A DNA stretch of 64,000 nucleotides. Origin: Polytrichum commune. Taxonomy: Eukaryota > Streptophyta > Polytrichopsida > Polytrichales > Polytrichaceae. The DNA is taken from assembly GCA_950295325.1 (NCBI GenBank), contig OX485803.1:63441554-63505553 (forward strand). The letters run 5' to 3'. A model generated the notes under the pieces. That model saw nothing but the letters and a program-made list of their open reading frames with translations. It did not search any database and had not been told where the DNA came from. Positions 1-64,000 of this stretch are shown piece after piece (position 1 is the stretch's first letter; each line of letters opens with the position of its first letter). Position numbers and translations under genes: made by a program.

Positions 1-94
1 GCAATTGAACATAAAGTGGTCACCATATTCCTAAAAAATGAATGTTTTCTTATTAATTTTCTTTCCTTCTCACCACTAGTAGAAAACTATGACC

Positions 95-300
95 AGCCTA
101 ATCTATTGTTGCTAAACGACTACAAAATTTCTTTTTTTGTTTTTCAAGTTTAATTTCAAAATTTTGGGGCGTGTAATATTCCATTGGAAAGGTATTTTCA
201 AGACCTTTCCAACAGTATATTACATGTCCCAAATTCCTAAAAGTTTAGTCACTAAACCAAAAACAAAATCTGCAGTCGTTTAGCGACTTCAAATTAGGCT
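95..300. repeat. Long imperfect hairpin (foldback MITE-like)
   Basis: The two halves of this 206-bp block are inverted copies. The outer arms pair AGCCTAAT with AATTAGGCT, then GCTAAACGACT with AGTCGTTTAGC, then GTAATAT with ATATTAC, and the inner arms GGAAAGGT (186-193) and ACCTTTCC (203-210) close on a 9-base loop. The stem spans nearly the whole element with a few mismatches and bulges. It is probably a foldback or MITE-type element. A long, near-continuous stem of this kind could also be a small-RNA precursor, but nothing in the sequence shows transcription. No clear target-site duplication was seen. Confidence 0.65.
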
Positions 301-559
301 TATCAAAACAACCGCAACCAATTTCAGTTGCTGTCGCAACCCTTGCTAGTCCCCTTAAAAATCTTGCCAATTTCCATTTCTAGCAAAGGTTACGAGTGCT
401 AACCCTTCGCATACCGCCATGCTAATGGTTAGCTCCTCCTACCCCGGACCTTATAGTTCATAGGAGGGAACCAACCCTCCTACTTTGCTTTTGGGACTCA
501 CCCCTTAATCAGTAACCAATCCTTAGATGTGGACTTCCATCCATGGAAGTCCAATCTTA

Positions 560-1302
560 TGTTGATCATCGCATTGCCGGAGCAACACTACAACAACCCG
601 AACCATACTAGGCAACTATGGCCTCACAATGGGCCCAAGCCCATGAAGGCCGTGCCGTTCGGCCTCGGATGGGTGAGGCCACACCACCTCACCCATATAA
701 GCCTCTAGGACTCTACGCGGGGCCCCTACCCCAACGTCAAGAGACCTCTTGTCTCTCTACCAAGAGTTGGGGCCAAGTAGACATTTTCCCTTAGCCGCTG
801 GGCCTAGAAGCCCCAGTAGCTTCAGACCATCATAACTTCCTTGTATGATGTCTGATTCCAACAACCAACCACTCCATCTACATCTACGCTTCACGTAGAT
901 GCCGATGGACTCCTCACTTGCCCCATTCGGGCAAGTCTTGAGGAAGTTATGCCTGTTTGAACCTTGGCAGTCCCGGGAATCACTCCCAGGCACTGCTGCA
1001 CCAGGGCGCTGTCCCGGGACAGCGCCCCACTCAAATGGCCATAACTCCTAGCTCACACCTCCGATTGAGGTGTTCTTGAGCATTCTAGAATCATCACGCC
1101 ATGAGCTACTCATAGCTCTTGGCTTTACCCTCATGCCTCCTAGTCTCCGCGGGTGGGAGGCGTTCCCAACGCCCGGGGCCCTCGCCCACACTAGGATCAC
1201 TTGGGCCCTCTCACCAACGGCGCCACAAGTCCCGGGTGTCACTCCGGGGTCCCCCTTGTGCCCATGGTGTTTCGGCCATTCCTCATGGAGAGGTGCGCGA
1301 CA
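560..1302 (+). mobile_element. Probable solo LTR (longest of three copies)
   Basis: The block begins TGTTGATC and ends GCGCGACA, so it has the TG...CA ends of an LTR. It carries a TATA-like TATAA at 696-700 where an LTR promoter would be. Two 5'-truncated copies (6254-6444 and 6638-7156) end at exactly the same ACA and then diverge, which fixes the 3' boundary. No gag/pol sequence is adjacent, so it is read as a solo LTR. No 5-bp target duplication was found. It contains a perfect 24-base palindrome centred on CCCGGG at 1004-1027. It could be another repeat class that shares a fixed 3' end. Confidence 0.5.
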
Positions 1303-2156
1303 GCTGCAGTTCTTTTTGGCATAGTATTCTACTAGTGTACGTATCCCACATAACAGTTTAGCTAAGTTTGTACAATGGGTGGGGCTAGGAATAAGCTAGG
1401 TTCTATTTGAAATTACGCTATCTTTATTCTCACTACAAAGCACTGCACTTGTAGACACAAGTTCCAAAATCTCAGGTAAAATGATGTACTAATACTCTTA
1501 GAATGGGACGACAAATAGTAGCTGAATAATGCTATGCAATTGAGAGACCACACGACTTGGAGGGGACTGGGTACATCCTAACATGTGGAGTGGCTGCCAT
1601 GTGGGGTCATGTACAGTGTCTGAGGAGACTTTTGGAAAGAATGGATCAAGATCACAGTGTGTCCAAGTCCAACCGGTTACAGGTTGTGATCTTTTGGTTT
1701 TCGTTGCCGTGTTATTCTGAGATATATTCCAGAGATTCCTTTCACATGATTGATGATTTTCCTGAAGCTTGAACTTCAACCAGTTATTTCTCAAAGGCAA
1801 CTGGTTCATTGGCAACTACGTGTCGGTCCTCCCCGTTCATTGGTCATACAGATAGAGCTCAACAAATAATGTCCAACCGCACCAAAAGGTCAACGCCGAG
1901 AGGAAGGATCGGAAGAACTTAAGAAGAAGCCTGAGAGACCCAACTCCACTAACTTATTATGTTATGATGCGGCAGTCTAGTCATCTATCAGAGACCTGAT
2001 TTTGTAAAGAAATAGTTCTTGCATGTATCTCCAATCACTTTATACGAGTTCACGTGTATAAGACGTACTCGGCTTGTGTGTTAAATCAGATCCCACGAGC
2101 ACCTGACGAGCAACTGCATTTCATTTAGGCCTTCTTGAGACCTTAGGTTGGCAGTT
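1303..2156. other. Intergenic, upstream of SufB-like gene
   Basis: No supported gene. Positions about 1660-1800 belong to a dispersed repeat whose relatives lie near 41930-42540 and 43430-43570 (shared words AACCGGTTACA and TTCAACCAGTTATTTCTCAAA). The last 200 bases should contain the promoter and leader of the SufB-like gene. No convincing TATA box was picked out. Confidence 0.4.
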
Positions 2157-4782
2157 ATGGCGGGTGTGGCAGTCACTGCGTCTAGTTCTTTCACAAATTC
2201 ATGTGAAAGATTTTCGAGTTCAAATTTTCGAGTAACTCCTGCAGGAGAACCTTCTGAATGCAATGCATGGACGAAGAGACGTTTTTCTCGACCGGCCAAT
2301 TGCAGCAAGTCCTCCGATGGAAATGAGTCCTGCCACAAATCGGCAGGTCGGGCTATGATCCGCACCTGCCCTGCCACGACGTCTGACCTATTGCGAGAAC
2401 GCGACACCAAAATGAATTCGTCGTTCACGTTCTCAAAGTGGAACGTATCGAATGATCTGGTGGGTGATGATCCCATGAAAAAAGTGGGATCATTGTCGCG
2501 GCATCCTCATGATGGGCTGGTGGAATTCATCTCGTCACAGAACTCGGAGCCTGACTGGATGCTGCGGTTTCGTCAGCGCGCGTACAAGCAGTGGCTGGCT
2601 ATGGAGAGGCCGGGGTGGGCGGCCGATGAGTTCCATCCTGCGATAGACGTAGACCAAGAGCTACAATTTCATTCAGTGGCAAGTCTGTCAAGTAACAAGA
2701 AGCAACAAGAAAACGTCGACTTTGATGGCGCAAATAATATCAGCAACACTAATGCTCTTGATCAGAAATTCGCAGGAGCAGGGTTTGACAGTGTGTCCTT
2801 TGCCACCGAACACCGTGAAGCGCTCAAAGAAGCGGGAGTAATTTGCTGCTCTTTCAGGGACGCCATACGCGAGCACCCGGAGCTGGTGAAGAAATATCTC
2901 GGGAAGGTCATCGACATGGCGGATAATTACTACGCGGCACTCAATTCTGCGGTTTTCCGTGGCGGCTTGTTCTGCTACGTGCCGAAGAACACAGTATGTC
3001 CGATGGACATCTCGACGTACTTTCTCCCGGACGCCGGAGAAGATGTTCAAGTCAACAATAATTTCGAGCGAACTCTCATCGTGTGCGATGAGAACGCATC
3101 CGTCAGCTACCTGGGCTGCACGTCGCCGAGCGGCGGAGGGTCGCGAAGCTCCAGCCTGCACTTACAGGCACCGGTGGTGGAGCTCTACTGCGCACGCGGG
3201 GCCGAGATCAGATTCGCTACCATCCAGAACTGGGACTCCACCGTGCACAACTTCGTGAGCAAGGGCGGCCTGTGTGACGGTGCGGACTCCAAAATCTCGT
3301 GGGTGCAATTGGACACGGGCTCCGCCATGACTCGGCACCGGCCGCGTGTGGTGCTCCGCGGCGACCGGAGCTCCGCCGAGTTCTTCACGGCCACCTTGAC
3401 AGATGCGCAGCAACGCGCGGATGTAGGTGTTGATGTTCTGCACATCGGGAAAAGCACGAGCAGCCGGGTGGTTGCGCGGGCCATCGCCGCCGGCACTTCA
3501 CACAACAACTACCACCATCTCTGCCAGGTTCTAGCATCCGCAACCGGTGCCACGAGCGCCCTCGATTGGGATTCCATACTGATCGGAGACCGTGCATCCT
3601 CGCAAGCCATCCCATGCATTTCAGTGAGTGATTCGTTTCTCTACTCGCCTTGTTTTGTTTTGTTTTGGTTGTTGTGTCCAATCGACCCAACATACCATAA
3701 CCTCTTGATGCTTCAGGTGGTGTTTCAGGATTGGGGAAGAGGATGACTTCTCGAATGCATAATCCTCGCGTTGCTCCTATCCTCAATCTATGTTGTACAG
3801 CTCCATGATCGTAAGGGACTAGAGGAAATGGTGCCCAAATGTTTGTGTTTGGTGACCCACTCAAATTTGCCGACCCTCGTGGGTTATCTACTCCATAATA
3901 TCAGGCTTTCAACAAGCCATGTGCTCATCGTTTCCCATTCTCAGCTAACTCTTGCTATCAGCACACCTCATGGCCTCAACAAATGACCTTGTCAGCTTTC
4001 AGTGCACGGTATTACCTTTCATTGTGCACAAAAGGTCAAGGTTACACTTCTCGAGGAAGTGCGGTTCCTTAGGAACTGGATCAAGTGGTTGTCTTCCACT
4101 ACGTTGAATATACCAATTACTGGGTGCAAATTAGTGAAGGTGATACTAAATTCATTTATGCTTTGAAATTAGTGTCATCAAAGATTTAGGACGCATTATT
4201 CATCTTGGCCTTTGCCACTATCCAACGGCACCCTATCCAACTTACAGTACTGACACCTGGCATGAAAGTACTGACACTAGACACTATTACTGACAAGCAT
4301 GTGTGAACATGTGTGACCCCTACATGCGTGGAACCTTCTGATTTCTCAGGCTCACAGCCCTAAATGTGGATGCATTTCTTCGAGATTCCACGATCATTCT
4401 TGGGCCCTGTTTAAGTATATGTCTTTGAGTGGCCATTCATGATCATCTTTTTTCTTGTTCTTCATGACCATCTGAATCGGTTGAAGGTCCAGATGTGAAG
4501 TGCTTAAATTATTTGATCCTCATGGGTTACAGGCCGGGGGAATTACTGCAGGTACAGAATTCTTCGGCTCAGATTCAGCAGGATATTCGAAAGACATCAA
4601 ATATTCTTAGCAAGGAGCAGCTCTTCTATTCTGAACAACGAGGTATCCCAAGCAAAGAAGTTGTAGCGGCCATGGTCCAAGCTTTTTGCATGCAAGTCCT
4701 CCATGTTCTTCCTTACGAATTTGCATCTGAGGTCAGCCACATGATGGGACTCAAAATGGAGGACGCACTTCGAACTATGTAA
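2157..4782 (+). CDS. SUFB-like: SufB-like Fe-S scaffold paralogue, two exons, key residues lost
   Basis: Exons 2157-3623 and 4552-4782, joined in phase 0 by a GT-AG intron (3624-4551), give 565 aa. ATG 2157 is chosen because it is the first ATG of the frame. Residues 1-110 are Ser/Thr-rich and basic, like a chloroplast transit peptide. From about residue 120 the protein follows plastid SufB throughout: DNYYAALNSAVF, NTVCPMDISTYF, NFERTLIVCDE, TIQNW, NFVSKGGLC, SKISW, QLDTGSA, DSILIGD and, in exon 2, EQLFYSEQRGI. Known of the family: SufB forms the SufBC2D scaffold that builds Fe-S clusters. Oddities: the conserved Cys of the family CDS(M/L)LIGD motif is Trp471, and the conserved VEHE segment reads IQQD (497-500). 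The Cys of the family GCTAP motif is kept (Cys321), with one residue deleted just before it. About eight residues are also missing after QNW. It is probably a diverged, non-catalytic paralogue; the ORF has no internal stop. Confidence 0.85.
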
Positions 4783-6253
4783 ACTACTGCATTGAGGGCC
4801 CCTTCATGCCCCCCCAATGTATAATACATGATATGGCTAAGGTACTGAGACCTTAAAGCTTCACTTTAAGAATTTTTTGCTATTTCAGGCAAGTTAGATA
4901 GCTTGGAAACTTTCTGAAATGAAAAAAACCCATAGATTAGCAAGTCAATACATAGTCTACCAAAAACAATTCATATGCAACTTACAAAAATTTGTAAAGT
5001 TGGCTTGAGTAAAGAGCTTTTTACTCTGCACTAGGGGGGTCTATAAATGTTGGATGATTATGTGAGAATCATCACAAAATCAATCATGTTCATAACACTA
5101 AGTAACAAGTCTAGATTGACCTTCTCAAAAGAGCATCAAACCGGCGCATGCCGGTCTGATACTCTTTCAAGAGCAAAGGTAGCGCTACCTTTGAGTTTCA
5201 CTTAGGCTATTTTTGATCTATTTGGGTAGTTACCTTCAATACTTAGAATTAATTATGGTAGTTTCTAGGACATAACTAATGCCAAGTGTTGGTAGAGGTT
5301 CTAATCTAGGCTAAATTACGCTTAGGGAGTGCACTATTCATTAAAACCAAGCATCACGTGCGTGCATACCCCTTATTAAAATACCCTTGTATACATTTTA
5401 TTTTTGCTAAAATCAAGAAATATACTTACAAATCTCATTGCTTCAAAATACATTTCCATACATACACAAGGGCCCAAAAACAAATACAAAAATTGTATAT
5501 AACATGTGTGCAAATGTTTGGAAATGCAAAAATATGGCCCTATTATATGTATAATATCAAATTATGGATTTTTAGTTATAAAGTCGTTACTTAGTGGATG
5601 AAAAAACGCATGATTCTTGGTCCAGGTCTGACTTGAACGAGTAACGCGTACTTAACATATATTTTTCTATAGCCTTATCTCCAGCCTCATGTATATCTAC
5701 TTTCTGCTTAATAGCAATATGTCTCTTGTACGTACATTTTGTACATGCTTGTTCTAAATAATACCCCTTTTGTGCACGCACGTGTATATTTACAGTACTT
5801 GAACAGTGCACTCCCTGGGAAATTACGATCTAAAAAATATATAAGTAACTATAAAGCAATGGGAAAGTTGGTCATATGAAATAGGCAGTTGCACTTCTTG
5901 GAAAAGTCTCCCAACACCCGCGTTGAAAACCTCTTTGATACATTTTTGAAGCTACTATATTTGATTAATTATCCATTAATACACCCTTGTTTTGCAAGTT
6001 TTTCCCTTGTTGAGGTAATATTGCGGGTACTCAAAGGGTACCCTACTAGCATTACTACTTAATGTTATGTTATAAGTGAGAATCTATTATTAATTAAAGT
6101 TGTTGTCCCCCTTTTTGGATCACTTCTTACACCACCTCATTAAGCAAATAGAATCCCGATTCGTCATTGTGATTGGCCAAAGTTGGTGTTCTTCTAAAAG
6201 TGTTATTGCAATTTACTCACACCACTATTACGAATGGCCTTAACTGATGACAC
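4783..6253. other. AT-rich intergenic with two short hairpins
   Basis: No coding region is supported. Two adjacent inverted repeats stand out. One at 5128-5167 has AAAGAG...CTCTTT outer arms and CCGGC/GCCGG inner arms. The other is a perfect 20-base palindrome at 5174-5193 centred on AGCGCT. They may be the end of an unrecognised element. The rest is low-complexity AT-rich DNA. Confidence 0.45.
5128..5193. repeat. Tandem pair of palindromes
   Basis: The first inverted repeat (5128-5167) pairs AAAGAG with CTCTTT and CCGGC with GCCGG around GCAT. Seven bases later a perfect 20-base palindrome (5174-5193, CAAAGGTAGC and its complement) follows. No other copy was noticed in the window. Confidence 0.6.
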
Positions 6254-6444
6254 GCATAGTTGATGGCCTTACCCTCGTGCCTCCTAGTCTCTGTGGGTGG
6301 GAGGTGTTCCCAACACCCGGGGCCCTCGCCCACACTAAGATCACTTGGGCCCTCTCACCAACGGCGCCACAAGTCCCGGGTGTCACTTCAGGGTCCCCCT
6401 TGTGCCCTGGTGTTTCGGGCACTCCTCATAGAGAGGTGCGCGAC
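6254..6444 (+). mobile_element. 5'-truncated LTR fragment
   Basis: This is the 3' part of the LTR-like repeat at 560-1302 (about 190 bp, high identity), from TTGATGGCCTTACCC to the shared end GCGCGACA. Flanking DNA differs from that of the other two copies. Confidence 0.6.
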
Positions 6445-6637
6445 AATAACAATGGGATGCTACAACAAGTTATGCACTAATGATGATGGAAAGGCGTACG
6501 AAACTTGGATTTAATAAAGATACAAAAATTCGGTTTTATATTTGAACTTGAAAGTTGATACATATGACATTTTATTTTTATTTTTATTTTTATTTTTAAG
6601 CTATTTGGTCACCAAATATATCATCTATAGTTGATGA

Positions 6638-7156
6638 CCAAGTAGACATTTTCCCTTAGCCGCTGGGCCTAGAAGCCCCCAGCAGCTTCAAATCATCATA
6701 ACTTCTTTATGTGATCTCTGATGCTAATAAGCAACCACTTCATCTTCATCTACGCTTCACGTAGATGCCAATGGACTCCTCACTTGTCCCATTTGGACAA
6801 GTATTGAGGAAGTTATGCCTGTTCAAACCTTGGTAGTCCCGGGAGCCACCCCCAAGCCACTGCTGTACAAGAGCGCTGTCCTGGGACAGCGCCCCACTCA
6901 AATTGCCATAACTCTTAGCTCACACCTCCAATTGAGGTGTTCTTGAGCATTCTAGAATCTACACCCCATAAGCTACGCATAGCTGATGACCTTACCCTTG
7001 TGCCTCCTAGTCTCTGTGGGTGGGAGGCGTTCCCAACGCCCGGGGCCCTCACCCACATTAGGATCACTTGGACCCTCACCAACGGCGCCACAAGTCCCAG
7101 GTGTCCCCCTTGTGCCCATGGTGTTTCGGCCACTCCTCATGGAGAGGTGCGCGACA
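6638..7156 (+). mobile_element. 5'-truncated LTR copy
   Basis: This copy matches 773-1302 of the longest copy, starting at CCAAGTAGACATTTTCCC and ending at the common GCGCGACA. The palindrome near its middle is degenerate (CCTGGG instead of CCCGGG), and a short stretch near the 3' end is deleted. A run of TTTTTA repeats (about 6570-6598) lies just upstream. Confidence 0.6.
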
Positions 7157-8089
7157 ATGGGGGCAAGCATGGTAAAGTGGACAATCTTTGATCCTTGCAC
7201 ACATTCGTTATAAGTGAATTCATCACTTGTTAATATCATGGGAACGTGGGAGGGAACATGGGAGAACAAAAAGGGAACCACATAGAACATGGGCCTTTAT
7301 TCCACTCTATGTCACATAAAATATCCATAGGTTTATTATTAACGTACTTAATATGCTTTCTAGACCCAATGGTTTCAAAATTGAAAAGATCCCAAGTTAA
7401 TTAATGGCCGGATGAAGCTTTACAATTAATCAATGAATGTGGCGACCATATGGGAGGAGACAGATAATCCCGGGTTAAAATGGGTGGGCCCGGGATGTAT
7501 CTCGAGGTGGACAACATAAATACCCCCAATAACCTTTAGCCACGCACTCTATTAGGCCACTCGCATTAAATGGGGTAGTCAGTGTACTGTAAACCTCAGA
7601 TTAGAACTGAGGAGTCAAGTTTTCTCATGGGGCAACGGAAGCTCAAGTTAATTAGGACATGAACAATAAGAGATGCACCAACCATGACCTCAAAGTGCAT
7701 ATTCCATCCAGTTGGCAGCCTAATTAGCTCTAATCTGAGATTAGGCTGGTTGTGTTTTTCTGCTAAAGTTTCAAATCTAGCCCAATGAAAATAAATAGCG
7801 AGAAGCAACGGCTAGTCACATATGCTTTCACTAGAGTTTGAGAAATAGCGGGTCAAAGTTCAAGACTTCAGTCCCATCATTTTAGAGGGATTTTAGAGAA
7901 AATGCCCTTAATTAACCCTTAGCCTGGGAGGTCGTGTCTGCCCCATGCCTGCAAGATCTCAAGGTTGCCAACGTCCTCCCTCCACCACCTCATGTGTTGT
8001 TGAAACGCTTATGCCCCCTTCCCACCTGACTTTAGCTATAAGGCTAAAAGTTGGTTCTAACAACCTAGCCTTCACACCATTGACATTAT
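7157..8089. other. Intergenic
   Basis: No gene or clear element is supported. Around 7600-7760 there are short inverted words (CTCAGATTAGA and TCTGAGATTAG) that may mark a degraded MITE. Confidence 0.3.
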
Positions 8090-8590
8090 CTAGTTCCGAG
8101 TCTAGTTGGCGAATGATGTGGCATGGCTTAAAAGCGGAGGTTATAATAAGTCTCAAGCACCGACCCTCCCATCGGTTCCTAAACATGAGGCAAGAATATA
8201 GGACCTTTAAAAGTGTCACCTCCTGCCCTTGTGATTGGTTGCTTTTTAGTCTTAGTTATGAGGGCACGAGGAGCTTCATTAACAAAAACCGATGGTAAGA
8301 TAGACGAGTAGTAAGTCATTTGGGGATGGGACAAAAACTACCCAACATTCATTGCTTGGTAGATAAAACAATGAACATGTGTGAAAGCTACTTAACTAAA
8401 ACCTACTTGAAAATCCCTGGAGCAAGTTCTTGTAGGTGCATATTGGGATAACCAGATGCCTCTGCCATAACTAAGGGAGCTTTACCCAGTTTTTAGGAAA
8501 TACTTTGGTTATTAGCTAAAGTCATGTGGGAAGGGGGCATTAGGGTTCTAGTAGTATAGCACAAATGTCTGCTAGCTTAGGGTTTAGGGT
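8090..8590 (+). repeat. Direct repeat, copy A
   Basis: About 500 bp strongly similar to 16350-16860. Shared words include GGCATGGCTTAAAAG, GGTTGCTTTTTAGTCTTAG and GAGGGCACGAGGAGCTTC. The two copies are direct and 8.26 kb apart. Similarity fades gradually at both ends. The repeat type is unknown. It does not show LTR-style TG...CA ends, and no target duplication was found. Confidence 0.75.
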
Positions 8591-8709
8591 GCACTTTGAG
8601 GACGAAGGGGGATATTGAAATGGAGGTATACAACTCAAACTTAAAGTTTTGGATTTGCATTACATCTTTCTTCTTTTGTACATTGCTTTGTAAATTTGTC
8701 TTTGTTAAC

Positions 8710-9269
8710 ATGGCACCAAGGGCACGTGTCCAAAGAGTGAAAGTTGAGGGTAATGAATTGTCATCACAAGAAGCTGAGGAAATTCTAGTTGCTACTATTG
8801 TTCTTGAGAAGGAGAATTGGACAACTCATGATTTTGCAAAGAATCTTGGTGTGAGAGACTATGGGCTTGATACTTTGAAAAGATTTAGGTGCAGATGTAG
8901 GAATCGATAATGATGCAATTATCGCATTTTTTGGGCCTCGAGGTGACCAGGGGTGGAAGCTGGATTCAAACTACTTGTCACATGAGGATATTTGCGATTG
9001 TAGAAGGCATAGTGAGCTTGTATATGGTCATTTGCCGTCAAATGGGTTCTACTTGGCCACATTGGCTAGTTGAGAGGAACAACCACAAAGTTAATTGGAC
9101 CAAGTTCGCCTATGATGCTACCGAACGCCAAGTGACTCTAAGGGAAAATGTGGAGAACAAGAAGATGAAAATTGAGTCTAGTGATGCAACATCATCTTCC
9201 TCCAAACAAAGTAGTTTCTCTGATAACACTATATTCGTTAAATTGAGACTTTCTCTAGTCTCAAATTAA
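8710..9269 (+). pseudogene. Frameshifted ORF of unknown family
   Basis: ATG 8710 opens a frame starting MAPRARVQRVKVEG that ends at 8908-8910. Sequence with good protein character continues in a second frame from about 8886 (DNDAIIAFFGPRGDQGW, then DICDCRRHSELVYGH), and in a third frame from about 9060 (LVERNNHKVNWTKFAYDATE) to the stop at 9269. Two frameshifts are therefore needed to read one protein of about 180 aa. It follows directly after repeat copy A. I do not recognise the family. It may be a remnant ORF of the same mobile element. Confidence 0.4.
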
Positions 9270-9923
9270 TATATGGATCAAACAACATTCCGTGTTCCGA
9301 AACTATATTGCGAACAATCTCAAATATATTATATGTTCTAATATCCCAAATCTATTATGTGTGGACATAAGCACATATGGTAGAGCACTCAACACCAACT
9401 TCATCAACAAAAACACTTTGGGTAGAGCACTCCAAACTAGTTTCATCCAATAAACATATAAAATGGTTTATATTATTAGCATGGTCAATAAAATATAGAC
9501 ATTGCAACATACAAAGTGCATGCAATAAATGCATTTTTCTTCAATGGACAATTTAGTCCCAAACTTAATAAAAAAATGAACTTCACATTTGTATTGAAAT
9601 ATAGTAAATGGATATTCATCCAACCCCAAACAATATAGCATTCGCAAGTTCTACCCAAACTTTGCCCCAAGTTTGAGGAGCACACATATGAGTAATATAT
9701 ATTCGTCGAATTACATATTACACTATAATCATGCTAACACAATCCTACCAACTTCTCATTTAACGTGGGTTGCTTCTTCTGCGATCCGAGCAAGGTTGTC
9801 TTTTGCAAAAGTTATGTACTTTTGAGGGATGGACACCGATCCACTATGATTTTTCCGTGGTTTCCATGCTATGAATATGGAATCTGTATCTATCCAAGAT
9901 GGACCATGCTCAGAATCCACCTT
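9270..9923. other. Intergenic, 3' of DUF7869-like gene
   Basis: AT-rich. A short direct duplication (GGTAGAGCACTC at about 9379 and GGGTAGAGCACTCC at about 9419) is present. No coding region. It should hold the 3' UTR of the minus-strand gene ending at 9924. Confidence 0.35.
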
Positions 9924-12845
9924 CTACCGAAAGTTAGGGTTTGTATCCCAGCCTGTATAATGCCGAACAACATCTTCATTCCGTGATGTCGGTCGGTAGT
10001 ACTCTACTTGTATTTGTCGAAAATGAGGGCTGGAAGTTACAAAATTTGGTTTGGACAAAGCTCTTGCCACCCACACTGGCTTTGCATATGTCTCATCTCC
10101 AGGACGCAAAATGAGCATATAACCTTCATGACAATCCACTGCAATGCGGAAAGATGGTGGCGGACGACTACTAGCAGGCCCCACGTAATGGTCGTCCACA
10201 TCAAACTCCTCTCGAACCTCTCCATTTCCCAAAAGACTAGCCTCCGAAGCTTGTACATTGACACGTGTTTGTGGCCAAAACCCATGCCTTAAAGTAAGGG
10301 GTGTATCTTGATGAAGGTTTGCCAAAGCGCCACGAACACGTGTCCAATATTGTATCCAACTTCCGTAACGAAGCCAACACGATCCACCAACATCCGCTAC
10401 CCTCAAACTCTCCCAATATTGTATGAAGCCTGATATGCCTTTACAAATGTCCTCCAAATTCTTCATGGGTATTGGTTTGCAAGGCTTAGGCTCTCCGTCA
10501 GGCAACATCGTCCTTCCTTCCCCATCAACACGCCATACAAGGAGACCCTCCGGCGGGCTCCAGTCTTGTGATGTGCACAACAACTTGTATTGCATGGCGG
10601 GGACACCATCGTCACGCACGTAGAACCGAAATTGTTGTGCCTTCGTATGCCCGATCAATCGGTGAGCTCCGCTTCGAATATACGGTTCTATAAATGCCTT
10701 GAAGTCTGGAACCTCTTCAATCATATGTGGGATGACGGGAATGTTCTCCAAATCCATGTACGACTTCATCAACAATGGGATTGTTGGAAAATCCTCCTCG
10801 CGCAACTTCATGCTCCACCGCCCAAAGGACGCATCAATATCATCATGCGTGTGGCCTACCAATAGAAAGGACACAAAAACCTCCTTGAAAATGCCTTTCG
10901 CAACCAACAACGACCAATATGCAAAAACATATCTACTTTTATTGTCCTTCGCACAATTGTCCAATTGGACACGCAGAGTTGGGGGCAAATTCTTGGCAAT
11001 CACATCTTCACTTGGTGGCTCCGGCAATGAGTGCACGCATACATCTCTTCCATCCAAGACCGCTTTATATAGAGGTGTTGATCCCGAGTTTTCAAATAGC
11101 AATCTTGATGAATAGGACGGCGGTTTCTCCAAATCACGTAAAAGCTTTGCAAATGACCCTATCGTGTGGTTTGAATCCCCCGGATACAAATCAAGAGCAT
11201 AATGAGCATACTTGACATCTCCATGCCCATGTGCAATCATTCCTGCAAAGGCAACCCAATGGTTTAATATTCAACTATAACACCAAAAAATTCACATGGT
11301 GTACATGTATGGCCCCAAGTACAATCCTAAACGCACAAATTTATGTTTAGGTAATGCAATGCAATTGTTATCAAAATCACCTGTAACCGAAACAGGAAGC
11401 TTAAAAAGGCCGTCCGTGGCTTTTATTCGATTTGCAAAACATGGTGAGGCTGTTTTGGCATGGTCCATTTTGTCATGGATGATTGTAAGGACTTCCAAAG
11501 GCCTGGAGATGGACAAAGCTCTATTTGTGTAGTAATCATTACAGTGTGCCTCTTGCATGTTCACATGCTTGAAATAGTTCATTTGATGTGCGGCATAGGA
11601 CTCTGTCCCCATCGTGTGTGCATCTCGAAGGCGTTTCAACTTCTCGCATTTGGAACAACGGGCAAATTTGTCGCCTCGTCTTTTTGTGATGTATTCGCTA
11701 AAGTGAGATTTTTTGATAGCACTCAGTTTCGACAACGAAATAGGGTCCAACCCGGCCTTCTCGCCAACTGCGTTTACGTCCAACAATATGTCTTTCCATT
11801 TCGTGCCTGTAGGAAGAACCTTCTCCACAACCTTTTCATCGGTTGCGAGTGTCCGTGTTTTGTGCGGCATTGCATCGGCAAGGGGGACAATGATGGTTGC
11901 CAGAGTGGCTGTTGCTTGTCTCGTTGCTTCTCTTGGTTTCTTTAAGCCCGTGTTCTCATGGTGACGGGCACGGCGGCCTTCATTGGCATACGCGGCTTGT
12001 CTATAAAATTCCGCTTTCGACACACCGTGAATGGTGTACCATGCCGTACAACACACGTCTATGTTCTCAAGGGTGATGACCTTGCGACCCGCTCCGTTCA
12101 CATGTATCGCCCTATGGACATCAAGTTTTTTGGTGGATCTTAGACGGAAATCTCCAAGCCACATTTCTTCACGGATGACCTTCAATTTATCTCTTGGGAA
12201 CAATTGGCAACAACGATGTACACAACAATCCTTCGTAGCAACTTCTCTAATAGACTCCTCACAGAGCAACCTTTGACGTTTACACTTATTTGCAGACGGA
12301 GTAGGACGTGTCAATGTTTCGTACTTCCGAAGGCCTTTGCGTGGCCGAATCTTTGCTTGGAGCTCCTGTTGGATTTGGACGTGTCGTCGCTCATGGTCGC
12401 GCAAGCTAACCCCCTCAATTGTCACATTCCTCAACGGCCACCTTCGCAACGAGAACCTATGAGTTGGATTGACTTCCGAATGTACAAGTGATTCTAATAT
12501 AACAACTCCAACGTCCTCGGTGCCAAGGGAGTGTTCATCAATGCAATCTTGTGGATGTGTGTTACGACAAATACCCTCCGCCACAGCAACTCCACTGTCA
12601 TTAACAAGTACCACATCCAAATTCACCCATGAAGCTCGTGAAAGCCCCGCACATTCCACAATGGGGCAAAAAGGGTCAGATGGCGAAGGACTCCCCAAAT
12701 GACCTTCATCTGCACTGTCATCAAAACTATCCTCCCCGACAATGTCTAGCTCATCCCTAGACAGAGATTGGGTGCTGCCCATGTCTTCAGAGAAGGAATC
12801 CCCTCTTCCACCAACTCCCTCCATTGCGCCTACACAAATGCACAT
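9924..12845 (-). CDS. DUF7869-like protein, two exons
   Basis: Exon 12845-11381 and exon 11242-9924 are joined across a 138-bp GT-AG intron (11380-11243) that splits a Gly codon, giving 927 aa. The first half has paired Cys/His motifs (DCCVHRCC; CSKCEKLK; EAHCNDYYTNR). The second half carries VQLDNCAKDNKSRYVF (Asp583) and VGHTHDDID (619-625). I recall this signature from eukaryotic proteins annotated DUF7869, often repeated in non-seed plants and invertebrates. An RNase-H-like, transposase-derived fold is plausible but unverified. An in-frame ATG at 12824 is a second possible start, and an AG just upstream of it leaves room for an earlier exon. Both exons are open throughout. Its 5' side abuts the palindrome array at 13.0-14.1 kb, and the gene lies between the two direct repeats at 8.1 and 16.4 kb, so it could be cargo or the core of a mobile unit. 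Confidence 0.75.
11243..11380 (-). other. Intron of DUF7869-like gene
   Basis: Minus-strand donor CAG/GTGATT and acceptor TTTGCAG/GAATGATTG. Removing it restores a continuous reading frame in which the product runs PVSVTG into MIAHGHGD. Without splicing, the first ORF stops at 11292. Confidence 0.8.
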
Positions 12846-13019
12846 GAAACCTCAACAAACATGGACACAACGTAAGGGTCCAAAAAAATCAAATATTGGA
12901 AAATGCAAAACATCACGATAAATGGGGACACTGAGGATCAAGACATTTGCAACACAAATGCAATGTGAGCTCCCAATACTATGCGCCAGTCCACAAAATG
13001 TTCCACAAAATATTTTGGG

Positions 13020-14123
13020 TGGGAGTTTGGGTCGGCCGACCTAAACCCTGTGGCACCAGGGATTGAGGGCCATCCACACCTTGCCCGTGGGATAGGGTCG
13101 GGTTCCGGTCGACCGACTCAAACCTTGTACAATGATGGGTTGAGGGCCATTTAGAATTCCATCACGCTGTGGGGAAAATTTTGGGTCGACCGACCCAATC
13201 CTTGTCATGGTCAACTACAACCTCCGAAACTCGGGAAGGGGTTGGGTCGACCGACCCAATCTTTGACGGGGTTAATCCACCCACACTGGATAGGGGTTTG
13301 GGTCGGTCGACCCAAACTTTCACAGGCTAAATCCATCCACACTGGGAAGGGGTTTGGGTCGACCGACCCAAACTTTCACAGGGTAAACCCACCACACTCG
13401 GAAGGGGTTTGGGTCGGTCGACCCAAACTTTCACAGGGTAAGTCCACCCACACTGGGAAAGGGTTTGGGTCGGTCGACCCAAACTTTCACAGTGTAAATC
13501 CACCCACACTGGGATGAGGTTTGGGTCGCTCGACCCAAACATTACATATGATGGGATAAGGTTCCTACTCTGTCCGTCCAAACCTTTTGAGTACCTTGGG
13601 TAAGGGCCATTAACAATTCGTTCACGATGTGCGAAAAAGTTTGGGTCGACCGACCCAAACCTTCTGAAAGGTTTTACGATAAACGCCCATAGTGGGGTAG
13701 GGGTTTGGGTCGACCGACCCAAATCTCAGAAGGGTCAGACTAGACCCCCCCCCCCAACACTAGTGAAGGGGTTTGGGTCGACCGACCCAAACCTCACAAG
13801 GGTCAGACTAGACCCCCCCCCAAACACTAGTGAAGGGGTTTGGGTCGACCGACCCAAACCTCACAAGGGTCAGACTAGACCCCCCCCCCAACACTAGTGA
13901 AGGGGTTTGGGTCGATCGACCCAAACCTCACAAGGGTCAGGCTAGACCCCCCCCCCCCAACACTAGTGAAGGGGTTTGGGTCGACTGACCCAAACCTCAC
14001 AAGGGTGAGACTAGAACCCGCCCACACTAGTGGAGGGGTTTGGGTCGATCGACCCAAACCTCAGAATGGTCAGACTAGAACCCGCCCACACTAGTGGAGG
14101 GGTTTGGGTCGACCGACCCAAAC
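13020..14123. repeat. Array of 22-bp palindromes in two tandem unit types
   Basis: About 17 copies of a 22-bp inverted repeat with arms GTTTGGGTCG and CGACCCAAAC around two variable bases (AC, GT, CT or AT). Clear copies begin at 13296, 13352, 13407, 13463, 13519, 13639, 13703, 13771, 13838, 13905, 13974, 14038 and 14102; those at 13020-13260 are degenerate. Spacing is about 56 bp in the first half and 63-69 bp in the second, where units also carry a C-rich run and ACACTAGTG. Every frame through the array is open because the units lack stops, so ORFs here are artefacts. The array lies 5' of the DUF7869-like gene. Confidence 0.95.
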
Positions 14124-14700
14124 CTCACAAGGGTCAGACTGAAACCCGCCAACACTAGTGTCGACCGACGTATAATACAGCGTATAATGCGGCGTATAAT
14201 GCAGCGGATATTGAGAGGTGTGTGGAATTTCATCTCATTGCAAAGTTCACTGCGGACTTGCATGCTGTGAATAGGTCCTCATGAACAACAGCGTGAACGA
14301 ACCTCGAAGTACAGCTCCGACTAAGAGTTCTCTCTACGAATTCAGGAGTGGGAGAAGAGCAAAAAAGAACCAACTTTTGGGGGGTGCGCCCCTTTATACT
14401 ATCCACCTCCACTTGCCCGACTTCCTCGTTGGATGCCTTTCCCACCTTGTTATTTCAAACCTCCTGACAGAATTCCCCGTTTTCTGTTTATTGTAGAAAA
14501 TGCGCATCTTTTAATGCCCCTCTCATACCCCAGCCGTCATATGTCTTAGTCTATGATATTTAATCTTTTTTTGGTTTTGTGTGTATATGACATACGACAT
14601 TGGGAGGAAGGGTGGCGGCCACATTAATTTTTTCAAGTGTCACAACGGTATATTTTAACCAATATGTATACCCAACCACAACTCCATTCAATGCTTTCAA
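14124..14700. other. Array edge and intergenic
   Basis: At 14161-14210 the last palindrome half runs into three short repeats of the type CGTATAATRCRG. The remainder has no supported gene. Confidence 0.4.
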
Positions 14701-14701
14701 G

Positions 14702-14812
14702 TGCAAACCTATTTAGGTGGGGTTGGGGCCATTTGGAGGTTGCAATTATGAGAGAGTTTCCAAGGCTTGAGGCCATTGTCATGATGAATAAAATTATTTA
14801 TTTGTCTCCCCT
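14702..14812 (+). repeat. Dispersed repeat, short form
   Basis: Matches 34809-35080 in two blocks (AACCTATTTAGGTGGGGTTG... and TTCCAAGGCTTGAGGCCATT...). Here the blocks are adjacent; in the other copy about 165 bp lies between them. It is directly followed by a telomere-like CCCTAAA run. Confidence 0.7.
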
Positions 14813-14828
14813 AAACCCTAAACCCTAG
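14807..14828. repeat. Interstitial telomere-like motif
   Basis: Nearly three units of CCCTAAA, the plant-type telomere repeat, at the junction of the dispersed repeat and following DNA. A second, similar run is at 15567-15602. Confidence 0.7.
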
Positions 14829-14987
14829 AACATTGCGGCTCTGTTATCTCGCATGGAAGTGTGGCAATGATAAACGTATGTGGACGTTGTTAAGGGGATA
14901 CTAACTAGCAATGTCGCTTTTTGGTTCAATCTTTTAATGTTATTTCAATCCATCCTCAAGTTCACTTCAAGTTTACTAATGTGTGTG

Positions 14988-15820
14988 ACCAAAACATCCA
15001 AAGTTGGACCCTAAACCCTTATAACATCCACAACATGAAATACGTATTGACAAAATACAAAACCAATTAGTATATCATGTTTAAACGTCCCAAATAACAT
15101 ATTAACATGATCAAGATTGTATTTACTATAACCTTCCTATTAGACTCTTCTTCATATTATGCAAACAATATCTGTTATATCTTTCTCCATTATCCAATAC
15201 ATGTGGAGGGAACAATGAATAAGAACATGATTGCGTGAATGGCTTCATTTGATGTTGTGCTTCTCTTATTTACTTTTGCATCACATTCCATATATTAAAT
15301 ACATCATGAACCATGGTTTATTGGCGACTATGTGATTCCCTAAAGTGAGCAAAACATCCAAAGTTGAACCCCTTACCCCTAATAACATCCACAACATTTC
15401 ATGTTATTTGAATAAACACAAGACCATTCACTATATCACGTTTAAACGTCCGTAATAACAAATAAACATAATCAAGATCGTCTTTTCTATTACCTTCCAG
15501 TAAAAACCTATTCTCACCAGTAAGTCAATGTTATATGTTAATATTGGATAGATTAATATGTTATAAACCTAACTCCTAACTCCTAAACCCTAAACCCTAA
15601 ATACAAAAATTCGTAGTTGTTCACTGCTACCTCCACATACAAACAACATGAACTTTATCTTGCGCCATTATGTAATATATGTGGAGGGAACATTCAATAA
15701 CAACATGATTGCGTCAAAGGGCTTCATTTGATGTTGTGGTTCTCCGATTTACTTTTATATCACATTCGAAGTACATATATCACGATCCATGGTTTATTGG
15801 CGACTATGTGATTCATTCAA
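14988..15820. repeat. Tandem duplication with telomere-like insertion in second copy
   Basis: Unit 1 (14988-15345) and unit 2 (15347-15820) share ordered words: AAAACATCCAAAGTTG, TATCA(T/C)GTTTAAACGTCC, ATGTGGAGGGAACA and CCATGGTTTATTGGCGACTA. The offset is about 358 bp at the start and 477 bp at the end because unit 2 has about 120 extra bases (about 15500-15655). That extra segment contains CCTAACTCCTAAACCCTAAACCCTAAA-type telomere-like sequence. No coding content. Confidence 0.7.
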
Positions 15821-16349
15821 GTGAGTATGTAAGGGATTTACTAAAAACTTGAGCATGTTAGCATTTCGACATAAGGATCATGCAATTCCAAACCCTGAGA
15901 AAATGCTCTTGGGGAAGGTATACATTTAGCAAACACATTCAAATATCCTAAATTTCCGAATTTCATGTTGGGGGACGGGGGTTATATTTTTTATTCATTG
16001 CATATTGTGTGAGTTCTTGGCATCATTGGTAAAGTCTAAATGTCAACGATTACATCGTTAAATGTCACGCAATTGTATTATTTTTCTAACTTGCTCAAAC
16101 AAAAGAGAAACCAATGATTTCAACTTGTTTGGGAAATTTAGGTTATGGTGTCATGTGAGTAGGGGTTAAGTCTTAGTTTTAGCATAACGTTGCGTTGTAA
16201 AAATGCATTAGTTGTATAAATGGTTTCATTTTGTAGAATACCGCATTTGATGTGCACCTTATGGGGCATTCCCTCTTGACATTAGTTAGAAGTAGTATTA
16301 GTCTAAATGCGGTTTTAGTTATCTAGGTTTCACACATATGGCTCTTTTT
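15821..16349. other. Intergenic
   Basis: AT-rich, with no gene or element recognised. Confidence 0.3.
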
Positions 16350-16860
16350 AGTGCCGAGCCTAGGTGGCAAATGATGTGGCATGGCTTAAAAGTGGAGGTT
16401 TTAAGCCTCAACCACCGACGCTCCCATCGGTACCTAAACATTAGGCAAGAATATAGGAATTTTAAAAGTGTCGCCTCCCACCCTTGTGACTGGTTGCTTT
16501 TTAGTCTTAGCTATGAGGGCACGAGGAGCTTCATTAACAAAAACCGATGGTAAGATAGGTGAGTAGTAAGGCATTTGGGGATGGGACAAAAACTACCCAA
16601 CATTCATTGCTTGGTAGATAAAACCATGAACATGTGTGAAAGCTACTTAACTAAAACCTACTTGAAAATCTCCGGAGCAAGTTCTTGTAGGTGCATTGGG
16701 ATAGTTGGATGCCTCCGCTATAACCGAGGGAGCTTTACCCGGTCTTTATAAAATAGTGAGGGTCTTAACTAAAGTCAAGTGGGAATGCCCCATTAGGGTA
16801 CTCCAAAGTGTCTTGAAAATACTAATGCCCGCTAAGGGTTTACAGTTTGGCTTTAGGATT
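16350..16860 (+). repeat. Direct repeat, copy B
   Basis: The partner of 8090-8590. It ends just before the probable transcription start region of the ParB-methylase-phosphatase gene, so it may contribute promoter sequence. Identity is high in the middle and lower at the edges. Confidence 0.75.
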
Positions 16861-17805
16861 TAGGGTTCCCCGTAATCCTAATTCCGTTGGTGCCCTAATC
16901 CCGTTGGCACCCTATTCGTGCGGTTGGGGGCCAATTCCCGAGGCATACAAAACCCCAGCCGTCACAACTTTTCGCTCTTTCTCTCTCTCTCCGCGCCAAG
17001 CATTCGCTCCGCGCCTCTTGTGGAAGCGCCGCCTCTCCTGAAGCGCCGCTTTCGCGAAGCGCAGTGGCGATTCAGGGTGGCGATTTTCTTCTCTTCCCTC
17101 CCTTCTTGTTGCTTTGGCGCCTACTGATTCTTCTCCTTCCCTCCCTTCTCTTGCTGTAGAAGTTAGGAAGTGTTTGCAATAGAACAGAAACCTAAGGAGA
17201 GAGTTTTAGAGTGCGTGAGAGTTAGTAGAGTGATTGTTGTAGAGTGAAGTAAGTAGAAGATTGTTGAAGGGTTTTCCAACATTCTAAGCTTGCGGGTTTT
17301 GGAGGCTGTATTGTAGTTGGAGAGTTTGTGAGATTTAGGAGTTCTATAAGATAATCAGGAGGTGTTTGAGAGATACAAAAGTCATTTGAGAGAGTCAGTC
17401 ATTGTTTTGAGAGATTCACTTGTTCTTAGGGATTCAGAGGTTGTTTGAAACACTCAATTGTTGTTTGAGAGATACAAAAGTCATTTGAGAGAGTCAGTCA
17501 TTGTTTTGAGAGATTCACTTGTTCTTAGGGATTCAGAGGTTGTTTGAAACACTCAATTGTTGTTTGAGAGATATCTAAGTCATTTGAGAGAGTCAGTTAT
17601 TGTTTTGAGAGATTCACTTGTTCTTAGAGATTCAGAGGTTGTTTGAAGTATTGAATTGTTGTTTGAGAGATTCAAAAGAGATCTAGGAGTTGTATGAGAG
17701 ATTGTGGATTTGTGTGAGAGGTTACATTCAACTGTTTCTGTGTTATTGGAAGAAGAACACCTGTTCTAAAGCAACTGTTTACAACAACTGCTACATACAA
17801 CAAAG
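16861..17805 (+). promoter_or_regulatory. Probable promoter and non-coding leader exon
   Basis: A CT-rich initiator-like stretch (CTTTCTCTCTCTCTCC, about 16977-16992) is followed by GC-rich DNA, then by G/A/T-rich sequence with three 99-bp tandem repeats (17363-17659). The segment ends at a good splice donor, CAAAG/GTATTT, at 17805/17806. The matching acceptor TTACAG at 18362-18367 lies directly before ATG 18368, giving a 562-bp leader intron. Transcription is inferred, not shown. Confidence 0.5.
17363..17659 (+). repeat. Three 99-bp tandem repeats in the leader
   Basis: TGTTTGAGAGATA recurs at 17363, 17462 and 17561, with a partial fourth copy at 17660. Each unit holds a smaller GAGAGATTCA-type repeat. 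The period is a multiple of three, but no ATG-started frame is maintained, so it is read as untranslated leader. Confidence 0.85.
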
Positions 17806-17923
17806 GTATTTTCTTTTATTATATGCAATAAGTGTTTGTCAATTGAAGGTATTGTAGCATACACAACGCATAAGCATTGTATATGCTACGTGCCAACTTT
17901 TAAAAATTACATTAAAATAGGAA

Positions 17924-18080
17924 AGTTTGGGGAGACGACCCAAACACGGCCACAGGTTTGGGTCGGTCGACCCAAACACAGCCTCTTGTTTGGGTCGACC
18001 GACCCAAACACAGTCTCTTGTTTGGGTCGACCGACCCAAACACAAAACAAAGCATCATGTTTGGGCCGAACGACCCAAAC
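17924..18080. repeat. Palindromes in leader intron
   Basis: Copies of the 22-bp palindrome start at 17956, 17988 and 18020 (32-bp spacing). Imperfect copies are at about 17924 and 18059, and another at about 18319. They lie in the intron 17806-18367. Confidence 0.9.
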
Positions 18081-18367
18081 AACGTCTTCTAATTATAAAC
18101 TCATAAAGAAATCCATGATTTTTGCATCAATATAAAATTCACATCCACTAAAAAATAATAATCAAGGAATGTATCAAGGAAAAGTATCAAGTAATCCTGC
18201 ATGTCACAAACAATATAAAATGCAAATCCACCCAATAATCAAAACATTCTTATTATCAATACAAATGATGCTGAAATATATAAATATACAATCCACCTAA
18301 ACCTATTCATGTCGTAGATGTTTGGGTCGAACGACCGAAACTAACATTGCACATTATTTTCTTACAG

Positions 18368-21300
18368 ATGGCTCCAAAGAAAAGACCCGGCGAAAGGTGG
18401 TTCATGCCTGCGCCGGACATGTTGTGGCAGGAGCACGAAACCCCGCAGGATGACTCCTATTCCCCTAAGGACGGGCTTGTCCTCGCGTGGTCTATACAAG
18501 TGGTTAAGGGTTCGCAATACAAAATGATTTTTGTTGTGAAGGTTGGGACCGTGGAGAAGCACACATGGGCTACTCTTACGGGGTGGGAGGTGGCATCGGT
18601 TCAGTCTCTTGGAGACTACGTGGATGTCATCCTCGAGAACAACGCTGTCCAGAACGCGCATATGTTTATGCACCAGTTCTCCGAACCCTTTGACGCTATC
18701 TATGCAAAAGAAACATGTGTAGAACCAGACGTCATCAAACCGGAGTCCATATTCATCGATAACAGTACATCGAACACAAAGGTGTCGAGCAGATTCACGA
18801 AACTAAAGCATGCAATCAGCGTGCTCAACAAAGCCCTGCAGAGCAAAACCAAGTCTCAGCAACCCGTGAGGCGGAAAGCAACCACAGAGGAAGGAGCAGG
18901 GTCGTCAAGACCTCAATCGGTGAGGAAGCCGCGACCAGTACCGGCTGACTCGCGGAGGACCACTCCCTCCCAAACACCTGCGGATAGCGAGACGCCTACA
19001 CCTTCTGGGAGCCATCAAACAACTCCATCCAAGAGGGGGAGAGAGTCATCTGTGATGACTGACGAGCCAGTCTCACCGGAGTTGCGCATGCCGAAGCCCG
19101 GCGAAGAGGTGGATGCAGGGGAGCTGCAGAAAATCGTGAACAATTTCACGACGAAATGCTCCCACTGTTTTTTCATGGGCAGGGATTTTAAGTTCGACGT
19201 GAACATCAGCCAGTGCCATCTAGCGCCACCGGAGAAGTGTGTCCGGGCAAAGGAGGATGCCTACGTTGACTGGATAATCGCGCAGATCGTTTGCGAGCAG
19301 TTTAAAGACGACAGGCAAACGATAGTAGTGATGCCACAGGGTCTCAAGAAAATGCCTACACCTGAAATGTGGCCCACAATTCAGAAGGGCGATTTTTGGC
19401 TCATAGACGGCCAGCACAGCGTGGAGGCATCCAAGAAAATCCAACTCATGAATGAGTGGGATGATCCGAACAATCAGAAGGAAAAGCTGAAGGTTTGGAA
19501 GGCACTGGTGGTGTGGTCTGACGACGAGACCAAGCTCAGCGACATCTCCCGGTACTTCAATATGGGAAATAAGAAGAGGGCCTACCAAGCTTCCTCGATA
19601 AGGAATATCATGGCCTTGCGGGAGGTGTGGGAGTTCTATGGTAGGCCTCCCAAGGAGAGGGAGAATGCGAAGGACAAGAATCCCAAATGGGAGGTGAGTA
19701 TTGTTTAGGTCGACCGACCCAAACTCCTGATGCAACTAGTTTATTTAGTTTGGATCGATCGACCCAAACTGTTGTTGCAGATGTTGGTCATGATATGGGT
19801 TGGAAATCACATGTACATATCTAACACGCATTCAAATGTTCTGTTTTGTGGACGTGCAGGATTTCAAATACCAAATGATCAACAAATTCTCCTCCATTGA
19901 TAATTCGAGCCACAAGCAGAAGAAATACAGCGACCTCAAGGGGGAGATTTACTTGATTACAGCATCTGACTCAGTTTGGAGGAAGTGGAAAACCGTGTTT
20001 GAAAAGCACGAGACGGGGGATTTTATCGACCCCGACACTGGCATTTTCTTCAGCCAAACCTCGCGCTTCAAGCAGATGAAGCCTCTCGTGAGAGAGTTCT
20101 TTAGAACTCTTCAAGGGCTGTCAGAGACGGAGGTGGAGAAGGCGGCATCTCACATCCTGCACGTGGCACCCACGGCGAAGAGGTGTTGGGTGCACCCGAA
20201 GATTGTCTTCCAAAAGCCCAAATCCTTCGTTCCTTCATGCTACACCATGAAGGAATGGACGGATAACAGGAAAAAGAAGACGACTATCGTGCAGGAGCTG
20301 CATAAACTAGTGCCAGAGAGGAATATTGTCGTGGACGGCGAGGTCCATGAGGCTAACTGGAGAGCATTCAAAGCTGAATATAAGTTCACCAGTGCCTCCA
20401 TGGCGGCTCTAATAAGGGAAGCGGGGGACGACTTCTTGCGGGCCAAGATGGTGAAGGGTGGGAAGAACCGGGCGCTTCCGGATCACACAGCGCGTGCGTT
20501 CTCGAACTTCATCAAGGAGAAGAAGATTGTCCAGTTTGAAGGGGAAGCGTACTTCAACCTTGTCATCGCCGACCCGTTGAAAATTCAGGGCTGGCCAGGT
20601 CAAGACGCCAGAATGGCGATAAGGACGAAAGCAAGGGACCGCTTTCCTTTTGGGATGATTGATTTCAGGAATATTCCTGGAAGCTCATTTGAGGGCACGA
20701 TGAGCACCCTCTTCTATGACCCCTTCCTATCTAAGTTCGTCGATTATGCAAGCCCTAAGTTCAGGGAGGTAGATATCTGGCTTTGGATAGTCGAGGATAG
20801 GAGGGCGGAGCAGGTGTACGAGCTTGTCCGGAAATTGCAGCCGGAGTATGCAGTCTCCAAGTCTCACTACATCGCCGCACCGGCGGAGGGAGCTTATACG
20901 ACGTTGAGGGACAAGAAGACCAAGTTCGTCAACGTCTTGTGTTTGTACTTCGTGTACAAAGCGGAGTTGCTGAAGGTGCCGAACCACCCTATATCCCAGA
21001 TGGACAAACTCTTCCAAGTTCCAGAAGGGTTGGGTGTCAACAAGTGCCTCTACGACGAGGCTAAATACGCGAACTATCCTTTAGATGAGCTGCGGATGGA
21101 ATTTTACGTGAGAATGATGAGGACGCTGACGAGGAGAGGGGATTGCATCTTCAACGTCTTCGGAGGCTCTAAACCTATCTATGCTGCCATGGTAAGCGAC
21201 TTTCTATAACTCGTGCACAGTTTGGGTCGATCGACCCAAACTAGGCTCTGTGTTGGTTTGGGTCGATCGACCCAAACTAGGCTCTTTGTTGGTTTGGGTC

Positions 21301-24286
21301 GATCGACCCAAACTAGTCTCTTTGTTGGTTTGGGTCGATCGACCCAAACTAGTCTCTTTGTTGGTTTGGGTCGATCGACCCAAACTAGGCTCTTTGTTGG
21401 TTTGGGTCGATCGACCCAAACTACACATTGTACTTGGTCTTGTTTATGTCCCTCGCCTAATTCTAATGTCTATATAACTTGGATTGTGTAGATGTCGGGG
21501 CTGAGTATATACTCCTACATAGAGGATGGCGATCTGCCATTTTACAGGACGCAGAGATCGTTGGCGAAGAAGATGGACATCCTCGATTGGATCCCGGGTA
21601 GCTACGTCGACGAGGTTGTTCAGGGGGGCGAAAACCCTCTTGATAGGGTGAGGCGGATCAACCCGGAAGAAATGGCCATGAGGGCCACAACCCAAGAACC
21701 CGAACCTCTTGTCGGGTTGCATCCGGGCAATCCGTCCCGCACAGAAGGTGGCGATGTCGAGGAGGAGGAGGAAGAAGAGGAGCACGAGGAGGCGGAGAAG
21801 GAAGGCGACGTGGAGGAAGGGGCAACGGGCTTCACGCAAGAATCCGAAGCCCCTCAACGGAAGAAGGCGATGCGGGCGGCAACCCCGCAGAGTAAGCTCG
21901 TGCCCGTCCTGACGGTGGACGATGCACGGGACATGTACTCCAGGGACGCGACCGCCACGTTCAGGGAGAGGAGGAAGATGAAGGGGAAGAAGCTGTATGG
22001 CGACTACTCCGTGGAGGAGACCATTGCCATAAGCAGCGAGGACGACGATGACATTGAGCTCGCCAAACGGCTAAGATCAGATCCCCCGTCCCCGACAGCG
22101 TTCGCTGGCATGGTTAGGGTGAAGCCCGAGGTTCTGACTGTGGAGGAGGCGAACGAGAAGATGAGGAGGGACGAGGAGCAGCGAGTCCGCCTGCAGAAGG
22201 CTGCCGCGGAAGAACCCTCAATGCGGAACGAGGTAGCAGAGCTAAGGGCTCTCCTGTTGGAGCAGGAGCGACAGAGGGCGATGGCCCAACCTCCGTCCCA
22301 CACCGAATTGATATCACAAGTGATACAAGGAATGTGGGCGCAAGGTTTGGTGGTGGCTCCCTCCAGCTCCTTCCCGCACTTGCCCCCCGGCTTCCCTCCG
22401 CAGAGCATCCCTCAGCAGCCTGTGCCGCAATCGTCTTTCAGCTTCCAGCACTTGATGCGGCCCCACCAAGTTCCGTACGCGCCGGTCCAGCAAGTGGATG
22501 ACCCCAACATCTGGCGCGTCTGTGGAGCCTCCTCCCCTTTGGGCCCTCCACCACTTCGGCCCCCGATAGTCATGGCGCCCCCTCACCAATCGGACGACCC
22601 CAGGATGTTTGGGTCGACTGACCCAAACCCACCATCCACTGGAGTGTCCGAAGGGCCCTCTCCAGATGCAGGACAGTTTGGGTCGCCCGACCCAAACCCC
22701 GTTGCAGCGCAGTCCTCCTTTGACCAACATGGGTGTCAACTAGACACGGCCATGCTAGATGTTGAAGGCTTGCAAGGGCTTGGTGATACCTCTACTCCTA
22801 ACCAAATCGATGAACCCATGCATGATGCAAATGCGGAGATTGGTTTAGGACAAGGGCCTGATGCCGATCGTTTGCAGGAGAAGGTTCCTGACGTCGTCGG
22901 AGAAGGCGGTGGCGAGAGAGGCGGGGCAGCGGGGATGGTGGAGGCTTCCACATCGTCGAGACATGACCAGGGCGAGGTAATACACTGAGCCCTCCCCAGT
23001 TTGGGTCGACCGACCCAAACTTCCTGGGTCATTGTCTTGTTGGCGTGGTCGTGTCCCCCTTGCTAGGAGGAAATGCACACCCCCTGCCCCCCATGCTCTA
23101 CACTTGCTCCCCCTCCCCCCAACGTGCCCCCCCGCGATCCCCTTCGTCTCACCTGCACTCGACTATGCTCGACCTTGGCGGCGCGCAACCAATTTTGTAG
23201 ATGTAGAATTAGGATAGTGTGAATGCCCTTGTTCACCGCGGTCCCCCCCCCCCCCCCCCAATCAAATTGTACATAGAGATTTGTAAAAATAAAATTATTA
23301 TTTTGGGCGCCCATATGTTTGCATCTGTGTCCCAATGTATGTTGTTCCCCTTGTATGTTTTTGTTGCCACCAATGGTCCAATTCTTCTTGTGTTTGCACA
23401 AAATTTCCGTTCTGCTTGAGATGGACATAGCATAACATAGTCCTCGTCCGCCTTCTCTCGCTTGTCGCCGCAGGGTTCGGAGCATAGCGTCGCAGCTCCC
23501 CACCGATCCTCTCCGAGGAGTGTGGAGGACAGCGCGGTGGTCCCCCCGATTTTGCCCTCGCCACCTTCGCCTCCCAAGACCCGGTTCCTGGTGCTAGACC
23601 TCAACGGGGTCCTTGTCCAGTGCGTGCATTGTCTGAGGGTCCCCACGGTGCCTTTCTGCAAGCCCGAGGACGCCAACTACGATGGTCCCCCCGCGTACAT
23701 CAAAAGCAAGCTAGTGTACCTCCGCCCGTGGCTTCGGCGCTTCCTGCAGGTCGCCCTATCCAAATGGTGGGTGATCGTGTGGAGCTCCATGAAGTCCGAG
23801 AACACCCAGGCCGTCGTGGAGTTCATCTTCAAGGGACTCCAACCCCCGTGCTTGGTCCTAGGACAGGACTCTTGTAGAACGTTATACACCCCCGAGGGCA
23901 GGGTTGTGAAAAAACCCAACAACCCCGCCGTAAACCAATTTCTTAAGGTCTTGAAGCTAGTCGTATGGGACCAGCGTCCGACCATGGTCGGCTGTCCCTA
24001 CGACGTTCGCCCCACCCGTGACAACACGTTGATGGTGGACGACAGCGCTTCCAAAAACATTTTGAACCCGACCTCGAACTTCATAGTTTGCCCCACGTGG
24101 ACGGTCGAGAAGGTCCGAGACCGCTTTTTGTTAGACCTACTTAAGTACATTCAAACGCTCGTGGGGAGCGGACTACCCGTGCCCCGGTTCCTTAGTTGTA
24201 ATCCGATAGGCGAAAGATACATGGATCCGAAGGACTATATGTACAGAGAGTTGTACGCTCACGCGAAATATAATAAACTCATTTGA
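18368..24286 (+). CDS. ParB-like / DNA-methylase-like / FCP1-phosphatase-like fusion protein
   Basis: Exons 18368-19693, 19860-21191, 21492-22976 and 23474-24286, all joined in phase 0 at GT-AG sites, give about 1651 aa. Residues 270-440: ParB/DGQH-like region with GDFWLIDGQHSVEASKK (IDGQHS 346-351). Residues 590-900: methyltransferase-like, with FNLVIADPL (Asp680; family DPPY) before GDCIFNVFGGS (869-879; family DPF.GSG) and then AAMMSGLSIYSYIE across the exon 2/3 joint. This is motif IV before motif I, as in the permuted class. Residues 973-1000 are Glu-rich, and about 1103-1153 predict a coiled coil. Residues 1418-1620 are FCP1/HAD-like: LVLDLNGVLV (Asp1423), VWSSMKS (Ser1485), MVDDSASKN (Asp1570-1571). 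ParB-methylase fusions are known in phages and bacteria; a fusion to FCP1 is not known to me. The catalytic DPPY and GSG motifs are degenerate, so methylation is doubtful. Confidence 0.7.
19704..19768. repeat. Two palindromes in intron 19694-19859
   Basis: Slightly diverged copies of the 22-bp palindrome at about 19704 (GTTTAGGTCG arm) and about 19747 (GTTTGGATCG arm), both inside the second intron of the fusion gene. Confidence 0.85.
21220..21421. repeat. Six palindromes at exact 36-bp spacing in intron
   Basis: Copies start at 21220, 21256, 21292, 21328, 21364 and 21400. All have an AT centre, so the core reads TCGATCGA. They sit in the intron 21192-21491. The near-identity and exact period indicate a recent tandem expansion. 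Confidence 0.95.
22607..22697 (+). repeat. Two in-frame exonic palindromes
   Basis: Palindromes at 22607-22628 (one arm base changed) and 22676-22697 lie inside exon 3 of the fusion gene. They are read in frame as FGSTDPN and FGSPDPN within a Pro-rich linker. No frame is broken, because a 22-bp core plus flank was accommodated. Confidence 0.9.
22999..23020. repeat. Palindrome in intron 22977-23473
   Basis: A single perfect-arm copy (AC centre), 23 bases after the splice donor. The same intron holds a run of about 16 C at 23247-23262. Confidence 0.95.
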
Positions 24287-24405
24287 GATACTACATGGTG
24301 TGCCATTGTGTGTGATATATTATGCCTCAATTGTATATCGATTTTCACATGCTCCCCCCTCCCCCCCTCCCCTTGGGTTTTGTTTTGTTTCCTTTTTTGC
24401 GCCAG

Positions 24406-25227
24406 CGTTTGGAGCCCTCGATTGAGATCGTCAGCGAATCAAACTTGGGGAGCTTCTTCTACGAGACCGTCTACGATGCCGCGTCCACCATCGACTACTC
24501 CAAGGAGCCTATCGACGCCGGCGTCGTCGATAGCCCCCCACTCAAGCAAATCTTCCGGCCATCTCCGTCCCCGTCGCCGCTCAAGGGCATAAATCGCAAA
24601 TGCGTCCGGACGTCCCCCTCTCGGCCCGGCGGCAGTATTACACCTCAACGGCGGCTGCGGATGGACGCTCGGCCCACGAAGAGTGGCACCCTTCCTATCC
24701 CTTTGCGGGACGCCTTGCCCCTCCTCGCCAACTCCGACGGGAACGCCCCCGGTGACAAGGTGAACCCCCCCCCCCCCCCCAAAACATGGTTAACCGCGCA
24801 TTACAATCATCCCGCACTTAAAAATTGAACGTGTGACACGTTTGGGTCTTCCTCCCTAAACTAACACATGTGTTCTTGCATTGACGCGTTGCAGGTTGCT
24901 CCCACCCGTAAACCTATGCGGGCTAGTGCGTCCGTCGAGTTGGAGCGTTTCTACTCCATGACCAGAAATGCAAGACAGTCCACTTCATCGTATTCGAATT
25001 CTTCGTCGTATAATTCGGGCGGCCGACGGAATCCAAAATGTGTTTTTGATGGCGGTCACCCCAAGAATGGCTATAGTCGCGGGGCGGAGATTTTCAGGAA
25101 TGTTGAAGCAATGCGAGCAAAAGAAGCCGCAGCAAAAGAAAAAGAGGCAAAAGAAAAAGAGGCAAAAGAAAAAAAAGCAAAAGAAAATGAAGCAAAAGAA
25201 AAAGAGGTAGTCTCCGAGGCTAGATAG
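24406..25227 (+). CDS. Downstream exon pair, linkage to fusion gene unresolved
   Basis: Two open segments look like exons: 24406-24759 (after acceptor GCGCCAG, ending at donor AAG/GTGAAC; 118 codons, phase 0) and 24895-25227 (after TTGCAG, ending at TAG; 110 codons plus stop). The first begins RLEPSIEIVSESNLG and is Pro/Ser-rich. The second begins VAPTRKPMRASASVEL and ends in a Lys/Glu/Ala repeat (AKEKE type) that should form a charged helix. They may be the 3' end of the fusion gene, but the preceding exon runs into TGA at 24284-24286 and I found no strong phase-0 donor before it. Alternatives are a separate small gene or alternative 3' exons. Confidence 0.45.
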
Positions 25228-25369
25228 GCCATAGTAGGCGTAGGGTTGTGGGCCATAGGCAAGAACATTTTGGGTCGCACTATCCAATGGATGTGTGGTG
25301 TTAGCATGCTATGCATTTTACATGCCACACTTTGTATGTTTTTTTTGCAATAATATAAGTGTCACATGA

Positions 25370-25620
25370 TTTCCCCTTCCATATGGTCTAAGGTTTGGAT
25401 TGCCCTACCTAAACCATCACAAATATGAGTTTGGAATATTTTGTATGTTATATTATATTGGTTCACATATTTCCCCTTCAATATGATCTATGGTTTGGAT
25501 TGCCCTACCTAAACCATATTCATACAAGTTTTTGTGCGATAATATGAATGTTTTAAGATTTCCCCTTCAACTTGGCCTAAGGTTTGGATTGCCCACCCTA
25601 AACAATCCCAAATATGAGTT
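25370..25620. repeat. Three ~100-bp units with decayed palindromes
   Basis: TTTCCCCTTC...GGTTTGGATTGCCC(T/A)ACC(T)TAAAC recurs three times. The arms GTTTGG and CCTAAAC are a decayed version of the 22-bp palindrome, so the family has an older layer downstream of the gene. Confidence 0.6.
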
Positions 25621-26690
25621 ATTAATGGGGTTCTTGTTCTAAACACCCGCTTCAAAGTGTTCGCATCTTACAACTTTCTCCAATATGTGTTCCATTTATC
25701 CTTGTTCTTATTTTTGTGAATGTCTCAAAATGCCCAAAAAGTCTCAATTTAACGAATATAGTGTTTGATTGGATAAACAATAAGGTATTGATTCTAAACA
25801 TGCGAACAAGTTGCTGCTACAAGTCTCTGAATAAGTTTAGGTCATGTTGGAACAATTGTAAGCTAAGTTTCTTTGTGTGGATTGGAGGTTGCTAGATGTG
25901 ATCACTCGAGAGGGGAAGGTTTTAGGCCTATGAGTGATAGAATCAAGTTCCCAGCATTGAAGGACTTGAACACAGTAATGTTGTTGCAGTAGTACATGCC
26001 ACTAGTTACAGTTTGTTCATGAACTCAGATCTAAAGCTTCGATCAGTTCTCACCCACATATCCATTAACCCTTAAAGGACATATGCTTTCCCGATACCAC
26101 ACCCAAAATATCTTTTAAAATTCATTTTAAGCATGATTAACCAATTAATTTACATAGGCTCTATTCTAAAGAAGTATAGATCTTGCTAAGGTGCTCGATT
26201 TGGCATCCTAAAAACCCCATTTGGTGCAATGGAGTAGAAGTTTTGAACAAGATTCTCCCAAAATAATACCAAGCCCGTGGGGCTTGCATTGTCGTTTAAG
26301 GGTTAACAGAGCCGAAATGTGACCATTTTGGTAATGTCCGGCAACCTAAGATGTTTCAGCTTGGATGGCACCATGTGACAACAAGGTCGACTTTTGGTTC
26401 TTATGGTGAAAGTCTGTGGTTTTAGGGTGGTCTGCCGGTGCACTCTGCACATGACTTTTCGTGGTGTTTGTGAGTGTGGATTACCAAAGCTGGCTGGATG
26501 TGAGTTGAGAGGAAATTTAAATTATACTGCTAAAAGTGATGGATTATTTTTCCTCATGTGATTTGTCAACTCACTTGAAGGTGCATTTTGGGGACCTTTA
26601 ACTATGGTACGCTTGAGGACTACGACTAACTTTGGGTTGCTCTTGCCTAGGACATGGGCATTGTGCAAGAAAATGATGCTAGTTGTTTCA
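25621..26690. other. Intergenic
   Basis: No supported gene, only generic AT-rich sequence. Confidence 0.3.
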
Positions 26691-26699
26691 TAACTGGTT

Positions 26700-27371
26700 C
26701 CAGGTGTGCAACAATTTTTCTTCCTCGCCAGTCGCCGAGGGCACGCGCTTTGCTCGCTCAAGCAGAAGAAGTAGAGTTATTTGCAACTACAAAGCGAACG
26801 GGCTTGATATGAATGACAATGAGGTCGACAATAGGCAGCGTGTGGCGGATATCTTGGTGTTGAGAAGAGATTCATCAAAAGAGAAGAATCTGACATTAAT
26901 TCTACTTACTGTAAACTGCTCCACGAGATTTCACAGTACCACAAAGAAATTTCGAAGGCAGAGGAGAAAGCACGGTCATTAGTAACGACCGCAACTCCAG
27001 AGCAACTACAGGCAATTTGTGCCGATGTTTTAAGGATCACCGACCAGTTGAGACTACCAAGAAGGGACTCCGACATGCAGAAATATTTGCTTGACAAGAT
27101 GCGAAGCAAATTCAAGACTATAGAGAAAATTAACCTGGAGGAAGAATCCACCAAGCTTGCAGAAGTGAGCTCAAAATTGATCGACTTTGGTCACGGTCAA
27201 GAGTGCAATAAGCGCTGGATCAGGGCCCTAACGGAGCAAATACTACAGATGTCGGAGGCGCAAGGTGTAACAGGACGTCCTGTGCCAATGGAAGTAACAG
27301 ATGAAATACTATCAGAATCCCCATGCTGTGTTGTTTGTACGTCCATGCCCTGTGTGCGGGAAATTCTTTAG
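26700..27371 (+). pseudogene. Frameshifted coding block, unknown family
   Basis: A frame from about 26700 (SSPVAEGTRFARSSRRSRV, NGLDMNDNEVDNRQRVADIL) loses register near 26860. A second frame from about 26864 to the stop at 27369-27371 is open for about 168 codons: EKRFIKREESDINSTYCKLL, ATPEQLQAICADVLRITDQL, MRSKFKTIEKINLEEES, CNKRWIRALTEQ. Adding one base near GGTGTTGAG would join them. The sequence is helical and charged, and the start resembles a plastid transit peptide. I do not recognise it. It could be a retrocopy or one exon group of a real gene with a small unseen intron. Confidence 0.45.
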
Positions 27372-27390
27372 TAGGAAGTCTTCATGTGTC

Positions 27391-27803
27391 ACTACACTAA
27401 ATATGATATTTAGTGTTTGATACACTAAATACGAACGCATACACTAAATGTCAATAACCCTATGTAAGTAAGTAACATTAACTGTAAACTCAAACACTAA
27501 ATATCAACTATGGTAATATGTGGAAGTTTACATGTTTGATTTTAGTGTTAGTAAGGGTATGAAAAGAATGCCATCGACTTTGACAGATGAGAGATCTGCG
27601 AGCAGGAAGGTGGGACGCAATCCCTAAAATCACAAGTCCAATGAAATCCATGCTTCACATGAATGGAGGTGGCAGTAGGGAAGGTAGCGACACATTTATG
27701 TCTAACACTAATTGTCAAGGAATTGAAAATTAGTGTTGAGCAAGGTAGGATGGTAACAACATTAAATGTAATCAAACATCTAAATATCATATTTAGTGTA
27801 GTT
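27391..27803. mobile_element. MITE with 23-bp perfect terminal inverted repeats
   Basis: The left end ACTACACTAAATATGATA... (27391-27413) is the exact complement of the right end (27781-27803), and similarity continues inward to TGTTTGAT/ATCAAACA. Length is 413 bp. No transposase. The target duplication could not be fixed. The TIR itself holds a short palindrome (CTAAATATGATATTTAG), and sub-terminal CACTAAAT words recur. Confidence 0.75.
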
Positions 27804-28761
27804 GTGGTTGCATGTACCATCCCTTCTGTTTAGGAGCGCACTTGGAAATATTCAAAAATCCAATTTGTGTTATATTCTAAGAGCCCACAAAACAAGAGTT
27901 GAATGATGAGTAATTGTTATCGTAAGTGTTGACTTGTTAAGCATAGAGATGCACTCTATTTTATTTGATGCTTTAGATGACTTCCAATAACACACATAAA
28001 GGAAATGCTACCATGTTATCATTGTTTTTCCCTCTCACAAAGGGTACAATTAGGTGCTTGCAAACCCTTTGTATCCAAAAAATTTATTGTAAGTTGTTAT
28101 GTTTTCTCATACATGTCCATGATCCAAAGCTTATGCATTTTGAGGACTGTGCTTAGGGTCCTAATGTACTTTTAATCCCATTAGCATTTTGGCTTCCTAG
28201 ACTTTAATTTAGTTTCATTTTATTTCCATGTATACAATGGCCATCCACCAATTAATCAATTCCTAACAACCACTAAAATGTTGGGGGTTTTCATGTGTAA
28301 AGTAGTATCACTTGCCCATCATTCCAATGTGATCAAGCATTATTTCAATAGCCCCCCCCCCCTCCCTAGAGAGTGGGGCAAACCAACCCGTACATTGGTT
28401 TCTTGGAGGCAAGGGTTCAAGCATCCAACATGGAATGTATGGGTTGGTTCGCCCAAGTCACCCTCTAGACTTGGAGATTTCCATAAGACTTACATGTGGC
28501 ATATGACCTAGAAGTAAACCCTAAATATCCTCATGATGTATGCAATATGGGAGTTACCTCTTTTAGTTGATTTGACACCTGAGTCAACATTAAAGGCACT
28601 GAGTCTCGTTATTAATGGACAGCCCCAGTGACGTCACAATTAGGCTAGGCTAAGTTTGTTTGCCGACATACCCACGCCAAAAGACAGCGCTCACAATTTC
28701 ACTATACAATCCTTCCTATCATGTCGGCTACACTGCTTATCCCGATTTGTGTGTGTGGTAC
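27804..28761. other. Intergenic
   Basis: No gene. A run of ten C lies at about 28352-28361. It ends at the Harbinger insertion site. Confidence 0.35.
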
Positions 28762-29036
28762 TAAGGGCCGCTTTACACCTAGAGGCCGGGCCAATTTCCC
28801 TTGAGGCCGATTGCACAAAATTTGAGCCTTTTTTGGGTTGGAGGCCGGCCTCTACTACACATTATAATAAGATTATAACGGGGGCCAATTTTCCCATATG
28901 TAAAGGCCCTTGGGCCAAGAAGCCAAGCCGATTCAATAAATTTAGGAAAATTTTAGCCCCTCTTTCTTTCTTTTCATTGTCATTTGTACAAGATGGATGA
29001 ACGTAGACGGAAGATTTTAGTTTTCTTGTGTTCTTC

Positions 29037-30383
29037 ATGGCCGTGCGACATGTTATGGCGGTTGTTGCAATTTTGCAAAAAATTGCTTTGCATGATCATT
29101 ATGCTGCCATGACAATTGTTTTTGCTACGATGGTTGTGGAGAGTAGTACGTCTAGGAGGACACGGAGTATTTGGATGTATGACCAGAGTATTATTTTTGC
29201 GGATAGATTGTTATTTGGATGTTACTCGGTTAAGTTATTCAAACAATATACAAGGTTACTTCCCAAAACTTTTGATTATTTGTGCGGTGTCTTATCTCCA
29301 TCATTAAGTCGTAAGGATACAAATTTCAGAGCATCCATTCCTCTTAAAAACCGGATTGCTTTTTCTTTTAATAGACTTAGTAGTGGTAATTCATTACGCG
29401 GTTGTGCTGAAACTTATGAAATTCATGAAAGTACTGCATCTATCATTGTAAGGGAGTTTTGTGCAGCAATTGAAAAACATTTAAAACCACTAGTAATTGA
29501 GAAACAATCTAAAGCTACATTGAATAGAATTGCAGCCAAGTTTGAGGAGCTTAGGGGATTACCTTATGTAATTGGAGCGGTTGATGGTAGTCATATACCC
29601 ATCATTGTTCCTCCTATAGATCCTACTTCATATTATTGTAGAAAAGGTTTCTATTCAGCTCTACTTCAAGGTGTAGTGAATAGCAAATGTAGGTTTTGGA
29701 ATTATGATTTTGGATGGGCTGGGCGTTGCCATGATTGGACTTTGTTCCAAAATTCAGATATTGGGAAAAAAATGATGAAAGGTGAGTTATTACCTTACAA
29801 ACTTATGGGTGATGTTGCTTATCCAATGAGACCATGGTTCTACTCTCCTTTCAAAGGTGAAAAAGATGGATTACCTAGAGCAAAGGCGCATTGGAATTTC
29901 ATCCAATCATCAACAAGAATGGCAGTAGAAAAAACTTTTGGCATATTGAAAGGGAGGTAGAAGATATTATTGAAAAGAATTGACATGCCTCTCCGACATG
30001 TACCTAATTTGGTTACTACTTGCATTTGTCTTCACAACTTGTGCATATTACACCGAAACAAATTTGATGATGAATGGGAAAAAATAGAAGAAAGAATCAT
30101 GCATAGAGAGAGTATAAATCAACTTGGACAGCTAGAAAATGTAGATATATTTATGGCAGCTACACAAGCTGCAAAAGAGATGAGGAGGTACCTGAAAATG
30201 GACGAGGTTGAAGCAGGAACTATGCAAATTGAAGACCTTGAAGAAACTATGGTAAATACATTTGAAGATTTAGGAGAAGATGAAGATGAAGATAAGAGTG
30301 CGGAGGTAGTCGAAACAAAAAAAACAAAAAAACAAGGATTAAAAACTTGCTGGTGCAAGCAACACAAGCACATAATTTACTAG
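29037..30383 (+). pseudogene. Harbinger transposase with one in-frame stop
   Basis: ATG 29037 opens a frame to TAG 29958-29960. The same frame continues to the stop at 30381-30383, about 448 codons overall. The DDE triad is visible as AVDGSHIPI (Asp183), MGDVAYPM (Asp259) and AVEKTFGILKGR (Glu298), with no other lesion. The stop falls where HARBI-type transposases have the Trp of GRW, so a TGG-to-TAG change is the simplest reading. The tail is Asp/Glu-rich and then Lys-rich. The family cuts and pastes elements with the Myb-like partner. An earlier start in another frame (28993) reads only 39 codons. It is non-autonomous unless read through. Confidence 0.9.
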
Positions 30384-30475
30384 CTCAATCTTTTTGGGAA
30401 GCCCATTTGAGGATGGAGGGAAAAATTCTCTTCTCTCGTAACCATTGATGCATCTGATTCGGAAGAGGATTAGTT

Positions 30476-31714
30476 CTAAAATTTGTCTATAAGTCTATAT
30501 ATATGGCGGTCTACCCTTTCTAATAAAGCATTGGTTTTCTCAAAATTCTTCATCATGTCTAAATTATTTTCAGCCATTTGTGCAAAAACTCCATAGCATC
30601 GCTCTTGAAAATTCTTCTTGTCCACTTTGATTGTTGAATTTGGAGTCGCTGTCATAGATAGAATTGGAGTGTCATTTGAATGCAAATCATTATCATTGTT
30701 TGTGGTGTTGTCTTCGACACTAACAGAATCGCTAGCGGATGTTGTCACATACTTCATTACAGTTCCAGTTTGATGCCACCACTGATAAAAAGAATCATAG
30801 AACTTACAAGCATGACGATCTGATCCTGAAATTCCATTTGTCAGCTTGTCTTCTTTGTACAAGTTATTGAATTTTTTTTTGCAACCCTCAGAAGTTCGGT
30901 TCAGTCCAGGAATTACTGCAAGCAGACGAGCATGCAATTTCAACCATGTATCCACCCCTGCACATAATATGAGAGCGTCATAAGGACGATAAATTACTGA
31001 AATGATTCTAGTTTAATTACTACATATGAGACAAAGTGGACACGGTGGAAAAGAATGTAGAGTTGGTACTCCGATGGATACCACTTCTCACGTGTGAGAG
31101 GTGGAGGGATCAAACCTTAGCACCCACAACTTGCTCTCCCAAGGCTTGCCCCAAGTATTGGGGGGGAAAGAGGGGGCGAGAGGCGAAGGCCAATGCCTTT
31201 AAAAAGGCCAAATCTGAAATCAAAATTTTTTTTTCAAAAATTTTAGGGTTGCAAAAATCTTACCTTGTTTCTTTGCGTTCTTCAAAAATTCAGGTTCCAT
31301 CTCATTGCGCATTGCAATCATTGTCTCCACATCGCGATCCCTCCAGTTCTTTGATCCGAGTTCTTCATCTTCTTCCACCTCCTTCACGCTCTTTTTCCGA
31401 GGTTTTTTTGAAGTTGCGATTCCTTTTTTCTTCAGTGCTAAAGGAGCTAAAATCTGGACATCCTCATCCCCAATCTCTTCCGTAGTCTTTCTCTTCAAAT
31501 TACTTGCACACATGTCTATAATCAACGGAGGCGGAGGAGGAATATGATGTCCACAAAGTGGTTGAAAAAATTCGGGAACCCCTACACTACCTCCATGTTC
31601 TTGTAGAGAAACTTGATAGGGTTGGAAAGCATGAGCTTCAGCACTTTGATACCTTTGCATTGCCTCATACACTTCACTAGAATTCCATCCACTCCTCTCT
31701 AAAGACCCCTCCAT
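30476..31714 (-). CDS. Harbinger trihelix/Myb-like accessory protein
   Basis: Exon 31714-31264 and exon 30957-30476 are joined over a GT-AG intron (31263-30958, phase 1) to give 310 aa. A basic stretch (KKGIATSKKPRKKS) precedes the DNA-binding domain. The domain runs NWRDRDVETMIAMRNEMEPEF across the splice into TWLKLHARLLAVIPGLNRTSEGCKKKFNNLYKEDK and matches the trihelix/SANT fold, with Trp residues at helix positions. The C-terminal part is Asn/Ser-rich and ends in a helical segment (VFAQMAENNLDMMKNFEKTNALLER). In PIF/Harbinger elements this protein binds the transposase and aids nuclear import and end binding. The frame is intact. A (GA)n tract lies just upstream in the leader. Confidence 0.85.
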
Positions 31715-31780
31715 GCTAACCCTAGAAACGGTAGCAACAATCTTGCAAGCGCAAAAAAAAATCAGTAAGAAAAACTCTAA

Positions 31781-31782
<2 letters not shown>

Positions 31783-31857
<75 letters not shown>
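31783..31857. repeat. (GA)n microsatellite
   Basis: About 37 uninterrupted GA dinucleotides, within the transposon and 5' of its minus-strand ORF. Confidence 0.98.
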
Positions 31858-31859
<2 letters not shown>

Positions 31860-32202
31860 CACGATGAACCATAAGAGCTGTTCAGATTTCCACATAATCC
31901 AACGGAGCTGTTTTGCTGAATTTTTTTATATTTTATTGGAAAAAATATTTTTTATTAAAATCTGACATTGGCCCCTAGGCCATGAATTGGCCTTCCATTT
32001 TCGGTGCACCCGTTTGAGTGAGCTCGGGCCGTGTCAGACCATCCATTTTTTGATTAAAAAATTCATACCACCAAATCAGCCCGGCCTCCTCTAGGTGTAA
32101 AGGGGTTCAGGCCGATTTCAGCCTTTTGACCAATCACAAGCGAGGATTTCAAGCCTCTTACACAACAAATTGGCCCGGCCTCTAGGTGTAAAGCGGCCCT
32201 AA

Positions 32203-32700
32203 GGGCCACTTCACACACAAGCCAAGAGCCGTGACCATGAAATTGTGAGAGCCCAAAAGAAAGTGTCCGAAGGCCGTCCGAACACACCTCCAAAATCATG
32301 TAGTGTGGTCACGGATGCTCGAGCGCAGTGTGAAGTCATATGTGACCAGACTCTCAACTAAATGTTATTTCGATAAATTTTTATTCATGCGGGTATTCAC
32401 ACATGATAAAATATAATAAATCAATGGTTGTGAGCGTTTGGAGAGCCATGGTCTCCCCGTTTTGTGTTAGGTGTACCTCCAAGAGGTGGTTTTTGAAAAT
32501 AATACAAGTGACCATGAAACATGATCCATCGATGACATGTAGGAATCCATGTGGACTTTACATCCATCTTGCACTCACATACTTCGTTGGTCCCTCAAGC
32601 GTAGTGTGGAATGAACTTGGACCGGCTCCGCCTTTTCCACCAATGAAAGTGCTTGAAGTGTATTGGTCACGGGCTCTTAGTCTCGCGTGTGAAGTGGCCC
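32203..32700. mobile_element. Harbinger-type MITE with TAA duplications
   Basis: The ends GGGCCACTTCACAC (32203) and GTGTGAAGTGGCCC (to 32700) are inverted, with similarity continuing to GTGACCA/TGGTCAC. TAA flanks both sides (32200-32202, 32701-32703). The TIR start GGGCC resembles the neighbouring autonomous element (GGGCCGCTTTACAC), but the interior does not. 498 bp, no ORF. A partial relative is at 33930-34270. Confidence 0.85.
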
Positions 32701-32703
32701 TAA

Positions 32704-33929
32704 TTTCCAAAACACACACTATTTTGCCAAATCTCAAAATTATTGAGGTTTGAAATGTTTACCAAGTGATACTAGATTCAAGAATACATGTTCATTTATC
32801 ATACATTTCAAAAAAGTTATTGCATGTTCTAAGGTGTTTGTAAAAAATAAAATGAAATAAAATCGTATGTAAACACATGCTTGTCAGTGAATAGTGCCAG
32901 GATGAATAGTGAATAATGCCCCTTTGGATAGTATTTTCAGTTAATAATGTTAGGATGAATTGTGCTTTCTAGATTTATTGGTGGCATTAATTTCATAGCG
33001 TAAAGAAATTCCGTATCACCTTCACTAATTTTCCACATGCACTATTAGCCCTCCCTCACCAATTGAGATAATCACTATAGTATCGGCAACGGAATGTTCA
33101 CAATACCTACCGAAAGAGAGCACAAATGGGGGGCACGGAGAATGAAAAATATTCCTGGTAAATTAACTTCCAAATCAAGGTCAAAGACTCCAAATTAGTC
33201 TATTACAATGTAAAACGGGATTACAAGAACAACCAACTTATAAGGGGGTCAGTTTTTACTAGCACCCCTACGTAGGTGTTAAGGAACTAAACCCGTATGG
33301 GTCCATAGATTGATTTACAAAGGTTAAAAACAATTATAGGTAGGCTGTAAATAGTGGGCAAATATTTAATAAATAAAAAAGTGAGTATGTGGTTCATAAT
33401 AGACTAATATATGGGAAGTATTCAGGAATATTACGTGGAATACTATCAGTTCCACAAAACATTGTTATGAATCTGAATAATGTTATGTTGCCGAGTGGTC
33501 AGTCAGTCAAGTGTGTTGGTAGAGTTAAAATAAAAATGGTCTAACTAACTTAGCTTAAGGCATGTGGGTGTTATTTGGTTCATTTTTCATGTTCTCCAAC
33601 TTCTATCAATGAGATTCACACAACAAAACTCGTGTTGCATTAGCGAATCTACGATGAAACACCTCCAAAAACAAGATTGAAAATTGGACCTCCTGTGATT
33701 TAGTTATGGTTATTGGAAGTGGATGTTTGTTGATTTCTTAATTGGATAAATATTGAAGGTCCTCCCAATTGTGTTCACTACTAAGAGTAGAATTGTTACT
33801 AATATATGGAGACGTAACATAGCCTAATCTCTTCTAAACTTGTGTCTTCATGATGTTTGCTAATTGATCCTCACCGAACCACACACCAATCAAATGTAGG
33901 GGTCTGATTAAGAAAATGAGCCACTTAAT
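32704..33929. other. Intergenic
   Basis: No gene. A short block at 33427-33485 is related to the foldback at 43852-43985 (TATCAGTTCCACAAAACATTGTTATG type). Confidence 0.35.
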
Positions 33930-34270
33930 GGCCACTTCACACACGAGCCAAGAGTTGTGACCATGAAATTGTGAGAGCCCTAAAGAAAGTGTCCGAAGGC
34001 TGTCCCAACACACCTCCAAAAATCATGTAGTGAGGTCACAGACCCTCCAGTGTAGTGTGAAGCCATTTGTGACCGGGGTCCTCGGTCAAATGCTATTTTA
34101 ATGAATTTCTATTCATGCGGGTCCTCACACATGATAGAATAGAATAAATCAACGAATGTGAGCGTTCAGAGTGCCATGGTCTCCCGGTTTTGTGGTTGGC
34201 CTACCTTCAAGAGGTAGTTCTTGAAAATAGTCCAAGTGATCATGAAACATGATCCATTCCACATGGAATA
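33930..34270 (+). mobile_element. 3'-truncated copy of the 498-bp MITE
   Basis: Follows 32203-32540 closely (GGCCACTTCACACACGAGCC, GTGTCCGAAGG, ATGCGGGTCCTCACACATGATA) and then breaks off near TCCACATGGAATAC. The right terminal repeat is missing. Confidence 0.8.
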
Positions 34271-34808
34271 CAAGTGGGTTGTGACAAGTGTGAGCATGAC
34301 ACGTGACAATTTATGAGGAGAAAATAATTCTTTTGGGTGGCAATAGAGAGACCTCTACAGTAGTTGATTTCACTAACTCACATTGTTAGCTCATTCTCCT
34401 ACCTAGGCGGTGCAACCATGATTTTAGTTAGCTAGAATTTTGATTAGCTAATCCTGACTAACTCATAAGTTAGCACCACCTCCATTAAATGATTGCACCA
34501 CAACGTAACTCAACTTAACCTAGTAGTATTTAGCGACCCCAACTAGCTTAATATGTACATATAAATGAATATATATGAGTTTGAGTATAAGTTAAAGGAG
34601 TTGGAAGATTGTCATCTGTGGGAAAGTTTGGGATTACCATACCAAGCAACACAAGCCTATTATTGGAAACATGGCCATGGTACTAATTGTTAGTAAGTTA
34701 ATTGAAGCATTTTGGCATGTGTCGTGGGTCATGGGTCATGCATGGCATGGCATGGCATGGGCACCTTTTCTCTTTATTGGTCACTCTGCCTCACTCAGCC
34801 TCACTCAT
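34271..34808. other. Intergenic
   Basis: No gene. A small GGCATG tandem (about 34739-34760) is present. Confidence 0.35.
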
Positions 34809-35080
34809 GTGTAAACCTATTTAGGTGGGGTTGGGGCCATTTGGAGGTTGCAATTATGAGAGGGCTCCAACGTACTCATGAACTATTCGATGTATAATGA
34901 TTAAAGTATAATAAATTTAGAATTTCTCCCCTCCTATTCAATGCTCAAAGAATAAACTACTACAAGCAAATAAAAGCTCTAACAATGGCCTCAACTAAAG
35001 GGAAAGAGTCCATAAGGTTGGGAGCTCTCTTTTCCAAGGCTTGAGGCCATTGTCATGATGAATAAAATAATTTATTTGTT
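34809..35080 (+). repeat. Dispersed repeat, long form
   Basis: The partner of 14702-14812. The shared blocks are at 34809-34865 and about 35030-35080. The intervening sequence is unique to this copy. It is an insertion here or a deletion there. Confidence 0.7.
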
Positions 35081-35241
35081 AATTGGCCCCAACTCATGGT
35101 GTAAACTTGAAGAGGCGAGTCCCAGCCTCTCTACCAATGAGAGGAGTGGATTTCTTGCACCCCGACCCATTTTTGAGCCCTGACTCCAAGTCTAAACCCG
35201 CCTTTACTGTAGATCCAAATTAAACACCTCACCTCGGGCTC

Positions 35242-37127
35242 ATAATTAAATCACACCACTTTGATGGCACACAAATTACCATTATGGGGTCCTTACTTAG
35301 TATTGTCTTATCTATTATATATTGCATCTTGTTTCCGTTTTTAAAGTACGTCACTCTAAAAAATATGTTGCTATCATTAGAGAATACACATGTATTTTTA
35401 TTGCAATCTTAATAATCCGTGTGGTATTACCTAGATGTATTTTTCTTTGTGAAATTTTAACTGCATTCAAATACATATGTATGTGGCCAAGGGCATGAAT
35501 TCGTAAGCAAACCGAGTGATGTACCGAGATGGGTGTTTTATCTATAGCCAAATCTCATCAACTCTTTTCATATGTAAGAATCGTCACCAACTCTGTTGTC
35601 ATAAAGTAAGTTGAATGTTTCGTCTTGTGCCACTTGTTTGAGGATAAATGTTTAAAAAAAATGTCATGTGAATGAGTCCAAGTGAGCGCATGAACCGATG
35701 TTGAAGCTACTTTAGAAGCACTTTGTTGCGACAAAAAGCATATAAGCCCACCTCTTTCATCATTGTGCGTTTATAATTAAATCGCACCACCCCAATGGCA
35801 CACGAATTATCATTATGGGGACCTTACTTACTATTGTCTTATCTATTATGGGGGCATTCACGGTTGGGGTACTACTTTTGGGTGTCTAACGGTTTAAGGA
35901 CTATTTTAGACAACTTTACATACTTGGTGTGCTTAGATTTGTATTGTGGAGCATATTTTGGATCATACCTACATTTCATACTCCATATTGAGTACACCGA
36001 CAAAGTTAATGTACAAGGAATAGGGTCATCTAACATATCATTTTGATTCCTTAAAGGACATTCATGGGTGTTGTCAAAATTGTTCACCTCATGATCAAGG
36101 AATGAAAAGGACAACAAAAATTAATCGAAACGATCCCAATTTTTTTTCCTCATAATCATCGTTCAAGTGTGTACCAATAGAATCAAAAATGTATTGCATA
36201 CCAATTGTATAACTTTACATGTGGCACCAAACATGGCCAACAATACACAAAATCATGGCTACATGAAAAAAGAACGTTTAGTATTAGAGTTGGACATTAA
36301 AAAATATATGTATGGACACATGACACTTACACCAAGGTACTAGGATGCAAAATAGGAAAAAATTGACCTCTGATGTACACTTGAATAGTAAAAATTGCCA
36401 TTGATGTGGCCCAAACAAGTCATATGACCTCTTTACAAGTTTTATGACTTATCTACTCATTTCATAGGGAATTTATCCATTATTGATGATTATTTAATAA
36501 GAAATAATATCTTTCTTGATAAAGCCTATGAACTACATACTTATCTATTTAAAGTTTATTGATCAAATAATAGTAAATCATGATAAATGCCGAGATCCAA
36601 TGCGACGTAGTCCTTAAGTCTTTTGTCCCAAAAGTAGTACCCCAACCGTGAATGGACCCTTATACACTGCATTTTGTTTCGGTTTTTCAAGTATGTCACT
36701 CTCAAAATGATGTTACTATCGTTTGAGAATACACATGCATTTTTATTGTAGTCTTAATAATCCGTGTGGTATTTCCTAGATGTATTTTTCTTTGTGAAAT
36801 TTTAACTGCATTCAAATACATATGTATGTGGCCAAGGGCATGGATTCATAAGCAAGCCGAGTGAATGTACCGAGATGGATGTTTCATCTATAGCCAAATT
36901 TCATCATCTCCTTTCATATGTAAGAATCATCACCAACTATGATAATAAAAAGTGAGTTGAATGTTTCATCTTGTGCCACTTGTTCGAGGAGATATATTTG
37001 AAAACAATGTCATGTAGATGAGTCCAAGTGAGCGCGGGAACCGGTGTTGAAGCTACTTTGGAAGCATTGTGTTGCGACAAAAAGCATACCAAGCCCACCT
37101 TTGTCATCATCGTGCGTTTATATGCTG
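35242..37127. repeat. Tandem duplication, second unit interrupted by a MITE
   Basis: Unit 1 (35242-35772) and unit 2 (35773-37127) start with the same ATAATTAAATC(A/G)CACCAC and share AATCCGTGTGGTATT, TTTAACTGCATTCAAATACATATG and GTTGCGACAAAAAGCAT in order. Removing the 810-bp insertion and its duplicated site makes unit 2 about 541 bp, close to unit 1 (531 bp). Divergence is moderate, so the duplication is old. No ORF is conserved between units. Confidence 0.85.
35850..36659. mobile_element. 810-bp MITE with TTAT duplication
   Basis: Inverted ends: GGGGGCATTCACGGTTGGGG on the left and CCCCAACCGTGAATGGACCC on the right, with pairing continuing through GTACTACTTTTGG. Both sides carry TTAT (35846-35849, 36660-36663). 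The unoccupied site is visible in the upstream tandem unit. The interior is AT-rich without a transposase ORF. A TTA duplication with one extra base is the alternative reading. Confidence 0.85.
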
Positions 37128-37187
37128 AAAGGTGATCCACGTAACCCATCCAAGAGTCATTTCATGGTTGCCGCATGAAGAGCCTCT

Positions 37188-37592
37188 CACGGGGAGGTCA
37201 CTTCATTGTCAAGTTGACACCACGTGCGGACAAAGTTTGCTACCCCTATATTACATGCCATATATAATTTTAAAATTTATGATAAATTTTCTACATATAC
37301 ATAACCATTGATAGTATCTTTTGTATATTTTTTTGAAATTTTTAGTCATCTTTATTTTTTTTAGTAATTGTTTTAGTTCAATTATGTGTCATTCTAGTTA
37401 GAAACGGTATGTTTTATGAAAAAATAAATCATCAAATTTAGTTACCACTTTTAACTATGTCATAGGTACTATGTATATCTACTCATGAAAAAAAAATTGA
37501 TAAAATTTTGACCCATTTTGGTGGTGCAACTTACCAAAGATTTTTTTGGCTGCACGTGGTGTTCAACTTGACAATGGAGTGATCCCCCCGTG
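37188..37592. mobile_element. hAT-like MITE with 8-bp duplication
   Basis: Terminal inverted repeats start CACGGGG and run about 40 bp, including CATTGTCAAGTTGA and CACCACGTG. Exact 8-bp direct repeats GAGCCTCT flank the element (37180-37187, 37593-37600). Length is 405 bp, with no ORF. An 8-bp duplication is the hAT signature. Confidence 0.85.
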
Positions 37593-37600
37593 GAGCCTCT

Positions 37601-39510
37601 TTGAGTGCAAGCTATTATTGACCTCTTTTGAGGTTGGATTCTATACACGGTAGCTTAGTAAACTCAAATCACATGTTCCTCATGTCCATTATAGTTAATA
37701 CATGAATTGTGACAAATAGTTCCATGTCATGCAAAACTTCAATGCCCATTATTTCTTCCATTATGTGATTTATGAATTTATATACCATAATGCTTCATAA
37801 CTTATATTTGGTATACATAATTTAAAAAAACAATATACATGAATTGGAGTTTGATGTTATTGAATAAATAAATAGCAATATTATATAGTCCATAGAGAAT
37901 TATTTTCCTATGCAATTTACTATTTGGGGGGGTATATAGGTGGCTTTATTTATGCTTTCCGCATGCACATACCTCCCACACTTCAAATAGAGTGAGACTC
38001 CAAGCCTAACCCTCGCCTACAAGCTACATTCTTGCACATTGATCAAGTAGTATTTGTTCAATATCATGCTATTAAAGTAAGTATGAACATTGTTCCAACA
38101 AATATTAGTGTTGATTTGTTCAATCTTCTACGTGGATTTGCCTATATAGATTTATTTTGGTCTTGATTGGGTCTTCGTTTCATAAGGGGTGTGTGACTTT
38201 TCAATATTTATGTCAATTGTATAATCACATGGATAATATGATAGTTGAGCAGTCATCAAGCTCTCTAGATTGGAGCCTAGAGTAAGCCATGCTCAAAGCG
38301 ACATATCAATGGAATAATAGTACTAAACAAAGGAGAATCCAAGACAAGTCCAAGATATTTGGAAAGCCGATTAGCATGGGATCCACAAAACTAAAGCTTA
38401 AATTCTTGACACTTGTAAGCTCGAAGAGATAGATTATAATTTTAAGCAAAAGCTTGTTAAAAATGATAGAGATTGTAGTACATATTCCACATGGAATCCA
38501 TCATGGCACCATCTAAGTGTTGTAAGCCTTGTAAAACCCAAAGATTAGAGGCAATTATCACTTATTACTCTCATTCATCCAATATGAAAGCCATGAAATA
38601 ACATGCATCCTGAAGGTTTTTGTTTTTAGTTGATTTGCCACGAGAAATAACTACAAGACCCCCAATGAGAGTCAACCAATGTAAGGTTGAATCATAATAG
38701 GACACAATTATAATAGGTGAGAACCATTACATGTCCACTTCAAACACATGAGTATTGATACATTGGCCCTACCCATTTTCAATAAAGTGTCATTGTTTGT
38801 TGGATTTTCAATGTAAGTGAAACTTCGGCAATTGGGAATTTTCGGAAAACAAGCAATTTAGTAAAATATGACATGACATGTACAACATTGGTGTCCTGGA
38901 AAGACTTTATGCCTTCCTCATTGAATTCAGTAACATTGTAATATATCCTATCAATGTCATATATCAATCTATGCAACATCCATTGTTTTCAGTGTTGTCC
39001 TAACATAATCTAAACTCTCATGACAGGCTTGTCCAACCTTGTTGAAATAGTTAATTTTATGGTATTGAATTTCGCATAAAGTGTTATTCATATACAGTTG
39101 TTTCGCCACAAAATTGCATTGGCATCCTCGCTTAGAGGTTAGACTGGCTTACAATATACTTGCCCTCCTCTGCTTTGTCTGTCCTATTGGGAGTGGTTGC
39201 CCTGTAAGGCTTTTAGGACAGCTTGTATCAGAGTGATAGGCTGTAGAAACAACTGGACAACTAAATGTGGAACAAGAGGTGTCTTTGTACTATTTTGTTT
39301 TTCCACTATCCTAGCATCTAGGGTTGATCCTACCCCGCCCTTAGTTGATTTTCTCCTCCCAAGAAATATTTGTCCTGTCAAAGGGCCCAGGGGGTGGGAT
39401 CTGCAACCTCGCCCGCACATTTTCAAGAGTTACATCCCGCACCCTAAACCTTTCTTATGCACCAACTTTCAAGCACGTATTGGTACCCTTGTGGACGATT
39501 GTACCTGCAG
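37601..39510. other. Gene-poor intergenic
   Basis: No supported gene or element. AT-rich with occasional short ORFs of no protein character. Confidence 0.35.
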
Positions 39511-40045
39511 GAATTTTCAGATCTGAAACTAAACCCTGTCCTACCTGTAGATCTTCCGTGACCTCCTCTATGACAAAATCAAATCCTTCTTCGAAAGAGA
39601 CACAATTCCCTCCTAGATCCACAATGCCCACCTCTATGGCGATCGACTAGGACAACGTCGATCAAAGTTACAACTCTTCCAAATCCTAAACTAGCAATGC
39701 AACAGCCTTTCCTCAGCTTCCTCACTCGCTCCGAAGCTGTCCAGTGGCGTGAGCAAGGAAGAATGACAGAAGAATGACGGAAGAATTTTCAGATCTGAAA
39801 TTAAACCCTATCCGTCCTGTAGATCTTCCGTGGCCTCCTCTATTACAAAATCAAACCCTTCTTCAAAATAAACACATTTCCCTCCCAGATCCACAATGTC
39901 CACCTCCATGGCGGGCAACTACAACAACATCGATAAAAGTTACAACTCTTCCAAATCCTAAACTAGCAATGCAACAACCTTTCCCCAATTTCCTCACTCG
40001 CTCCGGAGCTGTCTAGTGGCGTGAACAAGGAAGAATGACGGAGCT
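39511..40045 (+). repeat. Tandem duplication, 272-bp period
   Basis: GAATTTTCAGATCTGAAA begins both units (39511 and 39783), and they stay aligned to GTGGCGTGA(G/A)CAAGGAAGAATGAC. Identity is high, with a few substitutions that interrupt any shared reading frame. Confidence 0.85.
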
Positions 40046-40074
40046 CGAGTTCGGTGTGGGGTAGTGGTGGAGAC

Positions 40075-40265
40075 GGATATAACGGATATGACGGATGAAC
40101 GGCCGGATGGACGGATGGACAGACGGGTGGACATCTGGACAGACGCGTGAACAGCTGGACAGGCGGAAGGCCGCGTCGGGCAGGATGGAGGACACGGGCA
40201 GGAAGGCCAAGTCGGGCAGGTAAGACGGGTCGGGTCGGGAGGACAGGAACGGGCTGCCCGAACAT
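40075..40265. repeat. GGACGG/GGACAG minisatellite
   Basis: Degenerate short repeats of the form (C)GGA(T/C)GGAC and GGACAG, becoming GGCAGG/CGGGTCGGG. The strand is strongly purine-rich. The Cys/Pro/Arg-rich frames across it are repeat artefacts. Confidence 0.7.
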
Positions 40266-40279
40266 GAACGCTGCCCGCG

Positions 40280-41724
40280 GGAGGCGTCCTACAAACGCTC
40301 GTAGCACTAAAATACAAAGATCCCTCCAATAGGCTTGAACCAAGTTTAGAACAAATTTTCCTACTAATTAGTGTTGTGGAATTACGTGTGAAGTAGACTC
40401 TAAACCAAGTGATGGATTTGAGTTAAATCCTACTTCATTTCAAAATTTGTTATGATTTGTATGTATAGTTGAAGGATTGGGCAAGATCGTATTATATGTT
40501 AGTGGGCCACAAAATTTGAAGTAAAATACATTTTTTGCGGTCTACTTCATTGTCACTTTTCAAAAACCGACAATTATGGAAATAAATTCTACAAACATTA
40601 GAATCTAATTATATGGATGTAAATCATGTAATTTGTAAAAGTATTTATGAAATCATCATGATCCACCCTATTAACACCCTTATTATGAAATAATTATAAT
40701 TGATTTGACTTGTATAACTAGGATATGCCTCTATTTGCCCCTCTAAAATGGCCAGGGATTCGTGGCATTCATGTATGCTCATTAATGAGAGCAAATTCAT
40801 CTTTGCAGATGATATGAACCACTTTAGAGACTACCTTACGTTGCCAGTTCCTTGTCTCAAGGGTTCCGAAAATACCAACCTTTAGTAGTTCTAAATAATC
40901 CGAGTCTAATCTAATACTTAAAGCAATAATACAAAGAGGTTAGACATAGAAATCAATGTCTCATATGAAAGCAAGTGGATGCATCATGGGTTGCCAACCC
41001 ATCACTACTGGTATGGTAAATTTTAAGAGAGTAGTATATCATCTTATTAAGCCATTTAAGGTTCTTTACCTTCTCACCCAATCATCTTTGTATAAACAAC
41101 TCCTACCTCCTACCTCAACACTTTCCCAATCTTTCGGGTTCTTCTCTTCCTTCTTTATTATTTCTCTTACACTCTCACCTTTGTCGCATTCTCTCTCACA
41201 TCACTCACCTTCTACTCATTTTTGCAATGTCTTATTTAGGGTCTTGTAACTTAACAACTGCAAAGCTGAACTTTAGGGAGTAAATGTTAGCACTCAATTT
41301 CCTTGAACTCTTGCAACTTGCATTTCTTTCTATGAAATCATTTCTTTATCTATAGAGTGTTGTGCATTCACTTAAATCGGGTGCTTATTATCTTGGACTT
41401 TGGAACTTTGGTTCTTTATGTATTCAAGAGTTTCTACATAAACTATCCCTCTTAACACGATCAGATCATTCAATCATCATATTTGTGTTTAGCCATTAAT
41501 TGTCAGATAAATGTTATTTTATATTGTAGAAGAGAACATGTTGTTGAGCATGATGATCCTAAATGCTTGTGAGTAAGATGAAATTGTTTGTTTTTCAAAA
41601 ATATCATCTAGATCATCTAATAGGTTTGTGTACAGTACAACATCAATCCTCATTCAGTATTGTCACTTACAAGGATCCCTCGCACATGCGGATTCTCGAG
41701 AAAACTTGATCATAATTCTGTGGA
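40280..41724. other. Intergenic
   Basis: No gene recognised. A pyrimidine-rich stretch (about 41090-41230) could mimic a 5' leader, but no exon follows that I can support. Confidence 0.3.
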
Positions 41725-42785
41725 TGGCATTGGAAAATCTGTGTGAGGTAAAATTGGCAGTAAAACGTGAAGTAGAATATTGCATTATTTTCTGAACTAT
41801 TATAGATCTTCAACAATTGATTGATTTAAATTACTGTAGTGCTAAGTGGTTTGCGGCAACTGAACATCAGAAAGTGATCCTATTTGGATAAATAAAAACC
41901 AATGGAATCTCTGTATAGATCCTAGTGATTCTAAATCCAACCGGTTACATTCCACCCTCTATAAACGTTACACTTATAAACGTTAACTCATTATATTTGT
42001 TAACAAAATCGTACTCCCCTCATATTGCTAACTAGAATGTTAGCAATAATTTACTCCCCTCTTTGTTAATTTGCCACTTATAAATGTTAACCTACAAAAT
42101 ACATCCAATATTGTGTGATGACATTCATTACATTGACTCACAACCTTTCAAAGTGGCAAACGCCACCAAATTTGACTTTTGTGATCAAATTATTCATCTG
42201 GACTATATTGATTCTTATTTTGTTTCATAAAAATAAAAGATTGATTTGATACACATATTTTATATATGATAATTTTGCAAAACTCTCCCTCCATAATTGT
42301 AATGAATTTATATTTGTTGTTAAGCATTCAAAAAGCTCCCCTTATAACTGTTACAATGTTAACTCACTATAAATGTTAGAAATTTTTTACTCCAGAGCCT
42401 AACATTTATAGAGGGTGGACTGTACATGGTGGCATCTTCCGGATTTGCTTTATTTCATTGAAGTATGTTCTCTAAATTCCTCTTAGATGATCGGTAAGTC
42501 TCGAACTTCAACCGCTTGTTTCTCAAACTCAACCATTTTTAACTAACCATTGGTTCTCCCCGAGCCCTGATCATGTCTATGAAATGGATATAGTTTCAAG
42601 TGCTTTTGCCAAGTTTGAGTCACCAAGACTGCTTGGATCAATGTTAGTACGAGAATGATAAACATTTGGTCAAGAGGAACTTCATTTTAATCCTCTAATG
42701 TTTTGTGATTGGCATTGGAAGATCTGTGTGAGGTATATAAGTCGGCAGTGGGAAGTGAAATAAAATATCACAATATTTTCTGAAA
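41725..42785 (+). repeat. Direct repeats ~980 bp apart
   Basis: ATTGGAA(A/G)ATCTGTGTGAGGTA...GGCAGT...GTGAA(G/A)TA...ATATTTTCTGA occurs at about 41728-41805 and about 42712-42785. The pogo-like MITE lies between them. Confidence 0.6.
41948..42422. mobile_element. pogo/Emigrant-like MITE with TA duplication
   Basis: Ends CATTCCACCCTCTATAAACG and, on the right, the complement of CAGTCCACCCTCTATAAATG, flanked by TA (41946-41947, 42423-42424). The CTCTATAAA core recalls plant pogo-type MITE ends. The interior holds many ATAAATGTTAAC words. 475 bp, no ORF. The related sequence at about 43437-43465 lacks it and gives the empty site. Confidence 0.8.
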
Positions 42786-42918
42786 GGATTACTAAAATTT
42801 TAAGTTAGCACAGGCTTTGTTCCTCATGATTGTTGTAGATCAACATAGTTTTTTTGGATTGGCCACCTGCTGGTTTGATTGCACGTTTCTGTACTGGATG
42901 TAGATCTTGCTGGCTATG

Positions 42919-43035
42919 AAAAGAGGCATAACTCCTCATGCTACAACATGGTCCGCCATGTTAAGCATTTGGATAACGGGCTCACATTCATGCCGGTACA
43001 ATGTATGGGCGTAATTTTTCTTTTTCTTTCTTCTG
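42919..43035 (+). mobile_element. LINE 3' tail, 5'-truncated copy
   Basis: Only the 3' end of the element at 58040-59200 is present: AAAAGAGGCATAAC, a hairpin (AACATGG, loop TCCG, CCATGTT), then GGGCTCACATTCATGCCGGTAC, then a TTTTTCTTTTTCTTTC tail. Short 3'-only copies are the norm for LINEs. Confidence 0.75.
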
Positions 43036-43851
43036 CTGGCTATGGTAGCTTAGCTGATCGATTTGGATTAGTCTCCAAAATAATGTTGTGTTAATCTTGT
43101 GAGGCCAAACATGAATCTTATGTAGGAAAAATTCAAATGCTCTCTAATATACAAAAAGTGCAGTAAAGTTAAGGTGAGATCTTATGAGGTAGTTAGGTAC
43201 CTGCTCAACTATTTCATAATCAATTACCATACCCACGAGTTTCAACTAGGAAATATTCTAGCTTGAACCCACAATAATTTACTTCACGTTGCAAGTCTGC
43301 TGGAAGTTGCCTACTAATTAAGTAGATGTATAACATTTGAAGCACATTTGATGTGACAACGTCCTCATGTACTAGTGGATGTAGTGTCCGGGGAGATTTA
43401 AGGACATAATCGGTTGAGTTCGTAGAGCTCTCCAAATCCAACCAATTACATATTGACATCTTCCGTTCTTTATTCATTAATTTGAGGTATATTCCATATA
43501 TTCTTATAAAATAATGGATAATTTCTCTTGAACTTCAACTAGTTATTTCTCAAACTCAACCGGTTCCTTTGTAAGTAGTAGTTAGTTTACTCCATCCATT
43601 GACTGGATGTGATTTTTTTGGGGGGAGTTTTTGTACAAAACCATGACATACCAAATTACCAGGTGTAAATCATGTAATTACTGGGTGTAATTATGGCATG
43701 GCAATCCATGGAGATGAGTTAGATGAGACCCGAGGATCACATCTATAGATGGGTAAGGTGAGAAAACTTGATAATGTGATTTATTTCTAAATTACCCCTA
43801 AATCAGGCAAAATTTGACGTCATTTGATGACTATTTCGCATAATATTATTC
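43036..43851. other. Intergenic
   Basis: No gene. Positions about 43430-43570 belong to the dispersed repeat also seen near 1660 and 41930. Confidence 0.35.
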
Positions 43852-43985
43852 AAATCCATAACAATGTTATGTGGGACTAATAGTATTTCATGGAATATTC
43901 TTAGATATTTTCACATTCAGTATGAATATGGGGGAATATTTTGTGGAATAATGTCAGTCCCACATAACATTGTTATGGATCTAAT
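43852..43985. repeat. Foldback inverted repeat
   Basis: The left arm (about 43855-43906, ATCCATAACAATGTTATGTGGGACT...) and right arm (about 43930-43982, ...AGTCCCACATAACATTGTTATGGAT) are about 50 bp each around a short loop. A single-arm relative is at 33427-33485. Confidence 0.75.
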
Positions 43986-45680
43986 TAATGTAATGAGTAG
44001 AAAATAAGGACAACTGTGCATGTAGGCTTCACACATCATGTAGGTCTTATTTGATTACAATAATCAAAGTGATAGGGTACTATTAGGGGCGCTAAACCTC
44101 CCCTTGCGAATTTTTTAGGGGAGGTAGATATGGACAGGGGCAACCCCCAGAAAGAAATCAAGATTATTTGGACCCAACCAAAAACTTCTACCCGCCCCAC
44201 CCAACTTTGAAAAAACCATTGTCCTTGCATTTTTGAAGGCGACTTATCTACAAATCCCATATTGAGTGCACTTCACCTTCAAGGTCCACAATCCAATATA
44301 TATGCTCACTTCCATTGAATAAATAAGCATTTGACTAGGAGTTCATTTTTGAAGTGAAACTATCAATAAAGCATGTAATTAACTTAGAAGTCTAAAATAT
44401 TACAATACCCTTATTAGCACCGAGGCTAAAAATTTGTGACTTACCATTGAAAGGGTCTTTGTCATTCTAAAATGGATCTAAAATTAGTATTTTAAGTTTA
44501 GTATCTTATTTTATAATATTTTAGTTAATACCTTCTACTTTTACAAAGTATTCATACACTTTCAAACTAATTAAGTGTGACTGAATGTAATACATAAGTT
44601 GTTTTGGCAAGAAAATGCATACATAAGTTGTTTTGGTTGTCAACTAAAGGTTGTTAGTTCTCAATTATCCAAAACTGCTCCCAAAAACTTACGGTTCACA
44701 ACCTAAACAATTTACTTATGCATTTTCTCGCCATTAGTTGGAATGACCAAGTCACAAAGGATAATAGTAATGGACAAGTTTTCTTTTGCTAGTGATAGGA
44801 TCCAAGAAGTAAACTCCACCTTTCATCCTTAGTTTAAACAACTTGACTAAAGTGACAATTGTTATCAAACAAATTTTGCATGAAATTTAAAGATGTGGTG
44901 CTAACATTTTTAATGTAAATTAGGCAATGAGATGACTATTCATGGAGTTTATTTACACCAAACATCATGAATTTCAATAAGCCTTAAAATCATTGTGTGG
45001 AAATGCTTATTGATTATGGGATGGTGTTTCCCCATAAAGGGTCCAAAATAGGTGTTGAAAGGTTACAGACAAATGAAATACATGATCTCCATTTTGGTAA
45101 TCATTGAAAAATTCGCCTTCAAGCTTGAGAATGCTAGTCTTTAGAGCATAACGAACAACGGGCATTGCAACCATACGACAAAGAGGCACACAACAACGAG
45201 ATACACGTAATTCAATAAAAATAGCACTTGTATTCACTTTTCGTTTGGTCATTATATTAGAAATCTTAGTTTGATAGGAAAATATCATCATCTTCAGAAG
45301 CTTCGAAAACCTCATCACAAAAATTATGAAGAAACAACATCATCGTGAAATTTTCGTTTGCCAATCCTCTTCCTACATCAAGCAGTCTTTCCAATCTTAT
45401 GTTGACTAGGAACATGAAGACTTGTATCAGAAAGTCGCAGTTCACGATCATTAACATTTGTAGAAGAAGGAGAACGTTGGGTCTTCAAAATTTCCATATT
45501 TCCACCCTAAAAATACAAAAAAACTTAGTATATGTAACCGATAATAACAAAATGAGTTCTATATATATGAGCTTAATGCAATAGATATTTAAATTAAATA
45601 AACATATGTGAAAATGATAAAGTATAGTGCTAACAACATACTCAATGAGAGTGAATTTAAAGTTCATATAATGCAATAAA
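43986..45680. other. Intergenic
   Basis: No supported gene. Minus-strand short ORFs at 45007-45457 have some protein-like character but no recognisable domain and no clean splice structure. Confidence 0.3.
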
Positions 45681-45699
45681 ACATATGAGAGGTGAAGGG

Positions 45700-46390
45700 T
45701 TAGGAATAGAACATTGATGCCCTACCTACCTAATGAGAGGTAATTGAAGTTGTATATAATGGTAAAAAAATAATGAAAGATTTTGCAAAATTAAAAACAC
45801 ATATGATAGTTGAAGAGGAAGGAGTAGGGCGTTAACGTCCTACCCAATGAGAGGCAAATAAAAATATATGTAATGCTAAGAAATAACATAAAATTATTTT
45901 GAAAAAACAAAAAGAAAGGTGATAGTTGAAGGCAAAGGGGTAGGGCATTAACGCCCGACCTAATCAAAAGCAAGTGAAGGTATATGCAATGCTAAAAAAA
46001 TAAGGAGAAATAATTTTGCAAAACTAAAAAAACATGTGACAGTTGAAGAGGAAGGAGTAGGGCTTTAACGCCCTACCCAATGAGAGGCACGTGAAGTTAT
46101 ATGTAATGCTAAAAAACAACAAAAAATAATTTTGAAGAACCAAAAAAATATGTGGCAGTTGGAGGCGAAAGGGTAGGCATTAATGCCCTATCCAATGACA
46201 ATCAATTGAAGGTATATGTAATGCTACAAAAAACATGAAATACTAATGAGAGCCAATGGAAGGTGTGTATAATGCTAAAAAATAATATGAGATGATTTTG
46301 AGAAACAAGAAAATACATATGATAATTAAAGGCGAAGGGGTAGGACGTTAGCGCCCCATCTAATGAAAGCAAACTGAAAGCTTATACAAT
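45700..46390. repeat. ~116-bp tandem array, each unit with a GTTAAC-centred palindrome
   Basis: About six units of (A)GTTGAAG(A/G)...GGGTAGGGC-RTTAAC-GCCCTACC...CAATGAGAGGCAA...TATATGTAATGCTAAAAAA. The palindrome lies at about 45822, 45937, 46055, 46169 and 46337; the first unit (about 45690) is decayed. Spacing is 114-118 bp except before the last unit, which follows a half unit without the palindrome. This is a palindrome family distinct from the TCGA-centred one. Confidence 0.9.
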
Positions 46391-46774
46391 GAAATGAGAA
46401 AATAAAATAGATAAAATATTATAGAAATAAAGGATTTGGATTTCATAGATCATCTTAGAATGAGTTACACTTATGAAGGAAAAAATGATTTTGGAAGTTT
46501 ATAAAATGTAGCCTATGAGTAGATTTTGTAGAAACCTACAATGTCGCCAATTTCAGTACTTTTGAAAAATTCTTGTAATTTGAAGTTTGAAAAAAAAACC
46601 AGAATCTTTTTGTACAAATATACAAGCTGATGATGTCTATGTACAAAAAATTCAAAAAAATAATAATTTGACAGGCGTGAGGTATACTCTACCAAAGAAT
46701 TGTGAAATCTATGAGTTTTTTTGTTTTTTTTGTTTCGGCTTGCTTGCTTGCTTCGTACCCTGTACTGTACACTT
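46391..46774. other. Intergenic between the array and the nested inverted repeat
   Basis: AT-rich, with no gene. Confidence 0.35.
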
Positions 46775-46937
46775 CAGTTGGGGTTGCGGGGGTAGAGCAT
46801 TAACGCCCTACCTCATTGACCTCAACTGTGCTTCAAAAATTGGCTTCCAGTGGGTACGCATGCATGCAGTCATTTGGACATCAGTTGAGGTCAAAGAGGT
46901 AGGGCGCTAACGCCCTATCCCTGCAACCCCAACTAAA
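46775..46937. repeat. Inverted repeat carrying two copies of the GTTAAC palindrome
   Basis: The left arm (about 46775-46832) and right arm (about 46880-46937) are inverted copies of about 57 bp, from CAGTTGGGGTTGC to GACCTCAACTG. Each arm contains its own palindrome (46791-46812 and 46897-46918 approximately). The loop of about 47 bp has GCATGCATGC. A palindrome lies within each arm of a larger palindrome. Confidence 0.85.
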
Positions 46938-47339
46938 ACCAGATTTGCCACATGTAAGGTGCATTTTGCCTATGTTTGTTTTTGTATCCATTGCGGTCAC
47001 AGAATATCTGCAGACATTTAATGGAGCTTGTATTTCTTTGTACAGACTTAAGTTACGGGTGATGGAGGAGGGCGTTAATTAGACAAGAGTTTCTTCAAAA
47101 AAACTAAGAATATGATTGCATCATATAGTTACATACATTCAAATAAATTGCAAGAATGAACTTCAGATTTGAAACATGTCAATATTGTAGAGCTTTAGTT
47201 GATTCTTCCCTTTCACTTCTGCTCGCCATAATCATTAAGTAGTGGCCATGAAATGAGTTATCGTTCCTTGCATATATTGTTATCATTTTAAATGCCAACC
47301 TCATTTTGTTCTACATCTTTACAATCTCCTATCAATTTG
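46938..47339. other. Intergenic
   Basis: No gene recognised. Confidence 0.3.
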
Positions 47340-47790
47340 AAGATCCGGCCTTCATATTCAAGATCCACCCTCATTTCACTCCCACTTTCATATTATAAAT
47401 CCAACCCTCTTTGCATGTACACACTCTAGATCTGCCCTCTTTCTACTTTCATACTCAAAATATAGTCCTCTATTCACCTCCACACTCAAGATTTTCCCTC
47501 CTTCCACTTTCACATGAAAGATCCAACCCTCTTTCCACTTTCACATGAAAGATCCAACCCTCTTTCCACCTTTACACTCCACATTTACCCTCTTTCCACC
47601 TTCACACTCAATATCCAACACTCTATCCACCTTCACACTCAATATCCAACACTTTATCCACCTCCACACTCAAGATCCGCCCTCTTTTCACCTCCACATT
47701 CAAGATCCAACCCTCTTTCCACCTCCACACTAAAGATCGGGTGCTTCCTTCACCTTCACAGTCAAAATCCGGTCCTTTCTTCCACCCTCA
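47340..47790. repeat. 31-bp minisatellite
   Basis: About 14 units of (T)TCCACCTTCACACTCA and AGATCCAACCCTCT, measured at 31 bp between matching positions in the cleanest part (47515-47680). The pyrimidine-rich strand produces spurious Ser/Pro/His-rich ORFs. Confidence 0.9.
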
Positions 47791-49953
47791 CTCTAGGTAA
47801 AAAAGGCAAAACGAAGACCAAAATTCAAAGCTACATAGTCGGCGTGAGGGTGGTGGGTAAGGTTTAAGGTTTTCTAGTGGCCAATTCCAATTCAGAAAAT
47901 ACCTACCGAACATTCTCATTCAAAGACCTTCACAAGCAAATCATTTACATAATAAAAATTCATGAATTCTTATAATTGAAAAATGCTTACATCTCTTTTT
48001 CTTTCCTCTTCTTAATTGTTCGTAATTGTATCCACATTGTTGATTGTGCATTCATTTTCACCTTCCTCTTCTTCACACTGATCTTTCATGTCTCCAGATG
48101 TCAATGTCTTCATCGTCCTATTGAAAATCAATGTCTTTTTGGTCTCCACTATATCATTTAATTTCCTATTATTTCCTTTCTTTTGTCCTCTTGGCATGTT
48201 CTTCTTTCTACACCTTTGCTTCTCTGAAGTAAAATATAACAATTTCCTACATTTCCTATTTAATCTCTCCAGTGCTACAACAACAATGTCTTCTGACCTC
48301 ATCAAACATACTCATATACTTCGTCCTTTCCAAATCCCTCTATTTTTCTTCTTCTTTCTTTTGTACCTTCATACGTTTCATTCGTTTATACTTATATATT
48401 GCAAATATGGGTTTTTTATCTGTCACATTCTTACAACACATTGTCTTCCCTATTTTATTTTATTTCTATCTTCTCTACATTGTCCTAGCTGTATATTTTT
48501 TATTCACTATATTCAAATTATTTGATTTTCATAAAGTTTTATATTAGTATTGTTAAACATATTTGTTTTGTGTTACCGTTATTTCTTATTTATTTTCATA
48601 CAATGTTTTTAAATATCAACTTCCAATGTGTCTATCTCACATGAACTTGGCGTTTATTTCGATCACCCGTGTTGCAATTGGTGTCCAATGACCGAGTTAT
48701 TTGTACGCATCTTTCATTCTACTTCTGTTTTTATTATACCCGCCAAATTTCCCTAACAACCCAACCTTCTCCAACCACTTGGCTTTATTCATAATTGTCA
48801 ATTATTTACATTCTGGGCCAAATCTAATGGTTTCTACATCTACATCCAGACTGCACTGCCATAAGTCAAAACTTTGTCAACTTTTATTATTATTTAACAC
48901 CATTTTCTCCATGATATTTGTGCTCGCATTTCTCCCGTGTTCTTATTTTTTATGATATGTATATATTTTTATCTTCATGTGATAAACTTATAATCCACAT
49001 CTCCCTTACGGGTTGGGATTCCCTATGGTTTAGTTTCCAGAGGAGATATTTTTTAGGATTTGGTTTAAGATTTTATGCCTTGCCCACAAATATTCTTTGA
49101 CTATAATTTTGATTTGTCTACGTCTGTATTATTAGATACTATGGTATCACACGTTTTGATCTCCATCCATTATTGTACTATACACCACTCAATACAAATA
49201 GCTTCACCGATCCGATATTACTGTGATGTGATGTTCATCTATTACTTTGTTTCTCCATGACTACCATTAGAGCTCATGGATCTTTTGTTCCCTTCATGTT
49301 GCTACTTCATGATGATGGTCATGTGAGTGTCTCGGAGAATTTGTTTAGCTTGAGGTTCAACCTCCAAATATGGACCATGTATTAAAAGCAAAAGATGTAT
49401 TATGCGGATGGAGAGGTGTATGAAACGATTTTGGTTCAAAAGAACAAAACTGAGGTTGGTTCTATATGGATTTTAGGGCCTCGTTCATTTAGGGTGATAG
49501 GTATTTTTTGAGTCTCAAATGCAAGCTTCACCTATTATATTAACAAACGAATTTGGTACATCCACATTTCAAATTTTCTTTGTCGCACATATTAAATTAT
49601 AGCTCACTGATGATTATGTGTTTGTGCTATCAGGTTCAAGATGACATTTGTGCATTTGTTGATCTTTCAGACACGCCGCTATTTCCATTTGGAAATGTTA
49701 ATTTACCAAACTTTCCATGCATGTAGCCAAATCACCATGCAGTCCTATGTACGAAAGGTTGATTCGCCATAACACACATTCTCAACGTACTTCATTACAT
49801 CCTTCACCTTCATATATAGGGTTGACTATTATTGATGCCTTGAAGCTCACAAAGTCAAGAAAAAGATCAAAGTAAGATCTCGTATCCATTGATTTTTACA
49901 GTATAGATGTCTGTGATGTCAAGTACTTACCATCTTCTTGTAATGACGATGTT
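47791..49953. other. Gene-poor, pyrimidine-rich intergenic
   Basis: T/C-rich with several hydrophobic short ORFs that reflect base composition. No supported gene. Confidence 0.35.
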
Positions 49954-52809
49954 TTGTTTCTCTTGCCCCTTGTGGTACATGGAGTTGCAAGTACATATGG
50001 CCGTTCAATGGACAACATGGACAAGATGTACGACGGTCACCCTTGGTGCACCACCAAAACCATGAATATCCAAAATAATTTTGGATTGTTTTTTCGGCGC
50101 TTTATTTGTGCAAGTCATCTCCAATGTCATAACGACTGTTGTGATTACATGCATCGCAATGGGGGTGTGCAGAATAAAATTGAATGGGGTAGTTCAACTC
50201 CTCTCCCATTTGTTACAGGTAATGTTGCCCCTATTAGCTCTACTATTATATGTAAAGTATGTTGTTCTATACATGTGTGCATTGTTTTGTGCCATGCTCG
50301 AATAATATACATCTACTCCACATCCGTTGGAAATATCTTGGTGTACATAATCACCTTGTAGCCAATGACACATGCTGTGAATCATTGGATATGACATACC
50401 AGTGCGTTACAAATGAAGTATTGAAAATACCATAACAAAAACTTCAGCCATAGTTATGGCAACGAACAAACAATTCTTGGCCGATTATCTTCTTAAATCT
50501 CCCGCAAATAGCGAAGGCCATCACTTTGTTGGTTCGTCCTTAGAGGTGGTCATGGACAAATTCAGCACTCTTGCGTTCCCAAATTGTCGTAACTTTGTAT
50601 CTGGATCAAAACATTTTTTTGCGTAGTGGAATGATAAATATGGATAGTATTATGGCACTCAAAGACCATTTTGCTTTTAAGTTTGTCTAAGGTAGTTGGT
50701 TTCCAAGTCAATCAAATGACAAAGTGTTTGTAGACCTTCTAGGTAGTGATGTGGAACTTGTGAAGAAGATGCAAATCGGGGGGGAGGGACATGGAAAATT
50801 CTTGAATTATGTTTGATCATGTCAAATGTTTGAAAGAATGGAGAACAATGGCTTATCATATATACGACAATCAAGAGTGTAAAATATTGACCATTGCGTG
50901 TTGTGACATGCAATCTGAAGATGATGCAACACAAATTCTTTTTTTGGGAAAATTTGAATGCTGTCATGGCAGAAAATGGTGTACCACACGTAAACTTCAA
51001 AGGGTTCATGACAAACAATACTCAAGCTAATTGGAATGCGGTGAGGATAATTTACAAGGATGTTGTCCCAAGTCTACATATGATTGTACATGAACATACA
51101 TGCCTTTTCCACTGGTTTGCGAGCTTGGATAAGGTGACACAAAAACACATCAAACCATTTTTGTAGTTTCAACACAAGCAAATATGCAAGAATTACAAGG
51201 ACGCAAAAACAGTGGACGACACCAAAATTAAATACCATGTGATTCATTCTTGGTGATTATCATCCGGAATTGCCTCATAATAAGACATCCTTGGCCTTTC
51301 AGAGTGGTTGGATTTTTTATACTTACTTTATAGACAATGGGATGGTCATATGTTCTTTGTAAGTACATACCACACTTTATTACTCAATATCATTCAATTT
51401 TTTTTCTCTATATATATATATAATTTTTATTATCCTCATATTTGTGTGTTATTCATAGGATATGACAATAGAAGAACGTACGGAAATGCCAATATACAAC
51501 CTTGCAAAGATTGTCCACAACAAATGGCTCCAACAATCCGGCAACAAGATGACTTGTTTATATGAAGCTATAGTGGACGACATGATCCATGTTTTCATGC
51601 AAATTACCATGCATGGTTAAAAGGGGGTTATGATGGTAATGATCATGATTTGGTGTCTTTGAAGCGGTTGTCAGGTGTGAAGATCCAAAAATGTTGGTTG
51701 ATGCCATGAAGTCTTACCAAAGGCAGAAGAGGTCAACACCAGAGATTGTGTATTGAAAGGGTCTGAGCTTTTTGGTTTCACCAAACGCAAACTCAACCTA
51801 CCACTAGATGTTGATTATGATTTTTATCGACCCGACAAAGTGAACTATTCCATTCCTCGCCCTAACACCCAAACAACTTGTCGACACATAGAGGAATTGT
51901 TGAGTTCTGCAAAGTATGGTGTAGCTCATATTACATCTGTGTTAGAATATGATTGTCTTGTTTTCAAGTGGCATATTTCAAGATTGCCACCCAACTCAGC
52001 CAAACGATGTTGGGCACTGCAGGCCATTACATGAACTATGTACAAAGTCAAAGTCTGGACTTGCAAACATGACACACTTACTCTGACATACAAAGGGCTC
52101 AGGATGGAATTTTGCTCTCCCAACAATGTGGAGTATGAATTTTGGTTTTGCCCCGACGACATCAAGCGTTGTGTGAGTGGCAGTAAAAAGAAGTATGTGT
52201 TGGATTGGCCTATAGTACCCAACACGTGGCCAGTGAATATAGGTACCAATCTATCAAGAGAGGAAGTTGGCGTTTAAGGATGCTGGATTTCAACTATAGC
52301 AGAGGGAGTCATTGTCCCCTTGTCGTAGGCTTTCAACAATCACAACCCTCCCCATCCCTCACTCGCATTTTTGTATGCCACCGAACCTGGACACCTACCC
52401 TACATTCAGATTTGGGAAGTAAGTGCGTCGCAATCCAACAGCACCGGCGGCGGATCACAAAAACAAATGGGAGAACATTGGACTCATGGACAGTTATTAT
52501 GTGGTCGGGGTCACTGCCATTCCATACCCAGGCTTTGGAATGATAATCAACATTGTCTCCAAAGAGAATATCACATACCGTGTCACAATTGGCGACATCC
52601 CATATTGCACATGCCCAGATTTCATGAAAGTGTCCTCTCATGCATTGGGAAAGAAAGGGAAATGGGTATATTGCAAACATCTTTATTATGTGTGTAGATT
52701 TTTGTGCAAGGTGGATTACGAGAGTGACAAGTTCATTCATGAACCTACATATACCTACAACGAGGTCATACGACTACTTGAACTTGATGGTATTGTAGAG
52801 TGTGAGTAG
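49954..52809 (+). pseudogene. MULE-like transposase pseudogene with SWIM zinc finger
   Basis: Protein-like segments in changing frames line up in order. First a Cys-rich N-terminal part (49954-50360). Then FDHVKCLKEWRTMAYHIYDN with TIACCDMQSEDDATQILF (50809-50940), and FFWENLNAVMAENG with HVNFKGFMTNNTQANW (to 51166), which resembles the MULE transposase core. Then ERTEMPIYNLAKIVHNKWLQ (about 51470-51590). Last, intact for about 100 codons, a C-terminal domain with YCTCPDF and WVYCKHLYY (52423-52809): a CxC...CxH SWIM finger. Frames change at least four times, one at a run of T (about 50938-50945), and stops intervene. No terminal inverted repeats were identified. I have met similar proteins as a repeated family in plants but cannot name it. 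Confidence 0.65.
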
Positions 52810-55080
52810 TATTGCAAGTGTTCTATTAAGCCACATGTATAAGAATGTCAATAAATGACATGTATTGGTTTGGATTGTTATATTAGAAATCAACATTGGA
52901 CTGAAAGTATTCCAAATGATTCATGGTAATACGCCTCCTTTATTCTTGCTTCATTTAAAATTGTTCCAACTTACAATTGAAAATATGCAATTAATGTAAG
53001 ACCGAATTTAGTCTTTGAACCCTAAACCCATGCACCTTTACTAAATTTGGATTCATTACTCATGTGTTATTGCTCACCGCTCATTGCTCACTGCTCATCG
53101 TTCATAAGATAGCTTCCATCTGTTGACAACCATCATTTGATTATGAGGTATGTAATGAGCACTCTATAAATTTTCATCTTAGGCTTTCTTATTCTTGTAA
53201 TGTAAGATCTTGACAAATTTATAACTAAAAATATTATATCCCCATTTCATTAGCATTTGCTTGTGTACCAGTATTAATAATGAGTAGTGAAGATTGAAAC
53301 ATGTATGACACATGTGGATTTTGGCATGAATTTTGAATTTACTTTGTATATTTTATGTAGTAGAAACAAATTAAATTATAAATAAACCATTATTATGATA
53401 TGATTTGATGGGAAGGGAAAACCTCCATGAATTGTACAAGCACACCCCCTATTTGGGGATTTGTCGAGCTTTTTAAATGCAATATCTAAGATCTTAAGAA
53501 ACCTCTCAAAGGGGGTAAGAAACCATTCACATTATTCTTTAAAAGCCATGAACTTGATTTCATATTGGTTAACTTGATGTTTGGAATAATTGTACATGTA
53601 CAAATCACTCCCAATTATTAGATTCACAAATTTTATTTGTAGATTATAATTCCCATTCCCTTCAATTGAAGCTCATTGCACATGTTGCAAAAAATAAATT
53701 CTTGACATTGATATTTGGTAATATTTGTAGTTTAATATGATACAAAGACATGTGATCACTTGGTGAATTGTACCAAGAAGTTGGTGAAGGAAGTATAGTC
53801 TCGAGTCATACACTATATTGCCAAAAAGTCAACCACACAAGAATTTGACTTGGAAAACATCATGAACCATTGAACCTCATGTATCTATTAATATCCATAT
53901 ACACACATTTGCTAACCATTTGTATATTTATATACACATACACACACATATATGTTTGCAAATAAGCAATTTTGTAAACATTTCACCTTAAATCATGTTA
54001 CAAATTCACCTTTCCTCTACAAACATTCATTTTTCACACAAGAATTGTTTTAAATGAACATGGGTGTACGCTAGATTAAAAATCTTGATCACCCGTGACC
54101 ACTACCACTATGAGTAAACACCAAGCGAGAAGTCTTATTTCTTGCTCAATTGTGAGTTAAAATTAAGTTTGAACATCATTTGCTAGCCACTCTTCCGGAT
54201 TTGTTGAATTATGAAGGTGTGCATGTCATCCTTGCTTGGTTACATGATGATGTTGAAGTTGAGCCTGTAATTGAACACAAAGGATCGAAGTCTGTGACAA
54301 AATAGAGGCGAAATATGACCCCTAAATTGACTACTTAGTGACCACAAAGAAGCAAACATCATCTTAGACCCCTATGCAAGGGAAAATGAATAGTAATCCA
54401 CACTTGAGATTTTGAGAGATTCTAACAATTGCAAAATCAAACTTCAAAGAGCTCAAATTAATACATTATTAATGAGCATTTTATAGTAAATACTAAGTGA
54501 ACATCATTTATTCGATTTATTCGATTTTATAATTATCATATAATGAATTTTGAACATATATTGAGACGGTGGGAAGAAGATCATAGAATGTTCATTAAAA
54601 ATCTATGCTCACATTTTGAGTTTATTTCAATGTATGGAATATAGTTATGGAATTTATGAAGCTTAACCTAATCACAATATTACTTTAGATCTCATAAAAT
54701 CAAATTGTTCAAGTTTGATGAGCTTTAACGTCTAAATGGTCAATGCTTATTTTGTATGCAGAGAGTAGAGTACCGTAGCACCATAGCTGGTTCATGCACC
54801 TTGAAACGAATATATATAAGTTTCGTCAACTAGAAATATAATTTATGAAATTTTGTTAGTCCTACAATTTAAAACAATTTAATTTGTTTTTTTGGTAAGG
54901 TCCAACAATACCGGAAGTAGGTTGTCGTTTTTTTCATTCATTCGTGGCGGCTTCTTGGCCTTAAACCTAAGTATCCACCTTAACCTTACTTAGTGTGGCT
55001 CTTGTTTGTCGTTGCACAATGTATGTGTTAGGTCTTTTGTATGTATTTGCACTTTGACATGTGTGAGAAAAGTATTAGAA
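52810..55080. other. Gene-poor AT-rich intergenic
   Basis: No coding region or element ends recognised. A short GCTCA(C/T)(C/T)GCTCATTGCTCACTGCTCAT run is at about 53076-53100. Confidence 0.35.
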
Positions 55081-55617
55081 ATGACACCAAAACAACGATT
55101 GGTGGACAACCAATGTCCTATGATGATGATAATGAGGTCACAAAACGCAACACATTGCAGTGTCCCAAATTGGAGTTGGAAGATCTGGTGCACACACAAC
55201 CAAGCAAACCATAGTATGTGGCCAAGTTGCACAATTATTTCGCGGAGAACGGTTTCCCTCTTCCTCCTTCACTCTACAGAATCCCTCTCCTATGACCTTC
55301 AAGCGGTTAGCCATAGCCGATAATCCCAAGCTTAGAACATTGAAACTGTAACCGGCGTTACAAGTGAGCTAGGATCAACAATCCTAGTCGTCACAAACCC
55401 AATGTGATCACGAGAGAAACCGGTGACAACAACTTACAAGATTTCTGGAAAAGATTTGGATTCTAAGACATACATTGCGGCACTGTGTCCTAGAGAGAGA
55501 TGCTCCGCACCAAAGGCCATCGCACATGATTGAACAAATTAGGGACAAGCTTTCAACTTCACAAGAGGAAAAAGTATTGAAGTCACAAGCAGAGTGTAAT
55601 CTCCGTTGCAATCTCAA
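55081..55617 (+). pseudogene. Degraded coding block, unknown family
   Basis: Protein-like stretches lie in different plus frames: LQCPKLELEDLVHTQPSKP and VAKLHNYFAENGFPLPPSLYRI, then PSPMTFKRLAIADNPKLRTL, then ETGDNNLQDFWKRFGF and DIHCGTVS. Stops and frame changes separate them. It was probably a single ORF once. I do not recognise the family. Confidence 0.4.
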
Positions 55618-56407
55618 AAATTATCGATAACCATGAAACTGAGTCAAAATTTGCTTAAGAAAACGAAATACTGAACCAACTGAACCTTTGCTTAAGTAAA
55701 ACGAAATACTGACAATAAGCTGGCATAAACGGAGAATTATTACATCCAAGAAAAATTAGATTGGTAGAAGGGGCAACAAATATTATAAATAATTACATAA
55801 GCTTGTATTCGAGCATTACCTAAGAGAATGCATGTTACAAATGATTCCAAGCCTCTGAGTATGTTGAGACGATTCCATTCTCTAACGATTCAAGCACTTC
55901 AAAAGTGACGCATTGACTATTTCAAGCAATGATTGCCGTACACACACTATGCTAGACAAACACTACACCTGTGATAATCAAATCATGGACATTTCCAGTG
56001 TGAAAACGGATTTTGATTTTGACCTACAAATCCGTGAATGTAATACCGCAAAATATCCAAGAGGACGCATGAGAGATATCTTAATTGGATTGTGCGTGTC
56101 AGGGAATATTGTAATAGAAGTAATGAATCTTAGGTTGATCTAAAGCCAAGAAAGGTAGATTGCTTTTGGAGCCCATGAGTCACACCCTTTCGACTCCATC
56201 CGACTTCTCACTCTGATTCATACACCTTTCTTTCTCTTTGAGCAGAGTATGTGTATTTCATGTCTAAACCCTTGTGTTGGGGAAACAAATTTGATTATGA
56301 AGGATCTCGACTCGATTAATTGTCACTTGGAGGTGCAAAGTATTCATCAATGAGGTCTGTTGGTTTGTAAGAATGTGAAGATTTGATTAACCTATCTTGA
56401 AGACATC
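55618..56407. other. Intergenic
   Basis: No supported gene. Confidence 0.3.
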
Positions 56408-57721
56408 ATGCCTCACTCGATTAAGAGTGCCGTGATGGGGCACAGAGTCCAACCACAGTCTCCATGGATCTTATACTTTGATGGAGTAACAAGGGACATC
56501 CCGAGCAACCATGGCGGCATTGGCGCTGTCTTGAAAGATTCCCGAGGTCACACAGTCGTGGAACTCAAAAAATTTGTGGGTCTGGGGGTTTCTTCATGTG
56601 TCGCAAAGTACAAGGCGCTCATTGCGGGACTGAAGAAAGCACGTTCATTGGGAGTGGAGTATTTGCTCGTGAAAGGAGACTCTCGACTTGTTCATAACCA
56701 GGTAAAACCGGGGTCAAATCCATGTTTAAAAGTCAATGCCTCGACTTGCCATGTCATAAGGTTAACAAATTGTAGAAGGCAAACATGATTGCAGCTTACT
56801 TGCGAGCATGTGACGCACATCTTGTGGTATGGGATGTAGCTTGTAGGGCATTGTAGTGTGCAAGACGAGGGTTTGTTTGATTACCACAAGAGAGTGAAAT
56901 CGTTGGCGAGGGAATTTCGCGTCATTTTCATGGAACGGATTTCAAGAGAGGATAACATGCGGGCGGACCGACTGGCAAATGAAGCCATTGATGAAGAGCT
57001 TCAAGCTGTGAGCAGTTTGTCAGAGTACATTGACAAGGAATGGATGCCGATGTCACAAAAACATACAACAACCCCATTAGCTGTCCACACCAACCTCAAA
57101 ATCAAGCCGGTGGCCTCTATTTCACCACACGTCGTGAAAGAACACGCTCAAGTGGACTCTCCCATAATGGCCAAGACCACAACCACCACTAAACCTAATT
57201 CATTCTCTAAGAATCCAAGCCCTAGGAGACTCAAGGTTTGTAATATTTCTGACGAGAAATTGCGGAATAATTCCTCAGATCTAGACTTCATAGGAGATTG
57301 TTGCAACCTCAAAGTCGAGCCCACCACGAAAACTCCACATTTACATGTGCAAACAGCAGCTCAACAATCTAGAATCAGGAATAGTTCTTATGAGAGTGTA
57401 CACAGCTCGAGTCCAACCCGAAGATCATCATCACGGACGACACCGATAGCGCCTCTCTACCACAAAAGCCGGTTGCAATTAGACTCCCCAGAGATAACTA
57501 TGAATTTGATGGAAACCCTCTCCACATTCTCGGATGAATCTACGGGTACTTCGCAACTGGTTGATCGGGAGGTTGACAGGCCTTGCAGCCAAGAAGACAA
57601 CATTGCAAACTTGAGCGATGGATCTTTGAGCGATTCTGAGTTCTCAAAGGCAAACTATGAGAAATTGTTGCGGACGATCCTCAAGGGCTACTTTCATAGA
57701 AAGAAGTTATCTCGGTCTTGA
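56408..57721 (+). CDS. RNase H-like protein, split, with altered active site
   Basis: The first exon, 56408-56701, starts MPHSIKSAV and ends at donor CAG/GTAAAA. It encodes the start of a plant RNase H (RVT_3-type) fold: WILYFDGVTRD (Asp25), GGIGAVLKDS, KYKALIAGLKKA and LLVKGDSRLVHNQ (Asp91). The last exon begins before about 56861 and runs to the stop at 57719-57721. It gives GLFDYHKRVKSLAREFRVIF and ISREDNMRADRLANEAID, the closing helix and the last Asp, then about 210 residues of Ser/Thr-rich sequence without known domains. The family Glu of AEYxAL is Lys67, so nuclease activity is unlikely. The intron acceptor is unclear: a middle piece (KANMIAAYLRACDAHLVVWD) follows TTGTAG at 56771-56776, but its frame stops at 56854. 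It may be a gene with an unusual intron or a pseudogene. Confidence 0.55.
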
Positions 57722-58035
57722 GGGCCATTGAGTTCCATGTCAATGTATAGAGGAATTTTTTTTACAAGTTTATGTTAACTTAGTCCAACCTTCTTTTTCA
57801 AGAGTTGAAGGCTGAGTTACCATTGAAGAGTGAACCTTTTAACCCTTAGGGTTTAAGGAAGTAGGGACTCAATGTATGACCTATATACACAATTTCTACG
57901 ACCCTCATCAAGTTTTAAAAAACATATTTTTATAATTATGTGTCTAAAACGATATATATGATGCAATATCACAGGTCAAAGAGACAATAAAGTCTATATG
58001 TTCATATGTGACATTGATGATCGTAAATAAAAGAT
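57722..58035. other. Intergenic
   Basis: No gene. It likely holds the 3' UTR of the RNase H-like locus. Confidence 0.35.
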
Positions 58036-59200
58036 AACGCCCATACATATGTACCGGCATGAATGTGAGCCCGTTGACCTAATATTAATCACGATTGCCG
58101 TGATATAGTATTAGGTGTTATGCCTCTTTTGGGAGGGGGGCTCAATGGGAGGTGCCTAAGTAGTCCCCTTTTATGGCGGGGGCGGCACGGGGGTTTGTTT
58201 GTTTTCAAGTTTCCTTTTATTTAAGACAAGGTATGTGAGGTATTTGATGGCATTTTGGTGTATGTTTTTCATGAGGGTTTTAATGGTGGGTTCCGGGATT
58301 TTCAATGTAGCAAGTTTCTTAATGCAGTCTTCGTGGATAGCCCCTCTCACTCCTGCCGTGGCGGTGATAAGTGGGTTTGTCTGCCATCCTTGATTGTGTA
58401 TAGTGTTAATCAGTGGGTCATATTTGTCGTGTTTATGTGTGAGGGCTTGGTCGGGGAACCTATCATGGCAATATGTGAATTCGATGAATTGAACTATTAA
58501 TTTGGGGGAGGGTGTAATAGGTGTTTGTGTTTGGTTTGAGGCTCCTATGATGCATAGGATATTTGGTCTTAGTTTGGCTTGGCATTGGCATATTGTTTGC
58601 GTGCATGTGCATGGCAGGAGCCAGTCTGGGATTGTTTGTTCGGGTGAGTTATTATTTATGTGGCCCGCATTGGTTAGTGTGAAGAAGTGGGTGTTTTTAT
58701 GGGCTTGTAATGTCTGGGTGATAAGATGTATTGCTTTGTTGTGTCTTGCGATTTTGAGGCCTTTAAGGTATGGGTGTTCACATGTTGATAGAATGTGGGG
58801 CCATGTATCCCTGTCATTACGTGGGCATAATGTGCAGTTGGGGTTTTGGTGTGTGAGGGGCCAGAAGATATTCTTTCTGTGGTTACCCATGTATTGTACA
58901 TATCTAAATTTTAGCGTTTGAGTGATTTGGGCATATGTCACGTGTTTGTTTTTCCAAAAGTGATTGGATATTTTATTTATTTATTTGTGTGTTTGAGACC
59001 CATTTGTCTACATAGGGGAATTTGGATTTGGCCATTCCTATTTCTCGGTTGTTATGTGCTTGTGTGACAAATGTGTGAAGGTTCCGGATTGCCCCATCAT
59101 GTGTGGCCATGTGGGGTAGCTAGCTAGCCAATAGGGGGTAGTGTGTGCTATGTGTATGTGTGGGGTGGGTGTTGGTTTTTCTATATTATCAAGCGCATGT
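58036..59200 (-). mobile_element. 5'-truncated LINE with restriction-like endonuclease
   Basis: On the minus strand an open frame (58941-58171) encodes the C-terminal end of a non-LTR retrotransposon polyprotein. It has a zinc knuckle (NCTLCPRNDRDTWPHILSTCEH) with KIARHNKAIH, then a PD-(D/E)XK-type endonuclease pattern: IVQFIEFTYCHDRFPDQAL, HKHDKYDPLI, NQGWQTNPLI and GVRGAIH. Upstream (to about 59200) coding continues in another frame (MAKSKFPYVDKWVSNTQ), so there is at least one frameshift, and the reverse transcriptase is missing. The 3' UTR (58170-58036) has a hairpin and the GGGCTCACATTCATGCCGGTAC block shared with 42919 and 61368. RLE-class LINEs insert at sites chosen by this endonuclease. 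The lineage is not determined. Confidence 0.75.
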
Positions 59201-61367
59201 AAGTGTATACCTTCTTTTGATGTTGAAGGAGCAGATTCCTAATGTGCTTATAGAGAAAATTTATGAAGACCAAAAATACAACCACGTGAGGATGACATAT
59301 GTTAGAAATCTATGAGTAAGACATAAAGATAATGAATAAGGATTGAATTTTCATGAAGTCAGTGGATAAAATATGTGTTGTGTAGAATGAATAAACGTGA
59401 AAGATTCAATCATATACAATGGTTAATCACTGTTGCAAATCTTTATTGCAAATATGTAGATAGATTCTACAAAATTGAAGTTGAAGGTCAAATTCAAAAA
59501 ATAACAATGCAAACACAAAAACAAAATAATATACGATAGATTTTCTTTAATTATGTTAATTTCATACATTTGCAAGATCAAAACTACAAGGATATAAAAA
59601 ACAATTCATATAAATCCAATTTAAAATGTTTAGCTCGTAATGGAATTTGAGCTACAACATTTAAAATATGATGAGATCCAAAGTTAACTACGATCCAAAG
59701 CTACATGACTCTTTATGTGTTGTTGTCAACATCCAAACAAGAACGCCTTGTATTTTCAAGAATCACCAAAGTATCATGTGACATGTTTTTGTGTCCCGTG
59801 CAACAAGAAAAGGATGACAATTTTTTTTTAATGTTGAGACTATCGAGGAATTCCTTTCTTGTAATTGAATTTTCAATTTGTGCCAAAAAAAAAGAAATTG
59901 TTGAGGAGTAAATTGTCAAATGTTTGCACAATAACATCCATGTGGTCTCATCGATTTTACATTCTTTCAAGAATACAAAATCATAGATTATTTTTTGAAT
60001 TAACTTGCTCATTTAATGTGAATAAGATACAAGCACAATACAAATTTTTGATTTGTGCTTCAATTTTTTCTTAACCACGTATGACATTATTGTGCTTGCA
60101 CTGTTCGAATCAAATGACTTGAAACCAAATTCTCGCATAGAGGATCAAGGTATTTCTTTTTCATTTCATTTTTTGCTTGATTCAATATCCACATTCTTTT
60201 TTTTATTCTTGCAAGAGCTTTCATTCTTATTATCTCATGTGCACATGTAGGATATTTGACTTATATATATATATAATATAATATAATATAAATGAACCGG
60301 ATTCTTGGTCTTTGTGCCACCATAAAATATATACAATATAGAACAATATAAATCTTAATTACATATTGCAATTCAATACCTTTCTCCTTGACACATGATA
60401 CACCAAAAATGTCATTCTATAGATATACAAGCCCATCCACCAATTTTGTTGTTATACATATTCATAATCCTTAAAAAACATGATCATGTGTTTTCTAACA
60501 TATGTATACATTTCACTTTTTTACAAATTTCATGAAAACTTCTATCCTCTTTTTCTCTCACACACACGTGAATTCTTTTCATACATACATACATACATAC
60601 ACTTCTACAATTTTTTTATTTATTTTTAATTTTTTGCTCAAATAACACACACACATACACGCCATAATTTCATTCTCTTATGTACGCACGCACGCGCGCG
60701 CACACACACACTCGTCAGTTTTGGTATTTTTACATACACATACACTCACCAATTTCAATATTCTTACCTACACACCCAACCCCAAATTTGATTCTCTTAC
60801 ATACACACTTCTCAAAAAAACGTTATTTTTCTCTTCTTACAAACACAACAAAGTTCATTCTCTTACACACACCCAAACCCACAAGACTCATTCCCCTCTT
60901 ACATACATACGTAAATTTCAATCTTTTTTATACACACACAATCGAAAGCTTGTATGGTCGCTTTCCCACTCTCCCCCTCTCGCTCTTTGTTTTACACACG
61001 CACAGACAAACATACAATGCATTTGAAACCCTAAGAATTGAAGTGAACGAAGTTGAAATTGAAAGAAAAGCCAAAGTCGTTGGTAGTTGTAGGAGGTGGT
61101 GAGTTGAACTAAAAGACAACAACAATTCTTGAAGAATTGCACATTATTTGAGTGTTTAAGATACTTGCTTTCAATAATATGGAAAGGTGTCAATCTAATG
61201 TGGTAGAAAGATTCACCTCCTCCTCCCACAAAATTAGAAACCCAGACATTTTCCACAAAACCCTCAAGAGACCTCAATGAGACGCATGAGTGCAAGAAAG
61301 GGAAGGAAGCTGGACGGTAATTCAAAACCTTGTTAGTTTGCATGGCTTCCTAGTTATCCCGGTTTTT
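59201..61367. other. AT-rich intergenic with microsatellites
   Basis: Simple repeats include (TA)n/(ATATA)n at about 60260-60290, (CATA)n at about 60580-60600, and (CA)n and (CGCA)n runs at about 60645-60710, followed by TACATACACAC-rich DNA to about 60950. ORFs across them are Thr/His-rich artefacts. No gene supported. Confidence 0.5.
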
Positions 61368-61475
61368 ACCTCATACTACAACACAGTCCGCTGTGTTAAG
61401 TATTTGGATAACGGGCTCACATTCATGCCGGTACCATGTGCATGCATTTCTTTTTCTTTTCTTTTTCTTTTCCCG
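61368..61475 (+). mobile_element. LINE 3' tail, second short copy
   Basis: ACCTCAT, a hairpin (AACACAG, loop TCCG, CTGTGTT), GGATAACGGGCTCACATTCATG and CCGGTAC, then TTTCTTTTTCTTTTC. It has the same 3' module as 42919-43035 and the minus-strand LINE at 58036, with compensating stem changes. Confidence 0.75.
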
Positions 61476-62159
61476 TTTTTTACAATTCAAAATAAAATGA
61501 AATGCATTTGCCGGCTCTAAGCTACTTGGGCTGCCCCTTGCCCAGTAACAAGGAAATAATGTTGTAGATTATAGCGAGGGATGCATGACTCTCTTTGTAA
61601 CGAGGGACATTTTGTGAATAAGGGCATGCTTAAGGACTGATCATAAATCGCACAATGCGTCCTCCCAAGGAGCTTATTGACCGTGAAACTCTGTCACAAA
61701 ATTCAGGCCGTTGGATAATGAGTAGATTAACGATCCAGATGAGGTTGTGTATGAAGGCTGGCTATGATCAACGGCGAGCACTTAACCCCCCCCTGGGGGC
61801 CTTTTTCTATTACAGAAAGCCCTTCCCTCAGGGTCTTCCCTTGGACTTCAATTTGCCACCTGGACAGCCGCGATTGGGCTTCAAACCCCGGCACAAATAT
61901 TTCCATCCAGAAATGGTGCAGAATTCATCCATCCAAACCGTTCATCCGAACAATCCTCTGCGCTGTGTGTGTGTGCGCCAGCTTGGCTTGCGTTGCATTT
62001 GCCTTCGTTATTCGCAATTTGCTTGCGATTTGGCGAGTTGGGCCGGGACTTCGTGACCGAAAGTAGGATCGTGACCAACCACTCCGCAGTAGCAGCAGAT
62101 TGCTTGCCGGATTCTTGCAGAGGACACGATTGTGAGGAGAGAAAGGATCCGTGGTGGTC
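61476..62159 (+). promoter_or_regulatory. Upstream region of VOA1-like gene
   Basis: No gene. This is the likely promoter and 5' leader of the gene starting at 62160. The last 200 bases are more GC-rich than the surroundings, with a (TG)n stretch near 61965. No TATA box was identified with confidence. Confidence 0.4.
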
Positions 62160-64000
62160 ATGGGAAACCAGCAGGCGTGCTGGGTTTTGTTGGCGGTGGC
62201 AGCTTTGAGCTTCGTGGCATGCGATGCAGCTTTGGTTTCCGACCCCTCCGCGACTGTCACACCTGCGTTTTTGTGGTCGGATTCAAGGTAAGCCGAGCGT
62301 TCGTTGTGATTTTGTATCTGCCACTTGCAGATTTTGAGCTGGGCTATGCCAAGTTTTAGGGTTAGGGTGTGCAGAGGGATTGAAGCTCTTTCATATCTGC
62401 CCCTCATGTGGTCATAATGAGAAGAGATTGCCGATCTGTTATCGAAATTCAATTTCCTAATTCCTATCTCGATGAGATCATCAAGAGTGCCTTCTTTGTC
62501 GAGTCAGGGAGATGTGATCCAGGAGATTTATTCACGGTAGTAGTTCAAGAATAGCTAAACTCTGCAGTGTATAAGGTGCATCAAGTTAACCAGAATTATT
62601 TTCAAATGTATGATTCTTGGGAGACTGTGAATTGGCCTCTCACGCTGCTGAGTGGCCTTGGTGATTGCCTTACAGATTATTTGGTGCAAAGGAGCGGAGT
62701 GTCAATTATGAGTCGCATACTTCTGAAAGCTTAGGAAATGCCATCTTCGAGGGTTTTGGCAGGAGTTCAGCTGCAGAGGTAGGGTTTCTTCTTCTATTGG
62801 TTCTGTGGTCGAATCTGTTATGGGTTGTACTTTCCTGAAGGATGCGGTGTCACTTTCCGTTTGTCAAATTACTCGCACTTATGAAGTTATGGCAGATTGT
62901 ATGGTTGCTTTTAAGATGAAGGGTTGCACCCTACGAGAATTGATTCGGTTTCTTACAGCTCAGAATCACGATGCAATTTCTTGGATAGTGGCATGTTATC
63001 AATCAGACAGCCTGTGACTTTACTGTAATGGCTATCTTCAGATAGGAAGCATTTCGGAAACAGATAATATTTTCAACATTTGTTTGCTTCCATTGAGTTG
63101 GGGATTGTTGAATGCAGGAGTCTGGTGCCAAGGATGTAAAGATGCCAGAGCTAATTCTCGCCTTTATTGGGCAGGAGGTGAGTGATTGCGCATTTTCTAT
63201 TGAGATTGTCACATTATAGTGTTGTAATACATTGACAGTCTATGAAGTTTCTCTCTGTAGGAGGTCAGTAATCAAGAATTGTAGATTTATGTTTTGAGTT
63301 TGTTGATGAGCAGCTGCAGGCAGTGGATGTTTCTCGAACTCATTCTTCTGCTTCGACTGACGTACTGGATGTTATTCAGGTATTTCTTCAACCACCACCC
63401 TTGAAAGTGGTTTCCATTTTTGTCTGAGCTGATACTTCAGAAGCATTGTGATCTTGAAGCTGATATTTCTTCACTTTCAAATATTTTCTTGATCCTGTTG
63501 TGTTGTATATTATCCAAACTGCTGATATTCTGAAAACTTTTGTGCTTCATCTTGAACATTACTTGGTTCAGATTTTTGTGACTATATTGGCACATAGCGT
63601 GGTCACTAACCATTGTTTCCTTTTACAGACATCCATGGCAGGTGCCAAATACTCGTTATCTATTCCGTACGTGACTGTTGGCAGTGATGAAACCTCAATG
63701 GCAGAATCTTTTCTTTCAACTGTACAGAAGAAGCTGGGATCGGACGTGAAGATGGGAGATGCAGTTGTCACAGGCTCCTGCTCTGTTCAAAAGCATGGTA
63801 TTAAGAACCTTGCTGGTGTACATGACATTGAGGTAATCTTTTTTCTCTGCTAAAATTATCCCTGCAAAAGGATTTACTCAAAAGGTATATTGAACCATTA
63901 GGATGCCGAATTGGGATATGTATTTTTCTCTTTGGAACATGGGGCCTGCAAGCAATGACTATTGGTGCAGCTCATCTTTTTTCACCAGAGTGAAATATTC
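62160..64000 (+). CDS. V-ATPase S1/VOA1-like membrane protein, 5' part
   Basis: Five exons join at GT-AG sites: 62160-62287, 62676-62778, 63118-63177, 63320-63379 and 63629-63832. They give 185 aa, and the gene continues past the window end after donor GAG/GTAATC. ATG 62160 starts a signal peptide (MGNQQACWVLLAVAALSFVA). The mature start PAFLWSDSR is typical of the ATP6AP1/BIG1/VOA1 family (V-ATPase S1 subunit or assembly factor of the secretory system), as are VNYE, PELILAFIGQE, DVLDVIQ and AKYSLSIPYVTV. In the plant members I recall, a luminal domain is followed by one C-terminal transmembrane helix, which would lie outside this window. The first intron is phase 2 and the rest phase 0. Two exons are exactly 60 bp. 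No lesion. The role is inferred from the family: V-ATPase assembly or acidification in the ER/endomembrane. Confidence 0.75.

Follow-up and report, generated by a model that had tools for sequence, protein, structure and literature searches.

The window, the whole stretch of 64,000 nucleotides of Polytrichum commune DNA analysed here, contained a transposable element with two divergent genes, a probable transposase gene on the minus strand and a multi-exon gene on the plus strand. The borders of the element were set by alignment with three other copies, all of which reached the same two borders, where the alignment with the window diverged. One of the three compared copies lacked a segment at about 9984–10160. 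The features were as follows (positions in the window; palindromes are sites of motif A, GTTTGGGTCGNNCGACCCAAAC).

9225..25765, no strand: whole transposable element, 16,541 bp
9221..9224, no strand: target site duplication (left), TGAT, repeated at 25766–25769
25766..25769, no strand: target site duplication (right), TGAT, matching the left one
9225..9249, plus: left 25-bp terminal inverted repeat, AACACTATATTCGTTAAATTGAGAC
25741..25765, minus: right 25-bp terminal inverted repeat
9927..11270, minus: probable transposase, 3' exon; DUF7869 domain with GHTHDDID (PF25273, E = 8.6e-42)
11295..12851, minus: probable transposase, 5' exon; open frame of 519 aa
13025..14123, no strand: array region upstream of the transposase frame, with 17 copies of GTTTGGGTCGNNCGACCCAAAC at no more than 3 mismatches
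17805..18367, plus: probable 5'UTR intron (AAAG/GTATTT ... TTACAG/ATG; splice sites by sequence only), 5 palindromes
18368..19693, plus: E1, N-terminal region and ParB-like segment (FWLIDGQHSVEASKK)
19694..19859, plus: intron 1, 2 palindromes
19860..21191, plus: E2, methylase-like region with degenerate motif IV (NLVIADPL) and motif-I-like GDCIFNVFGGS
21192..21491, plus: intron 2, 6 palindromes in 36-bp tandem units
21492..22976, plus: E3, an acidic, proline-rich linker preceded by a possible methylase motif-II region (by eye); 2 palindromes within the coding sequence
22977..23473, plus: intron 3, 1 palindrome
23474..24286, plus: E4, NIF/FCP1-like phosphatase domain (DLNGVL, VWSS, VDDS), ending in a stop
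24406..24759, plus: E5, alternative phase-0 exon; second-family counterpart at L007, 41% over 85 aligned residues
24895..25227, plus: E6, alternative terminal exon; second-family counterpart at L007, 46% over 82 aligned residues

Ends, copy number and superfamily of the transposon

The two 25-bp terminal inverted repeats were perfect. In the genome assembly searched (408 Mb), the 23-base core of the end repeat had 682 exact occurrences (335 + 347), and the reversed control had none (0 + 0). Exact 4-bp target duplications were present in 13 of 14 insertions overall: three of the first four, the window's own included, and all ten further paired ends on contig C1, where every duplication was different. 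A clean 4-bp duplication was not found at the insertion at C5:20.26 Mb. The DNA of E1–E2 matched 60 places in the genome (581 candidates, 40 scored), and at least 21 full-length matches at 95–100% identity were present among the 40 scored of these candidates. Both exons were open in 14 of 22 copies, counting that of the window. E1 and E2 of 19 of the best copies (L010–L028) were 98.7–99.6% identical to the window, which argues for recent activity of the element.

The plus-strand gene is almost certainly an accessory gene of this giant, recently active, Sola-like DNA transposon. The original prediction had taken it for a plant host gene, in which a prokaryotic ParB–methylase was fused with a plant phosphatase. 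Such a fusion would account for an open multi-exon frame with a NIF domain, but the gene sits inside the transposon and is present in numerous near-identical copies, which inverted repeats and target duplications delimit. A host gene fusion is highly improbable, and copy number and element ends led us to reject it.

The minus-strand DUF7869 gene (9927–12851) is probably the transposase gene, with a putative catalytic role. Acidic residues were visible in it by eye, and its 5' exon (11295–12851) had no Pfam match. All 150 scored places in the genome, of 1491 candidates, matched DUF7869, and a literature search by that name found no paper. CACTA elements have CACTA ends and target duplications of 2–3 bp. 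The ends of the present element read AACACTA and its duplications were 4 bp, and a CACTA identity was rejected on these grounds. Given the size of the element and its 4-bp duplications, we assign it with fair confidence to the Sola superfamily. Sola elements are described, in the portion of PMC10741241 that deals with them, as having DDD transposases, 4-bp duplications and sizes that can exceed 15 kb, and as present in Physcomitrella and not common in flowering plants. The present element shares with the Sola elements of that portion (PMC10741241) its large size, its inverted terminal repeats and its target duplications of 4 bp; the likeness is one of size, ends and duplications, and the probable transposase of the element is known by the Pfam name DUF7869. 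Sola goes unmentioned in PMC3706591.

Another element in the window was indicated by a DDE_Tnp_4 transposase match at 29007–29957 (plus strand, E = 5.2e-19). A SufB/SufD core domain upstream of the transposon (2139–3743, plus strand, E = 2.1e-38) probably belongs to an ordinary host gene. A stretch of 295 bases occurred in two places, 94% identical, at 16402–16696 inside the transposon and at 8147–8441 outside it. Since the three other element copies also carried the inside stretch, we read it as a probable nested insertion of a small repeat that became fixed.

Exons of the accessory gene and a second family

E1–E4 formed one open product of 1651 aa, with GT–AG introns between them, all in phase 0. 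The four phase-0 exons of the original prediction were thereby recovered, together with the peptides it quoted. The FCP1-like phosphatase domain it had proposed was also borne out by an HMM search, in which E4 matched PF03031 (E = 1.2e-13; score 51.5 bits, cut-off 21.8). An NCBIfam dullard-like model matched the NIF exon below its cut-off, and a PDB sequence search gave no NIF match at E up to 0.01.

A genome search for the NIF family yielded at least 152 matches (965 candidates, 150 scored), and most of those listed had similar scores and open frames of about 257–283 aa. NIF copies with 42–44% identity (L006–L008) led us to a second family, termed family B, the window element belonging to family A. 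PF03031 matched family B copy L006 with E = 2.1e-17. Identity between family B and the window was 37% for E1, 34–38% for E2 and 43–44% for NIF. The exon order E1–E2–E3–NIF was the same in the second family, and the domain order originally proposed holds as an order of motifs. For at least 75 of 150 listed family B E2 matches, the listed matches included a same-strand NIF match 2.4–4.5 kb downstream (random mean 0.1), and at least 18 of 150 listed NIF matches had a listed opposite-strand DUF7869 match 12–20 kb upstream (random mean 0.35), both counts being lower bounds among the matches listed.

The ratio dN/dS was 0.07 (L049/L050) and 0.11 (window/L029) for E1, 0.08–0.21 within family B and 0.23–0.24 within family A for E2, and 0.14 (L006/L007) for E4. 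These values, 0.07–0.24, show purifying selection on E1, E2 and the NIF exon. Ratios between families A and B were saturated and are not taken as evidence (E1 not computable; E2 0.33 at pS 0.70). Alignment A1 was made without E1 of L051, which has two in-frame stops; L052 was without E1, and E1 of L030, without a start, was left unscored.

E5 and E6 lie 3' of the NIF stop codon and are in frame with E3, an arrangement that suggests alternative splicing of E4 versus E5–E6. Because they continue the frame of E3 and have family B counterparts, an isoform without NIF, in which E4 is skipped for E5–E6, is likely; its predicted length is 1609 aa. The same exons could instead belong to two products, E1–E3 (with E5–E6) forming one, and the NIF exon E4 being part of another transcript or rarely used. 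We consider this somewhat unlikely. It agrees with the stop codon of E4 and with the continued E3 frame of E5–E6, both alternatives having family B counterparts, but E4 is in phase 0 with its acceptor in frame with E3, and NIF also follows E2 in the same orientation in family B.

In three aligned sequences, the first Asp of DxDx, the Ser of VWSS, a candidate Lys and the two Asp of VDDS were kept. Active FCP1-type enzymes carry DxDx(T/V) with both Asp. That motif was absent from the window, L006 and L007, all of which read DLNGV, the second catalytic Asp of the domain being replaced by Asn (DLNGVL). The exon is thus like FCP1/NLI-interacting factor phosphatases in its domain match above the cut-off, and differs from them in having D-x-N instead of D-x-D. 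In the host-type genes L002 and L003, DVNG stands where active enzymes have DxDx(T/V). From DLNGVL in the exon and DVNG in these genes, the NIF exon resembles a plant lineage, and its phosphatase activity is doubtful. L003 and L004 (G000:C2:43.149–43.151 Mb) were two adjoining NIF matches on one strand, and may be related to the source from which the NIF exon was captured.

ParB-like and methylase-like segments

The ParB and methylase names for E1 and E2, and with them the original ParB–methylase call, are taken from motif resemblance and a published analogue. In HMM searches no Pfam, PHROG or NCBIfam model for ParB or DNA methylase matched E1 or E2 of the window, and E1 and E2 of family B had no ParB or methylase match in Pfam and PHROGs. 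A single-sequence fold model of the ParB-like part was uninformative (pLDDT 40.8). With a ParB profile of 69 YbdM-type proteins (E1 of L051 kept with X), the best match lay off the expected motif, and 5 of 200 shuffles scored as well. A methylase profile was made from 17 methylases (YhdJ and 16 from viral contigs). Over the whole region it aligned weakly on motif I (16 of 200 shuffles as high), and over the C-terminal part 3 of 200 shuffles were as high. In global mode the alignment was off target (7 of 100), as was a comparison against a single nuclear methylase-like protein (42 of 150); a broader profile with two more sequences gave 7 of 150. Among viral contigs, E2 alone matched no pattern, and the E2 and E1 profiles gave 103 and 55 pattern matches, none of them confirmed. 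In prokaryote genomes, E1 gave 56 pattern matches, again with none confirmed. PDB sequence searches returned no match to E1 with E of 10 or below, a best E of 0.23 for E2, and best E values of 0.17 and 0.1 when two alignments were used.

The analogue is Sola1-1_Ec32 of Ectocarpus, a 21.5-kb element with an accessory gene opposite the transposase, for which the portion of PMC12477816 that treats it names both a ParB-like and an N4/N6 methylase domain in a protein of 1104 aa and cites similar transposon proteins of green and red algae. Like Sola1-1_Ec32 as presented there, the moss element is a giant transposon in which an accessory gene lies opposite the probable transposase, with ParB-like motifs before methylase-like ones. 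Unlike the protein of that account, the moss protein is without profile-recognised domains, has lost motif IV and has gained a NIF exon. The order had been thought undescribed; in the same portion of PMC12477816, ParB–methylase accessory proteins of transposons are already a class in print, so far as predictions from algae, and what remained of the claim is the attached NIF exon. Our literature search, mainly of open-access papers, found no NIF exon on a ParB–methylase transposon protein. Searching for NLI interacting factor together with transposon gave a single paper, unrelated by title, and PMC13317346 contains no mention of moss, bryophyte, Sola, phosphatase or ParB.

The ParB-like DGQHS segment was kept in both families. 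The motif-I GGS region was also nearly always kept between them (GGSK in four of five rows, GGNK in L052), while the DPPY-like residues were not: these read IADPLKI in family A and, for example, MTSGVERV in family B. The original view of the methylase part as degenerate holds. N4/N6 DNA methylases have (D/N/S)PP(Y/F/W) as their catalytic motif. It was absent here, being DPLK in family A and not recognisable in family B. Catalytic motif IV is lost from the methylase-like part of both families, and that part is probably a non-catalytic scaffold for binding. It is quite unlikely that the protein still works as a methylase of N4-cytosine or N6-adenine type and so marks the element that encodes it. 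The largely conserved motif-I-like GGS region and the resemblance of IADPL to a decayed DPPY would fit it, and self-marking is proposed for Sola1 and algal elements in the portion of PMC12477816 concerned, but the state of motif IV in the two families speaks against it.

Elsewhere in the genome, a search with PF02195 gave four matches, all on contigs C10, C12 (L199) and C23. These were clear ParB_N matches, C10 and C12 also matched N6_N4 methylase, and C12, a 61-kb contig, carried a ParB–methylase fusion frame of 498 aa. We regard the three contigs as probable bacterial contamination of the assembly. With PF01555, 83 matches had an E of 1 or below, five of them above the cut-off. At L198, on a large contig (G000:C1:9660900–9662900), an N6_N4_Mtase match of 30.6 bits had DIPY and LSVGTG motifs. 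Dozens of weaker partial N6_N4_Mtase matches, many with frames of 119 aa, suggest that a further repeat family carries a methylase-like exon. E2 did not align with the methylase-like protein at C1:9662150, and family B E1 alone gave a weak match to it (E = 0.006, 27%).

Family-specific palindromes and a possible function

Motif A, with up to 3 mismatches, had 33 sites in the element and none in the other 47,459 bases of the window. It did not occur in 20 Markov controls, nor, at this threshold, in the family B loci L007 and L048–L051 (four copies). The sites were distributed as 17 upstream of the transposase frame, 5 in the 5' intron, 9 in introns 1–3 and 2 in E3, and 31 of the 33 were non-coding. 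Several arrays were tandem repeats; those at 13025..14123 lay partly in tandem units of 56 bp and about 67 bp. With up to 5 mismatches the window had 39 sites, all inside the element, and the six weaker ones (4–5 mismatches) were nearer the ends (9416, 24840, 25268, 25393, 25493 and 25582). Family B had a different palindrome, motif B (TTACGAACGNNCGTTCGTAA), with 49 distinct sites at up to 4 mismatches in four copies (56 raw matches over five loci, 7 of them counted twice as L007 and L048 overlap), and none in the window element. The second-family NIF copy L006 had neither motif within its 3.6 kb. Each family has its own palindrome, arrayed in non-coding regions, in the window and the fetched loci that these counts cover.

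The VANC21 motif is described, in the portion of PMC5735166 that concerns it, as enriched in its own family, lying mainly in non-coding arrays and accumulated as tandem repeats. The moss families resemble VANC/VANDAL as described there (PMC5735166) in their family-specific short motifs, mostly non-coding arrays and tandem accumulation, and differ in element class, in a 20–22-bp palindrome instead of a nine-base motif, and in that anti-silencing in the moss is putative. On this likeness of motif layout, we slightly favour, as the best explanation of the whole, an element-encoded, self-recognising regulator of the transposon. The plus-strand protein (1651 aa with E4, 1609 aa without) would bind the palindromes of its own element, its targets being the arrays 5' of the transposase frame and those within the accessory gene, in its 5' intron and its other introns. 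Recognition would be by the ParB-like segment or by the methylase-like segment of E2–E3, the latter as a binding scaffold whose catalytic motif IV is gone. We hypothesize, by analogy with VANC and VANDAL, that such binding would maintain expression of the element or protect it from silencing; binding and outcome together we put forward tentatively, at a little short of an even chance. The NIF exon, seemingly optional through splicing, may add phospho-binding or a phosphatase-like activity, for which RNA polymerase II is a possible target.

Palindrome binding might also serve transposition itself. TnpA of CACTA elements is an analogue that binds palindromes and assembles the transpososome. A transposon that combines a divergent gene pair with dense palindromes would suit such a factor, as would the six weaker sites nearer the ends, but all palindromes with up to 3 mismatches were at least 3.8 kb away from the left end and 2.7 kb away from the right end, and they clustered upstream of genes and in introns. 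A transposition factor of this kind is unlikely.

The self-recognising regulator can be extended to a more specific and rather doubtful scenario. A decayed ParB–methylase would have kept palindrome recognition, lost methyl transfer and gained a host-derived CTD-phosphatase-like exon, and would have co-evolved with family-specific palindromes, placed in the introns of the element and upstream of its genes, into a private gene-control system, by which a family would make its own copies, and no others, open to transcription. If true, this would be a second route, unrelated to VANC and beside it, by which plant transposons escape silencing, and a polymerase-type phosphatase domain would have been recruited into it. 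The two families, with proteins nearly 40% identical and different palindromes, form a testable pair for whether the protein reads its palindrome.
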